The notes under the pieces: generated by a model
Databases searched by the model: none
What the model saw: the letters and a program-made list of their open reading frames with translations, nothing else
Told to the model about the DNA's origin: nothing
From: Cytobacillus oceanisediminis
GTDB lineage: Bacteria > Bacillota > Bacilli > Bacillales > Cytobacillaceae
Reading direction: 5' to 3'
Assembly (NCBI RefSeq): GCF_004366035.1
Contig: NZ_SOEE01000001.1
Location: 372,001 to 436,000, forward strand
DNA length: 64,000 bases
Made by a program: the position numbers and the translations under genes
Shown: in pieces, positions 1-64,000 of the stretch
Layout of the letters: every line of letters starts with the position of its first letter
Position numbering within the stretch: position 1 is the stretch's first letter

Positions 1-284
1 ACCTCATTAACTGAATATGTGCCCCCTTCAATCGGTCGAAGCAATCCCCCGCGCCCGCACACTGCACTTAATTTGGAGATATTGATTCCCTCATGATCCA
101 GTGTTTCCAGAATGGTCTGCTTGCGGAATTCATATTGATCGATAATACTTTCATAAGAGTTAATGACATCTGCATCATGGCGCAATGTCTTCTCCAGGAC
201 AGAGATCTCATTATCGAAAACTCCAATCTTAGTTGAAGTGGATCCCGGATTGATGACGAGAATTCGATGTTCTTGTTCTAGCAC
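1..284 (-). CDS. buk: Butyrate kinase, N-terminal part (runs off window)
   Basis: Butyrate kinase makes ATP from butyryl (or branched acyl) phosphate and works after phosphate butyryltransferase in branched-chain keto-acid catabolism. The visible N-terminus contains [17 protein letters not shown], the phosphate-binding motif of acetate/butyrate kinases (ASKHA fold), followed by a GRGGLL segment. Translation most likely starts at GTG (282-284) preceded by GGAGG. The rest of the protein lies beyond base 1. It is third in the ptb-bcd-buk order of B. subtilis, downstream of a sigma-54 promoter. Confidence 0.93.
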
Positions 285-391
285 GTTTAAACCTCCATAA
301 AGAGCGGAAATCTCCCTTGTAAAAGCATACTCTTACTCAGGTACAATTAACTGCCGCTGCATTTTTTCTACTCTGTTTTTAAAGGCAAAGA

Positions 392-412
392 CGCTGAATA
401 TTCAATTCAGCG
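392..412 (-). terminator. Hairpin between bcd and buk
   Basis: Eight-base-pair inverted repeat CGCTGAAT / ATTCAGCG with a 5-base loop, followed on the minus strand by a T-rich but interrupted tract. It could be a partial terminator or processing hairpin that sets the ratio of bcd to buk transcript; function is inferred from position only. Confidence 0.45.
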
Positions 413-446
413 CTTTGTATTTCTAGAAAGAAGTCCTCCCTATAGC

Positions 447-1541
447 TTATCTGCGGCTTAGAATATGATGGCCATTTTGGAGGAATTGTCCGCGTGAATT
501 ACGCATTCTTTCAATTCTTTCCTCAACCATGCGGTCAGCCGCTTTATATGTCGGAATTCCATCCCTTTTAGCAATCTCAATAACTTTTTCAATATTATTG
601 TATACTGTTTCAACTTTTTTCATTGCTCTTTCGCGGTTGTATCCGTACAGTTCATCCGCAACATTAATTACTCCGCCTGCATTAATTACATAGTCTGGAG
701 CATAAACGATGCCCATCTCATGAATTAAATCACCGTGGCGTGTTTCTTTAAGCTGATTGTTGGCAGCTCCAGCGATTACTTTTGCTTTCAGCTGCGGAAT
801 TGTATCATCATTAACTGTCGCACCTAAAGCACAAGGAGCATAAATATCACATTCAACTCCATAAATTTCATTTGGTTCAACTGCTTTAGCACCGAACTCT
901 TCAACTGCACGCTGAACTGCTTCTTTATTAATATCTGTAACAATCAGCTGTGCACCTTCTTCATGCAGATGGCGGCAAAGATTGAACGCAACGTTTCCAA
1001 CACCCTGAACAGCAATTGTTTTGCCTTCAAGAGAATCAGTTCCGAAAGCCGCCTTTGCTGCAGCCTTCATACCTCTGTATACGCCATAAGCTGTAACTGG
1101 TGAAGGGTTGCCGGAAGAGCCGAAAGCAGGTGAAATTCCTGTTACATAGTCTGTTTCCTCATGGATCAGGTCCATATCAGCTACTGTAGTACCCACGTCC
1201 TCAGCAGTAATGTAACGTCCATTTAAACCTTGGATATAGCGTCCGAATGCACGGAACATTTCTTCGTTTTTATCTTTGCGCGGATCGCCGATAATAACTG
1301 TTTTACCTCCTCCAAGATTTAAACCAGCTGCTGCATTCTTATATGTCATGCCGCGTGCAAGACGCAATGCATCCTCAATAGCTGCTTCTTCAGATTCATA
1401 AGTCCACATGCGTGTCCCGCCTAGTGCCGGGCCTAAAGTAGTATCATGAATAGCAATAATAGCTTTTAAGCCTGATTGTTTGTCCTGGCAAAACACCACT
1501 TGTTCGTAATCGTATGTTTCTAGGTATTTGAAGATTTCCAT
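447..1541 (-). CDS. bcd: Leucine (branched-chain amino acid) dehydrogenase
   Basis: Oxidatively deaminates Leu, Val and Ile to 2-keto acids with NAD+, feeding branched-chain fatty acid synthesis. The protein has the Glu/Leu/Phe/Val dehydrogenase layout: substrate domain with the catalytic lysine in [17 protein letters not shown], then a Rossmann domain with the GVGNVA loop and IVTDIN. Choosing ATG at 1539-1541 gives 364 aa, the usual LeuDH length, with an SD of GGGGAGG just upstream; the longer open frame adds 26 residues without family character. Sits between ptb and buk in the BkdR-controlled cluster. Confidence 0.96.
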
Positions 1542-1647
1542 GTTATATTTCCTCCCCGGAATTTTTAAAAGTAATATGTTCGTTTTGTTAATAAATTTTT
1601 CATTTCGATTTAAAAACACTGAATGAATTAATTTCTATCAGAGCCCA

Positions 1648-2550
1648 TTACTTTGCTGAGCATATCGCTAAAGCCAAGGAATAAACCTTACTTTCTGCCG
1701 AATCTGCTCTTGAAGTAAGAACGATCGGCGCTTTGGCACCTGCGATAACAGCTCCTACTTTGGCTTTTGCAAAGTAGACAAGTGATTTATATAAAGTATT
1801 CCCAACTTCTATAGTCGGCACCAATAAAATATCTGCCTGTCCTGCAACTTCACTTTTGATTCCCTTATGTTCAGCCGCTTCAAAAGAAATTGCATTATCC
1901 AAAGCCAGAGGACCGTCGACAAGACAATCTTTTATCTGGCCCCTTTGGTTCATAAGAGTTAATGCTGAGGCATCCAGAGTTGCCTGCATAGCAGGGTTAA
2001 CAACCTCTACTGCAGCAATCGGGGCTGCAAGAGGCTTTTCTATTCCTATGCTCCTTGCAATTTCAACCGCATTTTTTAGGATTTGTGCTTTTTGATTGAG
2101 ATCCGGTGCAATATTCATTGCTGCATCAGTGACAATCGTAAATCGTTCAAAACCTGGAACCTCAAATACGGCCACATGTGATAAAACATTTCCTGTTCTT
2201 AAGCCGAATTCTTTATTTAAGACAGCTTTCAAAATACCTGCCGTCGGGATATTTCCCTTCATAAGCACATTGGCTTTCTGCTCTTTTACAGCCCTTACTG
2301 CCAATTCTGCAGCATATGCAGACGATTCTGCATGAATGATTTCAAGCTTAGGGCTTTCAGCTGCTTCGCTATGGTTCCGATTTATGATTTCGCGGATTTT
2401 TACCTGATCCCCGAATAATAAAAAGCTTGCTAAGTTCAGCTTAATTGCTTCAGCAACTGCTTCGAGAACTTCTTCGTCTTCCGCTGCGGCTACGGCTACA
2501 GTTTTCTCACCATATTGGGTTGCTTTCGTTAGAAGCGAATCCAATTTCAT
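1648..2550 (-). CDS. ptb: Phosphate butyryltransferase
   Basis: Converts butyryl- or branched acyl-CoA plus phosphate to acyl phosphate, the substrate of butyrate kinase. The 300-aa protein is typical in length for the phosphate acetyl/butaryltransferase family; VLMKGNIPTAGILKAVL and VTDAAMNIAPDL are characteristic segments. It is first in the ptb-bcd-buk order and lies downstream of a sigma-54 promoter and of the gene for the activator BkdR, as yqiS does in B. subtilis. Confidence 0.95.
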   Translation of the reverse strand: MKLDSLLTKATQYGEKTVAVAAAEDEEVLEAVAEAIKLNLASFLLFGDQVKIREIINRNHSEAAESPKLEIIHAESSAYAAELAVRAVKEQKANVLMKGNIPTAGILKAVLNKEFGLRTGNVLSHVAVFEVPGFERFTIVTDAAMNIAPDLNQKAQILKNAVEIARSIGIEKPLAAPIAAVEVVNPAMQATLDASALTLMNQRGQIKDCLVDGPLALDNAISFEAAEHKGIKSEVAGQADILLVPTIEVGNTLYKSLVYFAKAKVGAVIAGAKAPIVLTSRADSAESKVYSLALAICSAK

Positions 2551-2569
2551 CTGTTCAACCCCCTTACTA

Positions 2570-2632
2570 GAAAAGCGCGCGCCTCGCCCTCCCTCGACAC
2601 CTCGTGAGGCAGGCTCCTTGTGCTAGCAATTA
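2570..2632. repeat. Interspersed GC-rich repeat, copy 1
   Basis: Starts TAGAAAAGCG and ends near GGCAGGCTCCTTGTGCTAG. It aligns along its length with the copy at 10508-10568 (shared TAGAAAAGCG, CCC-rich centre, ACACCTCG, GCAGGCT-CTTG, CTAG). It lies in the leader of ptb, between the sigma-54 promoter and the start codon, and resembles the small GC-rich intergenic repeats common in Bacillus firmus-type genomes. Confidence 0.6.
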
Positions 2633-2671
2633 TCGGCGCCTTTTTCTTGATGTCCATCCGTTTATTACACT

Positions 2672-2688
2672 TGCAAGAAGTGTGCCAA
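2672..2688 (-). promoter_or_regulatory. Sigma-54 (SigL) -24/-12 promoter of ptb-bcd-buk
   Basis: Minus strand reads TTGGCAC, 5 bases, TTGCA, which is a near-perfect -24 (GG) / -12 (GC) element. It lies about 120 bases upstream of the ptb start and just downstream of bkdR, whose product is a sigma-54 activator. This matches the SigL/BkdR control known for the B. subtilis bkd operon. Confidence 0.92.
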
Positions 2689-2756
2689 CTCAAAAACACT
2701 GTGAAAACGCTTTATTCACCGAACTAAAGCGCGCAATTAATTGCACACTATGAAAT

Positions 2757-4823
2757 TTATTGCATGCCATCTTTTGCAATATTGTATTTCTCCAATTTAT
2801 AGTAAAGATTCCTGACAGAGAGTCCGAGCGATTTAGCTGCCTTGGTTTTATTTCCATCCAACTTGTGAAGTGTTTGTCTAATCATTTTTGCCTCATATTG
2901 CTCTACCAGCTGAGTTAATGTTTTAGTTTGAGCTTCTTCACTTATTTCAACATTTGGAGACGGCTTATTGGCACCTATTAAATCCGGAATATGCCGTTCC
3001 TCTATTTCCGTTTCGTTGTAATTCATAAAAATAATGGCTCTGCCGAGGATATTATCAAGTTCTCTCACATTTCCCGGCCAATCATAAGCCATTAGTTTAT
3101 TAACAGCTTGGTCTGTTACACCTTCTACATTCCGTCCATATTCCTGGTTGATCTTTTGAATAAGCCTGCTGCATAGAAGAGGAATATCCTCCTTTCTGCG
3201 TCTTAATGAAGGAATATGTATGGGCATTCGATTCAGCCTGTAGTATAAGTCTTCCCTGAAAGTGCCGTCTGCAATTCCTTTTTCTAAATTCACATTGGTC
3301 GCAGCAATAATTCGAACATCAATTGAAATAGGCTTGGTCCCTCCCACTCTTGTAATTTCATGTTCTTGAAGAACCCTGAGAAGTTTCGCTTGAGTGTTAG
3401 CTGTCAGCTCGCCAATTTCATCCAGAAAGATACTGCCTTTATCAGCTTCCTCAAACAAACCTCGTTTGCCGCCTCTTTTTGCTCCTGAGAACGCCCCCTC
3501 TTCATAGCCGAATAATTCGCTTTCCAGAAGAGACTCTGATAATGCGGCACAATTAACCCTGATAAACTTGTTATATTTTCGGTCGCTGGCATTATGTATA
3601 GCGTGAGCGAACAATTCTTTGCCTGTCCCTGACTCTCCTCTAAGCAAAACGGTAGCTGGAGTTTTAGCCCCGAGTCTTGCCTGTTCAATTGCAAGCTTCA
3701 TCTCTTCAGATGTTCCAATAATATCCTCGAATGAATATTTCGCTTCCAATGTACGGATAATCTGTCTTGCCCGGCTTAATTCACGATTCAGATTCTGAAT
3801 TTCCGATACGTCGTGAATAACTCCCACACTTCCTTTTAACTTTCCATCAACAATGACAGGCGCAACATTTACAATAACATCCTTTCTTTTCGGTCCGACC
3901 CTCATGGCCACACCCCTCATTGCCCTTCTCGTTTGAAGAACCTTCATATGAACACTTTCACCTTCGGAAATATCGGCTGTTGCAGGCTTCCCGATCACCT
4001 TTTCTTCGGCCAGGCCTGTTAGCCTGGAATATGCCGGATTGATCAAAATTCCTTTCCCATTTTCATCAACCACAGAAATGGCTTCCTCACTTGATTGAAT
4101 AATCGCCTGAAGCATTGTCTGTATCTCTTTCAAATTCGTAATTTCTTCCGCAAGCGAGACTACTTCTGTTATATCCTTAAAAACAGCAAATGCACCCATT
4201 AATTCGTTATTTTCTCCAAGCATTGGTATTCTTGTCGTAATAATTTTCAGGCCATTTGCCAAAGTCATTTCCTGATTCGCTTCAATTCTCCTTGTTGCCA
4301 TTACTCTGGGAAGCATGCTGTCTGTAATGACTTCATTAACTTTTTTTCCTAAAGCGTCTTTCCTCTTAATTCCTGTCATTCTCTCCGCACTTCGATTAAA
4401 GACTGTAATCTCACTAAAGTTGTTGATTACAATCATACCGTCATCAGTCGAATTAAAAATCAAGTCATGCTTATACGTTTCATTCCTGAATTTTGAAATC
4501 AGTTCTTCCTTTTCTTCAAGTAATTTCGCGATTAGGAAAGCTACACTTCCAGGAATCAGGACCGTATTTTTGCTCCTGGCTTCCCTGATGTCGATAAATA
4601 CCTGTTCATTTCCGGTAACTTCAATAATGATATCAATATCTTGATCCATAAAATGACGCCAATCAGCGCTAACCGGGATGCCGCTTTTTTTGGCAATCTG
4701 AAGTCCCTCAGCATCCGGATTGATGTCCACCATTGCTTTTACATCCAGAACTGCCGTCTCTTTTATAATTTTAAGGATGGCCGTACCGCCTTTACCTGCA
4801 CCGACAATCATTACAGTTTGCAT
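2757..4823 (-). CDS. bkdR: Sigma-54-dependent activator of branched-chain amino acid catabolism
   Basis: Activates the SigL promoter downstream. Domains in order: an N-terminal Rossmann-like region (about residues 1-125, [11 protein letters not shown] nucleotide-binding loop), two PAS domains (roughly 135-240 and 245-355), a AAA+ ATPase (roughly 370-610; Walker A GESGTGKE, sigma-54 contact loop GAFSGA, Walker B FLDEIGEL) and a Fis-type helix-turn-helix at the C-terminus ([20 protein letters not shown]). ATG at 4821-4823 fits remembered homologues (about 690 aa) and has a modest SD (GCAGG); 19 more codons are open upstream without an SD. The usual GAFTGA motif has Ser for Thr. Confidence 0.94.
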
Positions 4824-4977
4824 TGTTCTACCTGCTTTCATTGAAAATTCTTGCACGTTTGACATTATTCCGTGCAACATTCTTCATGAATTTATTTTAG
4901 CATAGCAGCGGTACTTGACAAATTTATTTAATGATTTATGATTTCGGTAGGTAATTCGATTTGAAGGGAATTTTTTT

Positions 4978-5214
4978 ATGATTAGACTAATTGCTTTATT
5001 AATTTTACTTCTGCCAGGCATATTGGCTGTCTATGGGATAAAATTAATGAGAGATATGGTCTTTGGCATCCTGCAAAGCCCATTTCCATATTTATGGCTT
5101 CAATTTGTTTCAGGTTTCCTTTTCTTAATCATAGGTCTTGGCTTTATCGCAGGATTTATTCTTTATCGCGATCGAAAGAGAAACAAAGTTCAGGATCGAT
5201 TTAAAACCAAATAA
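4978..5214 (+). CDS. yqzF: Small membrane protein, DUF2627 (YqzF-like)
   Basis: A 78-aa protein with two hydrophobic segments (about residues 3-22 and 38-62) and a basic tail (YRDRKRNK). It matches the length, sequence style and position of B. subtilis YqzF, divergent from bkdR. No biochemical function is known. SD GAAGGGAA lies upstream of the ATG. Confidence 0.82.
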   Translation: MIRLIALLILLLPGILAVYGIKLMRDMVFGILQSPFPYLWLQFVSGFLFLIIGLGFIAGFILYRDRKRNKVQDRFKTK

Positions 5215-5232
5215 GTTAGTGGGGGATAAAAA

Positions 5233-5373
5233 GTGAAGCCGCTACAAATATCACCGGAAACAGCATTAAAGCTTGCTGAAAAACTAAATCTTCCTCTTGA
5301 GCAAATCATGCACATGCCTCAGCACATCTTGATTCAAAAGATGATGGAGCTTGAGAAAGAAGAAAAGAAATAA
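5233..5373 (+). CDS. YycC-like 46-aa protein
   Basis: GTG start at 5233 with a GGGGGAT SD; ends TAA at 5371-5373. The product has a helical N-half (ETALKLAEKLNLPLEQIMHM) followed by PQHILIQKMMELEKEEKK and resembles the short cytoplasmic YycC family of Bacillus, which has no known function. It directly follows the yqzF-like gene and is closed by a perfect hairpin, so it is a real transcription unit end. Confidence 0.65.
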   Translation: MKPLQISPETALKLAEKLNLPLEQIMHMPQHILIQKMMELEKEEKK

Positions 5374-5379
5374 ATTAAT

Positions 5380-5414
5380 AAGTTCAGTTTGAAAAAAATT
5401 TTCAAACTGAACTT
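5380..5414 (+). terminator. Terminator of the yqzF - yycC-like unit
   Basis: Perfect inverted repeat, arms AAGTTCAGTTTGAAAA and complement with a 3-base loop, immediately after the stop codon; the downstream run is only moderately T-rich. Confidence 0.75.
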
Positions 5415-5442
5415 ATTTGTTTCCGCTGAGTTTTGAGGGACA

Positions 5443-5466
5443 ATAAAAAACGCCCCATAAGGAGCG
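5443..5466 (-). terminator. spo0A terminator
   Basis: Minus strand CGCTCC, TTAT loop, GGGGCG, then TTTTTTATT: a compact intrinsic terminator about 40 bases after the spo0A stop codon. Confidence 0.85.
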
Positions 5467-5508
5467 CAGCATAGCAAATAAATTATTTTGTTATAAGTCC
5501 TTACCCTT

Positions 5509-6297
5509 TCAAGAAGCTTTGTGCTCCAGACGCAGCTTATCTGCAACCATTGCAATGAATTCTGAGTTGGTTGGCTTTGCTTTTGTCATGCTGACTGTAT
5601 ATCCGAAAAGAGATGAAATGGAATCAATATTACCGCGGCTCCACGCAACTTCAATCGCATGGCGGATTGCACGCTCCACACGGCTTGCAGTAGTATTAAA
5701 CTTCTTAGCAATATCAGGGTAAAGCACTTTTGTAATGGAACCGAGAAGTTCTATATCATTGTACACCATTGAAATGGCTTCACGGAGATATAAGTATCCT
5801 TTAATATGGGCAGGAACGCCAATTTCATGGATGATGCTGGTGATGCTGGCATCCAGGTTCTTAGGCTTTGCTTCTGCCTGAGGACGGTAAGATGGAGCTG
5901 GCTTGCGGAGAAAAGAATTTGATTTTCCGCTGACCTGACGTATATGACTTGCCAAATTGTCCATGTCAAATGGTTTGAGGATAAAGTATGAAGCTCCCAA
6001 ATCCACCGCCTTCTTGGTAACATCTTCCTGTCCGAATGCGGTGAGCATGATTACATTAGGGAGTGTTTTCAAATTTAAATCTCTCATTTTTTCGAGTACA
6101 GCAAGTCCATCCAAGTGAGGCATGATAATATCCAATACTAGAACGTCGGGCTGTGTCTGCTCTAATATTTCGAGGCAATCCTGTCCATTATGTGCCACAC
6201 CGGCAACTTCCATGTCTTCCTGGGAAGATATATATTCCTCTAAAAGTCCGACCAGTTCCCTATTATCATCCACAACACAAACTTTTATTTTTTTCAC
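5509..6297 (-). CDS. spo0A: Sporulation master response regulator Spo0A
   Basis: Phosphorylated by the phosphorelay, it binds 0A boxes and triggers sporulation. 262 aa: CheY-like receiver (residues 1-125) with acidic pocket D10/D11, phospho-acceptor D56 ([13 protein letters not shown]) and conserved lysine in FILKPF; then the Spo0A C-terminal DNA-binding domain (about 150-262) with the signature [20 protein letters not shown]. Neighbour of spoIVB as in all Bacillus. Its upstream region carries a sigma-H-type promoter and 0A-box sequences, consistent with autoregulation. Confidence 0.98.
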
Positions 6298-6389
6298 TTA
6301 CTTTCCTCCTCGGTCCAATTATGGTCTCTTTAACAAATGTTCATTTTCGAACACGCTCTTTTTAATATCTATTTTCTATTCTAAATGAG

Positions 6390-6416
6390 AAATTCGACAA
6401 TGCAACAAAAATTCCT
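6390..6416 (-). promoter_or_regulatory. Sigma-H-type promoter of spo0A with overlapping 0A box
   Basis: Minus strand AGGAATTT (-35), 13 bases, GAATTT (-10), which fits sigma-H and the known sporulation promoter of spo0A. The sequence TGTCGAA (0A-box consensus TGNCGAA) overlaps the -10 region at 6393-6399. Part of the 371-base spoIVB-spo0A interval, which otherwise holds the spoIVB terminator and AT-rich sequence. Confidence 0.75.
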
Positions 6417-6522
6417 CTACTTTTTTGAAATTTTCTTAAAAAACCAACTATATCTCATTTATTCTTTGTTTTTCTTCTGTTTTCGACTGATTTCGCCACA
6501 CTCTTTATAATTCGTGTATTTT

Positions 6523-6529
6523 TGTCGAA
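6523..6529 (+). promoter_or_regulatory. Upstream 0A-box sequence
   Basis: Exact TGTCGAA, about 125 bases upstream of the sigma-H promoter. Spo0A represses its own vegetative promoter and activates the sporulation promoter through several such boxes; this copy is a candidate for the upstream site. A 7-base motif alone is weak evidence. Confidence 0.5.
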
Positions 6530-6622
6530 AAATCTTTATTTTCATTTTAACATAACTATAGCTGTTTTCTTTATAGTTTTTGTTAGGCCTATAATGTGGC
6601 CTGTAAACAGCACAAGAACAGA

Positions 6623-6652
6623 CAAAAAAAAGACGGGTTTTACCCGCCTTTT
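6623..6652 (-). terminator. spoIVB terminator
   Basis: Minus strand GGCGGG, TAAAA loop, CCCGTC followed by eight T; immediately after the spoIVB stop codon. Confidence 0.9.
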
Positions 6653-6668
6653 TCAAGACCATTCAGTA

Positions 6669-7958
6669 TTAGGATGCTTTCTCTTCTGCTTTTTCATATA
6701 TATCAATACCTGCTTCATTTAACATCCATTCAATATGAACACCATATCCTGAAGTAGGGTCGTTTACAAATACATGGGTCACTGCTCCAATAATCTTGCC
6801 ATCCTGGATAATCGGGCTTCCGCTCATCCCCTGGACTATGCCGCCTGTTTTATCAAGCAGCTTCTGATCCGTCACTTTTATGACCATTCCTTTTGTTGCC
6901 GGAAACTTCTGCGGAATCGTACTGACAATTTCAATATCGAACAATTGCACTTCATCATTGTCGACCACAGTTAAAATTTGGGCAGCTCCCTCTTTCACTT
7001 GATGAGATAAGGCTATAGGCATCGGTTTGTCAAAAATTCCGTTCTTCATATCCCGGTTTAATTCCCCAAATATTCCGAATGGACTGTTCCTGACAATATT
7101 CCCGATTATTTCTTTATCTGAAGAAAATCGTGCCAGTTTTTCACCGGGGTTGCCATTGCTGCCTTTTTCAATTGAAGTAACAGTCGATCTGACAATTTGC
7201 CCGTCTTCAACCACAATTGGCTTCTTTGTATCCATATCGGAAATAACATGGCCGAGTGCTCCATATTTTTTTGATTCCGGGTGATAGAAAGTCATCGTCC
7301 CAATGCCTGCTGCAGAGTCACGTATATATAATCCAAGCTTATAGGTTTCTTCCCCGTTTTCTTTCAAGGGAGTCAGTTCTGTTTTCACCTTTCCGCTCTC
7401 ACGGCTTACGATGATTTGGAGCGGATTGCCGCTTTTGCCTGCTTCTTGAACAAAGGGAGCAACATCTGACATTTTTTCTATTTTCTTTCCATTGATTTCT
7501 GTAATGATATCTCCAATCTTTATGCCGGCCGTTTCGCCCGGCGAAGCTTTTCCTTCAGCCGTATTAACCTGATGGTGTCCAACTACTAACACGCCTACTG
7601 TATTCAGTTTAACCCCGATCGATTGGCCTCCTGGAATTACTTTAAAATCTTTTAAGACATTAACGTCAACTTTCTTTATCGGAAAACCCGCCAGTTCGAG
7701 AAGCATTTCATTTTTTCCATTTTCTTTTGCATGAAGAGAAATCGAATGGTTATCTTCATTAAGTGAAACACTTTTATTATCTATGGACAGTCCGGCCGAC
7801 ACTGCTTCTGCCTTTGCAATGTCCAGCTGCTGCCCTTCAAAAAGAGTAATATTTGCAGGTATTTGCAAATATTCCTGAACAGGCTTGGAAAAACCTAAAG
7901 CAATTAATGAAACAAGGAGAATTCCACCAATTATTTTGCGCAAAACATCATATGTCAA
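6669..7958 (-). CDS. spoIVB: SpoIVB signalling serine peptidase
   Basis: Secreted by the forespore across its membrane to trigger SpoIVFB and pro-sigma-K cleavage. One N-terminal membrane segment ([13 protein letters not shown]), a PDZ domain in the first half ([19 protein letters not shown]) and an SpoIVB/S55 peptidase domain with the likely catalytic His in GALGHVISD and Ser in GMSGSPI. Start: TTG at 7956-7958 lies 10 bases after GAGGAG and matches the N-terminus remembered for the B. subtilis protein; in-frame GTG codons at 7967 and 7991 are worse placed. Gives 429 aa (family about 426). Confidence 0.93.
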
Positions 7959-8052
7959 ATTTTTCACTCTCCTCGCTTCTAGTCCATCCACGTCAAATGG
8001 CTACATCTTTAATTTTGCCTGCATCGGAGGCATTTATAACAGCCATTCACAT

Positions 8053-8084
8053 AAAAAAAGCTATCCTGCTTTGGATAGCTTTTC
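8053..8084 (-). terminator. recN terminator
   Basis: Minus strand AAAAGCTATCC, 6-base loop, GGATAGCTTTTTTT, about 60 bases beyond the recN stop codon. Confidence 0.9.
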
Positions 8085-8140
8085 AAGGTATTAGATCTGA
8101 TAGCGCATCTGGTGGGAACAGACCTTATAATTGATCAAAA

Positions 8141-9823
8141 TTACTTTAGCTGATTAGCCAGATGCAGCAGCTCTTTCGCATGCTCTTTTGTTAAATCAGT
8201 AATTTCCACTCCTGAAATCATACGGCCGATTTCTTTGACTTTCTCATCTTCGGTCAGCGGTTTTACTGTTGTTTTCGTACGCCCATCCTTTGTGTTTTTA
8301 GCAATGAATAAATGAGTATCTGCCATGGCCGCAACCTGCGGAAGATGAGAGATGCACAGCACTTGTGAATCCACGGAAACATGATGGATCTTCTCCGCAA
8401 TGGCTTGCGCAACCCTGCCGCTCACGCCTGTGTCCACCTCATCGAAAATAATACTTGTGACACCCTGATGTTTTGAGAAAATGCTCTTTAAAGCAAGCAT
8501 GATTCGGGACAATTCACCGCCTGACGCTATTTTAGACAGCGGCTTGAGCGGTTCTCCCGGATTGGTGGAAATATAGAACTCCGCCCTGTCAATCCCGTTC
8601 TTCAGGAAGACTTCGGAATCGGAAAAGAATCTGACCTCAAAAACTGTCTTTTCCATATATAATTCCTTAAGCTCTTTGTGAATTAACTTGGTAAGTTTAA
8701 GAGCAGATCTCCTGCGCAGCTTGCTCAATTCTTCTCCTTCAACCAGAAGGTCTTTTTTCAGGGCAGCAACTTCCTTTTGCAGTTTATCAATATGGGTTTC
8801 TTTATTTTGCAGGGTTTCAATTTCTTCTTCTATCTGTGCAGCGTATTCCAGCACTTCTTCAACCGTTTTTCCATATTTTCTTTTTAGCCCATTAATTTCA
8901 TTCAATCTGCTTTCTATTTCATTAAGTCTATGGGAATCATATTCCATGAAGTCCATTTCATTGCGGAGTGATCTGGCTGCATCTTCAAGCAAATAAAAAC
9001 TGTTTGTCACATTTTCCGCTATTTCTTTATAGGCGGGGTCCAGTTCCGCGGCATCATTCATATAGCCCATAACCATCCCGATCCAATCAAGCCCTTTTTG
9101 TTCTCCTTGAAGGGCATTATAGCCTGACTGAAGAGAATCAAAAATACGTTCATAATTGGAAAGCTTTCTTTTTTCTTCAATCAAATCTTCATCTTCGTTC
9201 AATTTCAGCTGAGCCGACTGAATTTCATCCAGCTGAAATTGAATTAAATCAAGCCGGTGCGCCATTTGCTGTTCATTCTCACTTAAATTCTTCAGCTTTT
9301 TCAGTGTGCTTTCAAATAACCTGTAGATATCCTGGTATTCAGTTAAAGCAGCGGATATTTTGGATCCCCCAAACTGATCGAGGAGAGGAAGATGAAAGGT
9401 TTCATCCATTAATTCCTGATGTTCGTGCTGTCCATGTATATCAATAAGGGAACTTCCGATTTCTCTCAATACAGAAATAGTGACAAGTTTTCCGTTCACT
9501 CTGCAGACGCTTTTCCCTGTCTTTGATATATCCCTGCGGAGAACAATCATTCCATCTTCAATCTCTATCCCAAATTCAGCAGACCGTTTATAGCAAGGAT
9601 GTTTAGGATCATCCAGGATAAAAAGCCCCTCAATTTCAGCCTTATCCTCACCATGGCGGACAAATTCTGCAGATCCCCTGCCTCCGGCCAGCAAGTGAAT
9701 GGCATCGATTATGATAGACTTTCCTGCCCCTGTTTCACCAGTTAAAACAGTTAAGCCCTTTTCAAATGAGACAGAAAGGGCTTCGATTATGGCAAAATTT
9801 CGTATGGATATTTCGTTTAACAA
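8141..9823 (-). CDS. recN: DNA repair protein RecN
   Basis: SMC-like ATPase recruited early to double-strand breaks. 560 aa: N-terminal ATPase half with Walker A GETGAGKS (near residue 30) and SRVNGK-type region, a long coiled-coil centre rich in Glu/Lys (about 160-370), and C-terminal half with the ABC signature ASGGELSRIMLALKS and Walker B IIFDEVDTGVSG. Lies between argR and spoIVB as in B. subtilis. Slightly shorter than the B. subtilis protein but no domain is missing. Confidence 0.97.
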   Translation of the reverse strand: MLNEISIRNFAIIEALSVSFEKGLTVLTGETGAGKSIIIDAIHLLAGGRGSAEFVRHGEDKAEIEGLFILDDPKHPCYKRSAEFGIEIEDGMIVLRRDISKTGKSVCRVNGKLVTISVLREIGSSLIDIHGQHEHQELMDETFHLPLLDQFGGSKISAALTEYQDIYRLFESTLKKLKNLSENEQQMAHRLDLIQFQLDEIQSAQLKLNEDEDLIEEKRKLSNYERIFDSLQSGYNALQGEQKGLDWIGMVMGYMNDAAELDPAYKEIAENVTNSFYLLEDAARSLRNEMDFMEYDSHRLNEIESRLNEINGLKRKYGKTVEEVLEYAAQIEEEIETLQNKETHIDKLQKEVAALKKDLLVEGEELSKLRRRSALKLTKLIHKELKELYMEKTVFEVRFFSDSEVFLKNGIDRAEFYISTNPGEPLKPLSKIASGGELSRIMLALKSIFSKHQGVTSIIFDEVDTGVSGRVAQAIAEKIHHVSVDSQVLCISHLPQVAAMADTHLFIAKNTKDGRTKTTVKPLTEDEKVKEIGRMISGVEITDLTKEHAKELLHLANQLK

Positions 9824-9833
9824 TCATATCACC

Positions 9834-9896
9834 TCATAAGAAAAGCGATGAACGCCAGCCTATCGGCTTAAGACCGAAGCGATGGCGCCCGGAGCT
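9834..9896. repeat. Interspersed GC-rich repeat, related element
   Basis: Begins AAGAAAAGCGATGAACGCC and ends GGCGCCCGGAGCTTGAA, between recN and argR. The AGAAAAGCG opening and GGCGCC...AGCTTG ending are typical of the short intergenic repeats of Bacillus firmus-like genomes; it shares the opening, but not the body, with the copies at 2570 and 10508. Confidence 0.45.
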
Positions 9897-9904
9897 TGAA
9901 TTAT

Positions 9905-10354
9905 CTACAGCATTTCAAGAAAACGGTTTGAAATTGCTTCTGTATCTTCTGGGGTTTTACATATGATCAGGCATGTGTCGTCCCCGCAGATTGTCCCCAG
10001 AATCTCTTCCCAGTCAAGATTATCAATAAGTGCGCCAATAGCCATGGCATTACCGGGGAGAGTCTTCATTACAAGGAGATGTCCTGCAGTATCCACTCTG
10101 ACAAAGGCATCCATTAAATTTCTTTTAAGCTTTTGCAGCGGATTGAACCGCTGGTCCGCTGGAAGACTGTATTTGTATCTTCCGTCCATTAAAGGAACTT
10201 TCACAAGGTGAAGCTCTTTAATATCTCTTGAAACAGTCGCCTGGGTTACATTAAACCCGGCGTTTTTCAATTCATCCACCAGGTCATCCTGTGTTTCAAT
10301 ATCGTTATTTGTAATAATCTCTCGGATTTTAATATGTCTTTGCCCTTTATTCAT
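9905..10354 (-). CDS. argR: Arginine repressor/activator ArgR (AhrC)
   Basis: Hexameric arginine-sensing regulator that represses arginine synthesis and activates its catabolism. 149 aa: N-terminal winged helix-turn-helix (1-70, [15 protein letters not shown] recognition helix) and C-terminal arginine-binding oligomerisation domain (about 80-149) with the GDDTCLIIC segment supplying the conserved GTIxGDDT motif. Starts 30-odd codons of the classic [10 protein letters not shown] type with a GAGGTG SD. Position between recN and tlyA is conserved. Confidence 0.97.
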
Positions 10355-10507
10355 TTTTTCACCTCTATAATCAGCCGCTTGAAAGCGGGCAGAAAAAAAT
10401 TAATTTAAAGTATTTTGTACTCTAATGTTAGCTGATTTTCTCATTAAAGTACAATTTTTCCCGTATATTAATTATTATAATTCGTTAAAACTCGACAAAT
10501 TCCTTTT

Positions 10508-10568
10508 AGAAAAGCGTAAGGGCCTGCCCGCCCCCAACACCTCGAATGTGCAGGCTGCTTGCACTAGA
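10508..10568. repeat. Interspersed GC-rich repeat, copy 2
   Basis: Starts TAGAAAAGCG and contains AACACCTCG and GCAGGCTGCTTGCACTAG. Clearly related to the copy at 2570-2632. It lies in the argR-tlyA interval. Confidence 0.6.
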
Positions 10569-10601
10569 CAGTTCTCGAAGCAGACATTATATACCCTTTT
10601 T

Positions 10602-10630
10602 AAAAAAAGGAACAGGCATCAGCCTATTCC
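10602..10630 (-). terminator. tlyA terminator overlapping the stop codon
   Basis: Minus strand GGAATAGGC, TGAT loop, GCCTGTTCC, then seven T. The hairpin begins inside the last codons of the tlyA gene (stop at 10624-10626). Confidence 0.85.
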
Positions 10631-11469
10631 TCTTCTTTAACCTGTTTCGTTTTCAATTCGGCGTGGGCTTCTTTTACAACCTCATCTGTCTGGGCTCTAA
10701 GAAGGTTTTCTCCTTCTTCTTTGACGCCTGACCAATACAGATGGAGGAGAAATTCTATGTTGCCGTCTCCGCCTGTAATGGGTGAATAGGAAACGTCCTT
10801 GACATCATAACCGAGACTTAGTGCAAATTCGATAATTTTATCAAGCACTGCTTCATGTACTTTAGGATCTCTGACAATCCCCTTTTTCCCAACCTGTTCC
10901 CGTCCAGCTTCAAACTGAGGTTTCACTAGGGCAACTGTGTCACTACCCGGTACCAGCAGCGTTTTTAATACAGGCAATATAAGCTTTAGAGAGATGAACG
11001 AAACATCAATGGAAGCAAAATCAGGCATACCGGCTGAAAGATCGGCCGGGGTTACATACCGGAAATTGGTCCTTTCCATTACAACTACCCGTTCATCCTG
11101 CCTTAATTTCCACGCAAGCTGATTATAGCCGACATCTAATGCATAAGACAATTTGGCGCCATTCTGCAGGGCACAATCTGTGAAGCCCCCTGTTGAGGAT
11201 CCAATGTCAAGGAGGATCTTGCTTTCAACTTCTAAATCAAAAACTTTTAGAGCTTTCTCAAGCTTTAAGCCTCCACGGCTGACATAAGGCATGACCTTCC
11301 CCTTTAAAGTAAGCGGAATGTCTGCACTAACCTTCTCGCCCGGCTTATCCAGCCTGCTTTCATTGCTGAACACCAGGCCGGCCATAACTGCTCTTTTCGC
11401 TTTTTCTCTAGTCTCAGCAAGACCTCTTTCAACTAATAAAACGTCTAATCGTTCTTTCTTTGTTTTCAT
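10624..11469 (-). CDS. yqxC: TlyA-family rRNA 2'-O-methyltransferase (YqxC)
   Basis: TlyA-type proteins methylate riboses in ribosomal RNA; older annotations call them hemolysins. 281 aa: N-terminal S4 RNA-binding domain (1-60, RLDVLLVERGLAETREKAKR) and a FtsJ-like SAM methyltransferase domain (about 65-250) with motif I LLDIGSSTGGFTDCAL and ALVKPQFEAGREQVGKKGIV. The C-terminal 30 residues are charged and variable. Four bases separate it from dxs, so the two are co-transcribed. Targets in this organism are inferred from family. Confidence 0.94.
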   Translation of the reverse strand: MKTKKERLDVLLVERGLAETREKAKRAVMAGLVFSNESRLDKPGEKVSADIPLTLKGKVMPYVSRGGLKLEKALKVFDLEVESKILLDIGSSTGGFTDCALQNGAKLSYALDVGYNQLAWKLRQDERVVVMERTNFRYVTPADLSAGMPDFASIDVSFISLKLILPVLKTLLVPGSDTVALVKPQFEAGREQVGKKGIVRDPKVHEAVLDKIIEFALSLGYDVKDVSYSPITGGDGNIEFLLHLYWSGVKEEGENLLRAQTDEVVKEAHAELKTKQVKEEE

Positions 11470-11472
11470 TCT

Positions 11473-13365
11473 TTAAGCCCTTTTTTGTTTTTTTCTTGCC
11501 AGTTTTCCCATTCTCTCAACAACATCTTCTGCAGTCATTCCAATTTCTCCCATTAGCTCATTTACACTGCCATGCTCAATAAATTTATCAGGTATCCCCA
11601 TACGGTCGATTTCCGCTTGATGGAAGCCATGATCATGAGCATATTCAAGAATTGCACTGCCAAAGCCACCCTGCAGCACAGCTTCTTCTATAGTGAGAAT
11701 AGGCATATTGTCTGCGAACAACTCATGCAGCATCTTTTCATCAAGCGGCTTAATAAACCTTGCATTAATGACTTTAATGGAGTGTCCCTGTTTCTCCAGG
11801 ATTTGAGCTGCCTTCAAAGCCATTGGAATGGTTGTCCCAAAGGTTAAGATTGCTCCGTCATTGCCATCGCGCAGAACTTCCCATGTTCCAATAGGAATTG
11901 GCTTAAGTTCTGTATCCATAGGCACTCCTATGCCATTTCCGCGGGGGAAACGCATAGCGATAGGGCCATCATTATATTCTATAGCTGTTTTTACCATATG
12001 CTGGCCTTCATTTTCATCTTTTGGCATCATCAATACCATATTCGGCAAATGCCTTAAAAAGGCAATATCGAATACACCCTGATGGGTTTCACCATCTGCA
12101 CCCACAAGTCCTGCCCGGTCTATTCCGATAAATACATTTAAGTTCTGGCGAGCAATATCGTGTACCAGCTGGTCATAAGCACGCTGCAGGAATGTAGAAT
12201 AAATCGCAAGAAATGGCTTCATGTTTTGGGTTGCCAGCCCGGCAGCTACCGTTGCTGCGTGCTGTTCAGCAATACCAACATCATACATCCGATCCGGAAA
12301 TTCACTTGCAAAGCCTTCAAGCTTCGAGCCAACAGGCATTGCAGGAGTAATTGCAACGATTCTTTCATCTTCTCTCGCAAGCTCCCTGACGGTTTCGGAG
12401 ACAAGCTTGCTCCATGCTGGCGGTGTACTTACAGGTTTCACAAAGTCGCCTGTCTCCATTTTATAAGGGCCTGTACCATGCCATGTGCCAATCCGGTCGC
12501 TTTCAGCAGGGTGATAGCCTTTTCCTTTTTTCGTTATAACATGGAGGAGCACCGGGCCTTCTGTTTTCTTTGCATAGGCAAGGTTCTCGAATAAGGCTTC
12601 ATAGTTATGCCCATCGACAGGTCCCAAATAGGTAAAACCTAATTCTTCAAAGAACATGCCTGACACAAATAGATACTTTAGGCTATCTTTCAGTCTTTCA
12701 GCAGTTGAGGCCAGCTTTCCGCCGACTGCCGGAACCTTTTTTAATAAATATTCAAGTTCATCTTTCACCCAATTATACTTGCCTGCAGTCCTTAATCTTC
12801 CAAGTACATTGTGAAGAGCACCAACATTAGGGGCAATTGACATTTCATTATCATTTAATATGACAATCATGTCTTTTTTTTCATGACCGATATGATTTAA
12901 GGCTTCTAAAGCCATTCCGCCTGTTAATGCACCATCCCCAATTACTGGAATGACATAATTATTCTCTTTTTTCAAGTCTCTGGCAATAGCCATTCCCATC
13001 GCTGCAGATAAAGAAGTGGAGCTATGCCCCGTTTCCCATACATCATGCTCGCTTTCAATCATTTTTGGAAATCCGCAAAGACCTTTATATTGTCTTAAAG
13101 TATCGAATTGACACGCACGGCCCGTAAGAATTTTATGGACGTATGACTGATGTCCGACATCCCAGATAATTTTATCCTTCGGACTGTCAAAACATTTATG
13201 CAATGCGACAGTCAGCTCAACAACTCCAAGATTAGGCCCAATATGCCCGCCTGTGCCTGAAAGCTTTTCTATTAGGAAAGTGCGGATATCCTGACTCAAA
13301 CTTTCCAATTCTTTATTCGAGAGCCCTTTTAAAAAGGAAGGGTCTTTAATTGATAACAGATCCAT
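11473..13365 (-). CDS. dxs: 1-deoxy-D-xylulose-5-phosphate synthase
   Basis: First enzyme of the MEP isoprenoid pathway: condenses pyruvate and glyceraldehyde-3-phosphate using thiamine diphosphate. ATG at 13363-13365 gives the standard N-terminus [20 protein letters not shown] and 630 aa; a GTG four codons earlier is possible. Visible features: [12 protein letters not shown], ThDP motif [16 protein letters not shown](H)IG, and the transketolase C-domain [15 protein letters not shown]. Upstream ispA supplies the next chain-elongation step, so this is an isoprenoid cluster. Confidence 0.97.
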
Positions 13366-13755
13366 ACAGCGGACCACTCACTTTCATTTCTTATTCGTCC
13401 CTTTTCTTTTCACATTATGTTAGGCAGTGTTGGTATAAGCCTTAACAAAGCCTATTTATTACAGCGTCTAGCCTGTCTAAAAGATAGTAACTTAAGATTA
13501 CCTTATTACAAGAGATTTTCCAAATGCTTTTCATATTAAACAGCTTCAGAATATACTTTCTTGATGGTGTCTCTTCCGCCTGCTAATGCATCCACAGGAA
13601 AAAAAGGTGCAAGTTTCCCCGGCAGCAATTCCTATGATACCAAAATATACACATTGAAGACCATCATTTTATTAAACAGCAAATGCCGCTGATACAAAAG
13701 TACAGCGGCAAGACCATCGTTTTTCTAATTCATTTTTGGTACCCTGACTTCCGAT
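13366..13755. other. ispA-dxs intergenic region
   Basis: About 390 bases without a gene on either strand. A hairpin at 13685-13709 (TGCCGCTG.TAC / GTA..CAGCGGCA on either strand) may end the ispA transcript, although the following T tract is poor. The phrase AAGACCATC followed by T-rich sequence occurs twice (about 13659 and 13710). Presumably holds the dxs promoter; no convincing -35/-10 pair was picked. Confidence 0.4.
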
Positions 13756-14646
13756 TTAGTGATCCCTGTTTGCAATTAAATCTGTTATTTCTTCGAGCAG
13801 CTCTGTTTGAAGGCCTGTTTCCCTCAGCTTTTCTTTTGCAGATCTGATATGATTTTCAAGCGCCTCTTTCGCCCCGCTCATTGAAAGAAGAGATGGATAA
13901 GTGCTTTTATTTTTTGATTCATCACTGCCTACAGGCTTTCCAATTATCTCCTCTGTCCCTTCAAGGTCGAGGATATCATCCCTGATTTGAAAAGCCAGTC
14001 CCAGGTGATAGGCAAATTTAGATAGAGCCTGAATCGTTTCCTGACTGGCGTTTGCCAAAATTGCTCCTGATACAACACTGCATTCCAGCAGTTTGCCCGT
14101 TTTGTGCACGTGGATGTACTCTAGATCCTCTAAGCCCAGCTGCTTTCCTTCCCCTTTAATGTCTGCAGCCTGGCCGCCTACCATCCCCTCAGCACCCGAT
14201 GCTTTCGACAGCTCCTTAATTAAAGAAAGCTTTGTTTCAGCAGAAGCAAATTCGTCAGGCGTTTCCGCAACTGTTTGGAAGCTGTAAGTAAGCAGGGCAT
14301 CGCCTGCCAGGATGGCGAATGCTTCTCCAAATACTTTATGGTTGGTCGGTTTGCCTCTTCTTAAATCATCATTGTCCATGCTTGGCAAGTCATCGTGAAT
14401 GAGCGAATAAGTATGGACCATTTCAATCGCCGCCGCAGTCCACAACCCTTTCGACGTATCCTCGCCAAAAGCAGCCAATGAAGCAAATAACAGCATTGGT
14501 CTTATCCGCTTTCCTCCGGCTTCCAGTGAATACAGCATCGATTCCTTGATCTCAGAAGGAGCGTTTAATTTATGTACGTAATCCTTTAAATGAATTTCCA
14601 GTTTCTGTTTATGTAGTTCAGAGAAAGAACTTAAGGATTGCTGCAA
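13756..14646 (-). CDS. ispA: Farnesyl diphosphate synthase (geranyltranstransferase)
   Basis: Condenses isopentenyl and dimethylallyl/geranyl diphosphate to farnesyl diphosphate. 296 aa, all-helical prenyltransferase with the two Asp-rich motifs: DDLPSMDNDDLRRGKPT (first) and FQIRDDILD (second), plus GGKRIRPML near residue 50 and KTG..L in the centre. Two bases downstream of xseB, so translationally linked to the exonuclease VII genes, as yqiD is in B. subtilis. Confidence 0.97.
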   Translation of the reverse strand: MQQSLSSFSELHKQKLEIHLKDYVHKLNAPSEIKESMLYSLEAGGKRIRPMLLFASLAAFGEDTSKGLWTAAAIEMVHTYSLIHDDLPSMDNDDLRRGKPTNHKVFGEAFAILAGDALLTYSFQTVAETPDEFASAETKLSLIKELSKASGAEGMVGGQAADIKGEGKQLGLEDLEYIHVHKTGKLLECSVVSGAILANASQETIQALSKFAYHLGLAFQIRDDILDLEGTEEIIGKPVGSDESKNKSTYPSLLSMSGAKEALENHIRSAKEKLRETGLQTELLEEITDLIANRDH

Positions 14647-14648
14647 GA

Positions 14649-14882
14649 TTATTCCTCCTCCGGAATGGCGAAGTTCGATTTACGGCCATCCTCCGTCAGT
14701 ATTTCCGTAAGCTGTGATTCCACGTTTTTAAGCTTATCATGACATAATTTTGAAAGCTCCATGCCTTTTTTATAAATATTTATAGCCTCTTCAAGGGGAA
14801 CATCTCCCTCTTCAAGCTTTTCTACAATAACTTCAAGTTCTTCCATTGCTTGTTCAAATGAAAGTTGTTTTTCTTCCGCCAT
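14649..14882 (-). CDS. xseB: Exodeoxyribonuclease VII small subunit
   Basis: Small helical subunit that joins several copies to one XseA. 77 aa beginning [20 protein letters not shown]; signature [19 protein letters not shown]. The ATG at 14880-14882 is eight bases after GAGGAG; the ATG three codons earlier is too close to the SD. The SD lies over the xseA stop codon, so the genes are coupled. Confidence 0.95.
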
Positions 14883-14887
14883 GCCAT

Positions 14888-16228
14888 TCACTCCTCAATA
14901 TCCGTTACCTTGCATTCAATGGTTCCATCAGACACCTTCAATTTTATCATATCATCCGCTTTAACTTGGGACACGGTCTTTATTAGTGTTTCCTTTTCTG
15001 AATAAGCAAGACTATAGCCCCTATCCATAATTTTAAGTGGACTGAGTGCCTCGAGTGTTGAAATAACTCTCGCAAAGTCCTTTTCTTTTGCAGCCAGGAT
15101 GTTTGCCATTGTTCTGTTTAAAAGTTTATGAAGCCGATCATTGTTTTCTTTCGCCTGATCCTTCAGCTGTCCTGGATGACTCCGAACCAGCCTTTTTTGC
15201 AGGGTTTCTGCCTGCTCCAGCTTTAAATCGTGCAGCCTTCTTGAGCCTCTCATTAGCTGTTCGGTCACTTTATCCAGCTGTTCCATTTTTTGCTCATACA
15301 ATTTTTGCGGGTACCGGAAAGCGTATGATTTCTGCACCCTTAGAAGCCGTTCATTTTGCAGTGCAGCTTGTTCTTTCATCGCTCTTATAAGCCGTGACTT
15401 CCTGTTGAAAAGCCTTTCCATCAAGTCATCGATATGCGGAACAGCCAATTCTGCGGCTCCTGTTGGGGTTGGGGCCCTTAAATCTGCAACAAAATCTGCT
15501 ATTGTAAAATCCGTTTCATGGCCGACAGCTGAAATTATAGGTATTTCAGACTTGAATATTGCCCTGGCTACGGCTTCTTCATTAAAGGCCCAAAGCTCTT
15601 CAATGGATCCTCCGCCCCGGCCGATGATTAAGACATCTGCATCCCTGGAGGTATTAGCTTCCGTTATCGCTTTCACAATTGACGTAGCTGCCTGGTTTCC
15701 CTGAACAAGCGCAGGGTATATAAGGATGTTCGCAATTGGATAGCGCCTTTTGAGCGTTGTCAAAATATCTCTGATTGCAGCTCCAGTAGGGGATGTGATA
15801 ACCGCAACTGTTCTTGGATAACGCGGTATATCTTTTTTATGCGCAGGTGAAAAGAATCCTTCTTTCTCAAGTCTTTCTTTGAGCTGTTCATAAGCCAGAT
15901 AAAGTTCACCAATACCGTCGGGCTGCATTTCCTGTACGTATATTTGATATTGCCCGCTGGATTCATAAACGGATATGGCTCCGCGAACTAAGATTTTCAT
16001 GCCATTTTCCGGCCTAAATTTCATTGTCCTCGCATTTCCTGCAAACATTACGGCTAAAATTCGGGCTTTCTCATCCTTTAAAGTGAAGTACATATGGCCG
16101 CTTGAATGCTGTTTAAAGTTTGAGATTTCCCCCTTAACCAAAATATTTTGCAAATGAGGGTCGGCATCAAATTTTCTTTTTATGTATTTGGTCAGTGAGT
16201 TTACTGTCAGATACTGCTGTTCCTTCAT
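14888..16228 (-). CDS. xseA: Exodeoxyribonuclease VII large subunit
   Basis: Catalytic subunit of the single-strand exonuclease acting in mismatch repair and recombination. 446 aa with an N-terminal OB-fold (about 1-100, [24 protein letters not shown]) and the catalytic exonuclease VII domain carrying [29 protein letters not shown] and [17 protein letters not shown], then a coiled-coil arm. ATG at 16226-16228 with AAAGGAG six bases upstream; the longer frame adds 24 unlikely residues. Confidence 0.97.
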
Positions 16229-16389
16229 AACAATCTCCTTTATGCTGAAGCTGCATTGCATCTCCCGCTGAGCAATAACGCAAAAAAACTGTCCTTCCAT
16301 TCAGCCCGCATGCTTATACCTGCATGACAGGTTTCCTAAATACAGGATAATGGAAATGGACAGAGTTTGCATCTATGGCGGCCATTACT

Positions 16390-17247
16390 TTAAATTTTGC
16401 TTATGGAAAGCTTTGCTGCTTTTAGCGTATTATGCATTAACATGGTAATTGTCATAGGTCCCACTCCGCCTGGAACAGGAGTAATAAATCCTGCTTTGTG
16501 CTTAACTGCCTCGAAATCAACGTCACCGCAAAGCTTTCCTTCCTCATTTCGATTCATGCCGACATCTATCACGATTGCGCCATTTTTAACATGGTCTTTC
16601 GTGATTAATTTCGTTTTCCCTGCTGCTGCCACCAGTATATCCGCCCGCTTTGTATATTCCTTCAGATCAGCCGTTTTCGAATGGCAGTATGTGACAGTAG
16701 CGTCTTCATTAAGGAACAGCTGCCCTGCGGGCTTTCCTACAATGTTGCTTCTCCCAATTACCACTACATGCTTTCCGGAAATGTCTGCGCCAATGCTATT
16801 TAGCATTTCAACTATCCCTGCGGGAGTACAGGGGATAAATGCATCCTGAGCTGTCATCATCCTGCCAATATTTATGGGATGAAACCCATCTACATCTTTG
16901 TCAGGAGAAATGATCTCGATGATGGCTTTTTCATTAATATGGCTTGGAAGCGGCAGCTGGACAAGGATTCCATGGATATCTTCACTTTCGTTTAACTCAT
17001 TGATTTTTCTGATAAGCTCTTGCTCGGTGACGCTTTCGGGAAGTTCAATAAGCATAGAATTCATTCCCAGCTTATCGCAGGTTTTCTGCTTGTTTTTCAC
17101 ATATGTTCTGGATGCCTGATTATTCCCCGCTAAAATAACAGCCAGGCCTGGTGTGATCCCTTCCGCCTTCAGCTTTTGCACTTCTGAACCGATATGAGCC
17201 TGTTTCTTTCTTGCAATTTCTTTTCCATCTATTAATTCTGCAGCCAT
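16390..17247 (-). CDS. folD: Bifunctional methylene-THF dehydrogenase / methenyl-THF cyclohydrolase
   Basis: Interconverts 5,10-methylene-, methenyl- and 10-formyl-tetrahydrofolate with NADP+. 285 aa, usual length. Catalytic Tyr/Lys region [16 protein letters not shown], signature [15 protein letters not shown] loop [16 protein letters not shown] and C-terminal [13 protein letters not shown] at 17245-17247 is six bases after AGGGGG; 26 further open codons upstream lack an SD. Links functionally to the glycine cleavage genes later in the window, which make methylene-THF. Confidence 0.97.
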
Positions 17248-17354
17248 TTTCATCCCCCTATCAGGAACCCGGAAGCACCTATGATAAGGACTGCCGGCTC
17301 GCTTGCATCTAGAAAGTGCCAGCACATCCAGTGTGAGTCAGAATTCTATTGTAT

Positions 17355-17744
17355 TTAAAGCTTTTCTTTTACCTTTGATAAAACACCATTAATAAACTTG
17401 CTGGATTGATCATCACCGTAAAGTTTGGCAATTTCAATTGCTTCATCGATCACCACATTGGCCGGCACTTCCTCCGCTAAATAAAGCAGCTCAAAAACGG
17501 ATAAGCGCAGAAGATTGCGGTCTACGGTAGCAAGCCTCTCCAGCGTCCATTTTTCAAGAAATCCTTTGATTTCTCCATCAATTGTTTCTTTATGCTGGAG
17601 GACACCTGATACTAGTTTGTTTAGGTACTCATCGCTTTTTTCACCTTCTAAAACATGTTCGATGGCGATCTCCGGTTCTGTCTGACTGACATCAATTTGA
17701 AATAAAGCCTGCAATGCTTTTTCTCTGGCTGTTCTTCTCTTCAT
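17355..17744 (-). CDS. nusB: Transcription antitermination factor NusB
   Basis: RNA-binding partner of NusE (S10) in rRNA antitermination. 129 aa, all-helical; begins MKRRTAREKALQALFQIDVS and carries VDRNLLRLSVFELLYL and VVIDEAIEIAKLYGDDQSSKFINGVL (split here for reading) typical of the family. Downstream of the yqhY Asp23 gene as in B. subtilis but separated by a terminator and a 230-base gap, so it probably has its own promoter. Confidence 0.97.
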   Translation of the reverse strand: MKRRTAREKALQALFQIDVSQTEPEIAIEHVLEGEKSDEYLNKLVSGVLQHKETIDGEIKGFLEKWTLERLATVDRNLLRLSVFELLYLAEEVPANVVIDEAIEIAKLYGDDQSSKFINGVLSKVKEKL

Positions 17745-17976
17745 CTTTATAAAACCCCTTTATGGCTAACATAGTAATTTTCATTTTTGAGCATTTGCAC
17801 GTCCAAAAATTGCATAAGAAGATAATAGCATAAGTAAGGAATCTTCGCACTACAACAAGAGCATTATGTTTGGACAGAAACACGATTTCAGGCTGGAAAC
17901 TTATAAATTTAATTTTCCCTTTAAAAACTCCTTTATAACGTCTTAAGGAGTGAATGATGAAGAGAATGAACCATGA

Positions 17977-18012
17977 GAAAAGCCAAAGACGGGTTTTATG
18001 TCTTTGGCTTGA
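17977..18012 (-). terminator. yqhY terminator
   Basis: Minus strand AAGCCAAAGAC, 9-base loop, GTCTTTGGCTT followed by TTC: long stem with a short T run, directly after the yqhY stop codon. Confidence 0.8.
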
Positions 18013-18019
18013 TGGTGAG

Positions 18020-18427
18020 TTACATTTCCTGTTCGTATTCAACCTCATGCTTTTGGTTTTCAAACATGATTCCTACTACGTGAATGTTTACTTCCTGGGC
18101 GTCCAGGGCAGTCATATTCAGGAGGGCCTGACGGATGTTATCCTGAATTTTTTGGGCAACGCTTGGAATGGAGACGCCGAATTTCATAAGACAATATACA
18201 TCAACTTTGATGCCTTCTTCTGTTAATTCGACTTTTACGCCTTTGCCATGGTTCTTTTTACCGAGCCTTTCAACCACTCCTGTAGCAAAGTTTCCGCGCA
18301 TTTGCGCTACGCCTTCTACTTCTGAAGCAGCAATGCCGGCAATAACCTCAATAACTTCCGGTGCAATTTCCACCTTGCCAAGGCCAGAATTTTCAGGGCT
18401 CATTTCGAGAATATTATTTTCGCTCAT
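18020..18427 (-). CDS. yqhY: Asp23/Gls24-family protein YqhY
   Basis: Conserved 135-aa Asp23 protein clustered with accB-accC in most Firmicutes; in B. subtilis YqhY is linked to control of acetyl-CoA carboxylase, mechanism not settled. Asp23 signature: VEIAPEVIEVIAGIAASEVEG then GVKVELTEEGIKVDVYCLMK and a conserved C-terminal VNIHVVGIMF. ATG at 18425-18427 follows GGAGG by 7 bases; the open frame continues five codons to an overlapping GTG. 21 bases after accC. Confidence 0.95.
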   Translation of the reverse strand: MSENNILEMSPENSGLGKVEIAPEVIEVIAGIAASEVEGVAQMRGNFATGVVERLGKKNHGKGVKVELTEEGIKVDVYCLMKFGVSIPSVAQKIQDNIRQALLNMTALDAQEVNIHVVGIMFENQKHEVEYEQEM

Positions 18428-18448
18428 TTTTAGCACCTCCACAAGTCT

Positions 18449-19801
18449 TTAAGAATTCATTACATCATGCAATTCAAGAAATTTCGTATTAAACTGCCCT
18501 TCCACAAATTTTTCGTGGCTTAGGAGCTTGAGGTGGAATGGGATTGTTGTATGTACCCCTTCCACTACAAACTCACTTAATGCCCTTTTCATTCGGGAAA
18601 TGGCTTCTTCTCTAGTATTGCCGTATGTGATCACTTTTGCAATCATTGAATCGTAATATGGAGGAATCACATAGCCAGGGTAGGCAGCAGAGTCCACTCT
18701 GACACCCAGCCCGCCAGGAGGCAGATACATATTGATCTTTCCTGCTGATGGCATAAAGTTCTTCTCCGGGTTTTCCGCATTAATTCTGCATTCGATCGAC
18801 CAGCCGCTAAATGTAACATCACTCTGTGTGAAATTAAGCTTTTCACCTGAGGCAACCTTAATTTGCTCCTTGATTAAATCGACCCCTGTAACCATTTCTG
18901 TAACTGGATGCTCCACTTGAATACGTGTGTTCATTTCCATGAAATAGAATTTGCGATTTTGATAATCGTATATAAATTCTATCGTGCCAGCGCCTGTATA
19001 ATCAACCGCTTTTGCTGCTTTAACAGCTGCATTTCCCATTTCTTCACGTGTTTCCCCGTCAAGGGCTGGTGAAGGCGTTTCCTCCAGCAGCTTTTGCAGA
19101 CGCCTTTGAATGGAGCAATCCCTTTCCCCCAGATGAACGGTGTTCCCATAATTATCTGCAAGAACCTGGATCTCCACATGGCGGAAGTCCTCAATATATT
19201 TTTCAATATAAACGCCAGGATTTCCGAACGCCGTTAATGCTTCCTGCTGAGTGATGGTAATTCCTTTAATAAGCTCTTGCTCAGTGCGGGCTACACGGAT
19301 TCCTTTCCCGCCTCCGCCGGCAGTCGCTTTAATAATTACCGGATATTCAATCTTTTCAGCAAGCTGAATAGCATCTTCTGTATCCTTTATGATTCCGTTG
19401 GAGCCAGGAACAATCGGTACTCCTGCTTCCTTCATGGTTTCCCTTGCAATATCCTTTGTGCCCATTTTACTGATGGCTTCTGGAGTCGGGCCGACAAATA
19501 TAATATTGCATTCTCTGCACAGTTCAGCAAAGTCTGCATTTTCAGCAAGGAATCCATAACCTGGATGGATGGCGTCACAGCCTGTAAGCTTAGCGACACT
19601 AATTATATTGGTGAAATTCAAATAGCTGTCCTTAGACGCTTTTGGGCCAATGCAGTAAGCCTCATCGGCCAGCTGAACATGGAGTGCTTCCCTGTCAGCC
19701 TCTGAAAATACAGCTACAGATTCTATCCCCATCTCGCGGGCTGCCCTAATGATACGCACCGCTATTTCTCCTCTATTGGCAATCAAGAGTTTTTTGATCA
19801 T
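18449..19801 (-). CDS. accC: Acetyl-CoA carboxylase, biotin carboxylase subunit
   Basis: Carboxylates biotin on AccB using ATP and bicarbonate, first half of malonyl-CoA synthesis. 450 aa: N-domain [23 protein letters not shown]-grasp with [14 protein letters not shown], catalytic [14 protein letters not shown], and C-terminal biotin carboxylase domain ending near residue 440. 13 bases separate it from accB. All key motifs are intact. Confidence 0.98.
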
Positions 19802-19814
19802 CTGTAACCGCTCC

Positions 19815-20315
19815 TTATTCAGGCTTTACTAAAAATAGTGGCTGGCCATATTCTACTAACTGACCGTCCTTTACAAGCACTTCTACAATTTCGCCATTAA
19901 CTTCTGCTTCAATTTCATTAAATAACTTCATTGCTTCTACAATGCAGACAATGGAATCTTTTGTAACCTTAGAGCCGGCTTTTACATATGCATCGGCATC
20001 AGGTGAAGATGATTGATAAAAGGTCCCTACCATTGGTGAGACAATCTTATGTAAATCTTCCGCGGCATCAGCCTGCGGTGCCGGTACTTGCGCTGGCGCT
20101 TCTGCTTTTGGCTCTTCCACAGCTGCTGACTGGACTGGCTGCGGAGCAGGAGCTGACGCTTGAACAACCGCCGGCTGAATTTGCTGAACAACCGCTGCTT
20201 CATTGCCCTTTTTCTTCATCTTAATTTTTGAACCTTCATGCTCATATACAAATTCATCAATATTTGACTGATCAACCAATTTAATCAGTTCACGGATTTC
20301 TTGTACTTTTAACAT
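19815..20315 (-). CDS. accB: Acetyl-CoA carboxylase biotin carboxyl carrier protein
   Basis: Carries biotin between AccC and the carboxyltransferase. 166 aa: N-terminal helical AccC-binding part (1-45), a Pro/Ala-rich linker (about 55-90, APAPQPVQ), and C-terminal biotinyl domain with the modified lysine in [17 protein letters not shown] at 20313-20315 with AAGGGGTG upstream; the open frame extends 11 codons more without support. First gene of accB-accC-yqhY. Confidence 0.97.
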
Positions 20316-20699
20316 TTTGGCACCCCTTGTTTTCTCACTGCATGACAATCCCTTTAATCCGTATACTTACTTTTATGCATAGAATAGAATAAGAACATAC
20401 GGCAGGAATGTTCTGCATGATATAATTATGACTAGATACTAATATCATACGATAAGACCTTATAAAACTTCAACATCCTATTATGTACTCGATAATAATT
20501 TCTCTTTCCATCCTTTGTTCCATTTTAATATTTTTCTAATCCTTTGTGAAATATTTCAGGGAATTCACATGAAATTCAGCCAGATTTCTATAGTAAACAG
20601 GACTTTTATATCATGCACATATAGGAAAAGTTTACCGAACATAATATAAACTGATAAAAAGGAGCCCGCAGGAATTTATGCAGGCTCCCTCTATATTAT
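20316..20699. other. spoIIIAH-accB intergenic region
   Basis: About 384 AT-rich bases with no gene. Holds the spoIIIA terminator (20656-20689) and the promoter side of accB. A 7-base inverted repeat AGAACAT / ATGTTCT with 9-base centre at 20392-20414 lies about 80 bases upstream of the accB start and may be an operator or leader hairpin. Confidence 0.45.
20656..20689 (-). terminator. spoIIIA operon terminator
   Basis: Minus strand GGAGCCTGCA, 8-base loop, TGCGGGCTCC and five T, just after spoIIIAH. Confidence 0.9.
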
Positions 20700-21239
20700 T
20701 TATTTCTCAACCTGGAATTCAACGGCTACTGCCTCAAGCTGTCCAATTTCGTTCCTTACTTCCTGAATGATATTGTTTGCAGCAGAAGCTGAATGATCTT
20801 TTGCCTTAACCGTAATTTGAACCTTCTTGCCATCAGCACGAACAAGTACATCTTCATAATCCATCGCTCTGATTAATGTTTCTAGCATCGCTTCTTTTTG
20901 AGCGATTTCATTTAATTCATCAATTTGATCTTTTGCCTTCATTCTTTCTTCAGCCGGAAGATCTGTTTGACCGAGGACCTCTGTAAGATCCTCTTTCATG
21001 CGGCTGCGCTCATCGTCAAGCTGAAGGCGCAAAGTTTCAAACATTTCATCACTGGCAGTGTTTGTAATGATCGCCTTGCCATCTTCACTTTCAACTGATT
21101 CCATTTCACCCTTTGCCTTCTCTTCCATAGCAGCCAGATCACTGCCTTTTTGCTCCGGAGATGTTACATAATATACAGATAATACAACCACCAAACTCAG
21201 CATTGTTAACAGCCAGACTGTTTGTTTCTTTAAAAGCAT
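20700..21239 (-). CDS. spoIIIAH: Stage III sporulation protein AH
   Basis: Mother-cell membrane protein whose extracellular domain binds forespore SpoIIQ to build the feeding-tube channel. 179 aa: membrane anchor at about 9-27 (TVWLLTMLSLVVVLSVYYV), then an acidic region and a C-terminal YscJ-like domain (ALIRAMDYEDVLVRADGKKVQI, shown in part). Somewhat shorter than the B. subtilis protein (about 218 aa). Last gene of the operon, three bases after spoIIIAG. Confidence 0.94.
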   Translation of the reverse strand: MLLKKQTVWLLTMLSLVVVLSVYYVTSPEQKGSDLAAMEEKAKGEMESVESEDGKAIITNTASDEMFETLRLQLDDERSRMKEDLTEVLGQTDLPAEERMKAKDQIDELNEIAQKEAMLETLIRAMDYEDVLVRADGKKVQITVKAKDHSASAANNIIQEVRNEIGQLEAVAVEFQVEK

Positions 21240-21242
21240 CTA

Positions 21243-21911
21243 TTATTCCCCCTTAGTTTTTTTAGGCATTACGGATACTCTATGACTTGGAACATCGAGT
21301 GCCCTTGTTACTGCCTCAATAATCCATTTTTTCACTTGTATATTTTCTGCCCCTTTTGCCACGACCAGCACTCCCCTTATTTCAGGTTTCTTGGTTTCTA
21401 TGACAATCGGAACCTCTTTTTCTCCATTTCGGACAATCACAAGCTGTTCTTCCTGTGACTGATCCTCAACCTTCCTTTTGCCGCCTTCCCGATCTGTTTC
21501 ATCGGTTTTCTGTGTTTGGGTCGTTTTGTTTTTTTCAAGGACTTTCTTCTCTGTGGCATCCACATTTACCACAACTGTTGCATCTTCAACCCCTACGATT
21601 GCATCAAGGGCCTCTTTTATTTGAGATTCATATGCCTTTTCGTAATTGGAGATTGTATCATTTCCCCCAGATTTCTGCTGGCCGAATGCCGGCACCTCTT
21701 CTTCCTGCTTCACTTCTTCCCCATTTTTAAAAACTGACAAATCCTCGGTGGAGCTGTCTTCTTGAAACAGTGTATTGCTGATCAGCATGATCGCTGCTCC
21801 AAAAAGGAGAACAAGAAGCAAATAATGGAATTTCCCAGGTTTCTTGTCAGACTGCCCGTCTTTAGAAATTATCTTTTTTATCCACGTAAAAGGTCCTTTT
21901 TCATTATCCAT
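21243..21911 (-). CDS. spoIIIAG: Stage III sporulation protein AG
   Basis: Forms the large ring of the SpoIIIA-SpoIIQ channel. 222 aa with one membrane segment (about 27-48, HYLLLVLLFGAAIMLISNTL), an acidic linker and a ring-building domain with the family core EAYESQIKEAL..VGVEDATVVVN, and VPIVIETKKPEIRGVLVVAK. Overlaps spoIIIAF by eight bases. Confidence 0.95.
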   Translation of the reverse strand: MDNEKGPFTWIKKIISKDGQSDKKPGKFHYLLLVLLFGAAIMLISNTLFQEDSSTEDLSVFKNGEEVKQEEEVPAFGQQKSGGNDTISNYEKAYESQIKEALDAIVGVEDATVVVNVDATEKKVLEKNKTTQTQKTDETDREGGKRKVEDQSQEEQLVIVRNGEKEVPIVIETKKPEIRGVLVVAKGAENIQVKKWIIEAVTRALDVPSHRVSVMPKKTKGE

Positions 21912-22536
21912 CCTTATCCATATTCCCCCCTTCTGCCAGAACTTCGATTGAGTTTGCGTCTACATTCCATTTTTGTGCGAGAAAAGAAGCGATTCCTTTT
22001 GCGTCTTCATGATCGGGTCCGCTGGATGGAAGAGGTTCCCCGGTATTGATTTCCACTGTTTTAACCACTTCTACAGCTTCAGCTTCTGCATCTTCTGCTT
22101 TAAGTTGGATCATGACCTTTTGCAGGTTATCCGGGAAGGCTTGATCACTGCTTTCATCTAGTAAAATATCAATGTTCGCAATTTCCAGACCGTACTTTTC
22201 CATCAACTCCTCTTCTGCGTCCTTTTCCATTTGGACAGCCATTTGTTCTAAAATATATGCATCACTTGAGGCTTGTATTTCTTTTTTCTTCATTTCTATT
22301 AAATTTTCCATGTTTTTTTCACCAGATGCCTCAAAAACTGGCACTGAAACAAGAGCCTCTTCAAAATCACTTGATATAATTCTTAAAATCGGTGTAAGAA
22401 TAATCGCAATCAGCAGCAGCCCCGTCACCATTTTTGTGTATTTCTGAAGCTTGGAATTGGGGAGGAGCATATCTATGACAGTGGCAAGCAGAACAAATAA
22501 TATGATGTTCGTTACCCATTCTTTTATGAAATCCAC
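21904..22536 (-). CDS. spoIIIAF: Stage III sporulation protein AF
   Basis: Membrane protein of the SpoIIIA channel. 210 aa with two N-terminal membrane helices (about 8-25 and 34-52, TGLLLIAIILTPILRI) and a soluble C-terminal domain starting after residue 60. Length and place in the operon match the family. Twelve bases follow spoIIIAE. Confidence 0.94.
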   Translation of the reverse strand: MDFIKEWVTNIILFVLLATVIDMLLPNSKLQKYTKMVTGLLLIAIILTPILRIISSDFEEALVSVPVFEASGEKNMENLIEMKKKEIQASSDAYILEQMAVQMEKDAEEELMEKYGLEIANIDILLDESSDQAFPDNLQKVMIQLKAEDAEAEAVEVVKTVEINTGEPLPSSGPDHEDAKGIASFLAQKWNVDANSIEVLAEGGNMDKDG

Positions 22537-22548
22537 TTCATTTCCTCC

Positions 22549-23748
22549 CTACCTGACCATCATGGTCAAATTACCGGCTGCTATTATAACCGTAATACTA
22601 AGGAAAAACATCAGGGAGACGATGGCCAGAGCAGCAAAAACATAGATGATGCTTTTGCTGATTATATCCAGGCAGGATATGATCGGCCCTCCCCCCAGCG
22701 GCTGCAAAATAGCTGCCGCGAATTTATATATAAACGCAATCATTAAAATCTTGATTGCAGGAAAAGCTGCGATAATAAGAAGAATAGCGACCCCTGCTAT
22801 CCCAACAGTATTTTTCAATAGCACTGAAGCGCTAATTACTGTATCGGTCGCATCTGTAAACATCCTTCCAATGACCGGAATGAAATTTCCAGTAATAAAT
22901 TTTGCTGTACGTATGGTAATTCCATCGGTAACCGCTGCTGAGGCTCCCTGAACTGAAATGACTCCCAAAAAGACTGTCAGGAACATTCCGAGAAGTCCTA
23001 TGCTCCAATTCCGCAGCAGATTGGCAAGCTGGGTTACCTTGTAATGCTCTGACAATGTACTGACGATGCTTAACAGAGCGGATAAAAATAAGAGAGGAAG
23101 GATGACATACTGGATAAATAATCCACTGACATTCATCAGAAATAAAATCACCGGGTGGAAAAAAGCAGCGGATACCACACCTCCCGAAGAAGCAATCAGT
23201 GCAAGCAGCAGCGGTATTAGAGCCATTATGAATGACACCATGGTTGAAATGGTTTCCTGTGTGTAAGTGATCGCAACATGAAAGCTATTCAGTGCAATAA
23301 TTATTAAAACCATGAAAACGATTGAATATGCCGCTTTACTTACAGTGCTTTTTTCAAATGAATTCTGCAGGGTCTGGAGGAACATGCTAAATACCGTCAG
23401 CAATATTAAGGTTCCCAGCAGTTTTCCATTTACAATAAACTCATGGAACACAAACTTCATTGCGCCGGCAGCCCACTCTTTTAGTGAGAATTCCTTGTCT
23501 CCCTTTATAAATTCATAGAGACTCCCCTTTTGGCTTTCAGGCAAAAAGCCTCCATACTCTGTTGTGATTTCTTCCCAAAACCCTTTCAATTCATTAATAT
23601 CTAACTTCTCCACCTGTGATTCCACTAAATCCTGGGGGGATATCGTTTCCTCCGCTTCGCCGGTCTTAGGTGAGGCTTGTACAATTGGTGCCAGGAAAAA
23701 GAATAGAATTAAACTTAACCATAAAGTTTTCTGCATCCTTTGCTTCAT
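22549..23748 (-). CDS. spoIIIAE: Stage III sporulation protein AE
   Basis: Polytopic membrane protein of the SpoIIIA complex, with a cleavable-looking signal sequence (LWLSLILFFFLAPIVQA) followed by about eight hydrophobic segments. ATG at 23746-23748 follows GAGGTG by seven bases and gives 399 aa, the same as the remembered B. subtilis length; the open frame runs 19 codons further without an SD. Key segments include GMFLTVFLGVISVQGASAAV. Confidence 0.95.
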   Translation of the reverse strand: MKQRMQKTLWLSLILFFFLAPIVQASPKTGEAEETISPQDLVESQVEKLDINELKGFWEEITTEYGGFLPESQKGSLYEFIKGDKEFSLKEWAAGAMKFVFHEFIVNGKLLGTLILLTVFSMFLQTLQNSFEKSTVSKAAYSIVFMVLIIIALNSFHVAITYTQETISTMVSFIMALIPLLLALIASSGGVVSAAFFHPVILFLMNVSGLFIQYVILPLLFLSALLSIVSTLSEHYKVTQLANLLRNWSIGLLGMFLTVFLGVISVQGASAAVTDGITIRTAKFITGNFIPVIGRMFTDATDTVISASVLLKNTVGIAGVAILLIIAAFPAIKILMIAFIYKFAAAILQPLGGGPIISCLDIISKSIIYVFAALAIVSLMFFLSITVIIAAGNLTMMVR

Positions 23749-23840
23749 TTTTTTCACCTCTTCTAAAGGACCCTGTCTATTGCCCAGCAATATGTGCTTG
23801 TCCATTCCGGCGGCCTGCCTATTCAGCAGGCCGGCGCAAG

Positions 23841-24230
23841 CTAGCTCGGAATCATGCGAATGATGGTTTCGATTAATACAGTAAGGATCGGGATAGCCAT
23901 GGCGAGGATAAGTATTTTCCCGCCCATCTCAATTTTTGCTGCAATGGCCCCCTGTCCTGCATCTTTCGTAATCTGGGCTGCAAATTCAGCAATATAGGCT
24001 ATTCCGATTATTTTTAAAATGGTTTCAACATATACGATATTCACCTTTGCATTGACGGCAATTTTTTCAATCATATGGATAATGGCATAAATTTGGTCGA
24101 CCAGAAAAAGAAAGATGGCACAGCCGACAAAAACAATCAGTAAAAAGGCAAAATTGGGTTTTTGCTCCTTAACAATCAGCGCCAGGAAAGTAGCTACAAG
24201 CGAAAATCCGACTATCTGCAGAATTTCAAT
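23841..24230 (-). CDS. spoIIIAD: Stage III sporulation protein AD, apparent ATT start
   Basis: Small membrane protein of the SpoIIIA complex with four hydrophobic stretches; 129 aa here against about 133 aa in B. subtilis. Homology continues upstream of the first in-frame ATG (24072-24074) through EILQIVGFSLVATFLALIV and VDQIYAIIHMIEKIAVN, so that ATG is internal. The open frame from its TAA stop to this region has no ATG, GTG or TTG. ATT at 24228-24230 stands seven bases after a GGGGGG SD and is the best start; CTG at 24221 is too far. A base error cannot be excluded. Confidence 0.88.
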   Translation of the reverse strand: MEILQIVGFSLVATFLALIVKEQKPNFAFLLIVFVGCAIFLFLVDQIYAIIHMIEKIAVNAKVNIVYVETILKIIGIAYIAEFAAQITKDAGQGAIAAKIEMGGKILILAMAIPILTVLIETIIRMIPS

Positions 24231-24245
24231 GGCTGAGCCCCCCTT

Positions 24246-24452
24246 TTAACCCTGAAACAAAAAAACAGATTTTATTTTTTGGAATAGGTTATCTACAATG
24301 GAAGCAACCATGAATAAGATATATATAAATCCGAACAGCGTCACCCATTGCGCGTATTCCTTTTTGCCCACCTGATCAAGAATAGTATGCAAAAAGGCTA
24401 CCACAATTCCGACACCAGCAATCTTAAATATGATATCTACCTCTAGGCCCAT
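24246..24452 (-). CDS. spoIIIAC: Stage III sporulation protein AC
   Basis: 68-aa membrane protein with two helices (FKIAGVGIVVAFLHTIL and VTLFGFIYILFMVASIV), exact family size. ATG at 24450-24452 after AGGGGGAG; a 12-codon upstream extension lacks support. Separated from spoIIIAD by 15 bases that hold the spoIIIAD SD. Confidence 0.95.
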   Translation of the reverse strand: MGLEVDIIFKIAGVGIVVAFLHTILDQVGKKEYAQWVTLFGFIYILFMVASIVDNLFQKIKSVFLFQG

Positions 24453-24507
24453 CTTTTCTCCCCCTAAGCTCTGATCAGCGTCCGGCAATTCAGGCTGCCG
24501 GCGTTTC

Positions 24508-25023
24508 CTACATTAGTAAAATGATTAAGAGCAATCCGGATAAAAAACCCAGACTTTTGACCATTCTCTCGTATTTCACTTGTCTGTCATGTGCATCTGC
24601 TTCTTCACGTTCCAGGTGGGAAAGGGTCAGCATGATCTGCTTTTGCTGGGAAAGACGGTCATGTCTGCCAAGTGTTTCGCCAAATTGCTTCATGATCTCG
24701 AATTCCCCTTGTTTAAAAGCCGTCATTTTCCATATTTCCTTCAAACTTTCTTCCCAGGCGTCCTTTACGGTCGTCTCGGAATCAGTCAATTTCTTTGCAA
24801 AGGATTCAAAGAACCAGGATAACGGCTTGGAAAGCTGAGCAGAAAGTCTTCTGGCTGCTTCATGAAGTGGCGTATGGCCATACATAATTTCAGCCTCCAG
24901 CGACTGCAGTGCCGATTTAAGCTGACGAAGCTGGCGCGGCCGTTCGGTCAGATGCCTCGAAGCTTCAAATCCTGCCCACGTTGTAGCAATGATGATCAAA
25001 ACTGCTCCAATAACCTTCATCAT
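24508..25023 (-). CDS. spoIIIAB: Stage III sporulation protein AB
   Basis: 171 aa, membrane helix at each end (VIGAVLIIIATTWAGF and SLGFLSGLLLIILLM) around a helical cytoplasmic domain related to the GspF/TadC pilus platform fold. The ATG-ATG start immediately follows the spoIIIAA stop codon, so translation is coupled; the second ATG (25020) is equally possible. Confidence 0.95.
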   Translation of the reverse strand: MMKVIGAVLIIIATTWAGFEASRHLTERPRQLRQLKSALQSLEAEIMYGHTPLHEAARRLSAQLSKPLSWFFESFAKKLTDSETTVKDAWEESLKEIWKMTAFKQGEFEIMKQFGETLGRHDRLSQQKQIMLTLSHLEREEADAHDRQVKYERMVKSLGFLSGLLLIILLM

Positions 25024-25947
25024 TTACATCACGCCCGCTTTATGCGGATATCCCGCACCGTCTGAGTTTCTAATGCACACAATGCTGCCTGGCCCTTCTT
25101 TCCTGCCCAGTTCAATAAACCGCTGAAAAATGCCCATTTCCAATATGGCTTGTAAAGTGGGGCGCTTTTTAATTTCCTCCAGAGAATTTCCATGTGTAGT
25201 CATAATCAGCTTTATTCCGGCATTTACAGCCTCCATTATGGCCTCTGCATCTTCATGCCTGCCAATTTCATCAACAACCAGAACCTCGGGGCTCATGGAA
25301 CGAATCATCATCATCATGCCTTCAGCCTTTGGGCAGGCATCAAGGACATCAATTCTATTCCCAAATGTCATTTGCGGGATCCCGTTCACACATCCTGCTA
25401 TTTCGGAGCGTTCATCCACAATCCCAACCTTGCTGGCAGGAAAGTCATCATTGGGATGACCAGATGAAATGATTCTTGCAATGTCGCGCAGCAAGGTTGT
25501 TTTACCAGTCTGCGGCGGACCAATAATCATGGTATGCAGCCACCCATCCCTGTAAATTCTGGGAATCAGATTCTGGGCAATGCCAATTTTCTCCCTGGCA
25601 ATTCTAATGTTAAAAGAGGAAATATCCCTGATTGCCTTAACTTTCCCTTGATCAAGAATGACCTTTCCTGCCAGTCCTACCCTATGGCCGCCTTCAATTG
25701 TGATATAACCTCTCTTCAGTTCTTCCTCCAGTGTGTAAATAGAAAAGTGGCTTATTTTATTCAGCAAATGCACGGCATCCTCTGACTCAACTATATAAGG
25801 GAGATAATGCGGCATCCCCCTTGATGTCAGCTCAATGGGCCTGGAAATACGGACCCTGATTTCCTCCAGATCCTCTAAGATTTGCGGAGGGATTCTCTGT
25901 ATTTGTTCGGCAATTTTTTTCGGCAAAAAGGCTATAATCGTTTCCAT
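25024..25947 (-). CDS. spoIIIAA: Stage III sporulation protein AA, ATPase
   Basis: Cytoplasmic secretion-type ATPase that powers the SpoIIIA channel in the mother cell. 307 aa, exact family size: Walker A GPPQTGKTTLLRDIAR, IVDERSEIAG, Walker B EVLVVDEIGRHEDAEAI. ATG at 25945-25947 follows GGAGGAG by five bases; the 33 open codons upstream contain the sigma-E promoter and are not coding. First gene of the eight-gene operon. Confidence 0.97.
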   Translation of the reverse strand: METIIAFLPKKIAEQIQRIPPQILEDLEEIRVRISRPIELTSRGMPHYLPYIVESEDAVHLLNKISHFSIYTLEEELKRGYITIEGGHRVGLAGKVILDQGKVKAIRDISSFNIRIAREKIGIAQNLIPRIYRDGWLHTMIIGPPQTGKTTLLRDIARIISSGHPNDDFPASKVGIVDERSEIAGCVNGIPQMTFGNRIDVLDACPKAEGMMMMIRSMSPEVLVVDEIGRHEDAEAIMEAVNAGIKLIMTTHGNSLEEIKKRPTLQAILEMGIFQRFIELGRKEGPGSIVCIRNSDGAGYPHKAGVM

Positions 25948-25998
25948 GTCTGCTCCTCCATTCATCATCTGATTTCGGACTAGCTTCTCATTATTTAA

Positions 25999-26027
25999 AA
26001 TGTATGCCTGAGGCAAAACAATATGAC
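25999..26027 (-). promoter_or_regulatory. Sigma-E promoter of the spoIIIA operon
   Basis: Minus strand GTCATATT (-35), 13-base spacer, CATACATT (-10), an excellent match to sigma-E, about 52 bases upstream of the spoIIIAA ATG. spoIIIA is a known mother-cell sigma-E operon. Confidence 0.88.
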
Positions 26028-26138
26028 TTAGATTTGCAAGCTTCACATTTATTTAGGACAAGCTTTTCGCTGAGTAAAAAAAGTCTTTTTTTCAAAAAAT
26101 AATCCAATAAAAACGTTGTAAAAGGCTGGTGTCAATTT

Positions 26139-27521
26139 ATGAAAGCTAAATGCACTTACATTCTGGTTATTTTTCTTCTTTTAGTCCTTGGCATCTTCCC
26201 TGCAGAAGGAATGGCTCATCAGGGAAATACAAAAGGACCGCGAAATGTCATTCTGATGATTGGAGATGGAATGGGAATAGGCCAGATTGAGATAGCAAGA
26301 AAATTGGAATATGGAAAGGATGGGCGGCTGTTCCTGGAGTCTCTTCCCCATACGGCATTGGTTCATACCGAATCTGCCAATAATTTCGTTACAGATTCAG
26401 CTGCTGGCGGCACTGCACTTGCAATTGGAAAAAAAACGAATAATGAGATGATCGGAGTCACTCCTGATGGGAAGGAAACAGACAGCATTCTGGATTTATT
26501 CAAGAAAAACGGAAAAAAGGCGGGGGTTATCTCTACAAATACAGTTACAGATGCAACACCTGCCGCCTTTACAGCAAGTGTTTCAAATAGATGGTCTGGA
26601 CAGGAGGAAATCGCACGCCAGCAGCTGAATAATGAGGTGGATGTGTTAATGGGAGGCGGGAGAGCCTATTTCAGCCCGGAAAAGCAAAACGGGAAGGATT
26701 TAATTAACGAGGCCAGGATGAAAGGGTATGACTATGCAGCCAACCGGGAGGAAATGCAGAATGCCAAAGGAGAAAAACTTCTCGGATTGTTCAATAAAGG
26801 ATATATGAACTTTAAACTGGACCGTCCTCTAAAAAACAGCAAAGAACCAAGCTTAAAAGAAATGACGGAAAAAGCAATCAGTGTACTCTCAAAAGGAAAA
26901 CAGGGATTTTTTCTTATGGCAGAAGGCGCAAGGATTGACCATGCTTCTCATGCAGGCGATATTACAAGCATCTGGAAAGAAACCATTGAATTTGATGAAG
27001 CTGTAAAATATGCAGTTGAATGGGCAAAAAAGGACAAAGAGACACTGGTATTGGTTGCCGCTGATCATGAAACAATGGGAATATCAGCATCAGAACCGCT
27101 GGATATACAGCAGTTAAAAGAAATCAAGGCGACCCCGCAGTATATGGTCAGCCAATTTGCAAAAGGTGAAAATAGAGGTACTTACCGGTCAGAAAGCGTG
27201 AAGGATGTTTTAAAAAAGTATGCAAATATTGATTTGAACGAGCAGGAAATTAAAGCATTTAATGACAAGCTGGTGACTACTGACAGCCAAGTTTATCCCC
27301 AATATATAGCAGCATGGGAAATAGGAAGCCTGATTGCAGAAAAATATCATGGGGGCATTTTAACGAATAAAGTAAGATCTCTCAGCTCAACCGGCGGACA
27401 TACAGGCAATATGATCCCTTTATTTGCTTATGGCAATGGGAGCGAAACTTTTACAGGAGTGATGGAGAATACAGATATCCCAAAGAGAATTGCGCAGCTG
27501 ATGAATTACAGCTGGGATTAA
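26139..27521 (+). CDS. Secreted alkaline phosphatase
   Basis: Zinc/magnesium phosphomonoesterase releasing phosphate outside the cell. 460 aa: signal peptide (1-26, TYILVIFLLLVLGIFPAEGMA), metal ligand in ILMIGDGMGIGQ, Ser nucleophile in VTDSAAGGTA, metal ligands in EGARIDHASHAGD, VAADHETMG and STGGHTGN. All PhoA-family active-site motifs are present. It lies opposite to its neighbours, between spoIIIAA and efp, where B. subtilis has yqhV. No clear PhoP boxes were found in the 90 bases upstream. Confidence 0.95.
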   Translation: MKAKCTYILVIFLLLVLGIFPAEGMAHQGNTKGPRNVILMIGDGMGIGQIEIARKLEYGKDGRLFLESLPHTALVHTESANNFVTDSAAGGTALAIGKKTNNEMIGVTPDGKETDSILDLFKKNGKKAGVISTNTVTDATPAAFTASVSNRWSGQEEIARQQLNNEVDVLMGGGRAYFSPEKQNGKDLINEARMKGYDYAANREEMQNAKGEKLLGLFNKGYMNFKLDRPLKNSKEPSLKEMTEKAISVLSKGKQGFFLMAEGARIDHASHAGDITSIWKETIEFDEAVKYAVEWAKKDKETLVLVAADHETMGISASEPLDIQQLKEIKATPQYMVSQFAKGENRGTYRSESVKDVLKKYANIDLNEQEIKAFNDKLVTTDSQVYPQYIAAWEIGSLIAEKYHGGILTNKVRSLSSTGGHTGNMIPLFAYGNGSETFTGVMENTDIPKRIAQLMNYSWD

Positions 27522-27594
27522 TTAAGTAGCATTTTATCTCTTTCCCCCGCGTAATTCTAGAATGATACCTCAATGAAAGCGGGGAATGAAATTC

Positions 27595-28281
27595 ATGTAT
27601 TATTATCAGCCCTTTGTCCGCAATTCTGTGCACACAGGTAGCCATTCCAGATCAAACAGAAATATTTTAAGGGTTTCAGGTGAGGGAAAGCTAGCTGTAC
27701 AGCCTGACCAGGCTAACATAAAGCTGGGAGTTTTAACAGAAGACAAGGAGCTTCTGCAGGCACAGAAACAGAATGCAGCTGCCATTTCAAGTGTCAAAAA
27801 GGCTCTTAATGCTATTGGAATAACAGATCAGCAGATTCAAACTTCCGATTTCACCATTTTTCCGCAGTACGATTTTGTGGATGGCAAGCAAATTTTCCGA
27901 GGATACAGGGTTGAGCATATACTAGGCATTACTGTCGATGAGATAGAAAATACGGGACTTATTGTGGATACAGCAGTCAATAATGGTGCAAACACTATCA
28001 GAGGAATTCATTTCGAAGCTGAAAATCAGTCTGAATTGTACCAGCAGGCATTAAGTCTGGCCGTAATGGATGCTTACAAAAAGGCAGAAACAATTGCCTC
28101 TGCACTAAGAGTACAATTAATCAGCACCCCGTTATCCGTTGCGGAAGGAACTTTAGGCATGGAGCAGCCTGTTTCGCTTCAATCCTCCACTTTTGTTAAA
28201 AGTGCCGTCAGCACGCCTATCCAGCCGGGAACCATAGACATAGAAAGCCAAATCACAGCAGAGTTCACATATTATAGCTAA
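27595..28281 (+). CDS. SIMPL-domain (DUF541) protein
   Basis: 228 aa with the SIMPL core: VSGEGKLAVQPDQANIKLGV near the start, AISSVKKALNAIGITDQQIQ, and YRVEHILGITV. The first 25 residues (YYYQPFVRNSVHTGSHSRSN) are polar and Tyr/Ser rich with no signal peptide, so the protein is probably cytoplasmic or spore-associated; function unknown. Of two nearby ATGs, 27595 is better spaced from GCGGGG. Follows the phosphatase on the same strand. Confidence 0.85.
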   Translation: MYYYQPFVRNSVHTGSHSRSNRNILRVSGEGKLAVQPDQANIKLGVLTEDKELLQAQKQNAAAISSVKKALNAIGITDQQIQTSDFTIFPQYDFVDGKQIFRGYRVEHILGITVDEIENTGLIVDTAVNNGANTIRGIHFEAENQSELYQQALSLAVMDAYKKAETIASALRVQLISTPLSVAEGTLGMEQPVSLQSSTFVKSAVSTPIQPGTIDIESQITAEFTYYS

Positions 28282-28366
28282 AAGATCTTCGTCTTATAAT
28301 CATGAGGAAAAAGCTAATACTAATAATGTCTCACTGAGTAACTTACCAAAGAAATGAGGTTTAAGA

Positions 28367-28534
28367 ATGAATGAGAACTTGGGTGAATTTTTAAAATATC
28401 AAAAAAAAGGCGACAGGGCTTATCTTGGCGGAACACGAGATAACAGAAATACTCCCGCATCTGACCCTGATTATAATAATCGCAATGATACTGACATATC
28501 CCCTGGAGCTGAAGGCAGGAAATATAAAGGATAA
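28367..28534 (+). CDS. Small hydrophilic protein of 55 aa
   Basis: ATG preceded by GAGG with seven-base spacing; product rich in Asp, Asn, Gly and Arg (GDRAYLGGTRDNRNTP) and without hydrophobic segments. It ends two bases before a strong terminator. Family not recognised; composition recalls small acid-soluble or spore-associated proteins but this is only an impression. Confidence 0.6.
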   Translation: MNENLGEFLKYQKKGDRAYLGGTRDNRNTPASDPDYNNRNDTDISPGAEGRKYKG

Positions 28535-28564
28535 AAAAAAATCCCGAGAAGTCGGGATTTTTTT
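28533..28564. terminator. Bidirectional terminator between the 55-aa gene and efp
   Basis: AAATCCCGA, GAAGT loop region, TCGGGATTT flanked by A-runs on one side and T-runs on the other, so it can stop transcription of the convergent genes on both strands. Confidence 0.9.
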
Positions 28565-28570
28565 ATCAAA

Positions 28571-29128
28571 TTATGCACGGGACACGTAAGAACCATCAGT
28601 TGTATTGATGATCAGCTTATCCCCTTCATTAACAAAGAAAGGAACTTGTACAGTCAGGCCAGTTTCAAGTGTAGCAGGTTTCGTTCCGCCGGAAGCAGTA
28701 TCCCCTTTAATGCCTGGTTCTGTTTCTGTCACTGTCAGCTCAACAGAGTTAGGAAGCTCGATTCCAAGAGACTCTCCCTGGTAAAGCATAATAGCAACTT
28801 CCATGTTTTCTTTTAAAAACTTTAATTCATACTCAATTGTTGATGCAGGCAGCTCGATTTGCTCATAAGACTCATTGTCCATGAAAACATGCTGATCTCC
28901 ATTTGCATAAAGGTATTGCATTTTGCGGTTATCAATTTGCGCCTTCCCTACTTTCTCACCTGCACGGAAGGTTTTTTCCTGAATAGCACCTGTGCGAAGG
29001 TTGCGCAATTTGGAACGTACGAATGCCGCTCCTTTTCCCGGTTTAACGTGCTGGAAATCCATTACACGCCAAATGCCGTTATCAACTTCAATCGTCAATC
29101 CCGTACGAAAATCGTTTACAGAAATCAT
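28571..29128 (-). CDS. efp: Translation elongation factor P
   Basis: Relieves ribosome stalling at polyproline. 185 aa, three beta-barrel domains; the modified-lysine loop is [12 protein letters not shown] with Lys32, the residue carrying 5-aminopentanol in B. subtilis. C-terminal signature [12 protein letters not shown]. Downstream of the pepQ-like gene in the conserved order aroQ - peptidase - efp. Confidence 0.98.
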
Positions 29129-29153
29129 GAGTTAGTCCTCCTATTGTGTACAA

Positions 29154-30215
29154 TTAAAGAATGATCAATTCTTTAGTAGAATGAGTAAGCGTTTCGTTGT
29201 GATCCTTTGTAATGACTGTATCATCCTCAATGCGGACACCGCCGAGGCCCGGTATATAAATGCCCGGCTCCACCGTTACAACCATTCCAGGTTCTAGGAT
29301 AACATCAGACTTAAATGACAATGCAGGCCCTTCATGCACTTCAAGCCCGATGCCATGTCCGGTAGAATGGCCAAAATATTCTCCATAACCTTTACCGGAA
29401 ATATAATCACGAGTTAAGGCATCTGCTTCTTTGCCGCTCATTCCCGGTTTGATGCCTTCCATCCCCCGCTCCTGAGCTTCCTGCACAATTGTATAGATTT
29501 CTTTCAGCTTATCTTCGGGTTCTCCAACAGCAACCGTGCGGGTAATATCTGAAACATAGCCCTTATAATAAGCGCCGAAGTCCAGTGTGACAAAATCGCC
29601 TTTTTCAATAACCTTATCACTGGCGACTCCATGCGGAAGAGCAGAACGGTATCCGGATGCTACGATGATATCAAACGATGATGAAACTGCACCCGCTTTT
29701 CTCATAAAAAATTCTAATTCATTCGATACTTCCAGTTCGGTAATTCCCGGCCGAATGACATCAAGAATATGTTTAAACGCAGCATCTGCAATGTCAGCTG
29801 CCACCTTTATTATCTTAATCTCTGATTCAGTCTTTATCAAGCGTAACTTTTCAATTGTGTCAGAAACAGGGACAAGTTCAGCGTTAACAGCTTTTTCATA
29901 GGCTTTATAGGAAGAAAAAGTTACATGATTCTCTTCAAAGCCTAGCTTTTTGATCCCAAGCTGTTCGGCCTGTTTAGCAACTTCTTCTGGAATTGCACCT
30001 GTATGTTTTACAATTTCATATCCTTCACACTGTTTAGCTGCCTGTTCGGTGTAGCGGAAATCGGTTATGAAGAGTGCATTATCCGCACTGATTAATACCA
30101 CGCCGGCTGAACCGGTAAAACCAGTCATATAACGGCGATTGTAACTGCTGGTAATCAGCATTCCATCTATCCCAGATTCTGTAAAGCGCTCGCGTAATTT
30201 TTGTATTTTCCCCAT
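29154..30215 (-). CDS. yqhT: Xaa-Pro peptidase, M24 family (YqhT)
   Basis: Aminopeptidase P / prolidase-type metallopeptidase, cytoplasmic. 353 aa: creatinase-like N-domain (1-125) and pita-bread catalytic domain with metal ligands in TLDFGAYYKGYVSDITRT (two Asp), GHSTGHGIGLEVHE (His), VVTVEPGIYIPG (Glu) and GVRIEDDTVI (Glu). ATG at 30213-30215 follows GGGGAGAGGA; upstream extension rejected. One base from aroQ. Confidence 0.95.
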   Translation of the reverse strand: MGKIQKLRERFTESGIDGMLITSSYNRRYMTGFTGSAGVVLISADNALFITDFRYTEQAAKQCEGYEIVKHTGAIPEEVAKQAEQLGIKKLGFEENHVTFSSYKAYEKAVNAELVPVSDTIEKLRLIKTESEIKIIKVAADIADAAFKHILDVIRPGITELEVSNELEFFMRKAGAVSSSFDIIVASGYRSALPHGVASDKVIEKGDFVTLDFGAYYKGYVSDITRTVAVGEPEDKLKEIYTIVQEAQERGMEGIKPGMSGKEADALTRDYISGKGYGEYFGHSTGHGIGLEVHEGPALSFKSDVILEPGMVVTVEPGIYIPGLGGVRIEDDTVITKDHNETLTHSTKELIIL

Positions 30216-30216
30216 C

Positions 30217-30663
30217 TTATCCTCTCCCCTTTTGAAAATCCAATAATGCATGAAAAGCAAGTTCATATCCTTTAAAACCCAGACCAACTATTTGCCCTAT
30301 TGCAGCAGGTGCAATGACAGAAGTATGCCTAAATTCTTCTCTGGCATGAACATTTGAAATATGTACTTCGATCAAAGGTACCTGGATTCCTGCAACAGCA
30401 TCTCTGATCGCATAACTATAATGGGTAAATGCCCCGGGATTGAAAATAATACCCTGTGTGCCATCTTCATTGGCGAGGTGAAGCTTGTCAATGAGTTCCC
30501 CTTCATGATTTGACTGAAAGCAGGTCACTTCTGTCTCAAATGAAGCACCCAATGCTTTCATATTTTGCTCCAGCTGATCAAGCGTCTCTTTTCCATAAAC
30601 ACCTGGTTCCCTTTTGCCGAGCAGATTTAAATTCGGCCCATTTAAAAGGAGTATTTTCCCCAT
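30217..30663 (-). CDS. aroQ: 3-dehydroquinate dehydratase, type II
   Basis: Third step of the shikimate pathway. 148 aa, dodecamer-type fold; [20 protein letters not shown] with catalytic Tyr in [15 protein letters not shown] with catalytic His, and EVHISN. ATG at 30661-30663 is six bases after AGGGGG. aroK for the fifth step is also in this window. Confidence 0.97.
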
Positions 30664-30874
30664 GTTCAACCCCCTTTAACATAGTTGCTGACGGGCCTCT
30701 CTTTCTATTCAAGTCATTCTCCTGACAATATCGAAAAAGAATGCCCACTTAAGAACATTCTATCATAAAGCAAAATTTCATACAGTTCTGATGTATAGCG
30801 CTTTTCGCATAATTTTTCATTAGTTTTCTGCAATCATGTACAAAGATTTAACATTCGTGATTATTCTTTGTTCC

Positions 30875-31405
30875 TCAAGTTAAATCCGGATCTGTGCGGG
30901 CCTTTTTTTCATCTTCAGTCTTGCCTCTGATTTCTTGAGCTTCATATGAAATGGAATACCCTACGAAAACGCCAAATAATATATAGAAACAGATCGATGT
31001 AATAATTGTATTCCGCTCAAGATCCCAAAACGGGCTGATTCCAGGGAAGATTGGGTTGAGTATAAAAAATACGAGTAAAAAAAGGGCAACCCCATAGCCA
31101 GCCCCCACGAAAATACTTTGAAATTTCCGCAGCGCTGCATAATAAATTAAGGCCGCTACAATTGATATTGCCCCAATAAGGAGAATTGAGATCAGAGTTC
31201 CCAGCCAGCCCTCTTTCCAGGCCCCAATCGTCCAAGGTTCGAGAATGACATTAGGGCGAATTTCGGTAAAATTAAACACGTAAGCCAGATAGGCCAGGCC
31301 GCTCCAAAGAATGCCTCCAACCAATCCGGTAATAACCACCATTGCCATAAAAGACATTGGTTTTTCCCTTTGATCCTGTTCCAAGCGCTCCTTTTCTTCT
31401 GCCAC
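30875..31405 (-). CDS. yqhR: Membrane protein YqhR
   Basis: 176 aa with four hydrophobic segments (about 20-45, 70-95, 97-118, 132-155) and charged ends; ends REGK-like KTEDEKKARTDPDLT. Matches B. subtilis YqhR in size and position next to aroQ. Function unknown. Confidence 0.85.
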   Translation of the reverse strand: MAEEKERLEQDQREKPMSFMAMVVITGLVGGILWSGLAYLAYVFNFTEIRPNVILEPWTIGAWKEGWLGTLISILLIGAISIVAALIYYAALRKFQSIFVGAGYGVALFLLVFFILNPIFPGISPFWDLERNTIITSICFYILFGVFVGYSISYEAQEIRGKTEDEKKARTDPDLT

Positions 31406-31855
31406 TTTGCGCCACCTCCTTTTCCTATTATGTCCCCACGCATTTATTCCATTGCATCAGATTTAAAATAAATGCAGATTGGATTGACCCTCCTGCAAAG
31501 TTCGTTCATATTTTTTATATAATTTCCTATTGTATAGAGGTTTTATGAGATTTTAGGTCGAATAAAATAATTAATGATGCAGTCCTTTGATTTTGTGCTT
31601 ATTTGAGGTAATCTGTGTTCCGGGACTTGTTTGCATAGCATAAATTTAAGTATAGGCAGCATGCAGGATACTTTATGGTAAAACATGCAGCTATTCCTGA
31701 TACTTATTAAAAGTTATATTCTGCTGTTTAAATTGTAAAGAAATAGGAAAAGAAAAATATGAAGACAACTTTCATTAATTATTTCGATAAACTTTAGCTT
31801 ATATAGTTTAAAAGCTTATAAAATTGCTCATCATGCTTTTAGGGAGGTGGCTTTC
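31406..31855. other. yqhR-yqhP divergent intergenic region
   Basis: About 450 bases, AT-rich, no convincing gene on either strand. In B. subtilis yqhQ (DUF1385 membrane protein) lies between these genes; no trace of it is seen here. Presumably carries promoters for both divergent genes. Confidence 0.5.
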
Positions 31856-32233
31856 TTGAAAAAACCATTTACATTTTATATTGTCTCCGGGCTCATTTTG
31901 CTAGCTGTTATCGGAGTTGCCGTCAGCCTGATTTCAAATCCTGCCGGTTTTTTGCAGAGAATAGCTGTCATTGTCATCATTGGTGCTGTCGTATACTTTC
32001 TTTTTCAGCGCTTTAACAGATTTAATCCCTCAAAGCGGGAACAGCGGGCTTTTATAAAGGCAGCCAAAAAATCAAAAAGGCGCTTTAACAATAAAGAAAC
32101 GGGCTCAGCCAATGGAAGAAAGGCTTCTGTAGGTTCCCTTACTTCAATTAAAAAGGCTAAGAAAAAATCTTCTCCTCACTTGACAGTCATAGAAGGCAAA
32201 AAAGGCAAAAAGAAAAATCGAGCCTCCCTTTAA
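31856..32233 (+). CDS. yqhP: SA1362/YqhP-family membrane protein
   Basis: 125 aa: short N-terminus, two membrane helices (about 7-27 and 33-52, IAVIVIIGAVVYFLFQRF), then a strongly basic cytoplasmic tail (KKSKRRFNNKE ... KKGKKKNRASL). TTG start at 31856 is eight bases after GGGAGG; an in-frame GTG inside the SD is too close. Position next to the patatin gene fits yqhP. Function unknown. Confidence 0.82.
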   Translation: MKKPFTFYIVSGLILLAVIGVAVSLISNPAGFLQRIAVIVIIGAVVYFLFQRFNRFNPSKREQRAFIKAAKKSKRRFNNKETGSANGRKASVGSLTSIKKAKKKSSPHLTVIEGKKGKKKNRASL

Positions 32234-32251
32234 TTCGGGCTCGATTTTTTA
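32214..32251 (+). terminator. yqhP terminator enclosing the stop codon
   Basis: AAATCGAGCC ... GGGCTCGATTTTTT; the stop codon (32231-32233) lies in the loop. Confidence 0.9.
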
Positions 32252-32317
32252 TTTATATATGAAAGAAAAGTCGAATTCCGCGGGAACCTTCAAGAATCGC
32301 GTTCCTGGCTTTTTTCA

Positions 32318-33211
32318 TTAATAGCTCCATGATGAAAAAAATTGCTCCGCACATTGCCTGCCGTGCTCCAGAAGATCTTTTTTCTTCTGCTCGTTTATAT
32401 TAAATTCCGCAGTCAGCACGCCATCCGTTGGAATGAAAATAATGTTCTGTGCATGTTTTCTTGAGATGTATCTGGCATCATGCGCATCCTTCATCGTTTC
32501 AAAAAGCGCAGCATACATTTGGATGGCGTTGTCAATTTTATTCGGCGGCCGTTCGCTTAAATTATGGCTTAACTTTATCCCGAGGACAGGCCTTATCTTT
32601 TTCACGTTTTCCTTATCAAAGAGCCACATGGGAAAATTGCTTAGAACCCCTCCATCCACAATGACACTGAAACTGCTGGATGTGTTGAGCTTAACCGGCT
32701 CAAAAAAATACGGGAGACTGCAGCTCATCCTTATCGCCTTTGCTACCGAAAACGAAGCGGGGTCAACCCCATAATTTACAAGATCATCAGGCAGTACGAC
32801 CAGTCTTCCGTTTGTCAGGTCAGACGCTATGACTCTCAGCGATTGCGGAGGAAGATCTGAAAAGGTTCTAATCCCCCTGTCAGCCAGCTTTTGAGCAATC
32901 CAGGTTTCCAGTTCGGATCCTTTATATAATCCCAGCCGCCAATAAAGGTTAAGCCATTTTCCGACTGCGAAGGGAATAAAGGTTTTTCTTTCATCAAGAA
33001 GCTTTTTTACATCAAACTCATCGACGAGCCGATATATTTCATCACTTGTATAATTGGCAGCTATTAAAGCAGCAACGATGGAACCTGCACTTGTTCCCGC
33101 AACCCGCTTAAATCGAAAACCTCTTTTGTGAACTTCTTCATATGCACCGATTAACGCAAATCCCTTGATGCCTCCTCCTGAAAAAACCCCATCTATATAC
33201 ATGTAAGCCAC
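32318..33211 (-). CDS. yqhO: Patatin-like phospholipase YqhO
   Basis: Predicted serine lipid acyl hydrolase, cytoplasmic. 297 aa with the patatin elements: oxyanion loop SGGGIKGFALIGA, nucleophile GTSAGS (near residue 40) and catalytic Asp in VDGGVLSNFPMWLFD. No signal peptide. Conserved in this position in Bacillus; substrate unknown. Confidence 0.93.
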   Translation of the reverse strand: MAYMYIDGVFSGGGIKGFALIGAYEEVHKRGFRFKRVAGTSAGSIVAALIAANYTSDEIYRLVDEFDVKKLLDERKTFIPFAVGKWLNLYWRLGLYKGSELETWIAQKLADRGIRTFSDLPPQSLRVIASDLTNGRLVVLPDDLVNYGVDPASFSVAKAIRMSCSLPYFFEPVKLNTSSSFSVIVDGGVLSNFPMWLFDKENVKKIRPVLGIKLSHNLSERPPNKIDNAIQMYAALFETMKDAHDARYISRKHAQNIIFIPTDGVLTAEFNINEQKKKDLLEHGRQCAEQFFSSWSY

Positions 33212-33307
33212 TCCTGTCGATGTACTTGCCCATAGAGGAACTCTTACTTATACATCTTTAATCAGGAGCTTTTTAAAATAGTACGGCTGACAAGCAAAAA
33301 CTCAGAT

Positions 33308-34333
33308 TTAGGTGAAATATTGCACTTCTGCTTCTGGAAAATAAGAGTGAATATACCCCCTAATTGTATTTTCAAGATCCTTTGCTTCATCAGTCGGATA
33401 AACATACTTGCCTATTCCATATCTTCCCCACTTATATTTACGTTTTTCTTCATCCATTTCCAGCTTTGTTTTCGGGTAGCGTTTTTCAATTACCTTTTTG
33501 GCTGGTTTTGTAAATCTGTGCTGGATTAACTCGAAAGTTAATCCTTCCAGATTGATGCCTTCGAGCGATTTGCTTAACCTTTGAAAAAGTTCATGATAGC
33601 CTTCACGCCAATCATCATGCATGTAAATAGGCGCTACGATAAAGCCAAGCGGGTAGCCGGCATTAGCTACTTTGCGGGCAGCTTCAAGCCGATCATCGAA
33701 AGAGGAAGTGCCCGGTTCAAAGTTTTTTATTACAAACCGCGAATTAACACTAAATCGAAATCGGGTTTTCCCATTATGTTTAGCATCAAGCAGATGGTCG
33801 ACATGATGATACTTAGTGACAAACCGGAGCTGGCCATACTCCGTCTGGCCAATAAATTCAATTGTTTTTTTCAGGGAATGGGTCAAATGATCAATCCCTA
33901 CGATATCGGATGTACATGCAGCCTCAAATCGCGTAAGCTCCGGCTTTCTCTCCTCCATATATTTAGAGGCCTGCTCAAAGATTTCTTCAAGGTTTACATA
34001 CGTGCGAATATATGGCTTGCTGCCAAGTGTGGTTTGCAGATAGCAATAATGGCAGTGGCCCATGCAGCCTGTAGCCAGCGGAATGGCATATTCTGCCGAA
34101 GGCTTGGATTTATCAAATTTCAGAGTCCGCCTGATGCCTACCACCAAAGTGGATTTCGCATTGCGGTACTTCTGCAATTCGTTATCCCCGGGAATATTTC
34201 TCACCTGGTTATGTGATGTTGTTTCCCTAATTTCTAAATTCATTTTTTCAAATTTTTCCTTTAGCTCTCTTCCTACTGGATATTCTAGAGCCTGAGGTTC
34301 TATATAAACTAGCTGAGGGATAAATGGCTTCAT
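33308..34333 (-). CDS. splB: Spore photoproduct lyase
   Basis: Radical-SAM enzyme that reverses the thymine dimer (spore photoproduct) during germination. 341 aa; cluster motif CMGHCHYC (CxxxCxxC) near residue 90 and the hydrogen-donor cysteine in EAACTSDIVG. In B. subtilis splB is in the splAB operon elsewhere; here it sits alone between yqhO and nrdJ, and no splA is seen beside it. Confidence 0.96.
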   Translation of the reverse strand: MKPFIPQLVYIEPQALEYPVGRELKEKFEKMNLEIRETTSHNQVRNIPGDNELQKYRNAKSTLVVGIRRTLKFDKSKPSAEYAIPLATGCMGHCHYCYLQTTLGSKPYIRTYVNLEEIFEQASKYMEERKPELTRFEAACTSDIVGIDHLTHSLKKTIEFIGQTEYGQLRFVTKYHHVDHLLDAKHNGKTRFRFSVNSRFVIKNFEPGTSSFDDRLEAARKVANAGYPLGFIVAPIYMHDDWREGYHELFQRLSKSLEGINLEGLTFELIQHRFTKPAKKVIEKRYPKTKLEMDEEKRKYKWGRYGIGKYVYPTDEAKDLENTIRGYIHSYFPEAEVQYFT

Positions 34334-34423
34334 TAGGCATACCTCACTTTATCAATTTGTCCTGCCAGCGAAAATTGTCTGCAGAACCCTATGACTGTAG
34401 TATGAACCAAATGATCCAACAGC

Positions 34424-34460
34424 AAAAAAAGAAGATGGAACAATTATTTCCATCTTCTTG
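34424..34460 (-). terminator. nrdJ terminator
   Basis: Minus strand AAGAAGATGG, 11-base loop, CCATCTTCTT and a T run. Confidence 0.9.
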
Positions 34461-34477
34461 GTTTCTTTAAGTTATTT

Positions 34478-37039
34478 TTATAAACCGCATTTCAACTGAG
34501 CATTACAGTTTGTGCAAGTATTGCAGCCGCCGATTTCTTTGACTTTTCCTTTACGGCATACTGGGCATGTGTTGCCGACTTCCGAACCGATTGTTACATC
34601 GGTTGAACGCAGGTCGCTGATTGTATCAACCAGAACTACATGCTGCTTTGATTTTTCTTTTTTGACTGTATCTGTATCTTCAAAGCTATTCTCTTCAGCC
34701 TTCAGCGTCAATACTTGAGAATCGCGTGATCCGTCTACATAGACTGTGCCACCCTTTGCACCGCCGCGGTATAAGCGTTCATAAACTTGCTCAACCTGTT
34801 CAACACTGTAGCCCTTCGGTGCGTTTACTGTTTTACTGATCGAGCTGTCGATCCAGCGCTGTATCACACACTGAACATCTGCGTGGGCTTCAGGAGCCAG
34901 ATCCATCGCAGCCACAAACCATTCAGGCAGGTTATTAGGATCTGCATCCGGATTGCGATCTAAATATTCCTGAACAATATCTGCCTTCACTTCAATGAAC
35001 TTGCCTAAGCGGCCGCTTCTAAAGTATGAGAAGGAGAAATATGGTTCAAGACCTGTAGATACTCCAACCATGGTACCTGTGGATCCAGTAGGAGCAACAG
35101 TCAGCAGATGTGAATTACGAATTCCGCTTTGTAAAATGGATTCACGGATATCCTCAGGCATTTTCTGCATGAAGCCTGTTTCTGTAAAAGCTTTGCGCAG
35201 GCGATTTGTTTCTTCTTGATTTTCACCTGTTAAAAATGGGAAGCTCCCTTTTTCCTCCGCAAGCTCTACAGAAGCTTTGTAAGCAGTTGCTGCAATGGTT
35301 TCGAAGACTTTGTCAATCAGCACATTGCCTTCTTCAGAACCATATTCTGTTTCACAATAGATCAGCAGATCATGAAGTCCCATAACGCCTAGACCAACAC
35401 GGCGCTCTCCTAATGCCTGCTTTTTGTTTTCTTCAAGGAAGTATGGTGTAGCATCTATTACATTGTCCTGCATACGTACTCCTACCTCAACAGTACGCTT
35501 CAGCTTTTCAAAGTTAACGGTCTTATTTTCCTTATCTGCCATTTCTGCAAGGTTCACTGCTGCAAGGTTGCAGACAGAATATGGCGCGAGAGGCTGTTCG
35601 CCACACGGATTTGTTGCTACAACCTTTTGTCCGTAAGCCTGTGCATTGGTCATGTCGTTGGCATTATCAATAAAGAAAATACCTGGCTCTGCTGAGTATG
35701 TTGCACAGATATTAATCAGGTTCCAAAGTTCTTTCGCTTTGATTTTGCGGTGAACTCGGACTTTATAGCCAAGTTTTTCCCACTCTCTGACGTCACCGAC
35801 TTTATGCCATTCTTCGTTGTAGGTTTTCATGGTATCAGCATCATATGATTCAACATCCGGGAACCGAAGCTCATAGTCTGCATCATTTTCAACTGCATCC
35901 ATAAATTCTTTTGTCAGGCAGACTGAAATGTTTGCCCCGGTCAGAAATTCAGAATTATGAACACTGTAAGTACCGCCAGTCTCCAATTTTTCTTCGGCAT
36001 CCTTTATGATTTTATCGCTGAATCCGCCATAGCCGGGAATGCTCTTGTAATTAATAATACCCTGGTACATGGCAATTTCCTGTTCAGTAAATGGAGTGAA
36101 TTTTAATTTTTCTTTTGCATATTTTTTTATTGTTTCATCATTTGTATTTTCAAGAAGGAATCGTAAAATTCTTGGGTTTTGCATTTTCGAGATGATGAAT
36201 TCGATGATGTCCGGATGCCAGTCGGCCAGCATAATCATCTGAGCACCTCTGCGGGAACCTCCCTGCTCCACAAGGTGTGTAAGCTTCGCAATATCATCAA
36301 GCCAGGATACTGAACCCGATGACTTGCCGTTTACTCCTTTAGCCAGAGTGTTGCGCGGCCTTAGGGTTGAACCGTTTGTCCCAACTCCTCCGCCTCGGCT
36401 CATGATTTCCATTACCTGCTTGCGGTGTTCGGAAATTCCTTCACGGGAGTCCTGTACGAATGGCATTACGTAGCAGTTGAAGTACGTAACATCTGTGTCG
36501 GCACCCGCTCCATACAATACGCGGCCAGCCGGAATGAAATTCAAGTTTTTCAATTCCTGATAGAATTTTTCAAACCATTCTTTTCTCTTTTCTTCGGTCT
36601 TCTCAACAGATGCCAGGCCTGTTGCGTTACGCTTGGCGATTTGCTCATAGTAGATTTCAAGGGGTTTCTCGATTACATCAAGAGGCTTTGTAATAATGCC
36701 TGTTCTCGATTCTTCCGGATCATCCAGCACTCCTCTGTAATCTTCCTCTACTAATACCTTGGCTGTCTTGTTTTCCCAGTCAATATCCTGGATGAACCCT
36801 AAGCCGCGTGCCGGAAATTTTGGATCTTCCTTGATTGTGAGGACGACGAAGTCACCGTTTGTGAGTGTCACTTTCTCGGTGTCTTTGAAGGTGTAACGAT
36901 CTAGCATAACTAAGCGGGAAACACCTTTGTGGGTCATTTTCATATCTGGGGTTACAGGGTGAACCTGAGGAAAAAGACGGATATCCTTGTTTAAACGATC
37001 AATGTTCAATTTCATTTTTTGTCCTAGAGCAACAGACAT
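34478..37039 (-). CDS. nrdJ: Vitamin B12-dependent ribonucleotide reductase (class II)
   Basis: Reduces ribonucleotides using adenosylcobalamin, oxygen-independently. 853 aa: N-terminal about 110 residues specific to this family, then the RNR barrel with TDVTYFNCYV, ATNPCGEQPLAPYSVCNLAAV and APTGSTGTMVGVSTGLEP, and a C-terminal Cys-rich zinc-ribbon tail (CPVCRKGK ... CNTCTNCNAQLKC). ATG at 37037-37039 follows GAAGGAG; eight extra codons upstream were not used. B. subtilis lacks a class II enzyme, so this organism differs from it. Preceded by paired NrdR boxes. Confidence 0.96.
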   Translation of the reverse strand: MSVALGQKMKLNIDRLNKDIRLFPQVHPVTPDMKMTHKGVSRLVMLDRYTFKDTEKVTLTNGDFVVLTIKEDPKFPARGLGFIQDIDWENKTAKVLVEEDYRGVLDDPEESRTGIITKPLDVIEKPLEIYYEQIAKRNATGLASVEKTEEKRKEWFEKFYQELKNLNFIPAGRVLYGAGADTDVTYFNCYVMPFVQDSREGISEHRKQVMEIMSRGGGVGTNGSTLRPRNTLAKGVNGKSSGSVSWLDDIAKLTHLVEQGGSRRGAQMIMLADWHPDIIEFIISKMQNPRILRFLLENTNDETIKKYAKEKLKFTPFTEQEIAMYQGIINYKSIPGYGGFSDKIIKDAEEKLETGGTYSVHNSEFLTGANISVCLTKEFMDAVENDADYELRFPDVESYDADTMKTYNEEWHKVGDVREWEKLGYKVRVHRKIKAKELWNLINICATYSAEPGIFFIDNANDMTNAQAYGQKVVATNPCGEQPLAPYSVCNLAAVNLAEMADKENKTVNFEKLKRTVEVGVRMQDNVIDATPYFLEENKKQALGERRVGLGVMGLHDLLIYCETEYGSEEGNVLIDKVFETIAATAYKASVELAEEKGSFPFLTGENQEETNRLRKAFTETGFMQKMPEDIRESILQSGIRNSHLLTVAPTGSTGTMVGVSTGLEPYFSFSYFRSGRLGKFIEVKADIVQEYLDRNPDADPNNLPEWFVAAMDLAPEAHADVQCVIQRWIDSSISKTVNAPKGYSVEQVEQVYERLYRGGAKGGTVYVDGSRDSQVLTLKAEENSFEDTDTVKKEKSKQHVVLVDTISDLRSTDVTIGSEVGNTCPVCRKGKVKEIGGCNTCTNCNAQLKCGL

Positions 37040-37154
37040 TGTTACAACTCCTTCTAAATTCAATTATCAATTAATGTGTAAGCATTCTGGCAGATAGGGT
37101 AAATCTATCTGTTTTAAAAGAGTACCCTAAAGTTACCATACCTCAAACCCCAAA

Positions 37155-37202
37155 ATCAATATATAGTGTCCTAAATATTTTCGACACCACTACATATTGT
37201 GT
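37155..37202 (-). promoter_or_regulatory. Paired NrdR boxes upstream of nrdJ
   Basis: Two 16-base motifs close to the NrdR consensus (ACACWATATATWGTGT type): ATCAATATATAGTGTC at 37155-37170 and CCACTACATATTGTGT at 37187-37202. They start 32 bases apart, about three helical turns, the usual NrdR arrangement. They lie about 115 bases upstream of the nrdJ ATG. Orientation is immaterial because the boxes are near-palindromic. Confidence 0.82.
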
Positions 37203-37355
37203 TAAATTCAGCTAAAAGTAATTTTGTCAAACTTAAAATATACCAAAATTTAAAGAAAAACAGAGTTAATAGCCGATTTCCGACAAATAACGATAAATTT
37301 TAACATATTTTGAAGCTTGCACTTTTACAGGGTAACAATTGGAAAATTATTCATT

Positions 37356-37394
37356 AAAAAAAGAGAAAAAGCGACTTTGCCGCTTTTATCTCTT
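37356..37394 (-). terminator. lipM terminator overlapping the stop codon
   Basis: Minus strand AGAGATAAAAGCG, 7-base loop, CGCTTTTTCTCT then T run; the TAA of lipM (37386-37388) is inside the stem. The rest of the 346-base interval to nrdJ (37040-37385) holds the NrdR boxes and AT-rich promoter sequence. Confidence 0.8.
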
Positions 37395-38222
37395 ATAGTT
37401 CCAGTCATCACTTTCATATCGCTCTTTTGCGATTTTTTGTACATATGCCATTTCTTCATCTGTAAGCCTGTAAGGTTCAAGTTCAATATTCAAGCCTTCT
37501 TCAAATCCCTTTTTGAAAGCTGTTTTTGCTTGATCCAGAGTAATTTTTTCAGCTGTCAGCTCATTTATGGCAACAGCTTTATTCTTAAAGGCTTTTTGCA
37601 TTCTCTCTTTGACTCTGTCATTCGGATACTTGAACAAGCTGAACAGCTTGTCTTCATCCAAATCAAGCAAAATGGAACCATGCTGAAGGATTACCCCTTT
37701 TTGCCTTGTTTGTGCGCTCCCCGCCACTTTACGGCCTTCTACAACAAGTTCATACCAGCTGGGGGCATCAAAACAAACAGCAGATCTTGGATTTTTCAGA
37801 GAGTCCCTTTCATCAGCTGTCTTCGGCACTGCAAAATAAGCTTCCATCCCAAGTCCGTGAAAACCTTTTAAAATCCCTTCAGAAATAACTCTGTATGCCT
37901 CAGTTACTGTATTCGGCATATCGGGGTGGGATTCAGGTACAATCACACTGTAAGTGAGTTCATGTTCATGAAGCACGCCTCTTCCGCCTGTAGGCCTGCG
38001 GACAAATCCCAATCCATGCTGCTTCACAGCTTCCATATCTATTTCTTTTTCAACCTTTTGGAAATAACCGATTGAAAGAGTTGCCGGATTCCAGCCGTAA
38101 AAACGGATTACAGGAGGCATTTTGCCTTCACTGTTCCAGTCAAGCAATGCTTCATCCAAAGCCATATTAAAAGAAGGTGATCCCTCTTTCGAATCGATAA
38201 ACCGCCAAACTTCCTTAGTCAT
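37386..38222 (-). CDS. lipM: Octanoyl-[GcvH]:protein N-octanoyltransferase LipM
   Basis: Loads octanoate from acyl carrier protein onto GcvH, first step of lipoate synthesis in Bacillus. 278 aa, biotin/lipoate transferase fold: [39 protein letters not shown] with the conserved lysine, and the nucleophilic cysteine in [11 protein letters not shown]. Fits the neighbouring glycine cleavage genes, whose GcvH it serves. Confidence 0.95.
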
Positions 38223-38404
38223 ATGTAGCCCTCATTTTCAGATTCTTTAACTAGTCATTTGCGGTTAATAGTCTACCAAAATTCCAGTGAAATTTAAAGC
38301 AAGTTGAATTTCCATAACAAATTTAACAGATTTCCTTTACTCCTATTAGGAAAGGCTTATATAATATTAGTTGGCTTACCTATGTGTGAAAGGAGAAAGA
38401 CATA

Positions 38405-38788
38405 TTGGAAACACTTTATTTCATTCTTATCATTTTGGGTGCAATCATTACCTATTCCGTGATAACCTGGTTTTATCAGCGCCGAATTGTTAAAACGCTT
38501 TCGGAAGACCAGTTCAGAGAAGGCTACAGAAAAGCCCAATTAATTGATGTACGTGAACCAAATGAATTTGAAAACGGCCATATTTTAGGTGCCCGCAATA
38601 TACCGCTTTCACAAATGAAAATGCGCATGAAGGAATTGCGTCCGGACAAGCCAGTCTACTTATATTGCCAAAGCGGCATGAGAAGTGCGAGAGCTGCCCA
38701 GTTTTTGCATCGTAAAGGATACAAAGACCTTTCACACCTGCAGGGCGGATTTAAAAAATGGACAGGAAAAGTGAAAGCGAAAAAATAA
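38405..38788 (+). CDS. yqhL: Membrane-anchored rhodanese-like protein YqhL
   Basis: Sulfurtransferase-type domain on an N-terminal membrane helix (about 4-24). Rhodanese features: LIDVREPNEFENGHILGARNIP and active-site Cys in LYCQSGMRSARAAQF. 127 aa. Start TTG at 38405 is nine bases after AAAGGAG. Substrate unknown. Divergent from lipM. Confidence 0.93.
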   Translation: METLYFILIILGAIITYSVITWFYQRRIVKTLSEDQFREGYRKAQLIDVREPNEFENGHILGARNIPLSQMKMRMKELRPDKPVYLYCQSGMRSARAAQFLHRKGYKDLSHLQGGFKKWTGKVKAKK

Positions 38789-38800
38789 TAGCATTATTTG

Positions 38801-38830
38801 AAAAGACCCCGTTATCTTAACGGGGTCTCT
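38801..38830 (+). terminator. yqhL terminator
   Basis: AAAAGACCCCGTTA, TCT loop, TAACGGGGTCTCTT. Confidence 0.85.
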
Positions 38831-38983
38831 TGATTGGAAAAACCCCTCTGCAGGTTCAATCATAATTCATTCCGAAAAACCGCTGTTTTTTCCTCATTTA
38901 GCTTGATTCTTTTCCCCGGAATCGCTGCATTACTCACGAATTTCCTTATTCCTTCACAGAGTTCAGATAATAGTCAATATACC

Positions 38984-39013
38984 GAAAAAAAGAGTGCCCT
39001 CTTAAGGACACCC
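38984..39013 (-). terminator. gcv operon terminator
   Basis: Minus strand GGGTGTCC, TTAAGAG loop, GGCACTC with a run of T; stem includes two G-T pairs. Directly after gcvPB. Confidence 0.8.
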
Positions 39014-39022
39014 ATTTTCGTT

Positions 39023-40483
39023 TTATTGTTTTTGATAGCGAAGAACCGGCTTTCTTGCAGCCATTGTTTCATCCAGACGGCCAATTACTGTTGTGTGAGG
39101 TGCTTCCTGAACAATCTCAGGGTTTTCCTCAGCTTCTTTAGCTATTTGAATCATGGCGTCGACAAAAGCGTCCAGCGTTTCTTTTGATTCTGTTTCTGTC
39201 GGCTCAATCATTATGCACTCTTCCACGTTAAGCGGGAAGTAGATGGTTGGGGGATGGTAGCCAAAGTCAAGAAGGCGCTTGGCAATATCCAATGTACGCA
39301 CGCCAAGTTTCTTTTGGCGCTTTCCGCTTAAAACGAATTCATGCTTGCAATGTCTGTCAAATGGCAGGTCAAAGAATGGCGCAAGCCTTCTCATCATATA
39401 GTTTGCGTTTAATACCGCATTTTCCGTAACTGCCTTCAGTCCATCTGGCCCCATAGTACGGATATAAGTATAAGCCCGGACATTGATTCCGAAGTTTCCG
39501 TAATATGGCTTTACTCGGCCGATTGATTGCGGACGGTCATAATCAAATTCATATTGGTCACCGTTCTTAACCAAAACAGGCTTCGGAAGGTAAGGAATCA
39601 GATCCTCTTTTACGCCTACTGGCCCTGATCCCGGTCCGCCGCCGCCATGCGGTCCTGTAAAGGTTTTATGCAGGTTAAGGTGAACAACGTCAAACCCCAT
39701 ATCTCCCGGACGTGCTTTTGAAAGTACAGCATTCAGGTTAGCTCCATCATAGTACAGCTTCCCGCCGGCGCCGTGAACAATCTCAGCCATTTCAAGAATG
39801 TTTTCTTCAAACAAACCTAAAGTATTCGGGTTAGTCAGCATAAGGGCAGCAGTGTCCTCGCCAACCACTCGTCTTAAATCCTCTAAATCCACCAGCCCAT
39901 TTTCATTAGATTTAACAGTTACTGTTTCAAAGCCTGCGACTGTCGCGGATGCAGGATTTGTTCCGTGGGCAGAGTCAGGAACGACTACTTTTGTACGCTT
40001 TGTATCGCCATTCGCCTCATGATAAGCACGGATCATCATTAATCCAGTCCATTCTCCATGTGCTCCTGCAGCTGGCTGAAGCGTAACCTCATCCATTCCC
40101 GTAATTTCAATCAGATGCTCCTGCAGATCATACATCAGTTCCAGAGCCCCTTGAACAGAGCTTTCATCCTGCAGCGGGTGCAAGTGGGCAAAACCATTGA
40201 AGCGCGCTACATTCTCATTGATTTTAGGGTTGTATTTCATTGTGCAGGAACCCAGTGGATAAAACCCTGAATCAACGCCATGATTGCGTTTGGAAAGTGC
40301 AGTATAATGACGCATGATATCAAGTTCAGACACTTCCGGCAGCTCAGGCTCTTCCTCTCGCAGGTAGCCTTCGGGAAGAAGTTCGCCCAGGTCAATTTCT
40401 GGAATATCCATTTCAGGCAGGCTATAGCCGATACGGCCTTCTGTGCTTAATTCAAAGATGAGTGGCTGATCTTCCTTATGCAT
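39023..40483 (-). CDS. gcvPB: Glycine dehydrogenase (decarboxylating), subunit 2
   Basis: PLP-carrying half of the P-protein of the glycine cleavage system. 486 aa; PLP lysine in [18 protein letters not shown]-terminal region [26 protein letters not shown] at 40481-40483 follows TGGGGGAT; the SD lies in the end of gcvPA and the genes overlap by eight bases. Splitting of GcvP into two genes is normal in Bacillus. Confidence 0.97.
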
Positions 40484-41822
40484 GGTAATCCCCCATTTCT
40501 TTAACGAATGCATCGATTTCATCCTTCGTTCTCAATTCCGTTACAGCAACAAGCATATGATTTTTCAGGTCAGAATAATCTCTGCCCAAATCGTAGCCGC
40601 CAATAATGCCCTTTTCCAGAAGCTTTTGATTTACTTCTTTAACAGGCTTATTCAACTTGATGACAAATTCATTAAATGAAGAGCCCTCAAATGGAACTTC
40701 AAAGCCGGCAGCCTTAAATTGCTGTTTTGCATAATGGGCCTTTTGCATGTTGGCAGCAGCCATTTCCTTTACGCCCTTCTTGCCAAGAGCTGTCATCGCT
40801 ACAGATGCGGCAAGTGCGTTTAGAGCCTGATTGGAACAAATATTTGAGGTTGCCTTATCGCGTCGGATATGCTGTTCACGTGCCTGAAGAGTAAGCACGA
40901 ATCCGCGGCGCCCCTGATCGTCTAGCGTTTGTCCGACAAGACGTCCCGGCACTTTCCTCATTAGCTTGGATGTTACGGCAAAATATCCGCAATGGGGGCC
41001 TCCGAAAGCTGTAGGAATTCCGAAAACCTGGGCATCTCCTGCTACAATGTCTGCTCCGAATTTACCCGGAGGTGTCAGTGCGCCAAGTGCAAGCGGGTTG
41101 CTTGAAACAACAAACATGGATTTATGGGCATGGATAATCTCCTCAAGCTCTTTTAAAGGCTCGACTCTGCCAAAAAAGTTAGGATACTGTACAATGACAG
41201 CTGCGATATCATCGCCTATCATTCCATTTAGAGCTTCAAGATCTGTGATGCCGTCTTTATGAGGGATTTCAATCACTTCAATATATTGGCCCTTTGCGTA
41301 TGTCTTGACTACTTCTTTAGATTCAGGGTGAACCGCGCTGGAGATAAGAACTTTCTTGCGGCGTGTGCTGCCTGCGCTAAGCATGGCTGCTTCAGCAAGG
41401 GCTGTTCCGCCATCATACATAGATGAGTTGGCAACATCCATTCCTGTTAACTCACAGATCATTGTCTGGAATTCAAATATTGCCTGAAGCTCTCCCTGGG
41501 AGATTTCCGGCTGGTAAGGAGTATAGGCCGTATAAAACTCTGAACGTGATAGCACATGATCAACAATGATTGGCATGTAATGATCATAAACACCTGCACC
41601 AAGGAAAGATGTATTTGTACGAAGATCAGCATTTTTCTGAGCCATTTTAGTAAGCTCTTTCAGTAAGGCTGTCTCTGATTTTGCCGGCTTGATTTTATAT
41701 TCACCCTTAAACCTTACACTTTCGGGAATATCACTGAATAGTTCTTCCACAGAACTGACGCCGATTTTTTCAAGCATTGCTTTCTGGTCAGACTCTGTCA
41801 TCGGTAAATAGCGATGTTTCAT
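40476..41822 (-). CDS. gcvPA: Glycine dehydrogenase (decarboxylating), subunit 1
   Basis: Partner of GcvPB. 448 aa, equal to the B. subtilis length, starting [13 protein letters not shown] with GGGGGAG seven bases upstream. Signature segments: [30 protein letters not shown] and [11 protein letters not shown]. The preceding ATG (41825) is possible but too close to the SD. Confidence 0.97.
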
Positions 41823-41838
41823 CATTTTCTCCCCCCGG

Positions 41839-42942
41839 TTAGTTCTTTTCTCTTTTATAAAAAGGTGTTGCTGCAATCTTAGCCTTCAGTCGTTTGCCGC
41901 GGATTTCCACTTCCAATTCCGTTCCCGGCTCCGCATGCTCTTTCTTGATAAGAACAAGGCCAATATTCTTTTTTAATGTCGGAGATTGAGTGCCTGTTGT
42001 CACTTCCCCGATCAGTTCTTCCCCTTTATATACAGGATAGCCATGGCGCGGAATGCCGCGGTCAATCATTTCAATTCCAGCCAGCTTGCGCGGAACCCCA
42101 TTTTCTTTTTGATTCTTAAGCACTTCTTTGCCGATAAAATCAGCTTCTTTATTGACTTTTACAGCAAAGCCGATTCCTGCCTCAAGCGGTGTGATTTCAG
42201 GTGAGAGCTCCTGGCCATAGAGTGCCAGATTGGCTTCAAAGCGAAGAGTATCCCTTGCGCCAAGCCCGCATGGGAGAACGCCTTCTTCTTTGCCTGCTTC
42301 AAGGATTTCATTCCATAACGCGACTGCATCCTTGGCGTCACAATAAACTTCAAATCCGTCTTCTCCTGTATATCCTGTTCTGGAGACTAGCGCTTTCTTT
42401 CCATTCAGATCTACATCCTGCTGGAATTTGAAAAATCCGATATCCGACAGGTTCGTGCCAGCAAGCTTTTGGAGCACTTTTTCTGCAAGCGGTCCCTGAA
42501 TCGCAAGCTGTGCCATATCTTCAGAAAGGTTTTTCAATTCCACATTCCCTTCAGCATGGTCCTGTAGCCAGTTAAAGTCCTTTTCAATATTGGAAGCATT
42601 TACAACCAGCAAATAGTGGTCATCCTCTATTTTATAGACAAGTAAATCATCAACAGTTCCGCCATTCTCATAACACATGGCTGTATATTGAGCACCTGAG
42701 TTCTTTAATTTGGAAATATCGTTCGTCATCATTTTTTGAAGGTATTTAAGGCTATCCGTCCCCTTTACTTCGATTTCACCCATATGGGATACATCAAAAA
42801 GTCCGGCTTTTGTACGGACTGCTTCATGTTCTTCTTTAATGCTTGAAAATTGAACAGGAAGGTCCCAGCCCCCAAAGTCAATGGTTTTTCCTCCGTAATC
42901 TTTGTACACCTCGGATAAAGGCGTGCGTTTTAACTGTGACAT
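41839..42942 (-). CDS. gcvT: Aminomethyltransferase (glycine cleavage T protein)
   Basis: Transfers the methylene group from aminomethyl-lipoyl GcvH to tetrahydrofolate. 367 aa: N-terminal folate-binding GcvT domain ([28 protein letters not shown]) and C-terminal barrel ([16 protein letters not shown]). AAGGGGGA lies upstream of ATG 42942. First gene of gcvT-gcvPA-gcvPB, controlled by the riboswitch upstream. Confidence 0.97.
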
Positions 42943-42984
42943 TTACTCGTCCCCCTTAAATCTTTTGAAGTTTGTTTAGGAACA

Positions 42985-43190
42985 TAAAAAAGGACAGAGT
43001 ATCCCCTCAAATATGAGAAGATCTCTGTCCTTGCACCTGAAAGTTTACCGAAATCGGCTTTCCCCTTGGGTGGCTTATTAAAAAGCACTCTCCAGAGCTG
43101 CGTCAAACAAGAGTTCTTTTGCCTGAGAGATTCACAGATTTTGCTTGCTCCTTCGGCGCTACAAATGTAGTCTCTCCCCTTGTTGTCATT
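42985..43190 (-). promoter_or_regulatory. Tandem glycine riboswitch with terminator platform
   Basis: Leader RNA of gcvT. The first aptamer (about 43190-43080) has GGGGAGAGACT, GCGCCGAAGGAGCAAG, AATCTCTCAGGCAAAAG and CTCTGGAGAG; the second (about 43080-43025) has CACCCAAGGGGAAAG and AAACTTTCAGGTGCAA. Then follows a long hairpin GGACAGAG ... CTCTGTCC with six T (42985-43031). Glycine binding is expected to prevent termination and switch on the gcv genes. The sequence motifs are those of the gcvT RNA class. Confidence 0.93.
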
Positions 43191-43369
43191 CGCATTTATA
43201 AAATTTTCCAAGTTGGTCATACTTATACCAAACAGAAAAAATAAAGAATCCATTATTTCGGTTAACTAAATGTAATGTGTTAACTTTCAAAACTTTCAAA
43301 GCTATTAACATCGTACCACCTTAACGAGGTTTGGGCAATATCTTTATATAGATAAAAGGAGCTGTTTTT

Positions 43370-45058
43370 ATGACAGTGCAAATTGGCTTTGATTCTGCCT
43401 GGCAGGATGAATTCTTAAAAAGAATTGATGACGACGGCCCATGGGGAAATTGGGAGCTTTATAAACTGGCTGTTGAGGTTGAAAACCACACGACTATTCC
43501 TGATTTTGAAGGCCTGCAGGCTCCAAAGCATCTGCCGAACCTTACTCCCCTTCCCCATCAGCTGGAAGTAGCCAAGCAGGTAGTTGAAAGCATGAACGGC
43601 AAAGCGATTCTTGCTGATGAGGTCGGTCTCGGTAAAACGATTGAAGCTGGTCTGATATTAAAGGAATATATGATCAGGGGACTCGTAAAAAAAGTCCTTA
43701 TACTCGTTCCTGCTTCCCTCGTTTCACAATGGGCCATGGAGCTCAACAGCAAATTTTTCATTCCGGCTGCGGCACAGCGGAAAAGCTATGTATGGGAACA
43801 ATGCGACGTAGTGGTATCATCCATTGATACAGCCAAACGCAATCCCCATCGGGACATTATCTACAGCCTTGATTATGATCTGATCATTATAGACGAAGCT
43901 CACAAGCTTAAAAATAATAAAACCAAAAACTATGAGTTTGTGCAAAACCTGAAAAAGAAATTTTGCCTTCTTTTAACAGCAACACCCATTCAGAATCGCA
44001 TCAGTGAGATATTCAACCTTGTGTCTTTGCTCAAACCGGGCCATCTTGGCAATGAATCAGCTTTTTATGAGAATTATAAAAAGGACTCGCGTTCTTTAAA
44101 CGATGATGCACATCTAAAAGAACTCGTAAATAAAGTAATGATCCGCAACCGCAGGGCAGATACTGGAATTGAATGGACCAAAAGACATGTGGAAACAATA
44201 CCGATTGAATTTTCGCAGGCTGAGCGCGAGCTTTATGATGCTGTAACAGAGCTGCGGGGTGAAGGTGACTGGGTCAGTTCGAGCCAATTTTCAGTGATGA
44301 CCCTGCAAAGAGAGGCGTGCAGCAGCAGAGAAGCTGTCTATTTCACCCTTCAGAATATGCTAAAAAGGCAGGAACAGCCCTCAATAGCTTTTCAGGAAAA
44401 AATACAGTACCTTATTAAAAAAGTAGAAGCTGTCCAGCAAAATTCCAAAGCTCAAAAAGCTCTGGAATTAATACAAACCATCAATGACAAGGTCATAATC
44501 TTTACTGAATACAGAGCAACACAAATGTATCTTCAGTGGTTTTTAAAACAATACGGGATTACATCTGTGCCGTTCAGGGGAGGATTTAAAAGAGGCAAAA
44601 AGGACTGGATGAGGGAGCTTTTCCAAAAGAATGCTCAAGTCCTGATAGCAACAGAAGCAGGAGGAGAAGGGATAAACCTGCAATTCTGCAATCATATCAT
44701 TAATTTTGATCTCCCCTGGAATCCAATGCGTCTCGAACAAAGGATAGGACGTATCCATCGTCTCGGCCAGGAAAAGGATGTCATGATTTATAATTTTGCC
44801 ACGAAAGATACAGTCGAAGAACATGTAATGAAGCTTTTATATGAGAAAATACATCTTTTTGAAAAAGTCATAGGTGATTTGGATGATATTTTATCAAAAC
44901 TTGAATTTGGAAGTATTGACGATCACCTTGTAGACATTTTCGGAAGATCAGCCTCAGAAGGTGAAATGAGAATCAAAATGGAGAACCTGACGAGCATGAT
45001 TCAATTTGCTGAAGATATGAAAGAAGGTGGACTGAATGCAGCAACAGGAAATTCATAA
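43370..45058 (+). CDS. yqhH: SNF2-family DNA/RNA helicase-like ATPase YqhH
   Basis: 562 aa superfamily-2 ATPase. Helicase core from about residue 50: ADEVGLGKTIEAGLILKEY (Walker A), IIIDEAHKLKNN (DEAH box), LLLTATPIQNRISEIFNL, and C-terminal lobe IATEAGGEGINLQFC and EQRIGRIHRLGQ. Related to RapA/HepA-type translocases. Cellular role unknown. Overlaps yqhG by 23 bases, so the two are likely functionally paired, as in B. subtilis. Confidence 0.95.
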   Translation: MTVQIGFDSAWQDEFLKRIDDDGPWGNWELYKLAVEVENHTTIPDFEGLQAPKHLPNLTPLPHQLEVAKQVVESMNGKAILADEVGLGKTIEAGLILKEYMIRGLVKKVLILVPASLVSQWAMELNSKFFIPAAAQRKSYVWEQCDVVVSSIDTAKRNPHRDIIYSLDYDLIIIDEAHKLKNNKTKNYEFVQNLKKKFCLLLTATPIQNRISEIFNLVSLLKPGHLGNESAFYENYKKDSRSLNDDAHLKELVNKVMIRNRRADTGIEWTKRHVETIPIEFSQAERELYDAVTELRGEGDWVSSSQFSVMTLQREACSSREAVYFTLQNMLKRQEQPSIAFQEKIQYLIKKVEAVQQNSKAQKALELIQTINDKVIIFTEYRATQMYLQWFLKQYGITSVPFRGGFKRGKKDWMRELFQKNAQVLIATEAGGEGINLQFCNHIINFDLPWNPMRLEQRIGRIHRLGQEKDVMIYNFATKDTVEEHVMKLLYEKIHLFEKVIGDLDDILSKLEFGSIDDHLVDIFGRSASEGEMRIKMENLTSMIQFAEDMKEGGLNAATGNS

Positions 45059-45830
45059 ATTCCTTGAAAGGTATTTTCACGCAAATGGATGCGAAATAAT
45101 TGATAAAGGCCCGGGTTATATGACCGTACAGCTGACGATTGACTTGGATAAGGAATTAATGAATCGCCCCTTTTACTGGCATTATCTCGAAAAAACAGGC
45201 GGGGTTCCTAACCCAATGCAGCTTACACTTATTACAAACCAGCAGCTCGCCCCTGCGCATATTAAGGGGGAAGTCATTCATTTTGGGTCCCCAAGACTTC
45301 ACCAGATTTTTCATTCTGCCCGAAACCTGGCAGGCTATATACGATTATATGAAAACCACCGGCAGGCACCAGGCATGCAGGTTCCCTTAAGGCCATGGCT
45401 GGGAATGAATGTCCGCGTATCTTATCAATGCGACCGAAAAAGAGATGTCTTTAAATCCATCGGCCTCCAATTAATAAATGGACAAATGGTCGAAAGCTTT
45501 CATGACAGATTGCTTGACATGAGCCTTACACCAAAGATTCCCGACTACTCTTTCACTCTGTCTCCGCTCATTATGCCGGGGAGCGGTGTGTTCAGGGTAG
45601 CTAATTTCATAAAGTCCGAAATTGAACAAGAAGAACATTTATGGGCCGAAGAAGCCCGTAAGCGCTGGCAAAAAGATCTCAGCCTTCTTGAACATTTTTA
45701 TGAAGATGCAGAAGAAAAGGGGGAAAGCTATGAAAACGAGAAAGCAGCCCTTCAAGAGCAATATGAGCCAAAGATTAATATCTCTATAATAAATGGAGGC
45801 CTCTTTTATCTGACAGACAGCGCAGTATGA
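45036..45830 (+). CDS. yqhG: Conserved protein YqhG
   Basis: 264 aa, mixed alpha/beta with an acidic C-terminal helix (EHFYEDAEEKGESYENEKA). No recognised catalytic motif. Always encoded after the yqhH helicase-like gene in Bacillus, so probably its partner. ATG 45036 lies inside the end of yqhH with AAGGTGG SD. Confidence 0.88.
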   Translation: MQQQEIHKFLERYFHANGCEIIDKGPGYMTVQLTIDLDKELMNRPFYWHYLEKTGGVPNPMQLTLITNQQLAPAHIKGEVIHFGSPRLHQIFHSARNLAGYIRLYENHRQAPGMQVPLRPWLGMNVRVSYQCDRKRDVFKSIGLQLINGQMVESFHDRLLDMSLTPKIPDYSFTLSPLIMPGSGVFRVANFIKSEIEQEEHLWAEEARKRWQKDLSLLEHFYEDAEEKGESYENEKAALQEQYEPKINISIINGGLFYLTDSAV

Positions 45831-45838
45831 AATCACAC

Positions 45839-45867
45839 AAAAAACCGGCAGACATTGCCGGTTTTTT
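45839..45867. terminator. Bidirectional terminator between yqhG and yqzE
   Basis: AAAAACCGGCA, GACAT loop, TGCCGGTTTTTT; A/T runs on both sides serve the convergent yqhH-yqhG unit and the comG-aroK-yqzE side. Confidence 0.92.
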
Positions 45868-45876
45868 GCATGAAAT

Positions 45877-46062
45877 CTATTTATGTTTTTTTCTTTTCAT
45901 GCCCAAATAGAAAAGATATGAAAACATGCCAAACCACCTGAATAAAAACGGCTCTTTCATGTCCTTTTTCTCTATTTTATGCCGTTTTCGCTCATCTTTG
46001 GGCTGATCTATATATTTTACTACTGTCTGTGTAAGATACTTTACATAATCGTTGGATTTCAT
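45877..46062 (-). CDS. yqzE: YqzE-family small protein
   Basis: 61 aa, Lys-rich, beginning MKSNDYVKYLTQTVVKYID and containing one short hydrophobic stretch (WFGMFSYLFYLGM) before KRKKHK. Matches YqzE in size and position downstream of comGG. Function unknown. Confidence 0.85.
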   Translation of the reverse strand: MKSNDYVKYLTQTVVKYIDQPKDERKRHKIEKKDMKEPFLFRWFGMFSYLFYLGMKRKKHK

Positions 46063-46140
46063 TTGTCATACCTGCCTTTTTCTGCACATATTGCAATTAA
46101 AGCTTGCATTTTATCATTTACAAGTATGTCCAACTAGTTT

Positions 46141-46638
46141 TCACCCTAAACAATCTGTTATTTCCTGAATTATTTCTGCTTTATCTTTATTAGTGGTATC
46201 AATGACTACATGAGCGGTTTCTTTATATAGTGGCATCCTTTTTTCATAAAGTTCCTGAATCAGCCTTTTTTTATCGCCTTTCAGCAGGGGTCTGGAATGA
46301 TCGTTTTCAATCCGCTTAAATATTTCTTCCGGCGATGCATAAAGGAAGAAAACGATTCCTTTTTCATTCAGCTTTTTTCTGTTTTCAGGTTTAACTACAA
46401 TTCCCCCGCCAGTAGTAACAATTCCCGCTCTATTATCAAATTCATCTAATATAAGAGTTTCAAGGTTTCTGAAGTATTCCTCTCCATGCTCTTCAAAAAT
46501 ATCATTAATATTTTTCTTCTCCCGCATAACTATTTCTTCATCTGTATCGATTACTTCTTGGTTTAAGCAGGATGCAAGCTCTTTTCCAATTGTTGTTTTG
46601 CCGGCACCCATGAATCCGATTAAGTAAATTGGCTTCAT
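46141..46638 (-). CDS. aroK: Shikimate kinase
   Basis: ATP-dependent phosphorylation of shikimate. 165 aa: Walker A GFMGAGKTTIGKELA, shikimate-binding DTDEEI, EEYFRNLE, GGGIV and lid RPLL. ATG at 46636-46638 with GTGGGGA upstream; an overlapping GTG four codons earlier lies in the SD. Sits between comGG and yqzE, nearly touching comGG, so it may be transcribed with the late comG genes. Confidence 0.96.
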   Translation of the reverse strand: MKPIYLIGFMGAGKTTIGKELASCLNQEVIDTDEEIVMREKKNINDIFEEHGEEYFRNLETLILDEFDNRAGIVTTGGGIVVKPENRKKLNEKGIVFFLYASPEEIFKRIENDHSRPLLKGDKKRLIQELYEKRMPLYKETAHVVIDTTNKDKAEIIQEITDCLG

Positions 46639-46650
46639 CTTTATCCCCAC

Positions 46651-47037
46651 TTAGTTTTTTTCAATCCATTTTATCATTTTTTGCAGATCCGTGTCATAGT
46701 AAGCATATCCGAAAATTTCCTTATCAGACCCAATTTTCGTTTTGAAGGTAATTTGAATTAAGCTTGTTGCCACTGGTGAGACTTCATATGAAACAGATCC
46801 ATTTTTAAACGAAAAAATCCCTGACTCATCCGGGTCTATATTTTCGCTTAGCATTTTTTCAGTTTTTTTTAAGGAACACAGTAAGTAATACTCCTGCATC
46901 ATGACGGTTTCCGCCTGATTCACTATCCTTTTCTCAGAAATAAAATGATCTAATTGAATCGTAAGGAGAAAGAGTGCAGCCAGAATGATTGTTAAAGTAA
47001 GTGGATAAGAAAATCCATCCTGATTACGGTACATCAA
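46651..47037 (-). CDS. comGG: Competence minor pseudopilin ComGG
   Basis: 128 aa; N-terminal hydrophobic helix after DGFSYPLTLTIILAALFLL, which resembles but departs from the class III prepilin motif. Needed with the other ComG proteins for the DNA-uptake pseudopilus. Overlaps comGF by 14 bases. Sequence conservation is low in this family; call rests on operon position and N-terminus. Confidence 0.88.
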   Translation of the reverse strand: MMYRNQDGFSYPLTLTIILAALFLLTIQLDHFISEKRIVNQAETVMMQEYYLLCSLKKTEKMLSENIDPDESGIFSFKNGSVSYEVSPVATSLIQITFKTKIGSDKEIFGYAYYDTDLQKMIKWIEKN

Positions 47038-47503
47038 TATCCTCCATATTCATAAGGTAATATAGACGGGCCGAATGCTCCTGATCAAAACTATCCGATA
47101 CATTTATTTCAACTCCGCTTTTAATGGAACTGAATGTTATTCTATCAAGTTTCTGCAGGACAATTTCATGGCCTTTCATATCCACTCTCCTCCTCAAATT
47201 AGAACCATATTTTTCATAAATCACATTTTTCCCGTCTATCGTTAATACAATGGAAACTGGTGATATTTCTGCAGCATCAGCAAGCCTGATCTCTTTTTTC
47301 AGCTGATTGATAAATACATACCACTCAAGCCTTTGCGTCCTGGCTTCCATTTTCCAGTCCTGAAAGAGGAAATGAATGCTGACAGGCAAAAAGGAAGAGA
47401 TCATTAAAAATATTGCAAACGCAAACAGCATTTCCAGCATGGTAAATCCTTTATTGTTGGAATACTTCACACTTTTCTTCCGGTCTATCCCGTACGTTTT
47501 CAT
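47024..47503 (-). CDS. comGF: Competence minor pseudopilin ComGF
   Basis: 159 aa. Prepilin peptidase site NNKGFTMLEMLFAFAIFLMI (cleavage G|F) at about residues 16-36, later residues form the globular domain. Overlaps comGE by 53 bases; a GGAGG lies 12 bases before the ATG, so a downstream start closer to the prepilin motif cannot be excluded. Confidence 0.9.
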   Translation of the reverse strand: MKTYGIDRKKSVKYSNNKGFTMLEMLFAFAIFLMISSFLPVSIHFLFQDWKMEARTQRLEWYVFINQLKKEIRLADAAEISPVSIVLTIDGKNVIYEKYGSNLRRRVDMKGHEIVLQKLDRITFSSIKSGVEINVSDSFDQEHSARLYYLMNMEDIDVP

Positions 47504-47783
47504 ATCTTATGCAAACCTCCATAAATCCTTGGTTTTCGATAGGGAATATTTCATAGACGGTTTGATTTTCTATTATAGTCTTCCCCTCAGGATAATGCCC
47601 TTCCGAGGCGGCCTGCTGAAGACTCTCATAAAGCAGCTGTGTGCTTTTGTAATCCTGTTTTACCTCTTCAGAGTGCTCAATAGCCTTAATAACAAGAGGA
47701 AACATTATGCCCGCTGCAAGCAGAATCCCTGATAAAGACAGAAGGAGCTCAGCCAAAAAGAATCCTTCATTCCTTCTCCACAT
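47451..47783 (-). CDS. comGE: Competence minor pseudopilin ComGE
   Basis: 110 aa beginning MWRRNEGFFLAELLLSLSGI, with a prepilin-like cleavage site G|F and a hydrophobic helix. ATG at 47781-47783 follows GAGGGAG by five bases. Overlaps both neighbours slightly, typical of the tight comG operon. Confidence 0.9.
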   Translation of the reverse strand: MWRRNEGFFLAELLLSLSGILLAAGIMFPLVIKAIEHSEEVKQDYKSTQLLYESLQQAASEGHYPEGKTIIENQTVYEIFPIENQGFMEVCIRYENVRDRPEEKCEVFQQ

Positions 47784-48207
47784 AAAATCTCCCTCTTCCA
47801 ATTAAAAAGGTAATTTTGTATTGGTCATTTCCTGCTTTGACATAGAAAGTACCGAATTTATTTGTAATACCTCCAGGTCCATATTGAAAAAACAATGGCA
47901 TGGTACCCTCCTTAATCTCAATTATTCCAGGATATTCTCTGCTGATGATAGGATCAGCTGCAAACTTTGCCTGGGCGTAATACCTTTTCTTCTCGGGAAC
48001 AATTTGAATAGCTACATCTGTCTGATGGGTGATGGCATAGCTCTGGGCATAAAGCAGGTCAGACTTTAATTGGGAAAAGAACATTCTCTTTTCAAGATTG
48101 AGGAATTGCGGTTTAAGAAGAATAGCTGTAATCGTGGCAATCATAAGGAAAATACTGAAAACGAAAAGAGTTTCTATTAATGTAAAGCCTTCTTTGTTCT
48201 TTATCAT
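47767..48207 (-). CDS. comGD: Competence minor pseudopilin ComGD
   Basis: 146 aa. Class III prepilin leader NKEGFTLIETLFVFSIFLMI at residues 3-22. Probable initiator-tip component of the pseudopilus. Overlaps comGC by four bases (ATGA type) and comGE by 17 bases. Confidence 0.93.
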   Translation of the reverse strand: MIKNKEGFTLIETLFVFSIFLMIATITAILLKPQFLNLEKRMFFSQLKSDLLYAQSYAITHQTDVAIQIVPEKKRYYAQAKFAADPIISREYPGIIEIKEGTMPLFFQYGPGGITNKFGTFYVKAGNDQYKITFLIGRGRFYVEKE

Positions 48208-48527
48208 GACCCTGAAGATTCAACCTTCCCTTCTGCAGAAATCTTAATGGCATCTCCATTTGGACAAGTCGTGGTTTCAGCATTGAGGTATTCGGAATCC
48301 ACTAAATCCTGTATACCTGAAGGAAGCTCTTTATTGTCAATTTCATATGCCTGAACCTGGGCCTGCACCATTTTAACAAACGCATCGCATCCCTTGCTGT
48401 TTATTTTTGAATTGTGTTTCGTTACATTCGGAATGGTGATGATTAAGAGCACGGAAATCACCAATAAAACAATCATCATTTCAATGAGCGTGAACCCTTT
48501 GTCATTATTTACTGTGCGCCATTTCAT
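48204..48527 (-). CDS. comGC: Major competence pseudopilin ComGC
   Basis: 107 aa. Leader DKGFTLIEMMIVLLVISVLL with cleavage G|F by ComC peptidase; two cysteines (SKGCDAF, TTTCPNG) match the intramolecular disulfide of ComGC. Intact main subunit of the DNA-uptake pseudopilus. Overlaps comGB by one base. Confidence 0.96.
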   Translation of the reverse strand: MKWRTVNNDKGFTLIEMMIVLLVISVLLIITIPNVTKHNSKINSKGCDAFVKMVQAQVQAYEIDNKELPSGIQDLVDSEYLNAETTTCPNGDAIKISAEGKVESSGS

Positions 48528-49558
48528 TAAAATCCCTCCAATAGATGAAACATAGGCAGCAGAACCGCCAAATACATTGAGACTATTAAAAAACCGATAA
48601 ACATATATAAAATAGGCTGAATCACTTTAAGAAGTTTTTCTGTCTTTTCCTCCAGTTTATTTAAACAATGCCTGCTGAAAAAAGATAATTCCTGGTCCAG
48701 CCTCCCATTTTTTTGACCATGTCTGATAATATTGGCCAGTTCCCTTTCAAAAAAAGGATAACTAATTAGTATATCCTCAAGTTTATTCCCCTCACGGAGT
48801 TTGATTTTCACGGCTTCACCGAGGGCACTGTAAAAAGGCTGCTTATCATTTTTCTCAAAAAGACTAAGCGCCTCATATATGGATAGGCCGCCATTTAAGA
48901 GGTGACTGAGCTGTACAGCAAAGAAATGGGTATAGTAAAGGCGAAGAAAATGGCCTCCCGCAGGAATTTTTACCATGACCTTCTTTTGCTGGATAGGGGA
49001 AAGCTTTCTGAATCTAAAAAAATAGTATATAAGCAAAGTGACTAAACCGAAGAGTACAGTCAGAATGAATAATGGGAGAAGGTCCCCAAACAAATAAACG
49101 GCTTTCGTGAAGAAATTAGGCTTAAGATGCATGGAAACGAATAAGGAGGAGAAACGGGGAAGCAGGACTTTATCAACGAAGACAAATAGGAATGCGGTAA
49201 TGAACATCAGAAAAATAGGATAGGCCATCAGTTTTTGCAATTTTTCAATGTCCTTTCCTTTTCTCAGCACCATTTCACTTCCTTCAAGAAATGCTGAAGC
49301 AAGGCCGCCATGCTGTTCAGCAAAAAATACATAGCCGATCAGATTATTATTAAAGTTCATGTTTGCAAGGATTTGATAAAATGGAAATCCTTCTTTCAAT
49401 TGAGAGAGGCACTGGCTGATTTCATGTTTTCGTTTTGGCGGCAGCTGATGCATCAGTGATTCCAGTGCCTCAGATAAGGGGTACCCTCTGGACAGCAGTT
49501 CACCAGTATTTTTCAGAAACAAGCCCTGTTCTTGAATGGTCCATTTATATTTCTGCAT
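48527..49558 (-). CDS. comGB: Competence pseudopilus platform protein ComGB
   Basis: 343 aa GspF/PilC-type membrane protein with three main hydrophobic helices (about 110-130, 158-180, 315-340) and two cytoplasmic domains. Intact. Overlaps the end of comGA by 14 bases, so translation was coupled to comGA; with comGA interrupted, its expression needs explanation. Confidence 0.95.
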   Translation of the reverse strand: MQKYKWTIQEQGLFLKNTGELLSRGYPLSEALESLMHQLPPKRKHEISQCLSQLKEGFPFYQILANMNFNNNLIGYVFFAEQHGGLASAFLEGSEMVLRKGKDIEKLQKLMAYPIFLMFITAFLFVFVDKVLLPRFSSLFVSMHLKPNFFTKAVYLFGDLLPLFILTVLFGLVTLLIYYFFRFRKLSPIQQKKVMVKIPAGGHFLRLYYTHFFAVQLSHLLNGGLSIYEALSLFEKNDKQPFYSALGEAVKIKLREGNKLEDILISYPFFERELANIIRHGQKNGRLDQELSFFSRHCLNKLEEKTEKLLKVIQPILYMFIGFLIVSMYLAVLLPMFHLLEGF

Positions 49559-50180
49559 TGTCTTGCACCCACCTGCTGTACTCAGTGTCCTTTATATATC
49601 CCAGAGCAATCCCTTTAGTTATTACCTCTTTAAGCGTGCGATACTTAACAAGACTTCCTTCACCTCTCGCCTTCTTGATGGAGGCATTAAGCGCTCTTCC
49701 TGCAAGAAGTTCAAACACACTTGCCCTTTTCCACCTGCCGTATCCATAGCAGAATGGAGAACATTCCCCTTCACAATAAGGGCAATTCAATTCGACAAGG
49801 CGCTGAGCCGTGACAGCTACTAGTGTCTGCTCAATTTCCATCATATTCACCCCAAACTCAGCTAAACGATATACAGCCCCCTGAGCATCCCGAGTATGCA
49901 TCGTGCTTAAGACAAGGTGACCTGTAAGCGCTGCTCTAACAGCAATCTTCGCAGTTTCCGCATCCCTGATTTCACCCACCATAATGATATCGGGGTCATG
50001 GCGAAGGATTGCTTTCAAGCCTGCGGAATAAGATACGCCTGCTTTTTCATTAACTTGAACTTGAAGGACCAAGTCATTTTCTTTTTCAATCGGATCTTCC
50101 AGGGTGATCACATTGCGATGGAACATATGAGAGGTTTCATTCAGCAGAGAATACAATGTGGTGGTTTTTCCGCTTCCAGT
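49545..50180 (-). pseudogene. comGA: comGA, C-terminal part only, cut by prophage
   Basis: ComGA is the traffic ATPase that assembles the competence pseudopilus (about 350 aa). Only about 212 residues remain here, starting inside the Walker A motif (TGSGKTTTLYSLLNE) and continuing normally through Asp box VITLEDPIE, Walker B-region IIMVGEIRDAETAKIAVRAAL, His box and a Cys cluster (CPYCEGECSPFC) to the stop. Upstream codons turn into unrelated phage sequence (residues C-I-Y-V-T-L-S before TGSGK). The open frame reaches an ATG at 50243 but with no SD. The N-terminal half must lie at the other prophage end, outside the window. Confidence 0.95.
50163..50180. other. Probable prophage attachment core in the comGA Walker A codons
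   Basis: Minus strand ACTGGAAGCGGAAAAACC, coding TGSGKT, is the last sequence shared with a normal comGA. A phage att core is expected at this junction and should recur at the other prophage end. Exact limits cannot be set from one end. Confidence 0.65.
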
Positions 50181-50225
50181 TGATAAAGTTACATAAATAC
50201 ACCTAAACTTTAATTTATTAATAAA

Positions 50226-50253
50226 TTGGAATACGCATTCCATTTTTTATAAA
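50226..50253 (+). promoter_or_regulatory. Promoter of the lipoprotein gene with palindromic spacer
   Basis: TTGGAA, 16 bases, TATAAA, followed 46 bases later by the lipoprotein ATG. The spacer overlaps a 16-base inverted repeat (TGGAAT / ATTCCA, 50227-50242), which could be a repressor operator. Confidence 0.5.
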
Positions 50254-50299
50254 AAATTGCTAAACTATTAAATGTAAAAAAAAGAAGGGGGAAATAAGT

Positions 50300-50914
50300 A
50301 TGAAAAATTTGTTTATATTTGGTGTTGTCGCTTTAATTATTGGATTGCTAACGGCTTGTGGAGGAGTTGAACAAGTAGAAAAGAAAGAACCGGTTAAAGA
50401 AGAAACAAAAAAAGAAGATCAGAATCCTGTTCCTAATAAGGAAGAAAATGAGGATGTACAAAAAACCGAAGCAGGAACTTTTACAGCAGTTCATACTTTT
50501 GAAAAAGAAACGAAAATAGATACTGAATCACCATTTGAGCTAACAATAAAAAAAGTTAAAGCTTTTAGTGGTGAACTATCTGAAACAGGTAAAGAGCTTA
50601 TCCCAGAAGCTAACGGTGACATGGTTATTATTACTATGTCTGTAGAAAATACTAGCGATGAAACATTGTCGTTTTATCCAGATCAATCGACTATTACCAC
50701 AAGTACAGGAGAACAATTAGAATCAGAAGTGTTCTTTTCAGATGATGTAGGCGGGGATTTCATCGGGCAAGTAAAAAAAGAAGGAACAGTTAGATTTTTA
50801 CTAAAAAGTACAAAAGCAGAAGATATCGAATGGGTCCGTATTTTAATTGATGCACCACATAATGAGAATCTTGATAATATTGGCAAGTCAGTAGATCATA
50901 CATTTACATTTTGA
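50300..50914 (+). CDS. Prophage-encoded lipoprotein, DUF4352-like
   Basis: 204 aa with a lipoprotein signal peptide and lipobox LLTAC (Cys20), a Lys/Glu-rich linker (20-60), and a beta-rich C-terminal domain (about 70-204) of the DUF4352/telokin-like type (VIITMSVENTSDETLSFYPD). SD AGGGGGAA. It is the only plus-strand gene of the prophage part seen and lies between att and the lysis genes, the usual place for lysogenic conversion genes; surface function (for example superinfection exclusion) is inferred. Confidence 0.85.
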   Translation: MKNLFIFGVVALIIGLLTACGGVEQVEKKEPVKEETKKEDQNPVPNKEENEDVQKTEAGTFTAVHTFEKETKIDTESPFELTIKKVKAFSGELSETGKELIPEANGDMVIITMSVENTSDETLSFYPDQSTITTSTGEQLESEVFFSDDVGGDFIGQVKKEGTVRFLLKSTKAEDIEWVRILIDAPHNENLDNIGKSVDHTFTF

Positions 50915-50922
50915 TATAAAGT

Positions 50923-50960
50923 AAAAACAGCCCCTCTCAAATTTATGAGAAGGGCGTTTT
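50923..50960. terminator. Bidirectional terminator between lipoprotein and lysis genes
   Basis: AAAACAGCCCCTCTCA, AATTTA loop, TGAGAAGGGCGTTTT; lies between convergent genes. Confidence 0.85.
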
Positions 50961-50964
50961 AAAT

Positions 50965-51663
50965 TTATTCCTGAACAATGTAAGTTTGATATCCTTTTTT
51001 CTTCAATTCAGCAGCAAGATTATCGGCATTACCCTTATCTGAGAATGCACCAACTTGGACTTTATATAATTTTTCACTATTTGATGAGGTTGGTTTTGAT
51101 TCAGGTTTCTTCTTTAGGCCGAGGAATTCGGCGACCCCTTCGACATGGCCTGCAGCAATTAGAATTAATTTAGATCTGCTTTTTAAAATGGCAGCATCTG
51201 TTTTATTATCAATAAACCCATTTTCAGTTAGCATTGCTGCCATTTTTGATTCTCTTAGAACATGGAAATTAGCCCGCTTCTTCCCTCGGTCTTTGGTGAA
51301 TACCTTTTTACCGATGATCTTTGAATGAACTGCGTTTTGGAAAGCTTGTGTCTTCGCTCCTGCGCCAGGGTAGATATATGATTCAAACCCGATTCCCCCG
51401 CCTGCGTTTATATGAATGGAAAGGTAAAGATCCGCACCCCAGACATTCGCTTCATTTGTGCGCTGCTCTAAAGAGAAATTCTTATCTCCCAATCTGGAAA
51501 ATTTAATTTCCACATTTTCATATTCGCCTAACATATCTTTAATATATTTACCTATTTCCAAAACTACATTACATTCTTTCAGTCCGTTCCCGACTGCCCC
51601 CGGGTCCATTCCTTTTAAGTCACCTTCATGTCCAAGATCAATATATACTTTCTTTTTAGCCAT
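50965..51663 (-). CDS. Phage endolysin: N-acetylmuramoyl-L-alanine amidase with SPOR domain
   Basis: 232 aa. Amidase_3 domain (1-175): zinc ligand in YIDLGHEGDLKGMDPGAVG, Glu and His in LSIHINAGGG, and catalytic Glu in MLTENGFIDN. A linker KPESKPTSSNSEK leads to a C-terminal SPOR-type repeat (YKVQVGAFSDKGNADNLAAE) that binds peptidoglycan. Resembles CwlC-type amidases. Last gene of the late operon, after the holin. Confidence 0.94.
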   Translation of the reverse strand: MAKKKVYIDLGHEGDLKGMDPGAVGNGLKECNVVLEIGKYIKDMLGEYENVEIKFSRLGDKNFSLEQRTNEANVWGADLYLSIHINAGGGIGFESYIYPGAGAKTQAFQNAVHSKIIGKKVFTKDRGKKRANFHVLRESKMAAMLTENGFIDNKTDAAILKSRSKLILIAAGHVEGVAEFLGLKKKPESKPTSSNSEKLYKVQVGAFSDKGNADNLAAELKKKGYQTYIVQE

Positions 51664-51707
51664 TGTTTTCTTCTCCCTTCATAAGAAGAGCCACCCGGAA
51701 GGGCAGC

Positions 51708-51914
51708 TTATTTCTTCTTTTTAAACCAACCGGTGTATGTGTTCTTCCACACTGCATATAGATTTACAGTTAGGGCGATGGCTGCTGAAACCAACACAAC
51801 AAAAGCGTTTATACTTTCTTCATTAAACCATTCAAATGCGATTCCCACTGTGGACAAGAAAAAAAGAAGGGCCGTAAGGAACCCTCCTAAAAGTGTTGCG
51901 ATATCTTTATTCAT
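51708..51914 (-). CDS. Phage holin (SPP1-like)
   Basis: 68 aa with two membrane helices (about 8-26 and 38-57), a basic C-terminus (WFKKKK) and the loop FEWFNEES. Layout and the WKNTYTGWF ending fit the SPP1-type holin family. Directly upstream of the amidase in transcription order. Confidence 0.82.
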   Translation of the reverse strand: MNKDIATLLGGFLTALLFFLSTVGIAFEWFNEESINAFVVLVSAAIALTVNLYAVWKNTYTGWFKKKK

Positions 51915-51916
51915 TT

Positions 51917-52195
51917 TTAGCTTCCTCCTTTGAATACTGTAAACACAATCGCTATACTGCCGCCAATGACTCCTGTGCAGACTGCTGTGATTAAAGCTGC
52001 TGTAATCGTCCTCTTAATCCATGTAGTATTTTCATTAATGCTATCCAAAGTTTTATTAATTGCTTTAATTTGTTCATCATGTCGATCAGTTTTTCTTTCC
52101 AATTTATCAATCCTGGAATCCATGGACTTGATTTCACCTTTAATTTCTGTAATTTCATTTCCATAAACAATAGGCGCTGTCGTCTCCTGTGTCAC
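51917..52195 (-). CDS. XhlA/haemolysin-type phage lysis-associated protein
   Basis: 92 aa: coiled-coil N-half (KSMDSRIDKLERKTDRHDEQ) and a single C-terminal membrane helix (ALITAVCTGVIGGSIAIVF). This is the XhlA (PBSX) plan, a membrane partner of the holin-endolysin system. Two bases separate it from the holin gene. Confidence 0.85.
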   Translation of the reverse strand: MTQETTAPIVYGNEITEIKGEIKSMDSRIDKLERKTDRHDEQIKAINKTLDSINENTTWIKRTITAALITAVCTGVIGGSIAIVFTVFKGGS

Positions 52196-52214
52196 TCACA
52201 ATCCCCCTTTTTGA

Positions 52215-52241
52215 CAAAATAAAAAAGCCCTATTTGGCTTC
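52215..52241 (-). terminator. Terminator between tail and lysis genes
   Basis: Minus strand AAGCC, AAATAG, GGCTT followed by TTTTATTTT. Stem is short (5-6 pairs), so read-through is likely; it may lower lysis gene expression. Confidence 0.65.
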
Positions 52242-52245
52242 TGTT

Positions 52246-52371
52246 TCACAATGTCTGATTTAATTTATCTTCCAATTCTTTTACTTTCGCTTCAAGTTCA
52301 ATAACTCTATCTTTAAGATTATCTGTTTCTTCAACCGGTTCAGGCTTTCGAATTATCGGGGTAAGCTTCAT
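52246..52371 (-). CDS. 41-aa coiled-coil phage protein
   Basis: ATG at 52369-52371 preceded by GAGGAGAG with eight-base spacing. Product begins MKLTPIIRKPEPVEETD and ends in a heptad-like helix (RVIELEAKVKELEDKLN). It overlaps the 3' end of the 130-aa gene. Small proteins like XkdX occupy this slot in many Bacillus prophages, but the sequence is not clearly that family. Confidence 0.7.
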   Translation of the reverse strand: MKLTPIIRKPEPVEETDNLKDRVIELEAKVKELEDKLNQTL

Positions 52372-52732
52372 TATTTCCGCTCTCCTCTATGATTAATTCC
52401 TCAATAAAAACAAAATCACCTTTATACGTTCCATCTTTAGCAGTTTCAACTGTCATTAACCTGTGGAATATTTCGCCTTCTCCTTCAAAAACTGCAGGAG
52501 TTCTTCCATCATCATAAGTGACAATTAATCTATAATCATAAGAATTGTTTATTTTTACAATATATAAATCATGAATGACGTTTATTTCTTGATCAAAAAT
52601 CAAATCAAATTCAACTGCTTCGATATCTTTTGAATCTAATTTGCCATGACCAATACTTATTGTTGTCTCTGTTTCGGTTAATTCAAATCCAGTCATGAAA
52701 CGTCTATTATTGATTGTTTTTATTTCAATCAT
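52340..52732 (-). CDS. Phage protein of unknown function (130 aa)
   Basis: Mixed beta-rich protein (ISIGHGKLDSKDIEAVEFDL) without signal or membrane segments, directly after the large tail protein gene and so probably a tail-tip or baseplate-associated component. No family recognised. Confidence 0.75.
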   Translation of the reverse strand: MIEIKTINNRRFMTGFELTETETTISIGHGKLDSKDIEAVEFDLIFDQEINVIHDLYIVKINNSYDYRLIVTYDDGRTPAVFEGEGEIFHRLMTVETAKDGTYKGDFVFIEELIIEESGNNEAYPDNSKA

Positions 52733-52743
52733 ATAAACACCTC

Positions 52744-55413
52744 TTATCTGATAGTTTCATATAAGATTAACAATCTTATAGTTATGGTTAAAGAAGAACC
52801 TAAAGTGCCCGGTATATATCGCATCCACACTCTAAATCCTGTGGAAGACTGATTATATACAGCTACATTGAAATTAACCGCATTAGAATTATACGGAACT
52901 GCTATTACATGGAATATATTTTCTGCTCCGCTAAAATTATAATCATTAAAAGTTTGACTTTGACCAGCATCCATTGTAATTGTGAATTGGTCTATATAAC
53001 CGATAATTGAAGAATGCTGCACACCATGTATATTTTGGATATTTTGAGATACTAGATTCATTGAAGGCCAAAAATAATTATTATTTCCTGCTCTCATTCG
53101 TGTTTGTGGAAGGTATGCTAAATCTGTATAAATGCCTGCATATGTCCCTGAAGAATCAGTGTCTAATTTCATCATCTGCTTTGAAGAACCATCACCAGTT
53201 CCGCGATATTGCCACACTTCAAATCCGAAACGTTCGTCAGTTCCACCTGGAGGATTATTATCCCTTCCTGTATCGATTATTACTCCGCTCCATCTTGTTG
53301 GAGGAGTTGCAGTATCTGTAAAATTTCTTAAATGAATTTTGGGGATCCTTCCTGCAGCTGTACCTCCAGACCTTGTGCTCCTTAAAATTAATTCTCCATT
53401 ATCAAGCTCCTCTGTAGAACCATCAATTTCTCCTATACGTGTGTTTCTATCAAAATATGCTACACGTTTTGAAGTTTGACCAGTTGTACCGAATCCAAGT
53501 GCTAAGAAGTTTTTATAAGAGTTTAATGCAAACCCTGGATCATTAGATGGAACTGTAACTTCATCACGAATCGAACCAACTAAAGAACCGTCTATTTCGC
53601 TATAAACTTGAAATCCAAATTCATTTACAGAAGCGATTTTATTATTTGATCTGTATGCATCCAATGTTCCATCTTTTATTTGAACAATATTCCCGTTTCC
53701 GTCATCTGAAACAATTTCAATACCTGTTAATATACCGGTTGTGATATTCGTTGCATTAATATCTATTACATTCACTTTTCCTGCATCTAATGTACCGGTT
53801 GTGATTTTATCAGCACTAACACCTTGCGCAATTAATTGATTAGTAATTGTTAATGGTTGAATATCATTATTACCATTGATTTTTACTGTCTGTGTATTAG
53901 CTTCTGAACTAAATGCACTTGTATGTCCGTGCGTATTAACACCACGTACTCTGTAATACCACTGCTGGTCAGTTTCAATACTGTGGACGAATCCAGAGGT
54001 TTTACCTCTAAATAATAAATTAGATGAGTCTGGTATAAAATTAGGAGTCTGAGAACCATACAATTCATAATCAGATACAAACATGTCATATTGGAAAGAC
54101 CATCTTATTAATACGGTCTCGAATAATCCAAATGCTTCTAATGTTGGTACATCTGGAAGAATATCCGGTAAATTATCTCCATTGATCTCAGGGTTTTCAG
54201 CTTTATCCCAAATACCCTCTTTATCATTTATTTTTGATACGACATCCCCTAATAATCTGTCTGAATCATATAAATCAATGAAATCACCAAATTGTATTTT
54301 CCCAACATCATCAGGATTAGCAACATCGTATTCATAAACAATTACCCTTGCTTCCACTTCAATCGGCTTTGAAAAATTACGGTCAATAACAAAATTAGTG
54401 TCTCCTAACCTTGATTTCTCGAATTCATAGCCTTCCACACTATCAAGAAGGAAACCATCTAATGAATAATTTACAATCTGTTTTTTAGCTTGCTGCAAAG
54501 CTAACCAAGTATTCATCAATAATGTTTCTGGGTCGTCATCTTCCCCGCTTTCATAAATTCCGAATCTATGTCTGAATCCTCCGCCTGATTGTCCGTATCC
54601 GTATTTTTCTAATGCTTCAGGATCTCCAACCCATTCTTGCCCAGCTGGTTTATCCACTGGATCTCCATTTGCTTTACTCCAGACAACATCCCTAAAAGTT
54701 GTTTTCCTGGTAAATCCTCCGTCTTCTGTTTCAATGCTCTTTCCACGTCCATATAGAGCTGTCTTTGGATAAGATTGAACGGTTCGTTGTAACGACAATA
54801 TATCTTTATCTATTTCCCACCGTTTCCCTGTATCAGATCCACGCCTGGTTAAAATATCAATATATCTTCCAGTAATTTTATTACCATCAATCTCTATTCT
54901 GTCTACAAACTCACCGCCATAAGTGTTTAGAATTTCTTCTAATGCATCTTTGACAGTGATGTAATAAAAATTGACTGTATTTAATCCTAATGAAGCAACT
55001 GTTCCGACACTCCATCGTGTATTCTCTAAAGCGCTTGTCAAAGCTTCCTGAGCACTCTTTCCGATAATCCGCTTGTCTTCTATCGCTTCATCATAAAGTT
55101 CCATCATAGCAGGTTCACAGACAGCAGTAATCGTTGCTTTCCCATCCGATTCATCGCTAAATGTTTCTCTTATAAAAAAAAGACGAAAATTGGCGTCTTT
55201 GTCCATAAAGGCAGCAGAATTTTCGTCCGTTACATATTTGGCATCCACATGATTGGCAGGCACTGTGAACTCTAAAGCAGATCCCTTATTCAATTCTTCT
55301 TTAAACATTGCATTCCAGAATGGGCAAGGTGTATTCTCAACTGATCCATTCGTTTCATTCGATAAGATAGCAAGCATATTATCATAATGGTCAAAGATAT
55401 ATAAATCTGCCAT
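52744..55413 (-). CDS. Phage tail-tip protein with endopeptidase-tail and fibre domains
   Basis: 889 aa (ATG 55411-55413 after GAGGTGG; its A is the last base of the previous stop). N-terminal ~400 residues look like the Tal/prophage endopeptidase-tail family (baseplate hub; TVKDALEEILNTYGGEF, RRGSDTGKRWEIDKDI). A fibronectin III-like stretch follows (about 430-530, YYRVRGVNTHGHTSAFSSEA), then beta-helical fibre-like repeats (ITTGTLDAGKVNVIDIN, INATNITTGILTG) and a C-terminal beta domain probably used for host binding. Confidence 0.87.
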   Translation of the reverse strand: MADLYIFDHYDNMLAILSNETNGSVENTPCPFWNAMFKEELNKGSALEFTVPANHVDAKYVTDENSAAFMDKDANFRLFFIRETFSDESDGKATITAVCEPAMMELYDEAIEDKRIIGKSAQEALTSALENTRWSVGTVASLGLNTVNFYYITVKDALEEILNTYGGEFVDRIEIDGNKITGRYIDILTRRGSDTGKRWEIDKDILSLQRTVQSYPKTALYGRGKSIETEDGGFTRKTTFRDVVWSKANGDPVDKPAGQEWVGDPEALEKYGYGQSGGGFRHRFGIYESGEDDDPETLLMNTWLALQQAKKQIVNYSLDGFLLDSVEGYEFEKSRLGDTNFVIDRNFSKPIEVEARVIVYEYDVANPDDVGKIQFGDFIDLYDSDRLLGDVVSKINDKEGIWDKAENPEINGDNLPDILPDVPTLEAFGLFETVLIRWSFQYDMFVSDYELYGSQTPNFIPDSSNLLFRGKTSGFVHSIETDQQWYYRVRGVNTHGHTSAFSSEANTQTVKINGNNDIQPLTITNQLIAQGVSADKITTGTLDAGKVNVIDINATNITTGILTGIEIVSDDGNGNIVQIKDGTLDAYRSNNKIASVNEFGFQVYSEIDGSLVGSIRDEVTVPSNDPGFALNSYKNFLALGFGTTGQTSKRVAYFDRNTRIGEIDGSTEELDNGELILRSTRSGGTAAGRIPKIHLRNFTDTATPPTRWSGVIIDTGRDNNPPGGTDERFGFEVWQYRGTGDGSSKQMMKLDTDSSGTYAGIYTDLAYLPQTRMRAGNNNYFWPSMNLVSQNIQNIHGVQHSSIIGYIDQFTITMDAGQSQTFNDYNFSGAENIFHVIAVPYNSNAVNFNVAVYNQSSTGFRVWMRYIPGTLGSSLTITIRLLILYETIR

Positions 55414-57320
55414 TAGTACCACCTCGGTCTATAGCTATAATTAACAGTTGCAACACCATCTGGTAAGACATGAATATAATTCTTTCCAGGCGTTAATTTA
55501 AACCAGGTAGAGTCAAAAGTTAAAATGTTCATATTCACTATCCCATTTAACGTTATTTTTCTTTTTGACATATCAATTTCTACTTTATCTCCAGGAGTGA
55601 AATCATATATTAATCTCACAAATCCGAATGTACCACCATGCATTATTTGAAATTCTGAAGCATTTGCAGTGAATTCGACATTAAATATTGGTAATGAAGG
55701 ACCATTTCCGTCTATTTCAATGGAATTTAAATCAATTTCGACTTCTAAATCCACATAATCCGTTTCGATTGTGGAAGGTGAAATTCCGTTTGACGGTTCG
55801 GCATATGCAATAAGATAAAAGAATCCATCTGAATTTACATATAAACTTACATTTTGAGAAGTGTGTGTTAGTTTCGATATGGTATCTGTTGTTTGACTGA
55901 ATACTGTGGTGTTCCAAGCGTTCGCATCACTTCTCCAAGCAGAAATAGTTGACCTGTTTTCCCCCGCCTTCAATTCGACTTCCAACTCTACATAATCGGT
56001 GTTGATCGTGCTTGCCGTTGTGCCGTCTGAAGCTTCTGCATGGGCTAGGAAGTGAATGAACCCGTCAGAATCGATATTATTCACGCTGTCAGTCCTTGTT
56101 AATTTTGTTACTGTTCCGTTTGTGTGAGAAGTTGTTCCGGCCCATGATGTAATTGCCCAAACTTTAAGAGTTGCTTTATTACCTGCAGGGCCAGAACCGT
56201 AACCATGCCAATTTACAGTTAAAGGGTTCAGATTGCTTTTCAACCACTGCGCCTTATCCGCTGTTGTTGCGCCTGGAACCGTTACAACGTATTTACGCTG
56301 TACGTATTCGATTAGGTTGAAGGAGAAAACTCTTTGAGCAATTTGCCCTGAAGAAACAGCCGAATCAGGTGTGAACACACCATCTAAAACAGATATGGTT
56401 TCATACGCTGAAGTTCCTGATTCTGTAGAAAAGTCTGTATTCGGATTCCCCAAAGTAGTTAAAGCCCCACGCCATCCAGAAAAATGAGGATTCTCAACCG
56501 TACTCCCCGAAACCTTCCCCACAAAGTTCGCTATGCCAATCGGATCAGCCTGCTTGTTCGTCCCTTTCCCCCACCAATTAGCCGTTATTTGGCTTATATT
56601 CGTTTTCAGCCATTGCACCTGTGCAGCAAGGTTTGCACCTGGTACGGTGAAGCCGAATTTGCGCTTGATTAGGGCGATTAGGTTGAAGGAGAAAACGAGA
56701 TTTCCTTGCGACCCATAGTTAGTGCGAGTAGCAGGTAGAGTAGAACCGTCTAAGTACATTATCCGCGAGTAATTAGAGTCGGTTATTTCAAAAGAAGCTT
56801 CAGAAGGGGTTGGTATACCAACAAAACTAAGTCCAGCAGTCTTGCTTATGTGCGGATTTTCTTTGGTACTCCCCGCAATCTTCCCTTTAAAATCATCAGT
56901 TCCTGATTCAGTGTTAGGAGTTAAAACATCCGTTTCATAATCATCATATTTATATGGCTGCCGGATTAAAGGAATCGTACCATTTGTAATAAAGAAGTAT
57001 TCATCCTCTTGTTTGCTCGTATCTAAATAAGCATAATATGTTTTACCTGGTTCATCAGAAAATGTAACGGGTACTACTTCTCCGCCCATAATAATTGAAT
57101 TTAATTCATCAAATTTAGTTCTGATTTCTTCTAAATTATCTGTATTAAACACATAATCAATTTCTAATGGCTTATCTATTAAACGTCTTCGGACATAATA
57201 ATCTCCGTCCCTTCCTGCTACAGAAACAACTGAGTCCTCCACACTAGCAAGTCCTCTACCCCTTACCTTCAATACTTCTATGGGAAGTTTAATTCCGTTA
57301 TAAGTCATTGTAAAACTCAT
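55413..57320 (-). CDS. Distal tail protein (Dit) enlarged by two kinds of repeated module
   Basis: 635 aa. Dit-type N-terminus (1-135, SVVSVAGRDGDYYVRRRLI) and C-terminus (about 540-635, GGTFGFVRLIYDFTPGDKVEID) are separated by some 400 inserted residues. Module A occurs at about 143-254 and 265-378 (shared VFSFNLI..., VPGA, QWLK-N, NW-G-G); module B at about 380-450 and 458-529 (shared SKLT, NSDGF, AYAEPS/AHAEAS, T-IxTDYVxLEVE). Such evolved Dits carry carbohydrate-binding modules; sugar binding is inferred. Overlaps the tape measure gene by four bases. Confidence 0.87.
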   Translation of the reverse strand: MSFTMTYNGIKLPIEVLKVRGRGLASVEDSVVSVAGRDGDYYVRRRLIDKPLEIDYVFNTDNLEEIRTKFDELNSIIMGGEVVPVTFSDEPGKTYYAYLDTSKQEDEYFFITNGTIPLIRQPYKYDDYETDVLTPNTESGTDDFKGKIAGSTKENPHISKTAGLSFVGIPTPSEASFEITDSNYSRIMYLDGSTLPATRTNYGSQGNLVFSFNLIALIKRKFGFTVPGANLAAQVQWLKTNISQITANWWGKGTNKQADPIGIANFVGKVSGSTVENPHFSGWRGALTTLGNPNTDFSTESGTSAYETISVLDGVFTPDSAVSSGQIAQRVFSFNLIEYVQRKYVVTVPGATTADKAQWLKSNLNPLTVNWHGYGSGPAGNKATLKVWAITSWAGTTSHTNGTVTKLTRTDSVNNIDSDGFIHFLAHAEASDGTTASTINTDYVELEVELKAGENRSTISAWRSDANAWNTTVFSQTTDTISKLTHTSQNVSLYVNSDGFFYLIAYAEPSNGISPSTIETDYVDLEVEIDLNSIEIDGNGPSLPIFNVEFTANASEFQIMHGGTFGFVRLIYDFTPGDKVEIDMSKRKITLNGIVNMNILTFDSTWFKLTPGKNYIHVLPDGVATVNYSYRPRWY

Positions 57321-59443
57321 AGTAACCCCCCATTTAATTGCCTAATAGCCCGATTCCTTCTATCTACTTGAAGTCCTGTAACATCATTTGTGATCGATTC
57401 AGCAATTACTCTACCGTTTAAAATGGATTGGACAACAATATTCTCGGGCATCCCTTTCATTACCGCTGTCATAACGGAAGCCATGTTATCTTTATTAAAT
57501 CCTAATTGTTGTTGTTTATTTAAATCAGCGTTTAATGTCATAGTTGCTGCGTTTGCTAACCTCTTGCTTGCGTTTCCAACTGCATTTTCCATATCACCTA
57601 TACCATTTGCAAGTCCTTGGCCAACATATTCACCAATTTTAGTTGTTATTCTAGATGGGCTATGTGTATCAAAAGCATTCTGCAATGTTCTAATAACATA
57701 ACTGGCAATTGATTTTGCCTTGTTATAAATCTTATAAGCTGTATCTGTAATACCATTTACTAATCCCGAGATTAAATCTTTACCAATTCGATATGCTTCT
57801 TTAGGAATTTTGGCAATTTTTTTGAAGATAGGCTGTACAATCCTTGATTCAATGGATGTTTGGAGGCTTTGAGCAACGGAAACAATACCCTTAAGTAGCG
57901 CTAGTATTAATTCAGCTCCAGCTTCTAATATTTCATACCTATGATCCCAAATCATTCGTCCCATTTTTGCAACTAATTCAACAATCTTGTCTAAAACTAA
58001 TGGCAAATTCGCCTGTAATCCTTTGATTAAACTTAACAGTAATTCTTTACCGTTTCTCAGCATATTAGGAAGATTATCAACAAATATATCTAATAATTGG
58101 ATTAGTAGTTTAGAAATCAATGATAAAATATCAGGAATCAATTCAATAAATGCTTTTTGGACAACATTTAATATTTCCAATCCCTTTTGATAGAACTGAG
58201 GAAGGTTTTGAACGATGAATTCTATCATTTTCGTCAACATATCCCGGACAAATTGTATGATCTTCTGTGTGCTTTCACCTGATTTACCTTCTAAATCAGT
58301 TAAACTTTTAATAACTCCTGCGTTTTTATTTACCCAATCAACTAAAGCAGTTAATAGAGTAGTTAAAAATGTCATTAAGGGGGTTAGTGTAATAGATAGT
58401 TCTGCTAATGCATCCTTTAATGCTAAATTCGCCTCATGATTAGCAACTAATTCTGGATTTAACTTTTTATATTCTTCATATGCAGAAGCTAATCCTAATG
58501 AAGACAACTGCTCTAAGACATAGTTAGTTTCATCTCCGTTCTTTTTAGCTTTCGCTAATCCAGCATTAAAGGTTTCTAAACTTACTTCTGATCGTTCTAA
58601 TAGTTCAGCAAACGATCCTGCAGCTTCTCCAGTTGCGAATGTTTCCTGGATACCGTCAGCTATACCTTCCGTGTTAAGAGTGTCAGAGAAACGGATAGCA
58701 GCGCCATTAACCAAGTCGATAGCATCAGCTAATTGATTTTCATCAAAACCTGTTTGAATTAAGTTAGATACCGTTTCTACTGCTGCTTCTGTATCTCCAG
58801 ATACTGCAGCTATTTCTAACATACCTTCTTTAATAGGTTTATAGTTGAAACCGACGTTATTAGCGTTTGCTTTCAATCTTGCTAATGACCTATTGTAATC
58901 TTCTGTCCCCTCCACAAGACCAGCAATCCCTGCTACTCCTGCAGCTGATATGCCAGCAGCTGCTTTACTTGCAGTTCCGATTCCTCTTGCTAATCCACCA
59001 ACTGCTTTTGTTGCTCCACGAGCAGCTGATTCTATTTTCTCCATTCCTCTTGCGATTCGACCAGGTTCATCTCCAGCTCCAAGACTATCTAATTCATTTT
59101 GAAAATGTTCGAGCCTTCCTTCCGTTGCGATAATTTCACGCTGAAATGCTCTGAATTGATCTGCACCAATTTCTCCATTTTCAAATTGACGTTGTACTTC
59201 TTCCTCGGCTTCTTTAAGTTGTTCTAATTTTTTAGTTGTATTTTCAATCTGTTCGCCTAATAATTGTTGTTTTTGAGCAATTAATTCAGCATTGCCGGGA
59301 TTGAATTTAAGCAATCTATTAACATCTTGCAACTCTTTGTGTAAATCCCTGCTTCGTGAATTAACATCACTAAGCGCCTGATCTAATCCAGTTGCATCAC
59401 CGTCAATTTCAATCGTTATACCTCTAATTCTGCTACTAGCCAT
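57317..59443 (-). CDS. Phage tail tape measure protein
   Basis: 708 aa, sets tail length. N-terminal coiled coil (about 15-130, GENERAL pattern LLKFNPGNAELIAQKQQLLG), a Gly/Ala-rich hydrophobic stretch (AAGISAAGVAGIAGL), the tape-measure core region (about 180-380), membrane-like helices (LTPLMTFLTTLLTALV) and a C-terminal VGQGLANGIG segment. It follows the gpG/gpGT pair as in most siphoviruses. A 708-aa tape suggests a tail of roughly 100 nm by the usual 0.15 nm per residue rule. Confidence 0.94.
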   Translation of the reverse strand: MASSRIRGITIEIDGDATGLDQALSDVNSRSRDLHKELQDVNRLLKFNPGNAELIAQKQQLLGEQIENTTKKLEQLKEAEEEVQRQFENGEIGADQFRAFQREIIATEGRLEHFQNELDSLGAGDEPGRIARGMEKIESAARGATKAVGGLARGIGTASKAAAGISAAGVAGIAGLVEGTEDYNRSLARLKANANNVGFNYKPIKEGMLEIAAVSGDTEAAVETVSNLIQTGFDENQLADAIDLVNGAAIRFSDTLNTEGIADGIQETFATGEAAGSFAELLERSEVSLETFNAGLAKAKKNGDETNYVLEQLSSLGLASAYEEYKKLNPELVANHEANLALKDALAELSITLTPLMTFLTTLLTALVDWVNKNAGVIKSLTDLEGKSGESTQKIIQFVRDMLTKMIEFIVQNLPQFYQKGLEILNVVQKAFIELIPDILSLISKLLIQLLDIFVDNLPNMLRNGKELLLSLIKGLQANLPLVLDKIVELVAKMGRMIWDHRYEILEAGAELILALLKGIVSVAQSLQTSIESRIVQPIFKKIAKIPKEAYRIGKDLISGLVNGITDTAYKIYNKAKSIASYVIRTLQNAFDTHSPSRITTKIGEYVGQGLANGIGDMENAVGNASKRLANAATMTLNADLNKQQQLGFNKDNMASVMTAVMKGMPENIVVQSILNGRVIAESITNDVTGLQVDRRNRAIRQLNGGLL

Positions 59444-59464
59444 GGTCTCACCTACCTTTTCAGA

Positions 59465-60030
59465 CTAGAATCTATCGAAATCTGCCTGTGTAGCTTTCCT
59501 GCCTTTTCTGCTCTTCTCCTTGGGGTTGTGGAAGCCAACATATTCATCAATGAAATCAAATACCATTTGCACTGACATCTCATCAAGTTCTTGAAGTGAT
59601 AGTCCAACGTGTTTGGCTATAAAATAAAAAAAGTCAGTGGTCAATTCACGACCAGCTGACTTCGTTTCATCTATTTTTTTTTTGAATTGCCGAGTGTGTG
59701 TAACAATAAATCCATCAATTCATTCAGGATATCAAATATAGGGAACTCATCAAAAGAATCAAGCCAAGTAATTGGATCAGAAATGGATTTATCTGCATTT
59801 TTAGCAAATACCCAAATAATATTATAAAACATATCAAAGTCAATCTGAGTCAATACATCCAAATCAAGATTATTCTTGTCTTCCACACTTGAGATAGTCG
59901 TTATGACTTTATTTAATTTCAAAACATCAGTGAAAAATTCACTTCCGAATTGCATTTTATATCTAATAGGTGTTGCAGCAGTTGATTTGAATACAACATC
60001 CTTGCCGTCAATGGTTATGGTTTTAATCAT
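59465..60030 (-). CDS. Tail assembly chaperone gpGT by programmed -1 frameshift
   Basis: Extension of the 119-aa gpG-like protein. The run of ten A (minus strand, 59674-59683) just before the gpG stop lets ribosomes slip -1; reading then continues ATA GAT GAA for 69 codons to TAG at 59465-59467, giving about 188 aa. The extension has FFYFIAKHVGLSLQELDEMS and ends RKATQADFDRF. This is the standard gpG/gpGT layout between major tail protein and tape measure. Confidence 0.85.
59671..60030 (-). CDS. Tail assembly chaperone gpG
   Basis: 119 aa, ends GNSKKK at TAG. Zero-frame product of the gpG/gpGT pair; binds the tape measure during tail assembly. Sequence itself is variable; the call rests on position between major tail and tape measure genes, size and the slippery A-run at its end. 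Confidence 0.85.
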   Translation of the reverse strand: MIKTITIDGKDVVFKSTAATPIRYKMQFGSEFFTDVLKLNKVITTISSVEDKNNLDLDVLTQIDFDMFYNIIWVFAKNADKSISDPITWLDSFDEFPIFDILNELMDLLLHTLGNSKKK

Positions 60031-60620
60031 TAGCCTTCTACTCCAGCTGTCTCAGTTAATGTAGGTTCATATACTGCATCATACCAAGCATCATAAATAG
60101 CTGCAGGAGTATCAGGAGTAGTTTTTGTTTTAACTGCATAATCAGTTGATCTTGCAGAAGATACAAAAGTTAATTCATTTGGTGTTGGTTCAACTGTGTC
60201 TGTTGTTGTGGAAGAAGTCACAGTAGGTCTGTTTGCTGTACAATTATATAGTACATAGCGTGTAGCTTTCACATCACCACCGAATTCAAATAAGAAAGCG
60301 AATGGAGCTCCTTTTGCAGTTGCTACTTCGGTAGAAACCATATCAGTAGCATCTTTAATTTCTCCTAGAACATCAATTGCAAACGATTCAGGGATATTTG
60401 CAATGGATAATGTAGCATCATAACCCTGATTGTTTTGTCCGGAGAAATAAAGATTGTCATCAGCATAAAATTCGATCAAGTCACCACGAATTTCTAAGCT
60501 TAACTCTACTAAACCTGGCATTGGAATTGGAGTCCCATATATAATATTTCCTTCTGTGTCAGTTGTAAATGTTGCATAGTGAGCGTTTTTAATACCAAAG
60601 ATAACTTTGTTTTCAGCCAT
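60030..60620 (-). CDS. Phage major tail protein (phi13-like)
   Basis: 196 aa beta-rich tube subunit: begins MAENKVIFGIKNAHYATFT, with EIRGDLIEFYADDNLYFSGQ and KATRYVLYNCTANRPTV, patterns of the phi13-type major tail protein family. One base overlap with each neighbour. Confidence 0.9.
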   Translation of the reverse strand: MAENKVIFGIKNAHYATFTTDTEGNIIYGTPIPMPGLVELSLEIRGDLIEFYADDNLYFSGQNNQGYDATLSIANIPESFAIDVLGEIKDATDMVSTEVATAKGAPFAFLFEFGGDVKATRYVLYNCTANRPTVTSSTTTDTVEPTPNELTFVSSARSTDYAVKTKTTPDTPAAIYDAWYDAVYEPTLTETAGVEG

Positions 60621-60988
60621 TATATGTTCACCCCGATTTTTTTGTTGTTATATTCTTCTGTTACGATAATGTCAAAATCATAGATTTGTAAGAATAATTT
60701 TTCAGCTTGAATCCATGATTCATCTTTTTGATATGCAATTCCATTAGCAGTCAATAAATCTTCAACTTTCTTTTCTGCTAATTCATCTTTGATACTGGTG
60801 TACAACTCAACATTAATGCTGTCTATTCGTTTATAAACTTTTTCATCAGCAAAAAAATTATTGCTACCTGTGACAAGATACGCAATAAATGGAGGTTGTG
60901 GAGGGACGTCATCTGTTTCATTAAAATGTGAATATGCTACTGGAAAACCTGTCTGATCTAAAATCGCTTTTAATTCTTCTAAAGTCAT
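60620..60988 (-). CDS. Tail completion/connector protein
   Basis: 122 aa, includes PVAYSHFNETDDVPPQPPFI and IDSINVELYT, a pattern seen in tail-terminator proteins encoded just before the major tail protein of phi13/TP901-like phages. Overlaps gp10-like gene by four bases. Confidence 0.75.
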   Translation of the reverse strand: MTLEELKAILDQTGFPVAYSHFNETDDVPPQPPFIAYLVTGSNNFFADEKVYKRIDSINVELYTSIKDELAEKKVEDLLTANGIAYQKDESWIQAEKLFLQIYDFDIIVTEEYNNKKIGVNI

Positions 60989-61356
60989 CCTCTTATAGCC
61001 CTTTCTACTTCCGATATAAACTCGCTAATTACTTCTTGTTCTACTGGAGCAATATGAGGAATAGGTTCAGTCCTTCCGCCATTCACAGTTAGATGTCCTT
61101 TTTCAAGCAAATGAGTAAGTCTGTAATGCTTCTTATTGTGGATGACATACTTATAACCAGTTCTACTTCTTACTTTCTTTACTCCCCAACTATTAGCGTA
61201 CCTTCCAGTTCTTCTAGGACTTGTTTGTTTAAGCTTAGATGCGCCCCTTTTAGATACATCATCTTTAGCTGCATCTAATTTCTGATTAATTTCAGCAGAA
61301 TATTGACTAAGAATTAGCTGCATTTGTCTAGCAATATCATTATTAGCCATTGCCAA
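60985..61356 (-). CDS. HK97 gp10-like head-tail protein
   Basis: 123 aa, basic. Signature LKQTSPRRTGRYANSWGVKK and HLLEKGHLTVNGGRTEPIPH, the HK97 gp10/tail-completion family pattern. Overlaps both neighbours. Confidence 0.88.
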   Translation of the reverse strand: MAMANNDIARQMQLILSQYSAEINQKLDAAKDDVSKRGASKLKQTSPRRTGRYANSWGVKKVRSRTGYKYVIHNKKHYRLTHLLEKGHLTVNGGRTEPIPHIAPVEQEVISEFISEVERAIRG

Positions 61357-61651
61357 TCATCCTCTGACAAGTTAATTCGATTTCTTCCGAATTCACTTTA
61401 TATGTTTTGATCACATCATATCTTTTTCCCTCAAACTCTACTTTTTGTTGTTCATCATATTCGAATTTATGAATCAAAAAGATCCTTGTGGGTTTCATTC
61501 CATTATTGGCAGCATTATAAAATTCAGCCCTTGATACAGATTTAGAATCACATAAAATAGTGGTCTTTTTCTCTGAAGGAATTTGATTACCGATATTATC
61601 AGAACCATATACCTGTTCAATTAAAGTTAATTCATCGTCATACGTTGCCAT
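61343..61651 (-). CDS. Head closure (head-tail adaptor) protein
   Basis: 102 aa, begins MATYDDELTLIEQVYGSDNI; SVSRAEFYNAANNGMKPTRI and YDVIKTYKVN are usual in head-closure proteins of the SPP1 gp16/HK97 gp9 type. ATG at 61649-61651 chosen with GGCGGTG upstream; five further codons are open. Confidence 0.82.
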   Translation of the reverse strand: MATYDDELTLIEQVYGSDNIGNQIPSEKKTTILCDSKSVSRAEFYNAANNGMKPTRIFLIHKFEYDEQQKVEFEGKRYDVIKTYKVNSEEIELTCQRMIGNG

Positions 61652-61925
61652 CTTCAGCACCGCCATTATGAATAATCAAATTATGCAATCTAAATTGCAA
61701 ATGCCTTGGTAAGGCTCCCTCACTATCTCTGCTCATATATCTCCAGGTTGAATAATCCACACAAAACATTAAATGATTGGCATTATCTTGATTTAAAACA
61801 ATGCCTTTTTCATCAGTCAATTCGGTTATTATCCCATTAATAATGGCAGTCAGATATTGATCCCTGACTGCCGAAGTGATCCCTAATCGGGCTTTAACCA
61901 ATGATAAGATTAAATCTGTATCCAT
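61638..61925 (-). CDS. Head-tail connector (gp6-like)
   Basis: 95 aa, mainly helical: begins MDTDLILSLVKARLGI, with VDYSTWRYMSRDSEGALPRH. Fits DNA-packaging/connector proteins placed after the capsid gene. ATG at 61923-61925 after AAGGGTG. Confidence 0.82.
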   Translation of the reverse strand: MDTDLILSLVKARLGITSAVRDQYLTAIINGIITELTDEKGIVLNQDNANHLMFCVDYSTWRYMSRDSEGALPRHLQFRLHNLIIHNGGAEDGNV

Positions 61926-61937
61926 TTTTAACACCCT

Positions 61938-63098
61938 TTATGTTGCTATGATTCCAGCCGTTCTAAGATTAGCAAGAAGTGTATTAAAGTCAGCGACCAA
62001 TCCAGCTACATCTGTCGCTGTGCTGTCAACCTGTGCAACTGCTTGTGTAGCAGTTAATTTACCAGCTAAATCAGAAGTAAGATTAACGATTTTAGACTGT
62101 ACAATGCCACTAGGGATGCGACCTACATCAAAAGAACCTGTAGAAATATTACTGGCATCTTGTCCTGTTAGCGCATCGGCAGCAAGTTTAGCCTTTGTAA
62201 TAGAACCATCAGCAACCGTTGCATTAGCTGCTGCATTATCTACATATTTTTTATTGGCTACCGCATCATCAGTAGCAGGAACATACCCAGTTTCCAAAAG
62301 CACTTGACCATCTGTCTCTATTGTCATTCTTATTGTTGGCGCAATATCATTTGTTGAGTTTCTAGTCCCAAAAATGAGCCTACCCATATCAGACCCTGAA
62401 CCTGATGTTTCTTGGTAGCCCATGACCCCTGCTGCATGGCTTGAATCTTCAGAATGACGATATCCGAAACCAATTAAACGATAAGAATTTGTATTGTATT
62501 CCGTTCCTCCAAGATGAAGATAAACACTATCAAGATCAAATGTTGTAGGTGCATTATTATGACCTGTACCTGTTGGAAATTTAGTCAAAATAACTTTACT
62601 GCGATTGTTTGGATCAGCGAAGACAAGAGGACCTGTCATTGTATCTCCAGCTTTATTAACTTTAGGATTAGCAAGTTTAACATCTGTTACTGCGCCATCC
62701 ACAATATCTGCAGTTGTAACGCTGTCAGCCGGGATTATAACACTTCCGCTTATGGTTCCTGCCTCCCATATTACGGTTGCTACTTCTCCGCTCGCGACTG
62801 CATTTGTTACATACCCAACACCCTCTGAACCGTCTACCACAGCAACAAGTTTACCGTCTACGCCGACATTTACATTAGAACCAGCATTAATATCTTCTCC
62901 GGCTTCCACATTCCAAACAGGTTCGTTTTTTATAGTAACCAATACTTCTGAACCAGCTGTAATATCTCCATTTGATCTGAACACAGGAGTGTCCCCTGGC
63001 TGCGCAAGATTCAATTGAATTTCGGTTGCTGTACTTGTCTTTTTTAACAACCTATTTGCTGGAATATCTTCCATCACTTTTGCTTTAAATTGCACCAT
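61938..63098 (-). CDS. Head-fibre / capsid decoration-like protein with fibre motifs
   Basis: 386 aa. N-terminal ~110 residues resemble small capsid-decoration proteins (VQFKAKVMEDIPANRLLKKT, repeated beta turns). The centre has the tail-fibre motif NKAGDTMTGPLVF and YVPATDDAVANKKYVDN. The C-terminus AGLVADFNTLLANLRTAGII resembles phi29-type head fibre proteins. It lies between capsid and connector genes, so it is expected on the head surface. Role in host binding is inferred. Confidence 0.78.
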   Translation of the reverse strand: MVQFKAKVMEDIPANRLLKKTSTATEIQLNLAQPGDTPVFRSNGDITAGSEVLVTIKNEPVWNVEAGEDINAGSNVNVGVDGKLVAVVDGSEGVGYVTNAVASGEVATVIWEAGTISGSVIIPADSVTTADIVDGAVTDVKLANPKVNKAGDTMTGPLVFADPNNRSKVILTKFPTGTGHNNAPTTFDLDSVYLHLGGTEYNTNSYRLIGFGYRHSEDSSHAAGVMGYQETSGSGSDMGRLIFGTRNSTNDIAPTIRMTIETDGQVLLETGYVPATDDAVANKKYVDNAAANATVADGSITKAKLAADALTGQDASNISTGSFDVGRIPSGIVQSKIVNLTSDLAGKLTATQAVAQVDSTATDVAGLVADFNTLLANLRTAGIIAT

Positions 63099-63177
63099 TA
63101 ACTTTCCCTCCTTGATTGATTTTTTCAGGGGAAATCATCGTATGATTAAATTCTAAAAATACTTTTATATCGTTCTA

Positions 63178-64000
63178 TCAACCAGTAACTGCTGGTGGTG
63201 TTACGTTAATAACAACGAATTTGTTATCATAAATAGGCTTACCATCATAACGAGCAGTACCTTTGAAAACTGTTTGATCTTGGATGAAACGGACATCAGT
63301 TGAAACCGCTAATTGAACTCCTCTGCGTTCTCCAAGTAAGTATTTTTTGAAGTCTCCAAGAACGATTGTGTTATCAGGAGTATATTGATTAAATACAATT
63401 CTAGTTCCATCTGGTAAACGAGGATTAGAAGTTCCGGCAATAACATATTGTCCTTGGTCATTAGCTAGGAATGTTTGTGGCGCAATTACACTGTAATAGA
63501 ATGAACGTTTCATTACTGCAATAACTTCTCCGATTGGTGGACCATCTTCTCCGGAATCAATAAGGGCCATTTTGCTCATGATATCTTTTAATGTTCCATC
63601 TGATGTCACAATTTGATCTGGAGCATTTGCAGTCAATTCTGTAATAATTCCCATTGGTTGCTTCTGAGCAGCTCCCTCGCCATTAAGAATTGCATCATCA
63701 ATAGCTTTAGCGATTGCCATAGCTAGTCGAGTTTCAAGGAAGTTAGCAAGGTTAATCATGCTATCTTCAAGTGTGGCATTACATACAGGGATAAATCCAC
63801 CAACTTTGAAACAATCTAATTCAGTCTGAGAGAATGCAGTAGCTAATTCTTCCACAGGATCACAACATTCAACCCAGATTGCTTCAGGGATAGCACCATC
63901 CATGATGATACGAGCTGTACCATTCAATTGTTCAACCATTACTTCACGGTAAAGAGTTCCATAATCACCCAGACGGTTCTGAATCATATTTACAACTTGC
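63178..64000 (-). CDS. Major capsid protein (HK97 fold), C-terminal part
   Basis: About 274 residues visible, open to the window edge. Patterns: LANFLETRLAMAIAKAIDDAIL, GEGAAQKQPMGI, RLPDGTRIVFNQYTPDNTI and a G-loop-like LLGERRGVQLAVSTDVRF, which fit the phage capsid family of HK97 type. N-terminus and possible protease/scaffold domain lie outside. Confidence 0.9.
   Translation of the reverse strand, partial: QVVNMIQNRLGDYGTLYREVMVEQLNGTARIIMDGAIPEAIWVECCDPVEELATAFSQTELDCFKVGGFIPVCNATLEDSMINLANFLETRLAMAIAKAIDDAILNGEGAAQKQPMGIITELTANAPDQIVTSDGTLKDIMSKMALIDSGEDGPPIGEVIAVMKRSFYYSVIAPQTFLANDQGQYVIAGTSNPRLPDGTRIVFNQYTPDNTIVLGDFKKYLLGERRGVQLAVSTDVRFIQDQTVFKGTARYDGKPIYDNKFVVINVTPPAVTG

Follow-up and report, generated by a model that had tools for sequence, protein, structure and literature searches.

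A prophage splits the competence gene comGA in Cytobacillus oceanisediminis, and comGA is split recurrently by several kinds of mobile element in related bacteria

The window analysed here is a 64,000-nucleotide stretch of Cytobacillus oceanisediminis (C1:372001-436000) from a 5.84-Mb draft genome, called G000 in the survey below. It contains the comG competence operon from the middle of comGA to comGG, followed directly by phage genes:

46651-47037, minus strand: comGG, full frame, aligned to relatives
47024-47503, minus strand: comGF, full frame, aligned to relatives
47451-47801, minus strand: comGE, full frame, aligned to relatives
47767-48207, minus strand: comGD, full frame, aligned to relatives
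48204-48527, minus strand: comGC, full frame, aligned to relatives
48527-49558, minus strand: comGB, full frame
49545-50180, minus strand: comGA 3′ part, with Walker A from GSGKT onward and Walker B (open reading frame, alignment and whole-genome search)
50178-50180, minus strand: crossover codon Thr146 (ACT), with CAACT common, in register, to L003:4105-4109
50181-64000, no strand assigned: part of the prophage within the window, continuing to C1:458604
50300-50914, plus strand: phage-end gene pointing away from comGA, with a lipoprotein-like signal read by eye and a weak DUF4352 match below the cut-off
50930-50955, minus strand: terminator-like site 3′ of the endolysin gene, from a consensus scan
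50965-51663, minus strand: endolysin (Amidase_3 and SPOR)
51708-51914, minus strand: holin, weak match (E 2.3e-5)
52744-55422, minus strand: tail tip protein (Tal-like)
55413-57320, minus strand: distal tail protein (Dit-like)
57317-59443, minus strand: tape measure protein
60030-60620, minus strand: major tail protein
60620-61934, minus strand: tail terminator, tail completion, head-tail adaptor and one PHROG of unknown function
63178-64000, minus strand: major head protein, extending past the window end

The comGA gene is present in two pieces. According to the list of open reading frames and an alignment to an intact 356-aa ComGA, the 3′ part holds codons 146-356 (window 49545-50180, minus strand), and its frame extends to 50243 only through phage-side codons. 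Codons 1-146 lie on the same 872,687-bp contig at L003:4105-4542, minus strand (C1:458605-459042), and the insert between equal bases of codon 146 is 36,427 bp. Taken together, the two pieces cover each comGA codon once, and the split is therefore not due to chance. The crossover position is within the Walker A codons; the 5′ junction reads ACAGGCCCAACT and then phage sequence, and the 3′ junction reads phage sequence and then TTATCAACTGGAAGC. The CAACT core is identical at both insert ends and in the same codon register, and joining the pieces there yields an unbroken 356-aa frame with FTGPTGSGKTTTLY. Beyond these 5 bp, no exact repeat of at least 12 bases from the right prophage end was found at the other end. 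An assembly artefact was considered and rejected, as both pieces are on one 872,687-bp contig and the same codon is split in the single-contig genomes G048, G146 and G167.

A search of the whole genome with the comGA 3′ part gave a single match and the 356-aa query matched the two pieces only; thus, a second comGA was not found. Five relatives carry uninterrupted DNA at the crossover site, including G020, whose comGA is frameshifted elsewhere, and 13 of 36 genomes from the genus have comGA as a 356-aa open frame. The first-pass annotation had described a prophage splitting comGA ahead of intact comGB-comGG genes, and had pointed to a 5′ part past the far prophage end, a rejoined frame, a lack of any second copy and relatives with an empty site; these expectations are borne out by phage genes adjoining codons 146-356 at 50181, six unbroken frames from 46651 to 49558, codons 1-146 on the same contig, 356 aa on joining at CAACT, the two genomic matches and the five uninterrupted relatives. 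It had further stated that the operon is severed from its promoter. In that respect, comGB-comGG are indeed cut from the upstream region, which stays beside the comGA 5′ piece together with a tRNA gene read by eye, and presumably holds the only promoter of the comG operon.

The prophage is apparently complete, judging from its gene content. Beyond the window, it encodes a protease, portal, terminase, primase, Sak4-like protein, repressor, metalloprotease and a 471-aa large serine recombinase (LSR), and no frame is broken among its structural, lysis, replication and recombinase genes; no excision factor was identified among its genes. The consensus scan found 4 terminator-like sites in the region, compared to 2.5 expected by chance. 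Since a terminator-like site and a plus-strand gene lie ahead of comGA, comGB-comGG are predicted to receive no late phage transcription.

The LSR gene ends 18 bp from codon 146 of the comGA 5′ part, and its product presumably made the insertion. The protein contains a Resolvase domain (E 2.4e-40) followed by a Recombinase domain (E 1.1e-12), its PHROG match is integrase, and its zinc beta ribbon match scores 21.9 bits against a cut-off of 25.3. When this LSR was used as the query against the 193 family genomes, 28 matches with an E-value no higher than 1e-60 came up in 27 genomes. In particular, LSRs at least 63% identical occur in 5 of the 193, and each of these five genomes has comGA split at Thr146 by the type of insertion termed A1 below; in one of them (G047), the LSR and comGA pieces are at contig ends. 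A sixth such LSR, read by eye from DNA, is in the metagenome-assembled genome L006, the one named genome carrying the 471-aa LSR. The next-closest LSRs (48-51% identity; G067, G021 and G190) sit outside comGA; by eye, radC is cut beside the LSR in G021 and G190, and the sister group of clade A1 in the LSR tree includes LSRs beside cut radC. Among phages, the LSR is 49.0% identical to that of Aeribacillus phage AP45 and 47.5% identical to that of Bacillus phage phi105, and viral contigs supplied nine relatives (eight at 46%, one at 26%), with no comG match in the three examined together with their flanks (L151, L153 and L155). The best match among solved structures is the TP901-1 integrase, over the N-terminal domain only. 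When ComGA itself was compared with phage records, 37 records matched; the 15 listed are long matches (78-95% of the query) with less than 60% identity, and for that reason they were rejected as attachment-site flanks.

The comGA 3′ part was searched for in 36 genomes of the genus, and the 356-aa protein in the 193 family genomes, of which 148 had listed full-length matches, 34 were reopened and 11 (genus g20, E 1.3e-155 to 7.1e-146) were in neither group. Overall, comGA is split by insertion in 23 of the 193 genomes, distributed over eight genera (g1, g7, g8, g14, g18, g20, g22 and g24) and three places in the gene:

Site A, between Thr146 and Gly147: G000, G047, G048, G121, G124, G135, G146, G156, G167, G173
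Site B, Val235 of TGHLVLST: G027, G033, G088, G129, G140, G148, G183, G184, G191
Site C, codons ~250-256: G016, G019, G054, G122

Both pieces are on one contig, 5.8 to 76 kb apart, in 16 genomes, and 485 kb apart on one contig in G054; they are on different contigs in five (G047, G183, G184, G191 and G016), and G129 retains only the 5′ piece and its LSR, with no 3′ piece. G183 and G184 have almost identical LSRs, and their insertions are possibly common by descent. The draft genome G078, where contigs break between codons 93 and 126, was not counted as split. Also left out of the split count were genes broken without an insert, which make up 5 of the 193 (frameshifts in G009, G020 and G162; single in-frame stops in G066 and G097), together with G235, G321 and G415 outside the family, the last of these having a comGA fragment with a stop. 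In G124, the comGA pieces are frameshifted.

Outside the family, comGA is split by insertion in at least 10 of 288 sampled genomes of the order, a floor because only 15 outliers were reopened. These include:

Site A, outside the family: G303, G372, G431
Site B, outside the family: G219, G298, G354, G395, G439
Site C, outside the family: G195, G431

G431 has two insertions in one comGA. In G206, comGA is cut near codon 213 and abuts a gene, in two frames, that we take to be tyrosine-recombinase-like from a motif recognised by eye.

Several recombinase lineages are found at these sites. At site A, clade A1 LSRs are present in G000, G156, G167, G173, G047 and L006, related integrases thus using the orthologous Thr146 site in several species, with inserts of 36-45 kb where measured. 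Clade A2 LSRs are present at the same site in G048, G121, G124 and G146 and, outside the family, in G372, G303 and G431, with inserts of 6-22 kb; the A1 and A2 proteins share about 22-26% identity, making them distant relatives. For the remaining site-A genome, G135, an LSR was not found, and its insert has three large frames without a Pfam match. The site-B LSRs form a third clade, 34-39% identical to A1, whose members are at least 44% identical to site-B reference LSRs over most of their length, except for G395 and G439, where the LSRs are seen in part (39-40% over about 230 residues). A tree built from 39 LSRs, without G174 (unread), G395 and G439, gives support values of 100/100 for A1, 100/100 for A2 and 83/93 for 12 site-B rows, drawn open. 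The AC of codon 146 is common to both ends in 9 of 10 site-A pairs, G135 being the one without it, and the GT of codon 235 is common to both ends in 8 of 8 site-B pairs, G129 being excluded for its lack of a 3′ piece. The site-C inserts carry genes of the Tni type: G122 has rve/Mu transposase, TniB and TniQ by Pfam (rve below its cut-off), G054 has TniQ, and G019 and G016 have TniA and TniQ homologues; for G195 and G431, which lie outside the family, the insert ends that were fetched at site C gave no Tni match. By eye, a 5-bp target duplication and TGT...ACA ends, which we take to be a Tn7 hallmark, are present in three of the four family inserts (G019, G122 and G054, not G016).

Three sets of genes served as controls. 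Splits number 23 of 193 for comGA versus at most 2 of 193 for comGB (G144 and G129, of which G144 is certain), giving a Fisher p of 1.1e-5 that takes genomes as independent and makes no correction for common ancestry. Listed comGB rows cover 150 of the 193 genomes, two of them not full length: G020, with a stop, and G144, which has a 9.9-kb LSR element in comGB at codon ~28. The 43 genomes with no listed comGB row were judged by their E-values relative to their genus; G069 and G129 stand out, with a comGB frameshifted without an insert and no comGB, respectively. comGB is rarely split although its loss should block uptake too, a point against the reading favoured below. Within the genus, each of the 44 T2SSE paralog rows is a single unbroken frame (22 of about 550 aa and 22 of about 350 aa; rows below 30 bits were left out), compared to 5 of 36 comGA genes split (p 0.016, again with genomes treated as independent, which is not fully the case). 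GlcK is full length in the 151 of 193 genomes for which it could be read, and this control lends weak support at most. Its 150 listed rows, the strongest by construction, are all full length, and 1 of the other 43 genomes is without a match; comG neighbourhoods were fetched for 12 of these 43, and GlcK is full length in G097 and absent from the other 11 stretches.

Changes specific to each genome were counted for G000 against its three nearest relatives. In G000, comGA has 16 synonymous and 2 nonsynonymous changes and comGB-comGG have 28 and 16. The corresponding synonymous/nonsynonymous counts are 8/4 and 10/10 in G017 (intact), 10/3 and 15/16 in G032 (intact), and 5/1 and 30/18 in G020 (comGA frameshifted). 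There is no relaxation in G000, so that either the insertion is recent or comGA is still used, and the data fit both. The undamaged downstream genes had earlier been taken as a sign of recent insertion or of selection for restoring comGA, but they do not tell the two apart: comGB is a full frame in 19 of the 23 genomes with split comGA, including G124 with its decayed, frameshifted pieces (comGB rows are not listed for G054, G167 and G173, and G129 has no comGB).

Insertions into competence genes have precedents. In the available excerpts of the relevant papers, prophage SpST71A lies in comGA of Staphylococcus pseudintermedius, splitting it after 509 bp of 988 bp (PMC7029219), the same gene as in G000; hence comGA as a prophage target is not new. 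That case concerns one species, whereas the insertions described here involve several recombinase lineages, three places and many genera. phi-MC1 is likewise a prophage within the comG operon, of Macrococcus, but in comGC and not comGA (excerpt of PMC6008420). The accessible text of PMC4774983 describes mobile element insertions in comYC, comFA, comM, comK and radC, related integrases that target orthologous sites across species, a B. cereus comFA prophage integrase related to that of Listeria comK, and a model where mobile elements block their own removal by transformation; in that text, comGA is named only within a reference title. The present insertions are similar in that they lie in competence coding sequence, with related integrases at an orthologous site, and differ in that a single gene is the target, with different systems inserting at several of its codons. 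With insertions in comGA, comGC/comYC, comFA and comM already published, the first-pass suggestion that comGA is possibly a second gene used in this way is not supported. What appears to be new is the recurrence, comGA being the target of several element kinds in several genera; in the open-licence literature, no paper was found that describes LSRs or Tn7-like elements repeatedly inserting into comGA of Bacillus relatives.

We favour, with a probability of roughly 0.6, the explanation that these elements insert into the conserved gene of a competence ATPase, that they likely profit from a block on transformation, and that their excision would be precise. With a prophage in codon 146, DNA uptake is predicted to stop, since the parts of the ATPase are separated and comGB-comGG are cut from their upstream region. 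By analogy to a B. subtilis comGA deletion, where DNA association was undetectable (excerpt of PMC8262900), transformation is presumably lost in G000; this strain may lack natural competence even if its comGA were intact. The element's gain would be protection from removal, because a cell without DNA import could not swap the element for a neighbour's empty site. Ordinary induction would then excise the prophage precisely and restore comGA, which would make the block reversible, and this excision need not benefit the host. As insertions fall at a handful of repeatedly used positions of one gene in 22 or more related species, shutting off uptake likely benefits the elements, and the recurrence suggests selection for blocking transformation. 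Moreover, three LSR clades and Tni-type transposons produce the same outcome at three places in comGA, which we read as convergent targeting of transformation. A more sweeping version, to which we give slightly less than even odds, is that comGA acts as an off-socket for uptake, into which phages, small islands (some with defence genes) and Tni-type transposons plug at Thr146, Val235 and ~250-256 in more than 30 species, creating a convergently selected block that prophages leave reversible.

Neutral landing, where elements use slowly changing DNA in a mostly dispensable gene and the loss of uptake is a by-product without benefit, is in our judgement unlikely, though it deserves serious consideration. 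The insertion sites are conserved motif codons, and such target codons alone could draw integrases; comGA is also lost without any insert, 5 of 193 genomes having just a frameshift or stop, and may thus be a dispensable gene. Furthermore, an insert in comGB is certain in only 1 of 193 genomes, and the GlcK control covers 151 of 193. Against neutral landing, the T2SSE paralogs of the genus are unbroken in 44 of 44 rows, comGB (G144) and comGC (G105, by insertion) are also split, and three LSR clades, Tni-type transposons and the tyrosine-recombinase-like gene of G206 are all tied to comGA. That the prophage is instead a host-serving switch, exiting comGA without lysis on a competence or stress signal, has precedents in Listeria comK, where excision of phi10403S/A118 was measured and active lysogeny described (excerpt of PMC6872733), and, with a serine recombinase, in spsM of Bacillus subtilis, where the timing of SP-beta excision depends on SprB (excerpt of PMC4191935). 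In comK, too, a prophage interrupts a competence gene and excision restores the frame, but comK encodes a regulator rather than an ATPase and excision in G000 is a prediction from sequence; SP-beta is likewise an LSR prophage in a coding gene that is precisely restored on excision, but the gene is a sporulation gene and no SprB-like factor was identified in the G000 prophage. The exact frame restoration on joining, the apparent completeness of the prophage and the low nonsynonymous change in comGA are consistent with such a switch. The same frame restoration is expected of any LSR prophage in coding sequence, however, and with no excision factor identified, comGA pieces decaying in G124 and two inserts in comGA of G431, we consider a host-serving switch improbable. 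Finally, G124 shows that comGA can decay around an insert, but an immobile remnant that leaves comGA a two-piece pseudogene is very hard to credit in G000, where the prophage genes for structure, lysis, replication and recombinase still have open frames and neither comGA piece is interrupted before the junction.

These findings bear on the open questions of why transformation occurs so unevenly in related bacteria and of whether mobile elements counteract it. A broken comGA in a genome may represent a reversible state and not a lost trait; about one species in eight of the family has comGA in pieces. The insertion of three recombinase clades and a transposon family at three places in comGA, with comGB hardly touched, provides a testable natural experiment, and the survey supplies several families of LSRs whose attB sites are defined and lie in conserved motifs.

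The competence background of G000 was also surveyed. A search for ComK boxes upstream of the comGA 5′ part gave an AAAAN5TTTT motif with one mismatch at about -114 and no conserved pair. ComK is present in two copies, with open frames of 186 and 196 aa, and ComEC (799 aa) and CoiA (402 aa) are also open frames.

One comGA outside the family (genome G431, stretches L162 and L163) carries two inserts, 11.2 kb long at site A (codon Thr146) and 32.1 kb long at site C (codons ~250-256). Within the family, the 9.6-kb insert of G124 (L065) is flanked on both sides by frameshifted comGA pieces, with a whole comGB; departure of the insert would no longer yield a whole comGA in this lineage. The site-A insert of G135 (L060) measures 13.7 kb, and no large serine recombinase (LSR) was found in it. 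It holds three large neighbouring frames (2001-7665; 444, 839 and 606 aa) without a Pfam match, which possibly form an unrecognised recombination module. At site B (Val235), the LSR gene adjoins the comGA 3' piece in G140 (L073) and G148 (L075), whereas it adjoins the 5' piece in G027 and G033; the element of the former pair is reversed in orientation, or has a different gene order, relative to the latter.

Further, defence genes lie inside the comGA inserts of G303 (L161), G431 (L163), G195 (L169) and G016 (L044). Across these four genomes they comprise restriction-modification systems of type III and of type II, the latter with Vsr, as well as Gabija GajA/GajB and Shedu SduA; two proteins from the G124 insert had no PADLOC match. 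In the Cytobacillus oceanisediminis genome itself (G000), a possible cargo gene lies at the prophage end closest to comGA:

50300-50914 of the window, + strand, lipoprotein-like gene, in the opposite direction to the late phage genes

The same genome contains two genes of the ComK family, located on contigs C7 (L007) and C3 (L008), with E-values of 3.6e-56 and 6.2e-34.

Some comG genes are broken with no insert present. comGA is frameshifted in G020 (L046/L160), G009 (L047) and G162 (L089); comGB has a stop as well in G020 and is frameshifted in G069 (L187).

Other comG genes also receive insertions. In G105 (L115), comGC is cut after codon ~27 with an LSR-type recombinase gene adjoining, resembling the known comGC insertions of Streptococcus and Macrococcus. 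In G144 (L174, 1188-11090), a 9.9-kb element enters comGB at codon ~28, downstream of a whole comGA, and encodes a 490-aa LSR-like protein and a 687-aa protein that appears DUF262-like by eye. Moreover, radC is described in PMC4774983 as another reported MGE target with a competence link; in G021 (L096) and G190 (L097), maf and a cut radC, as judged by eye, adjoin LSRs with 48-50% identity to the 471-aa LSR of the G000 prophage.
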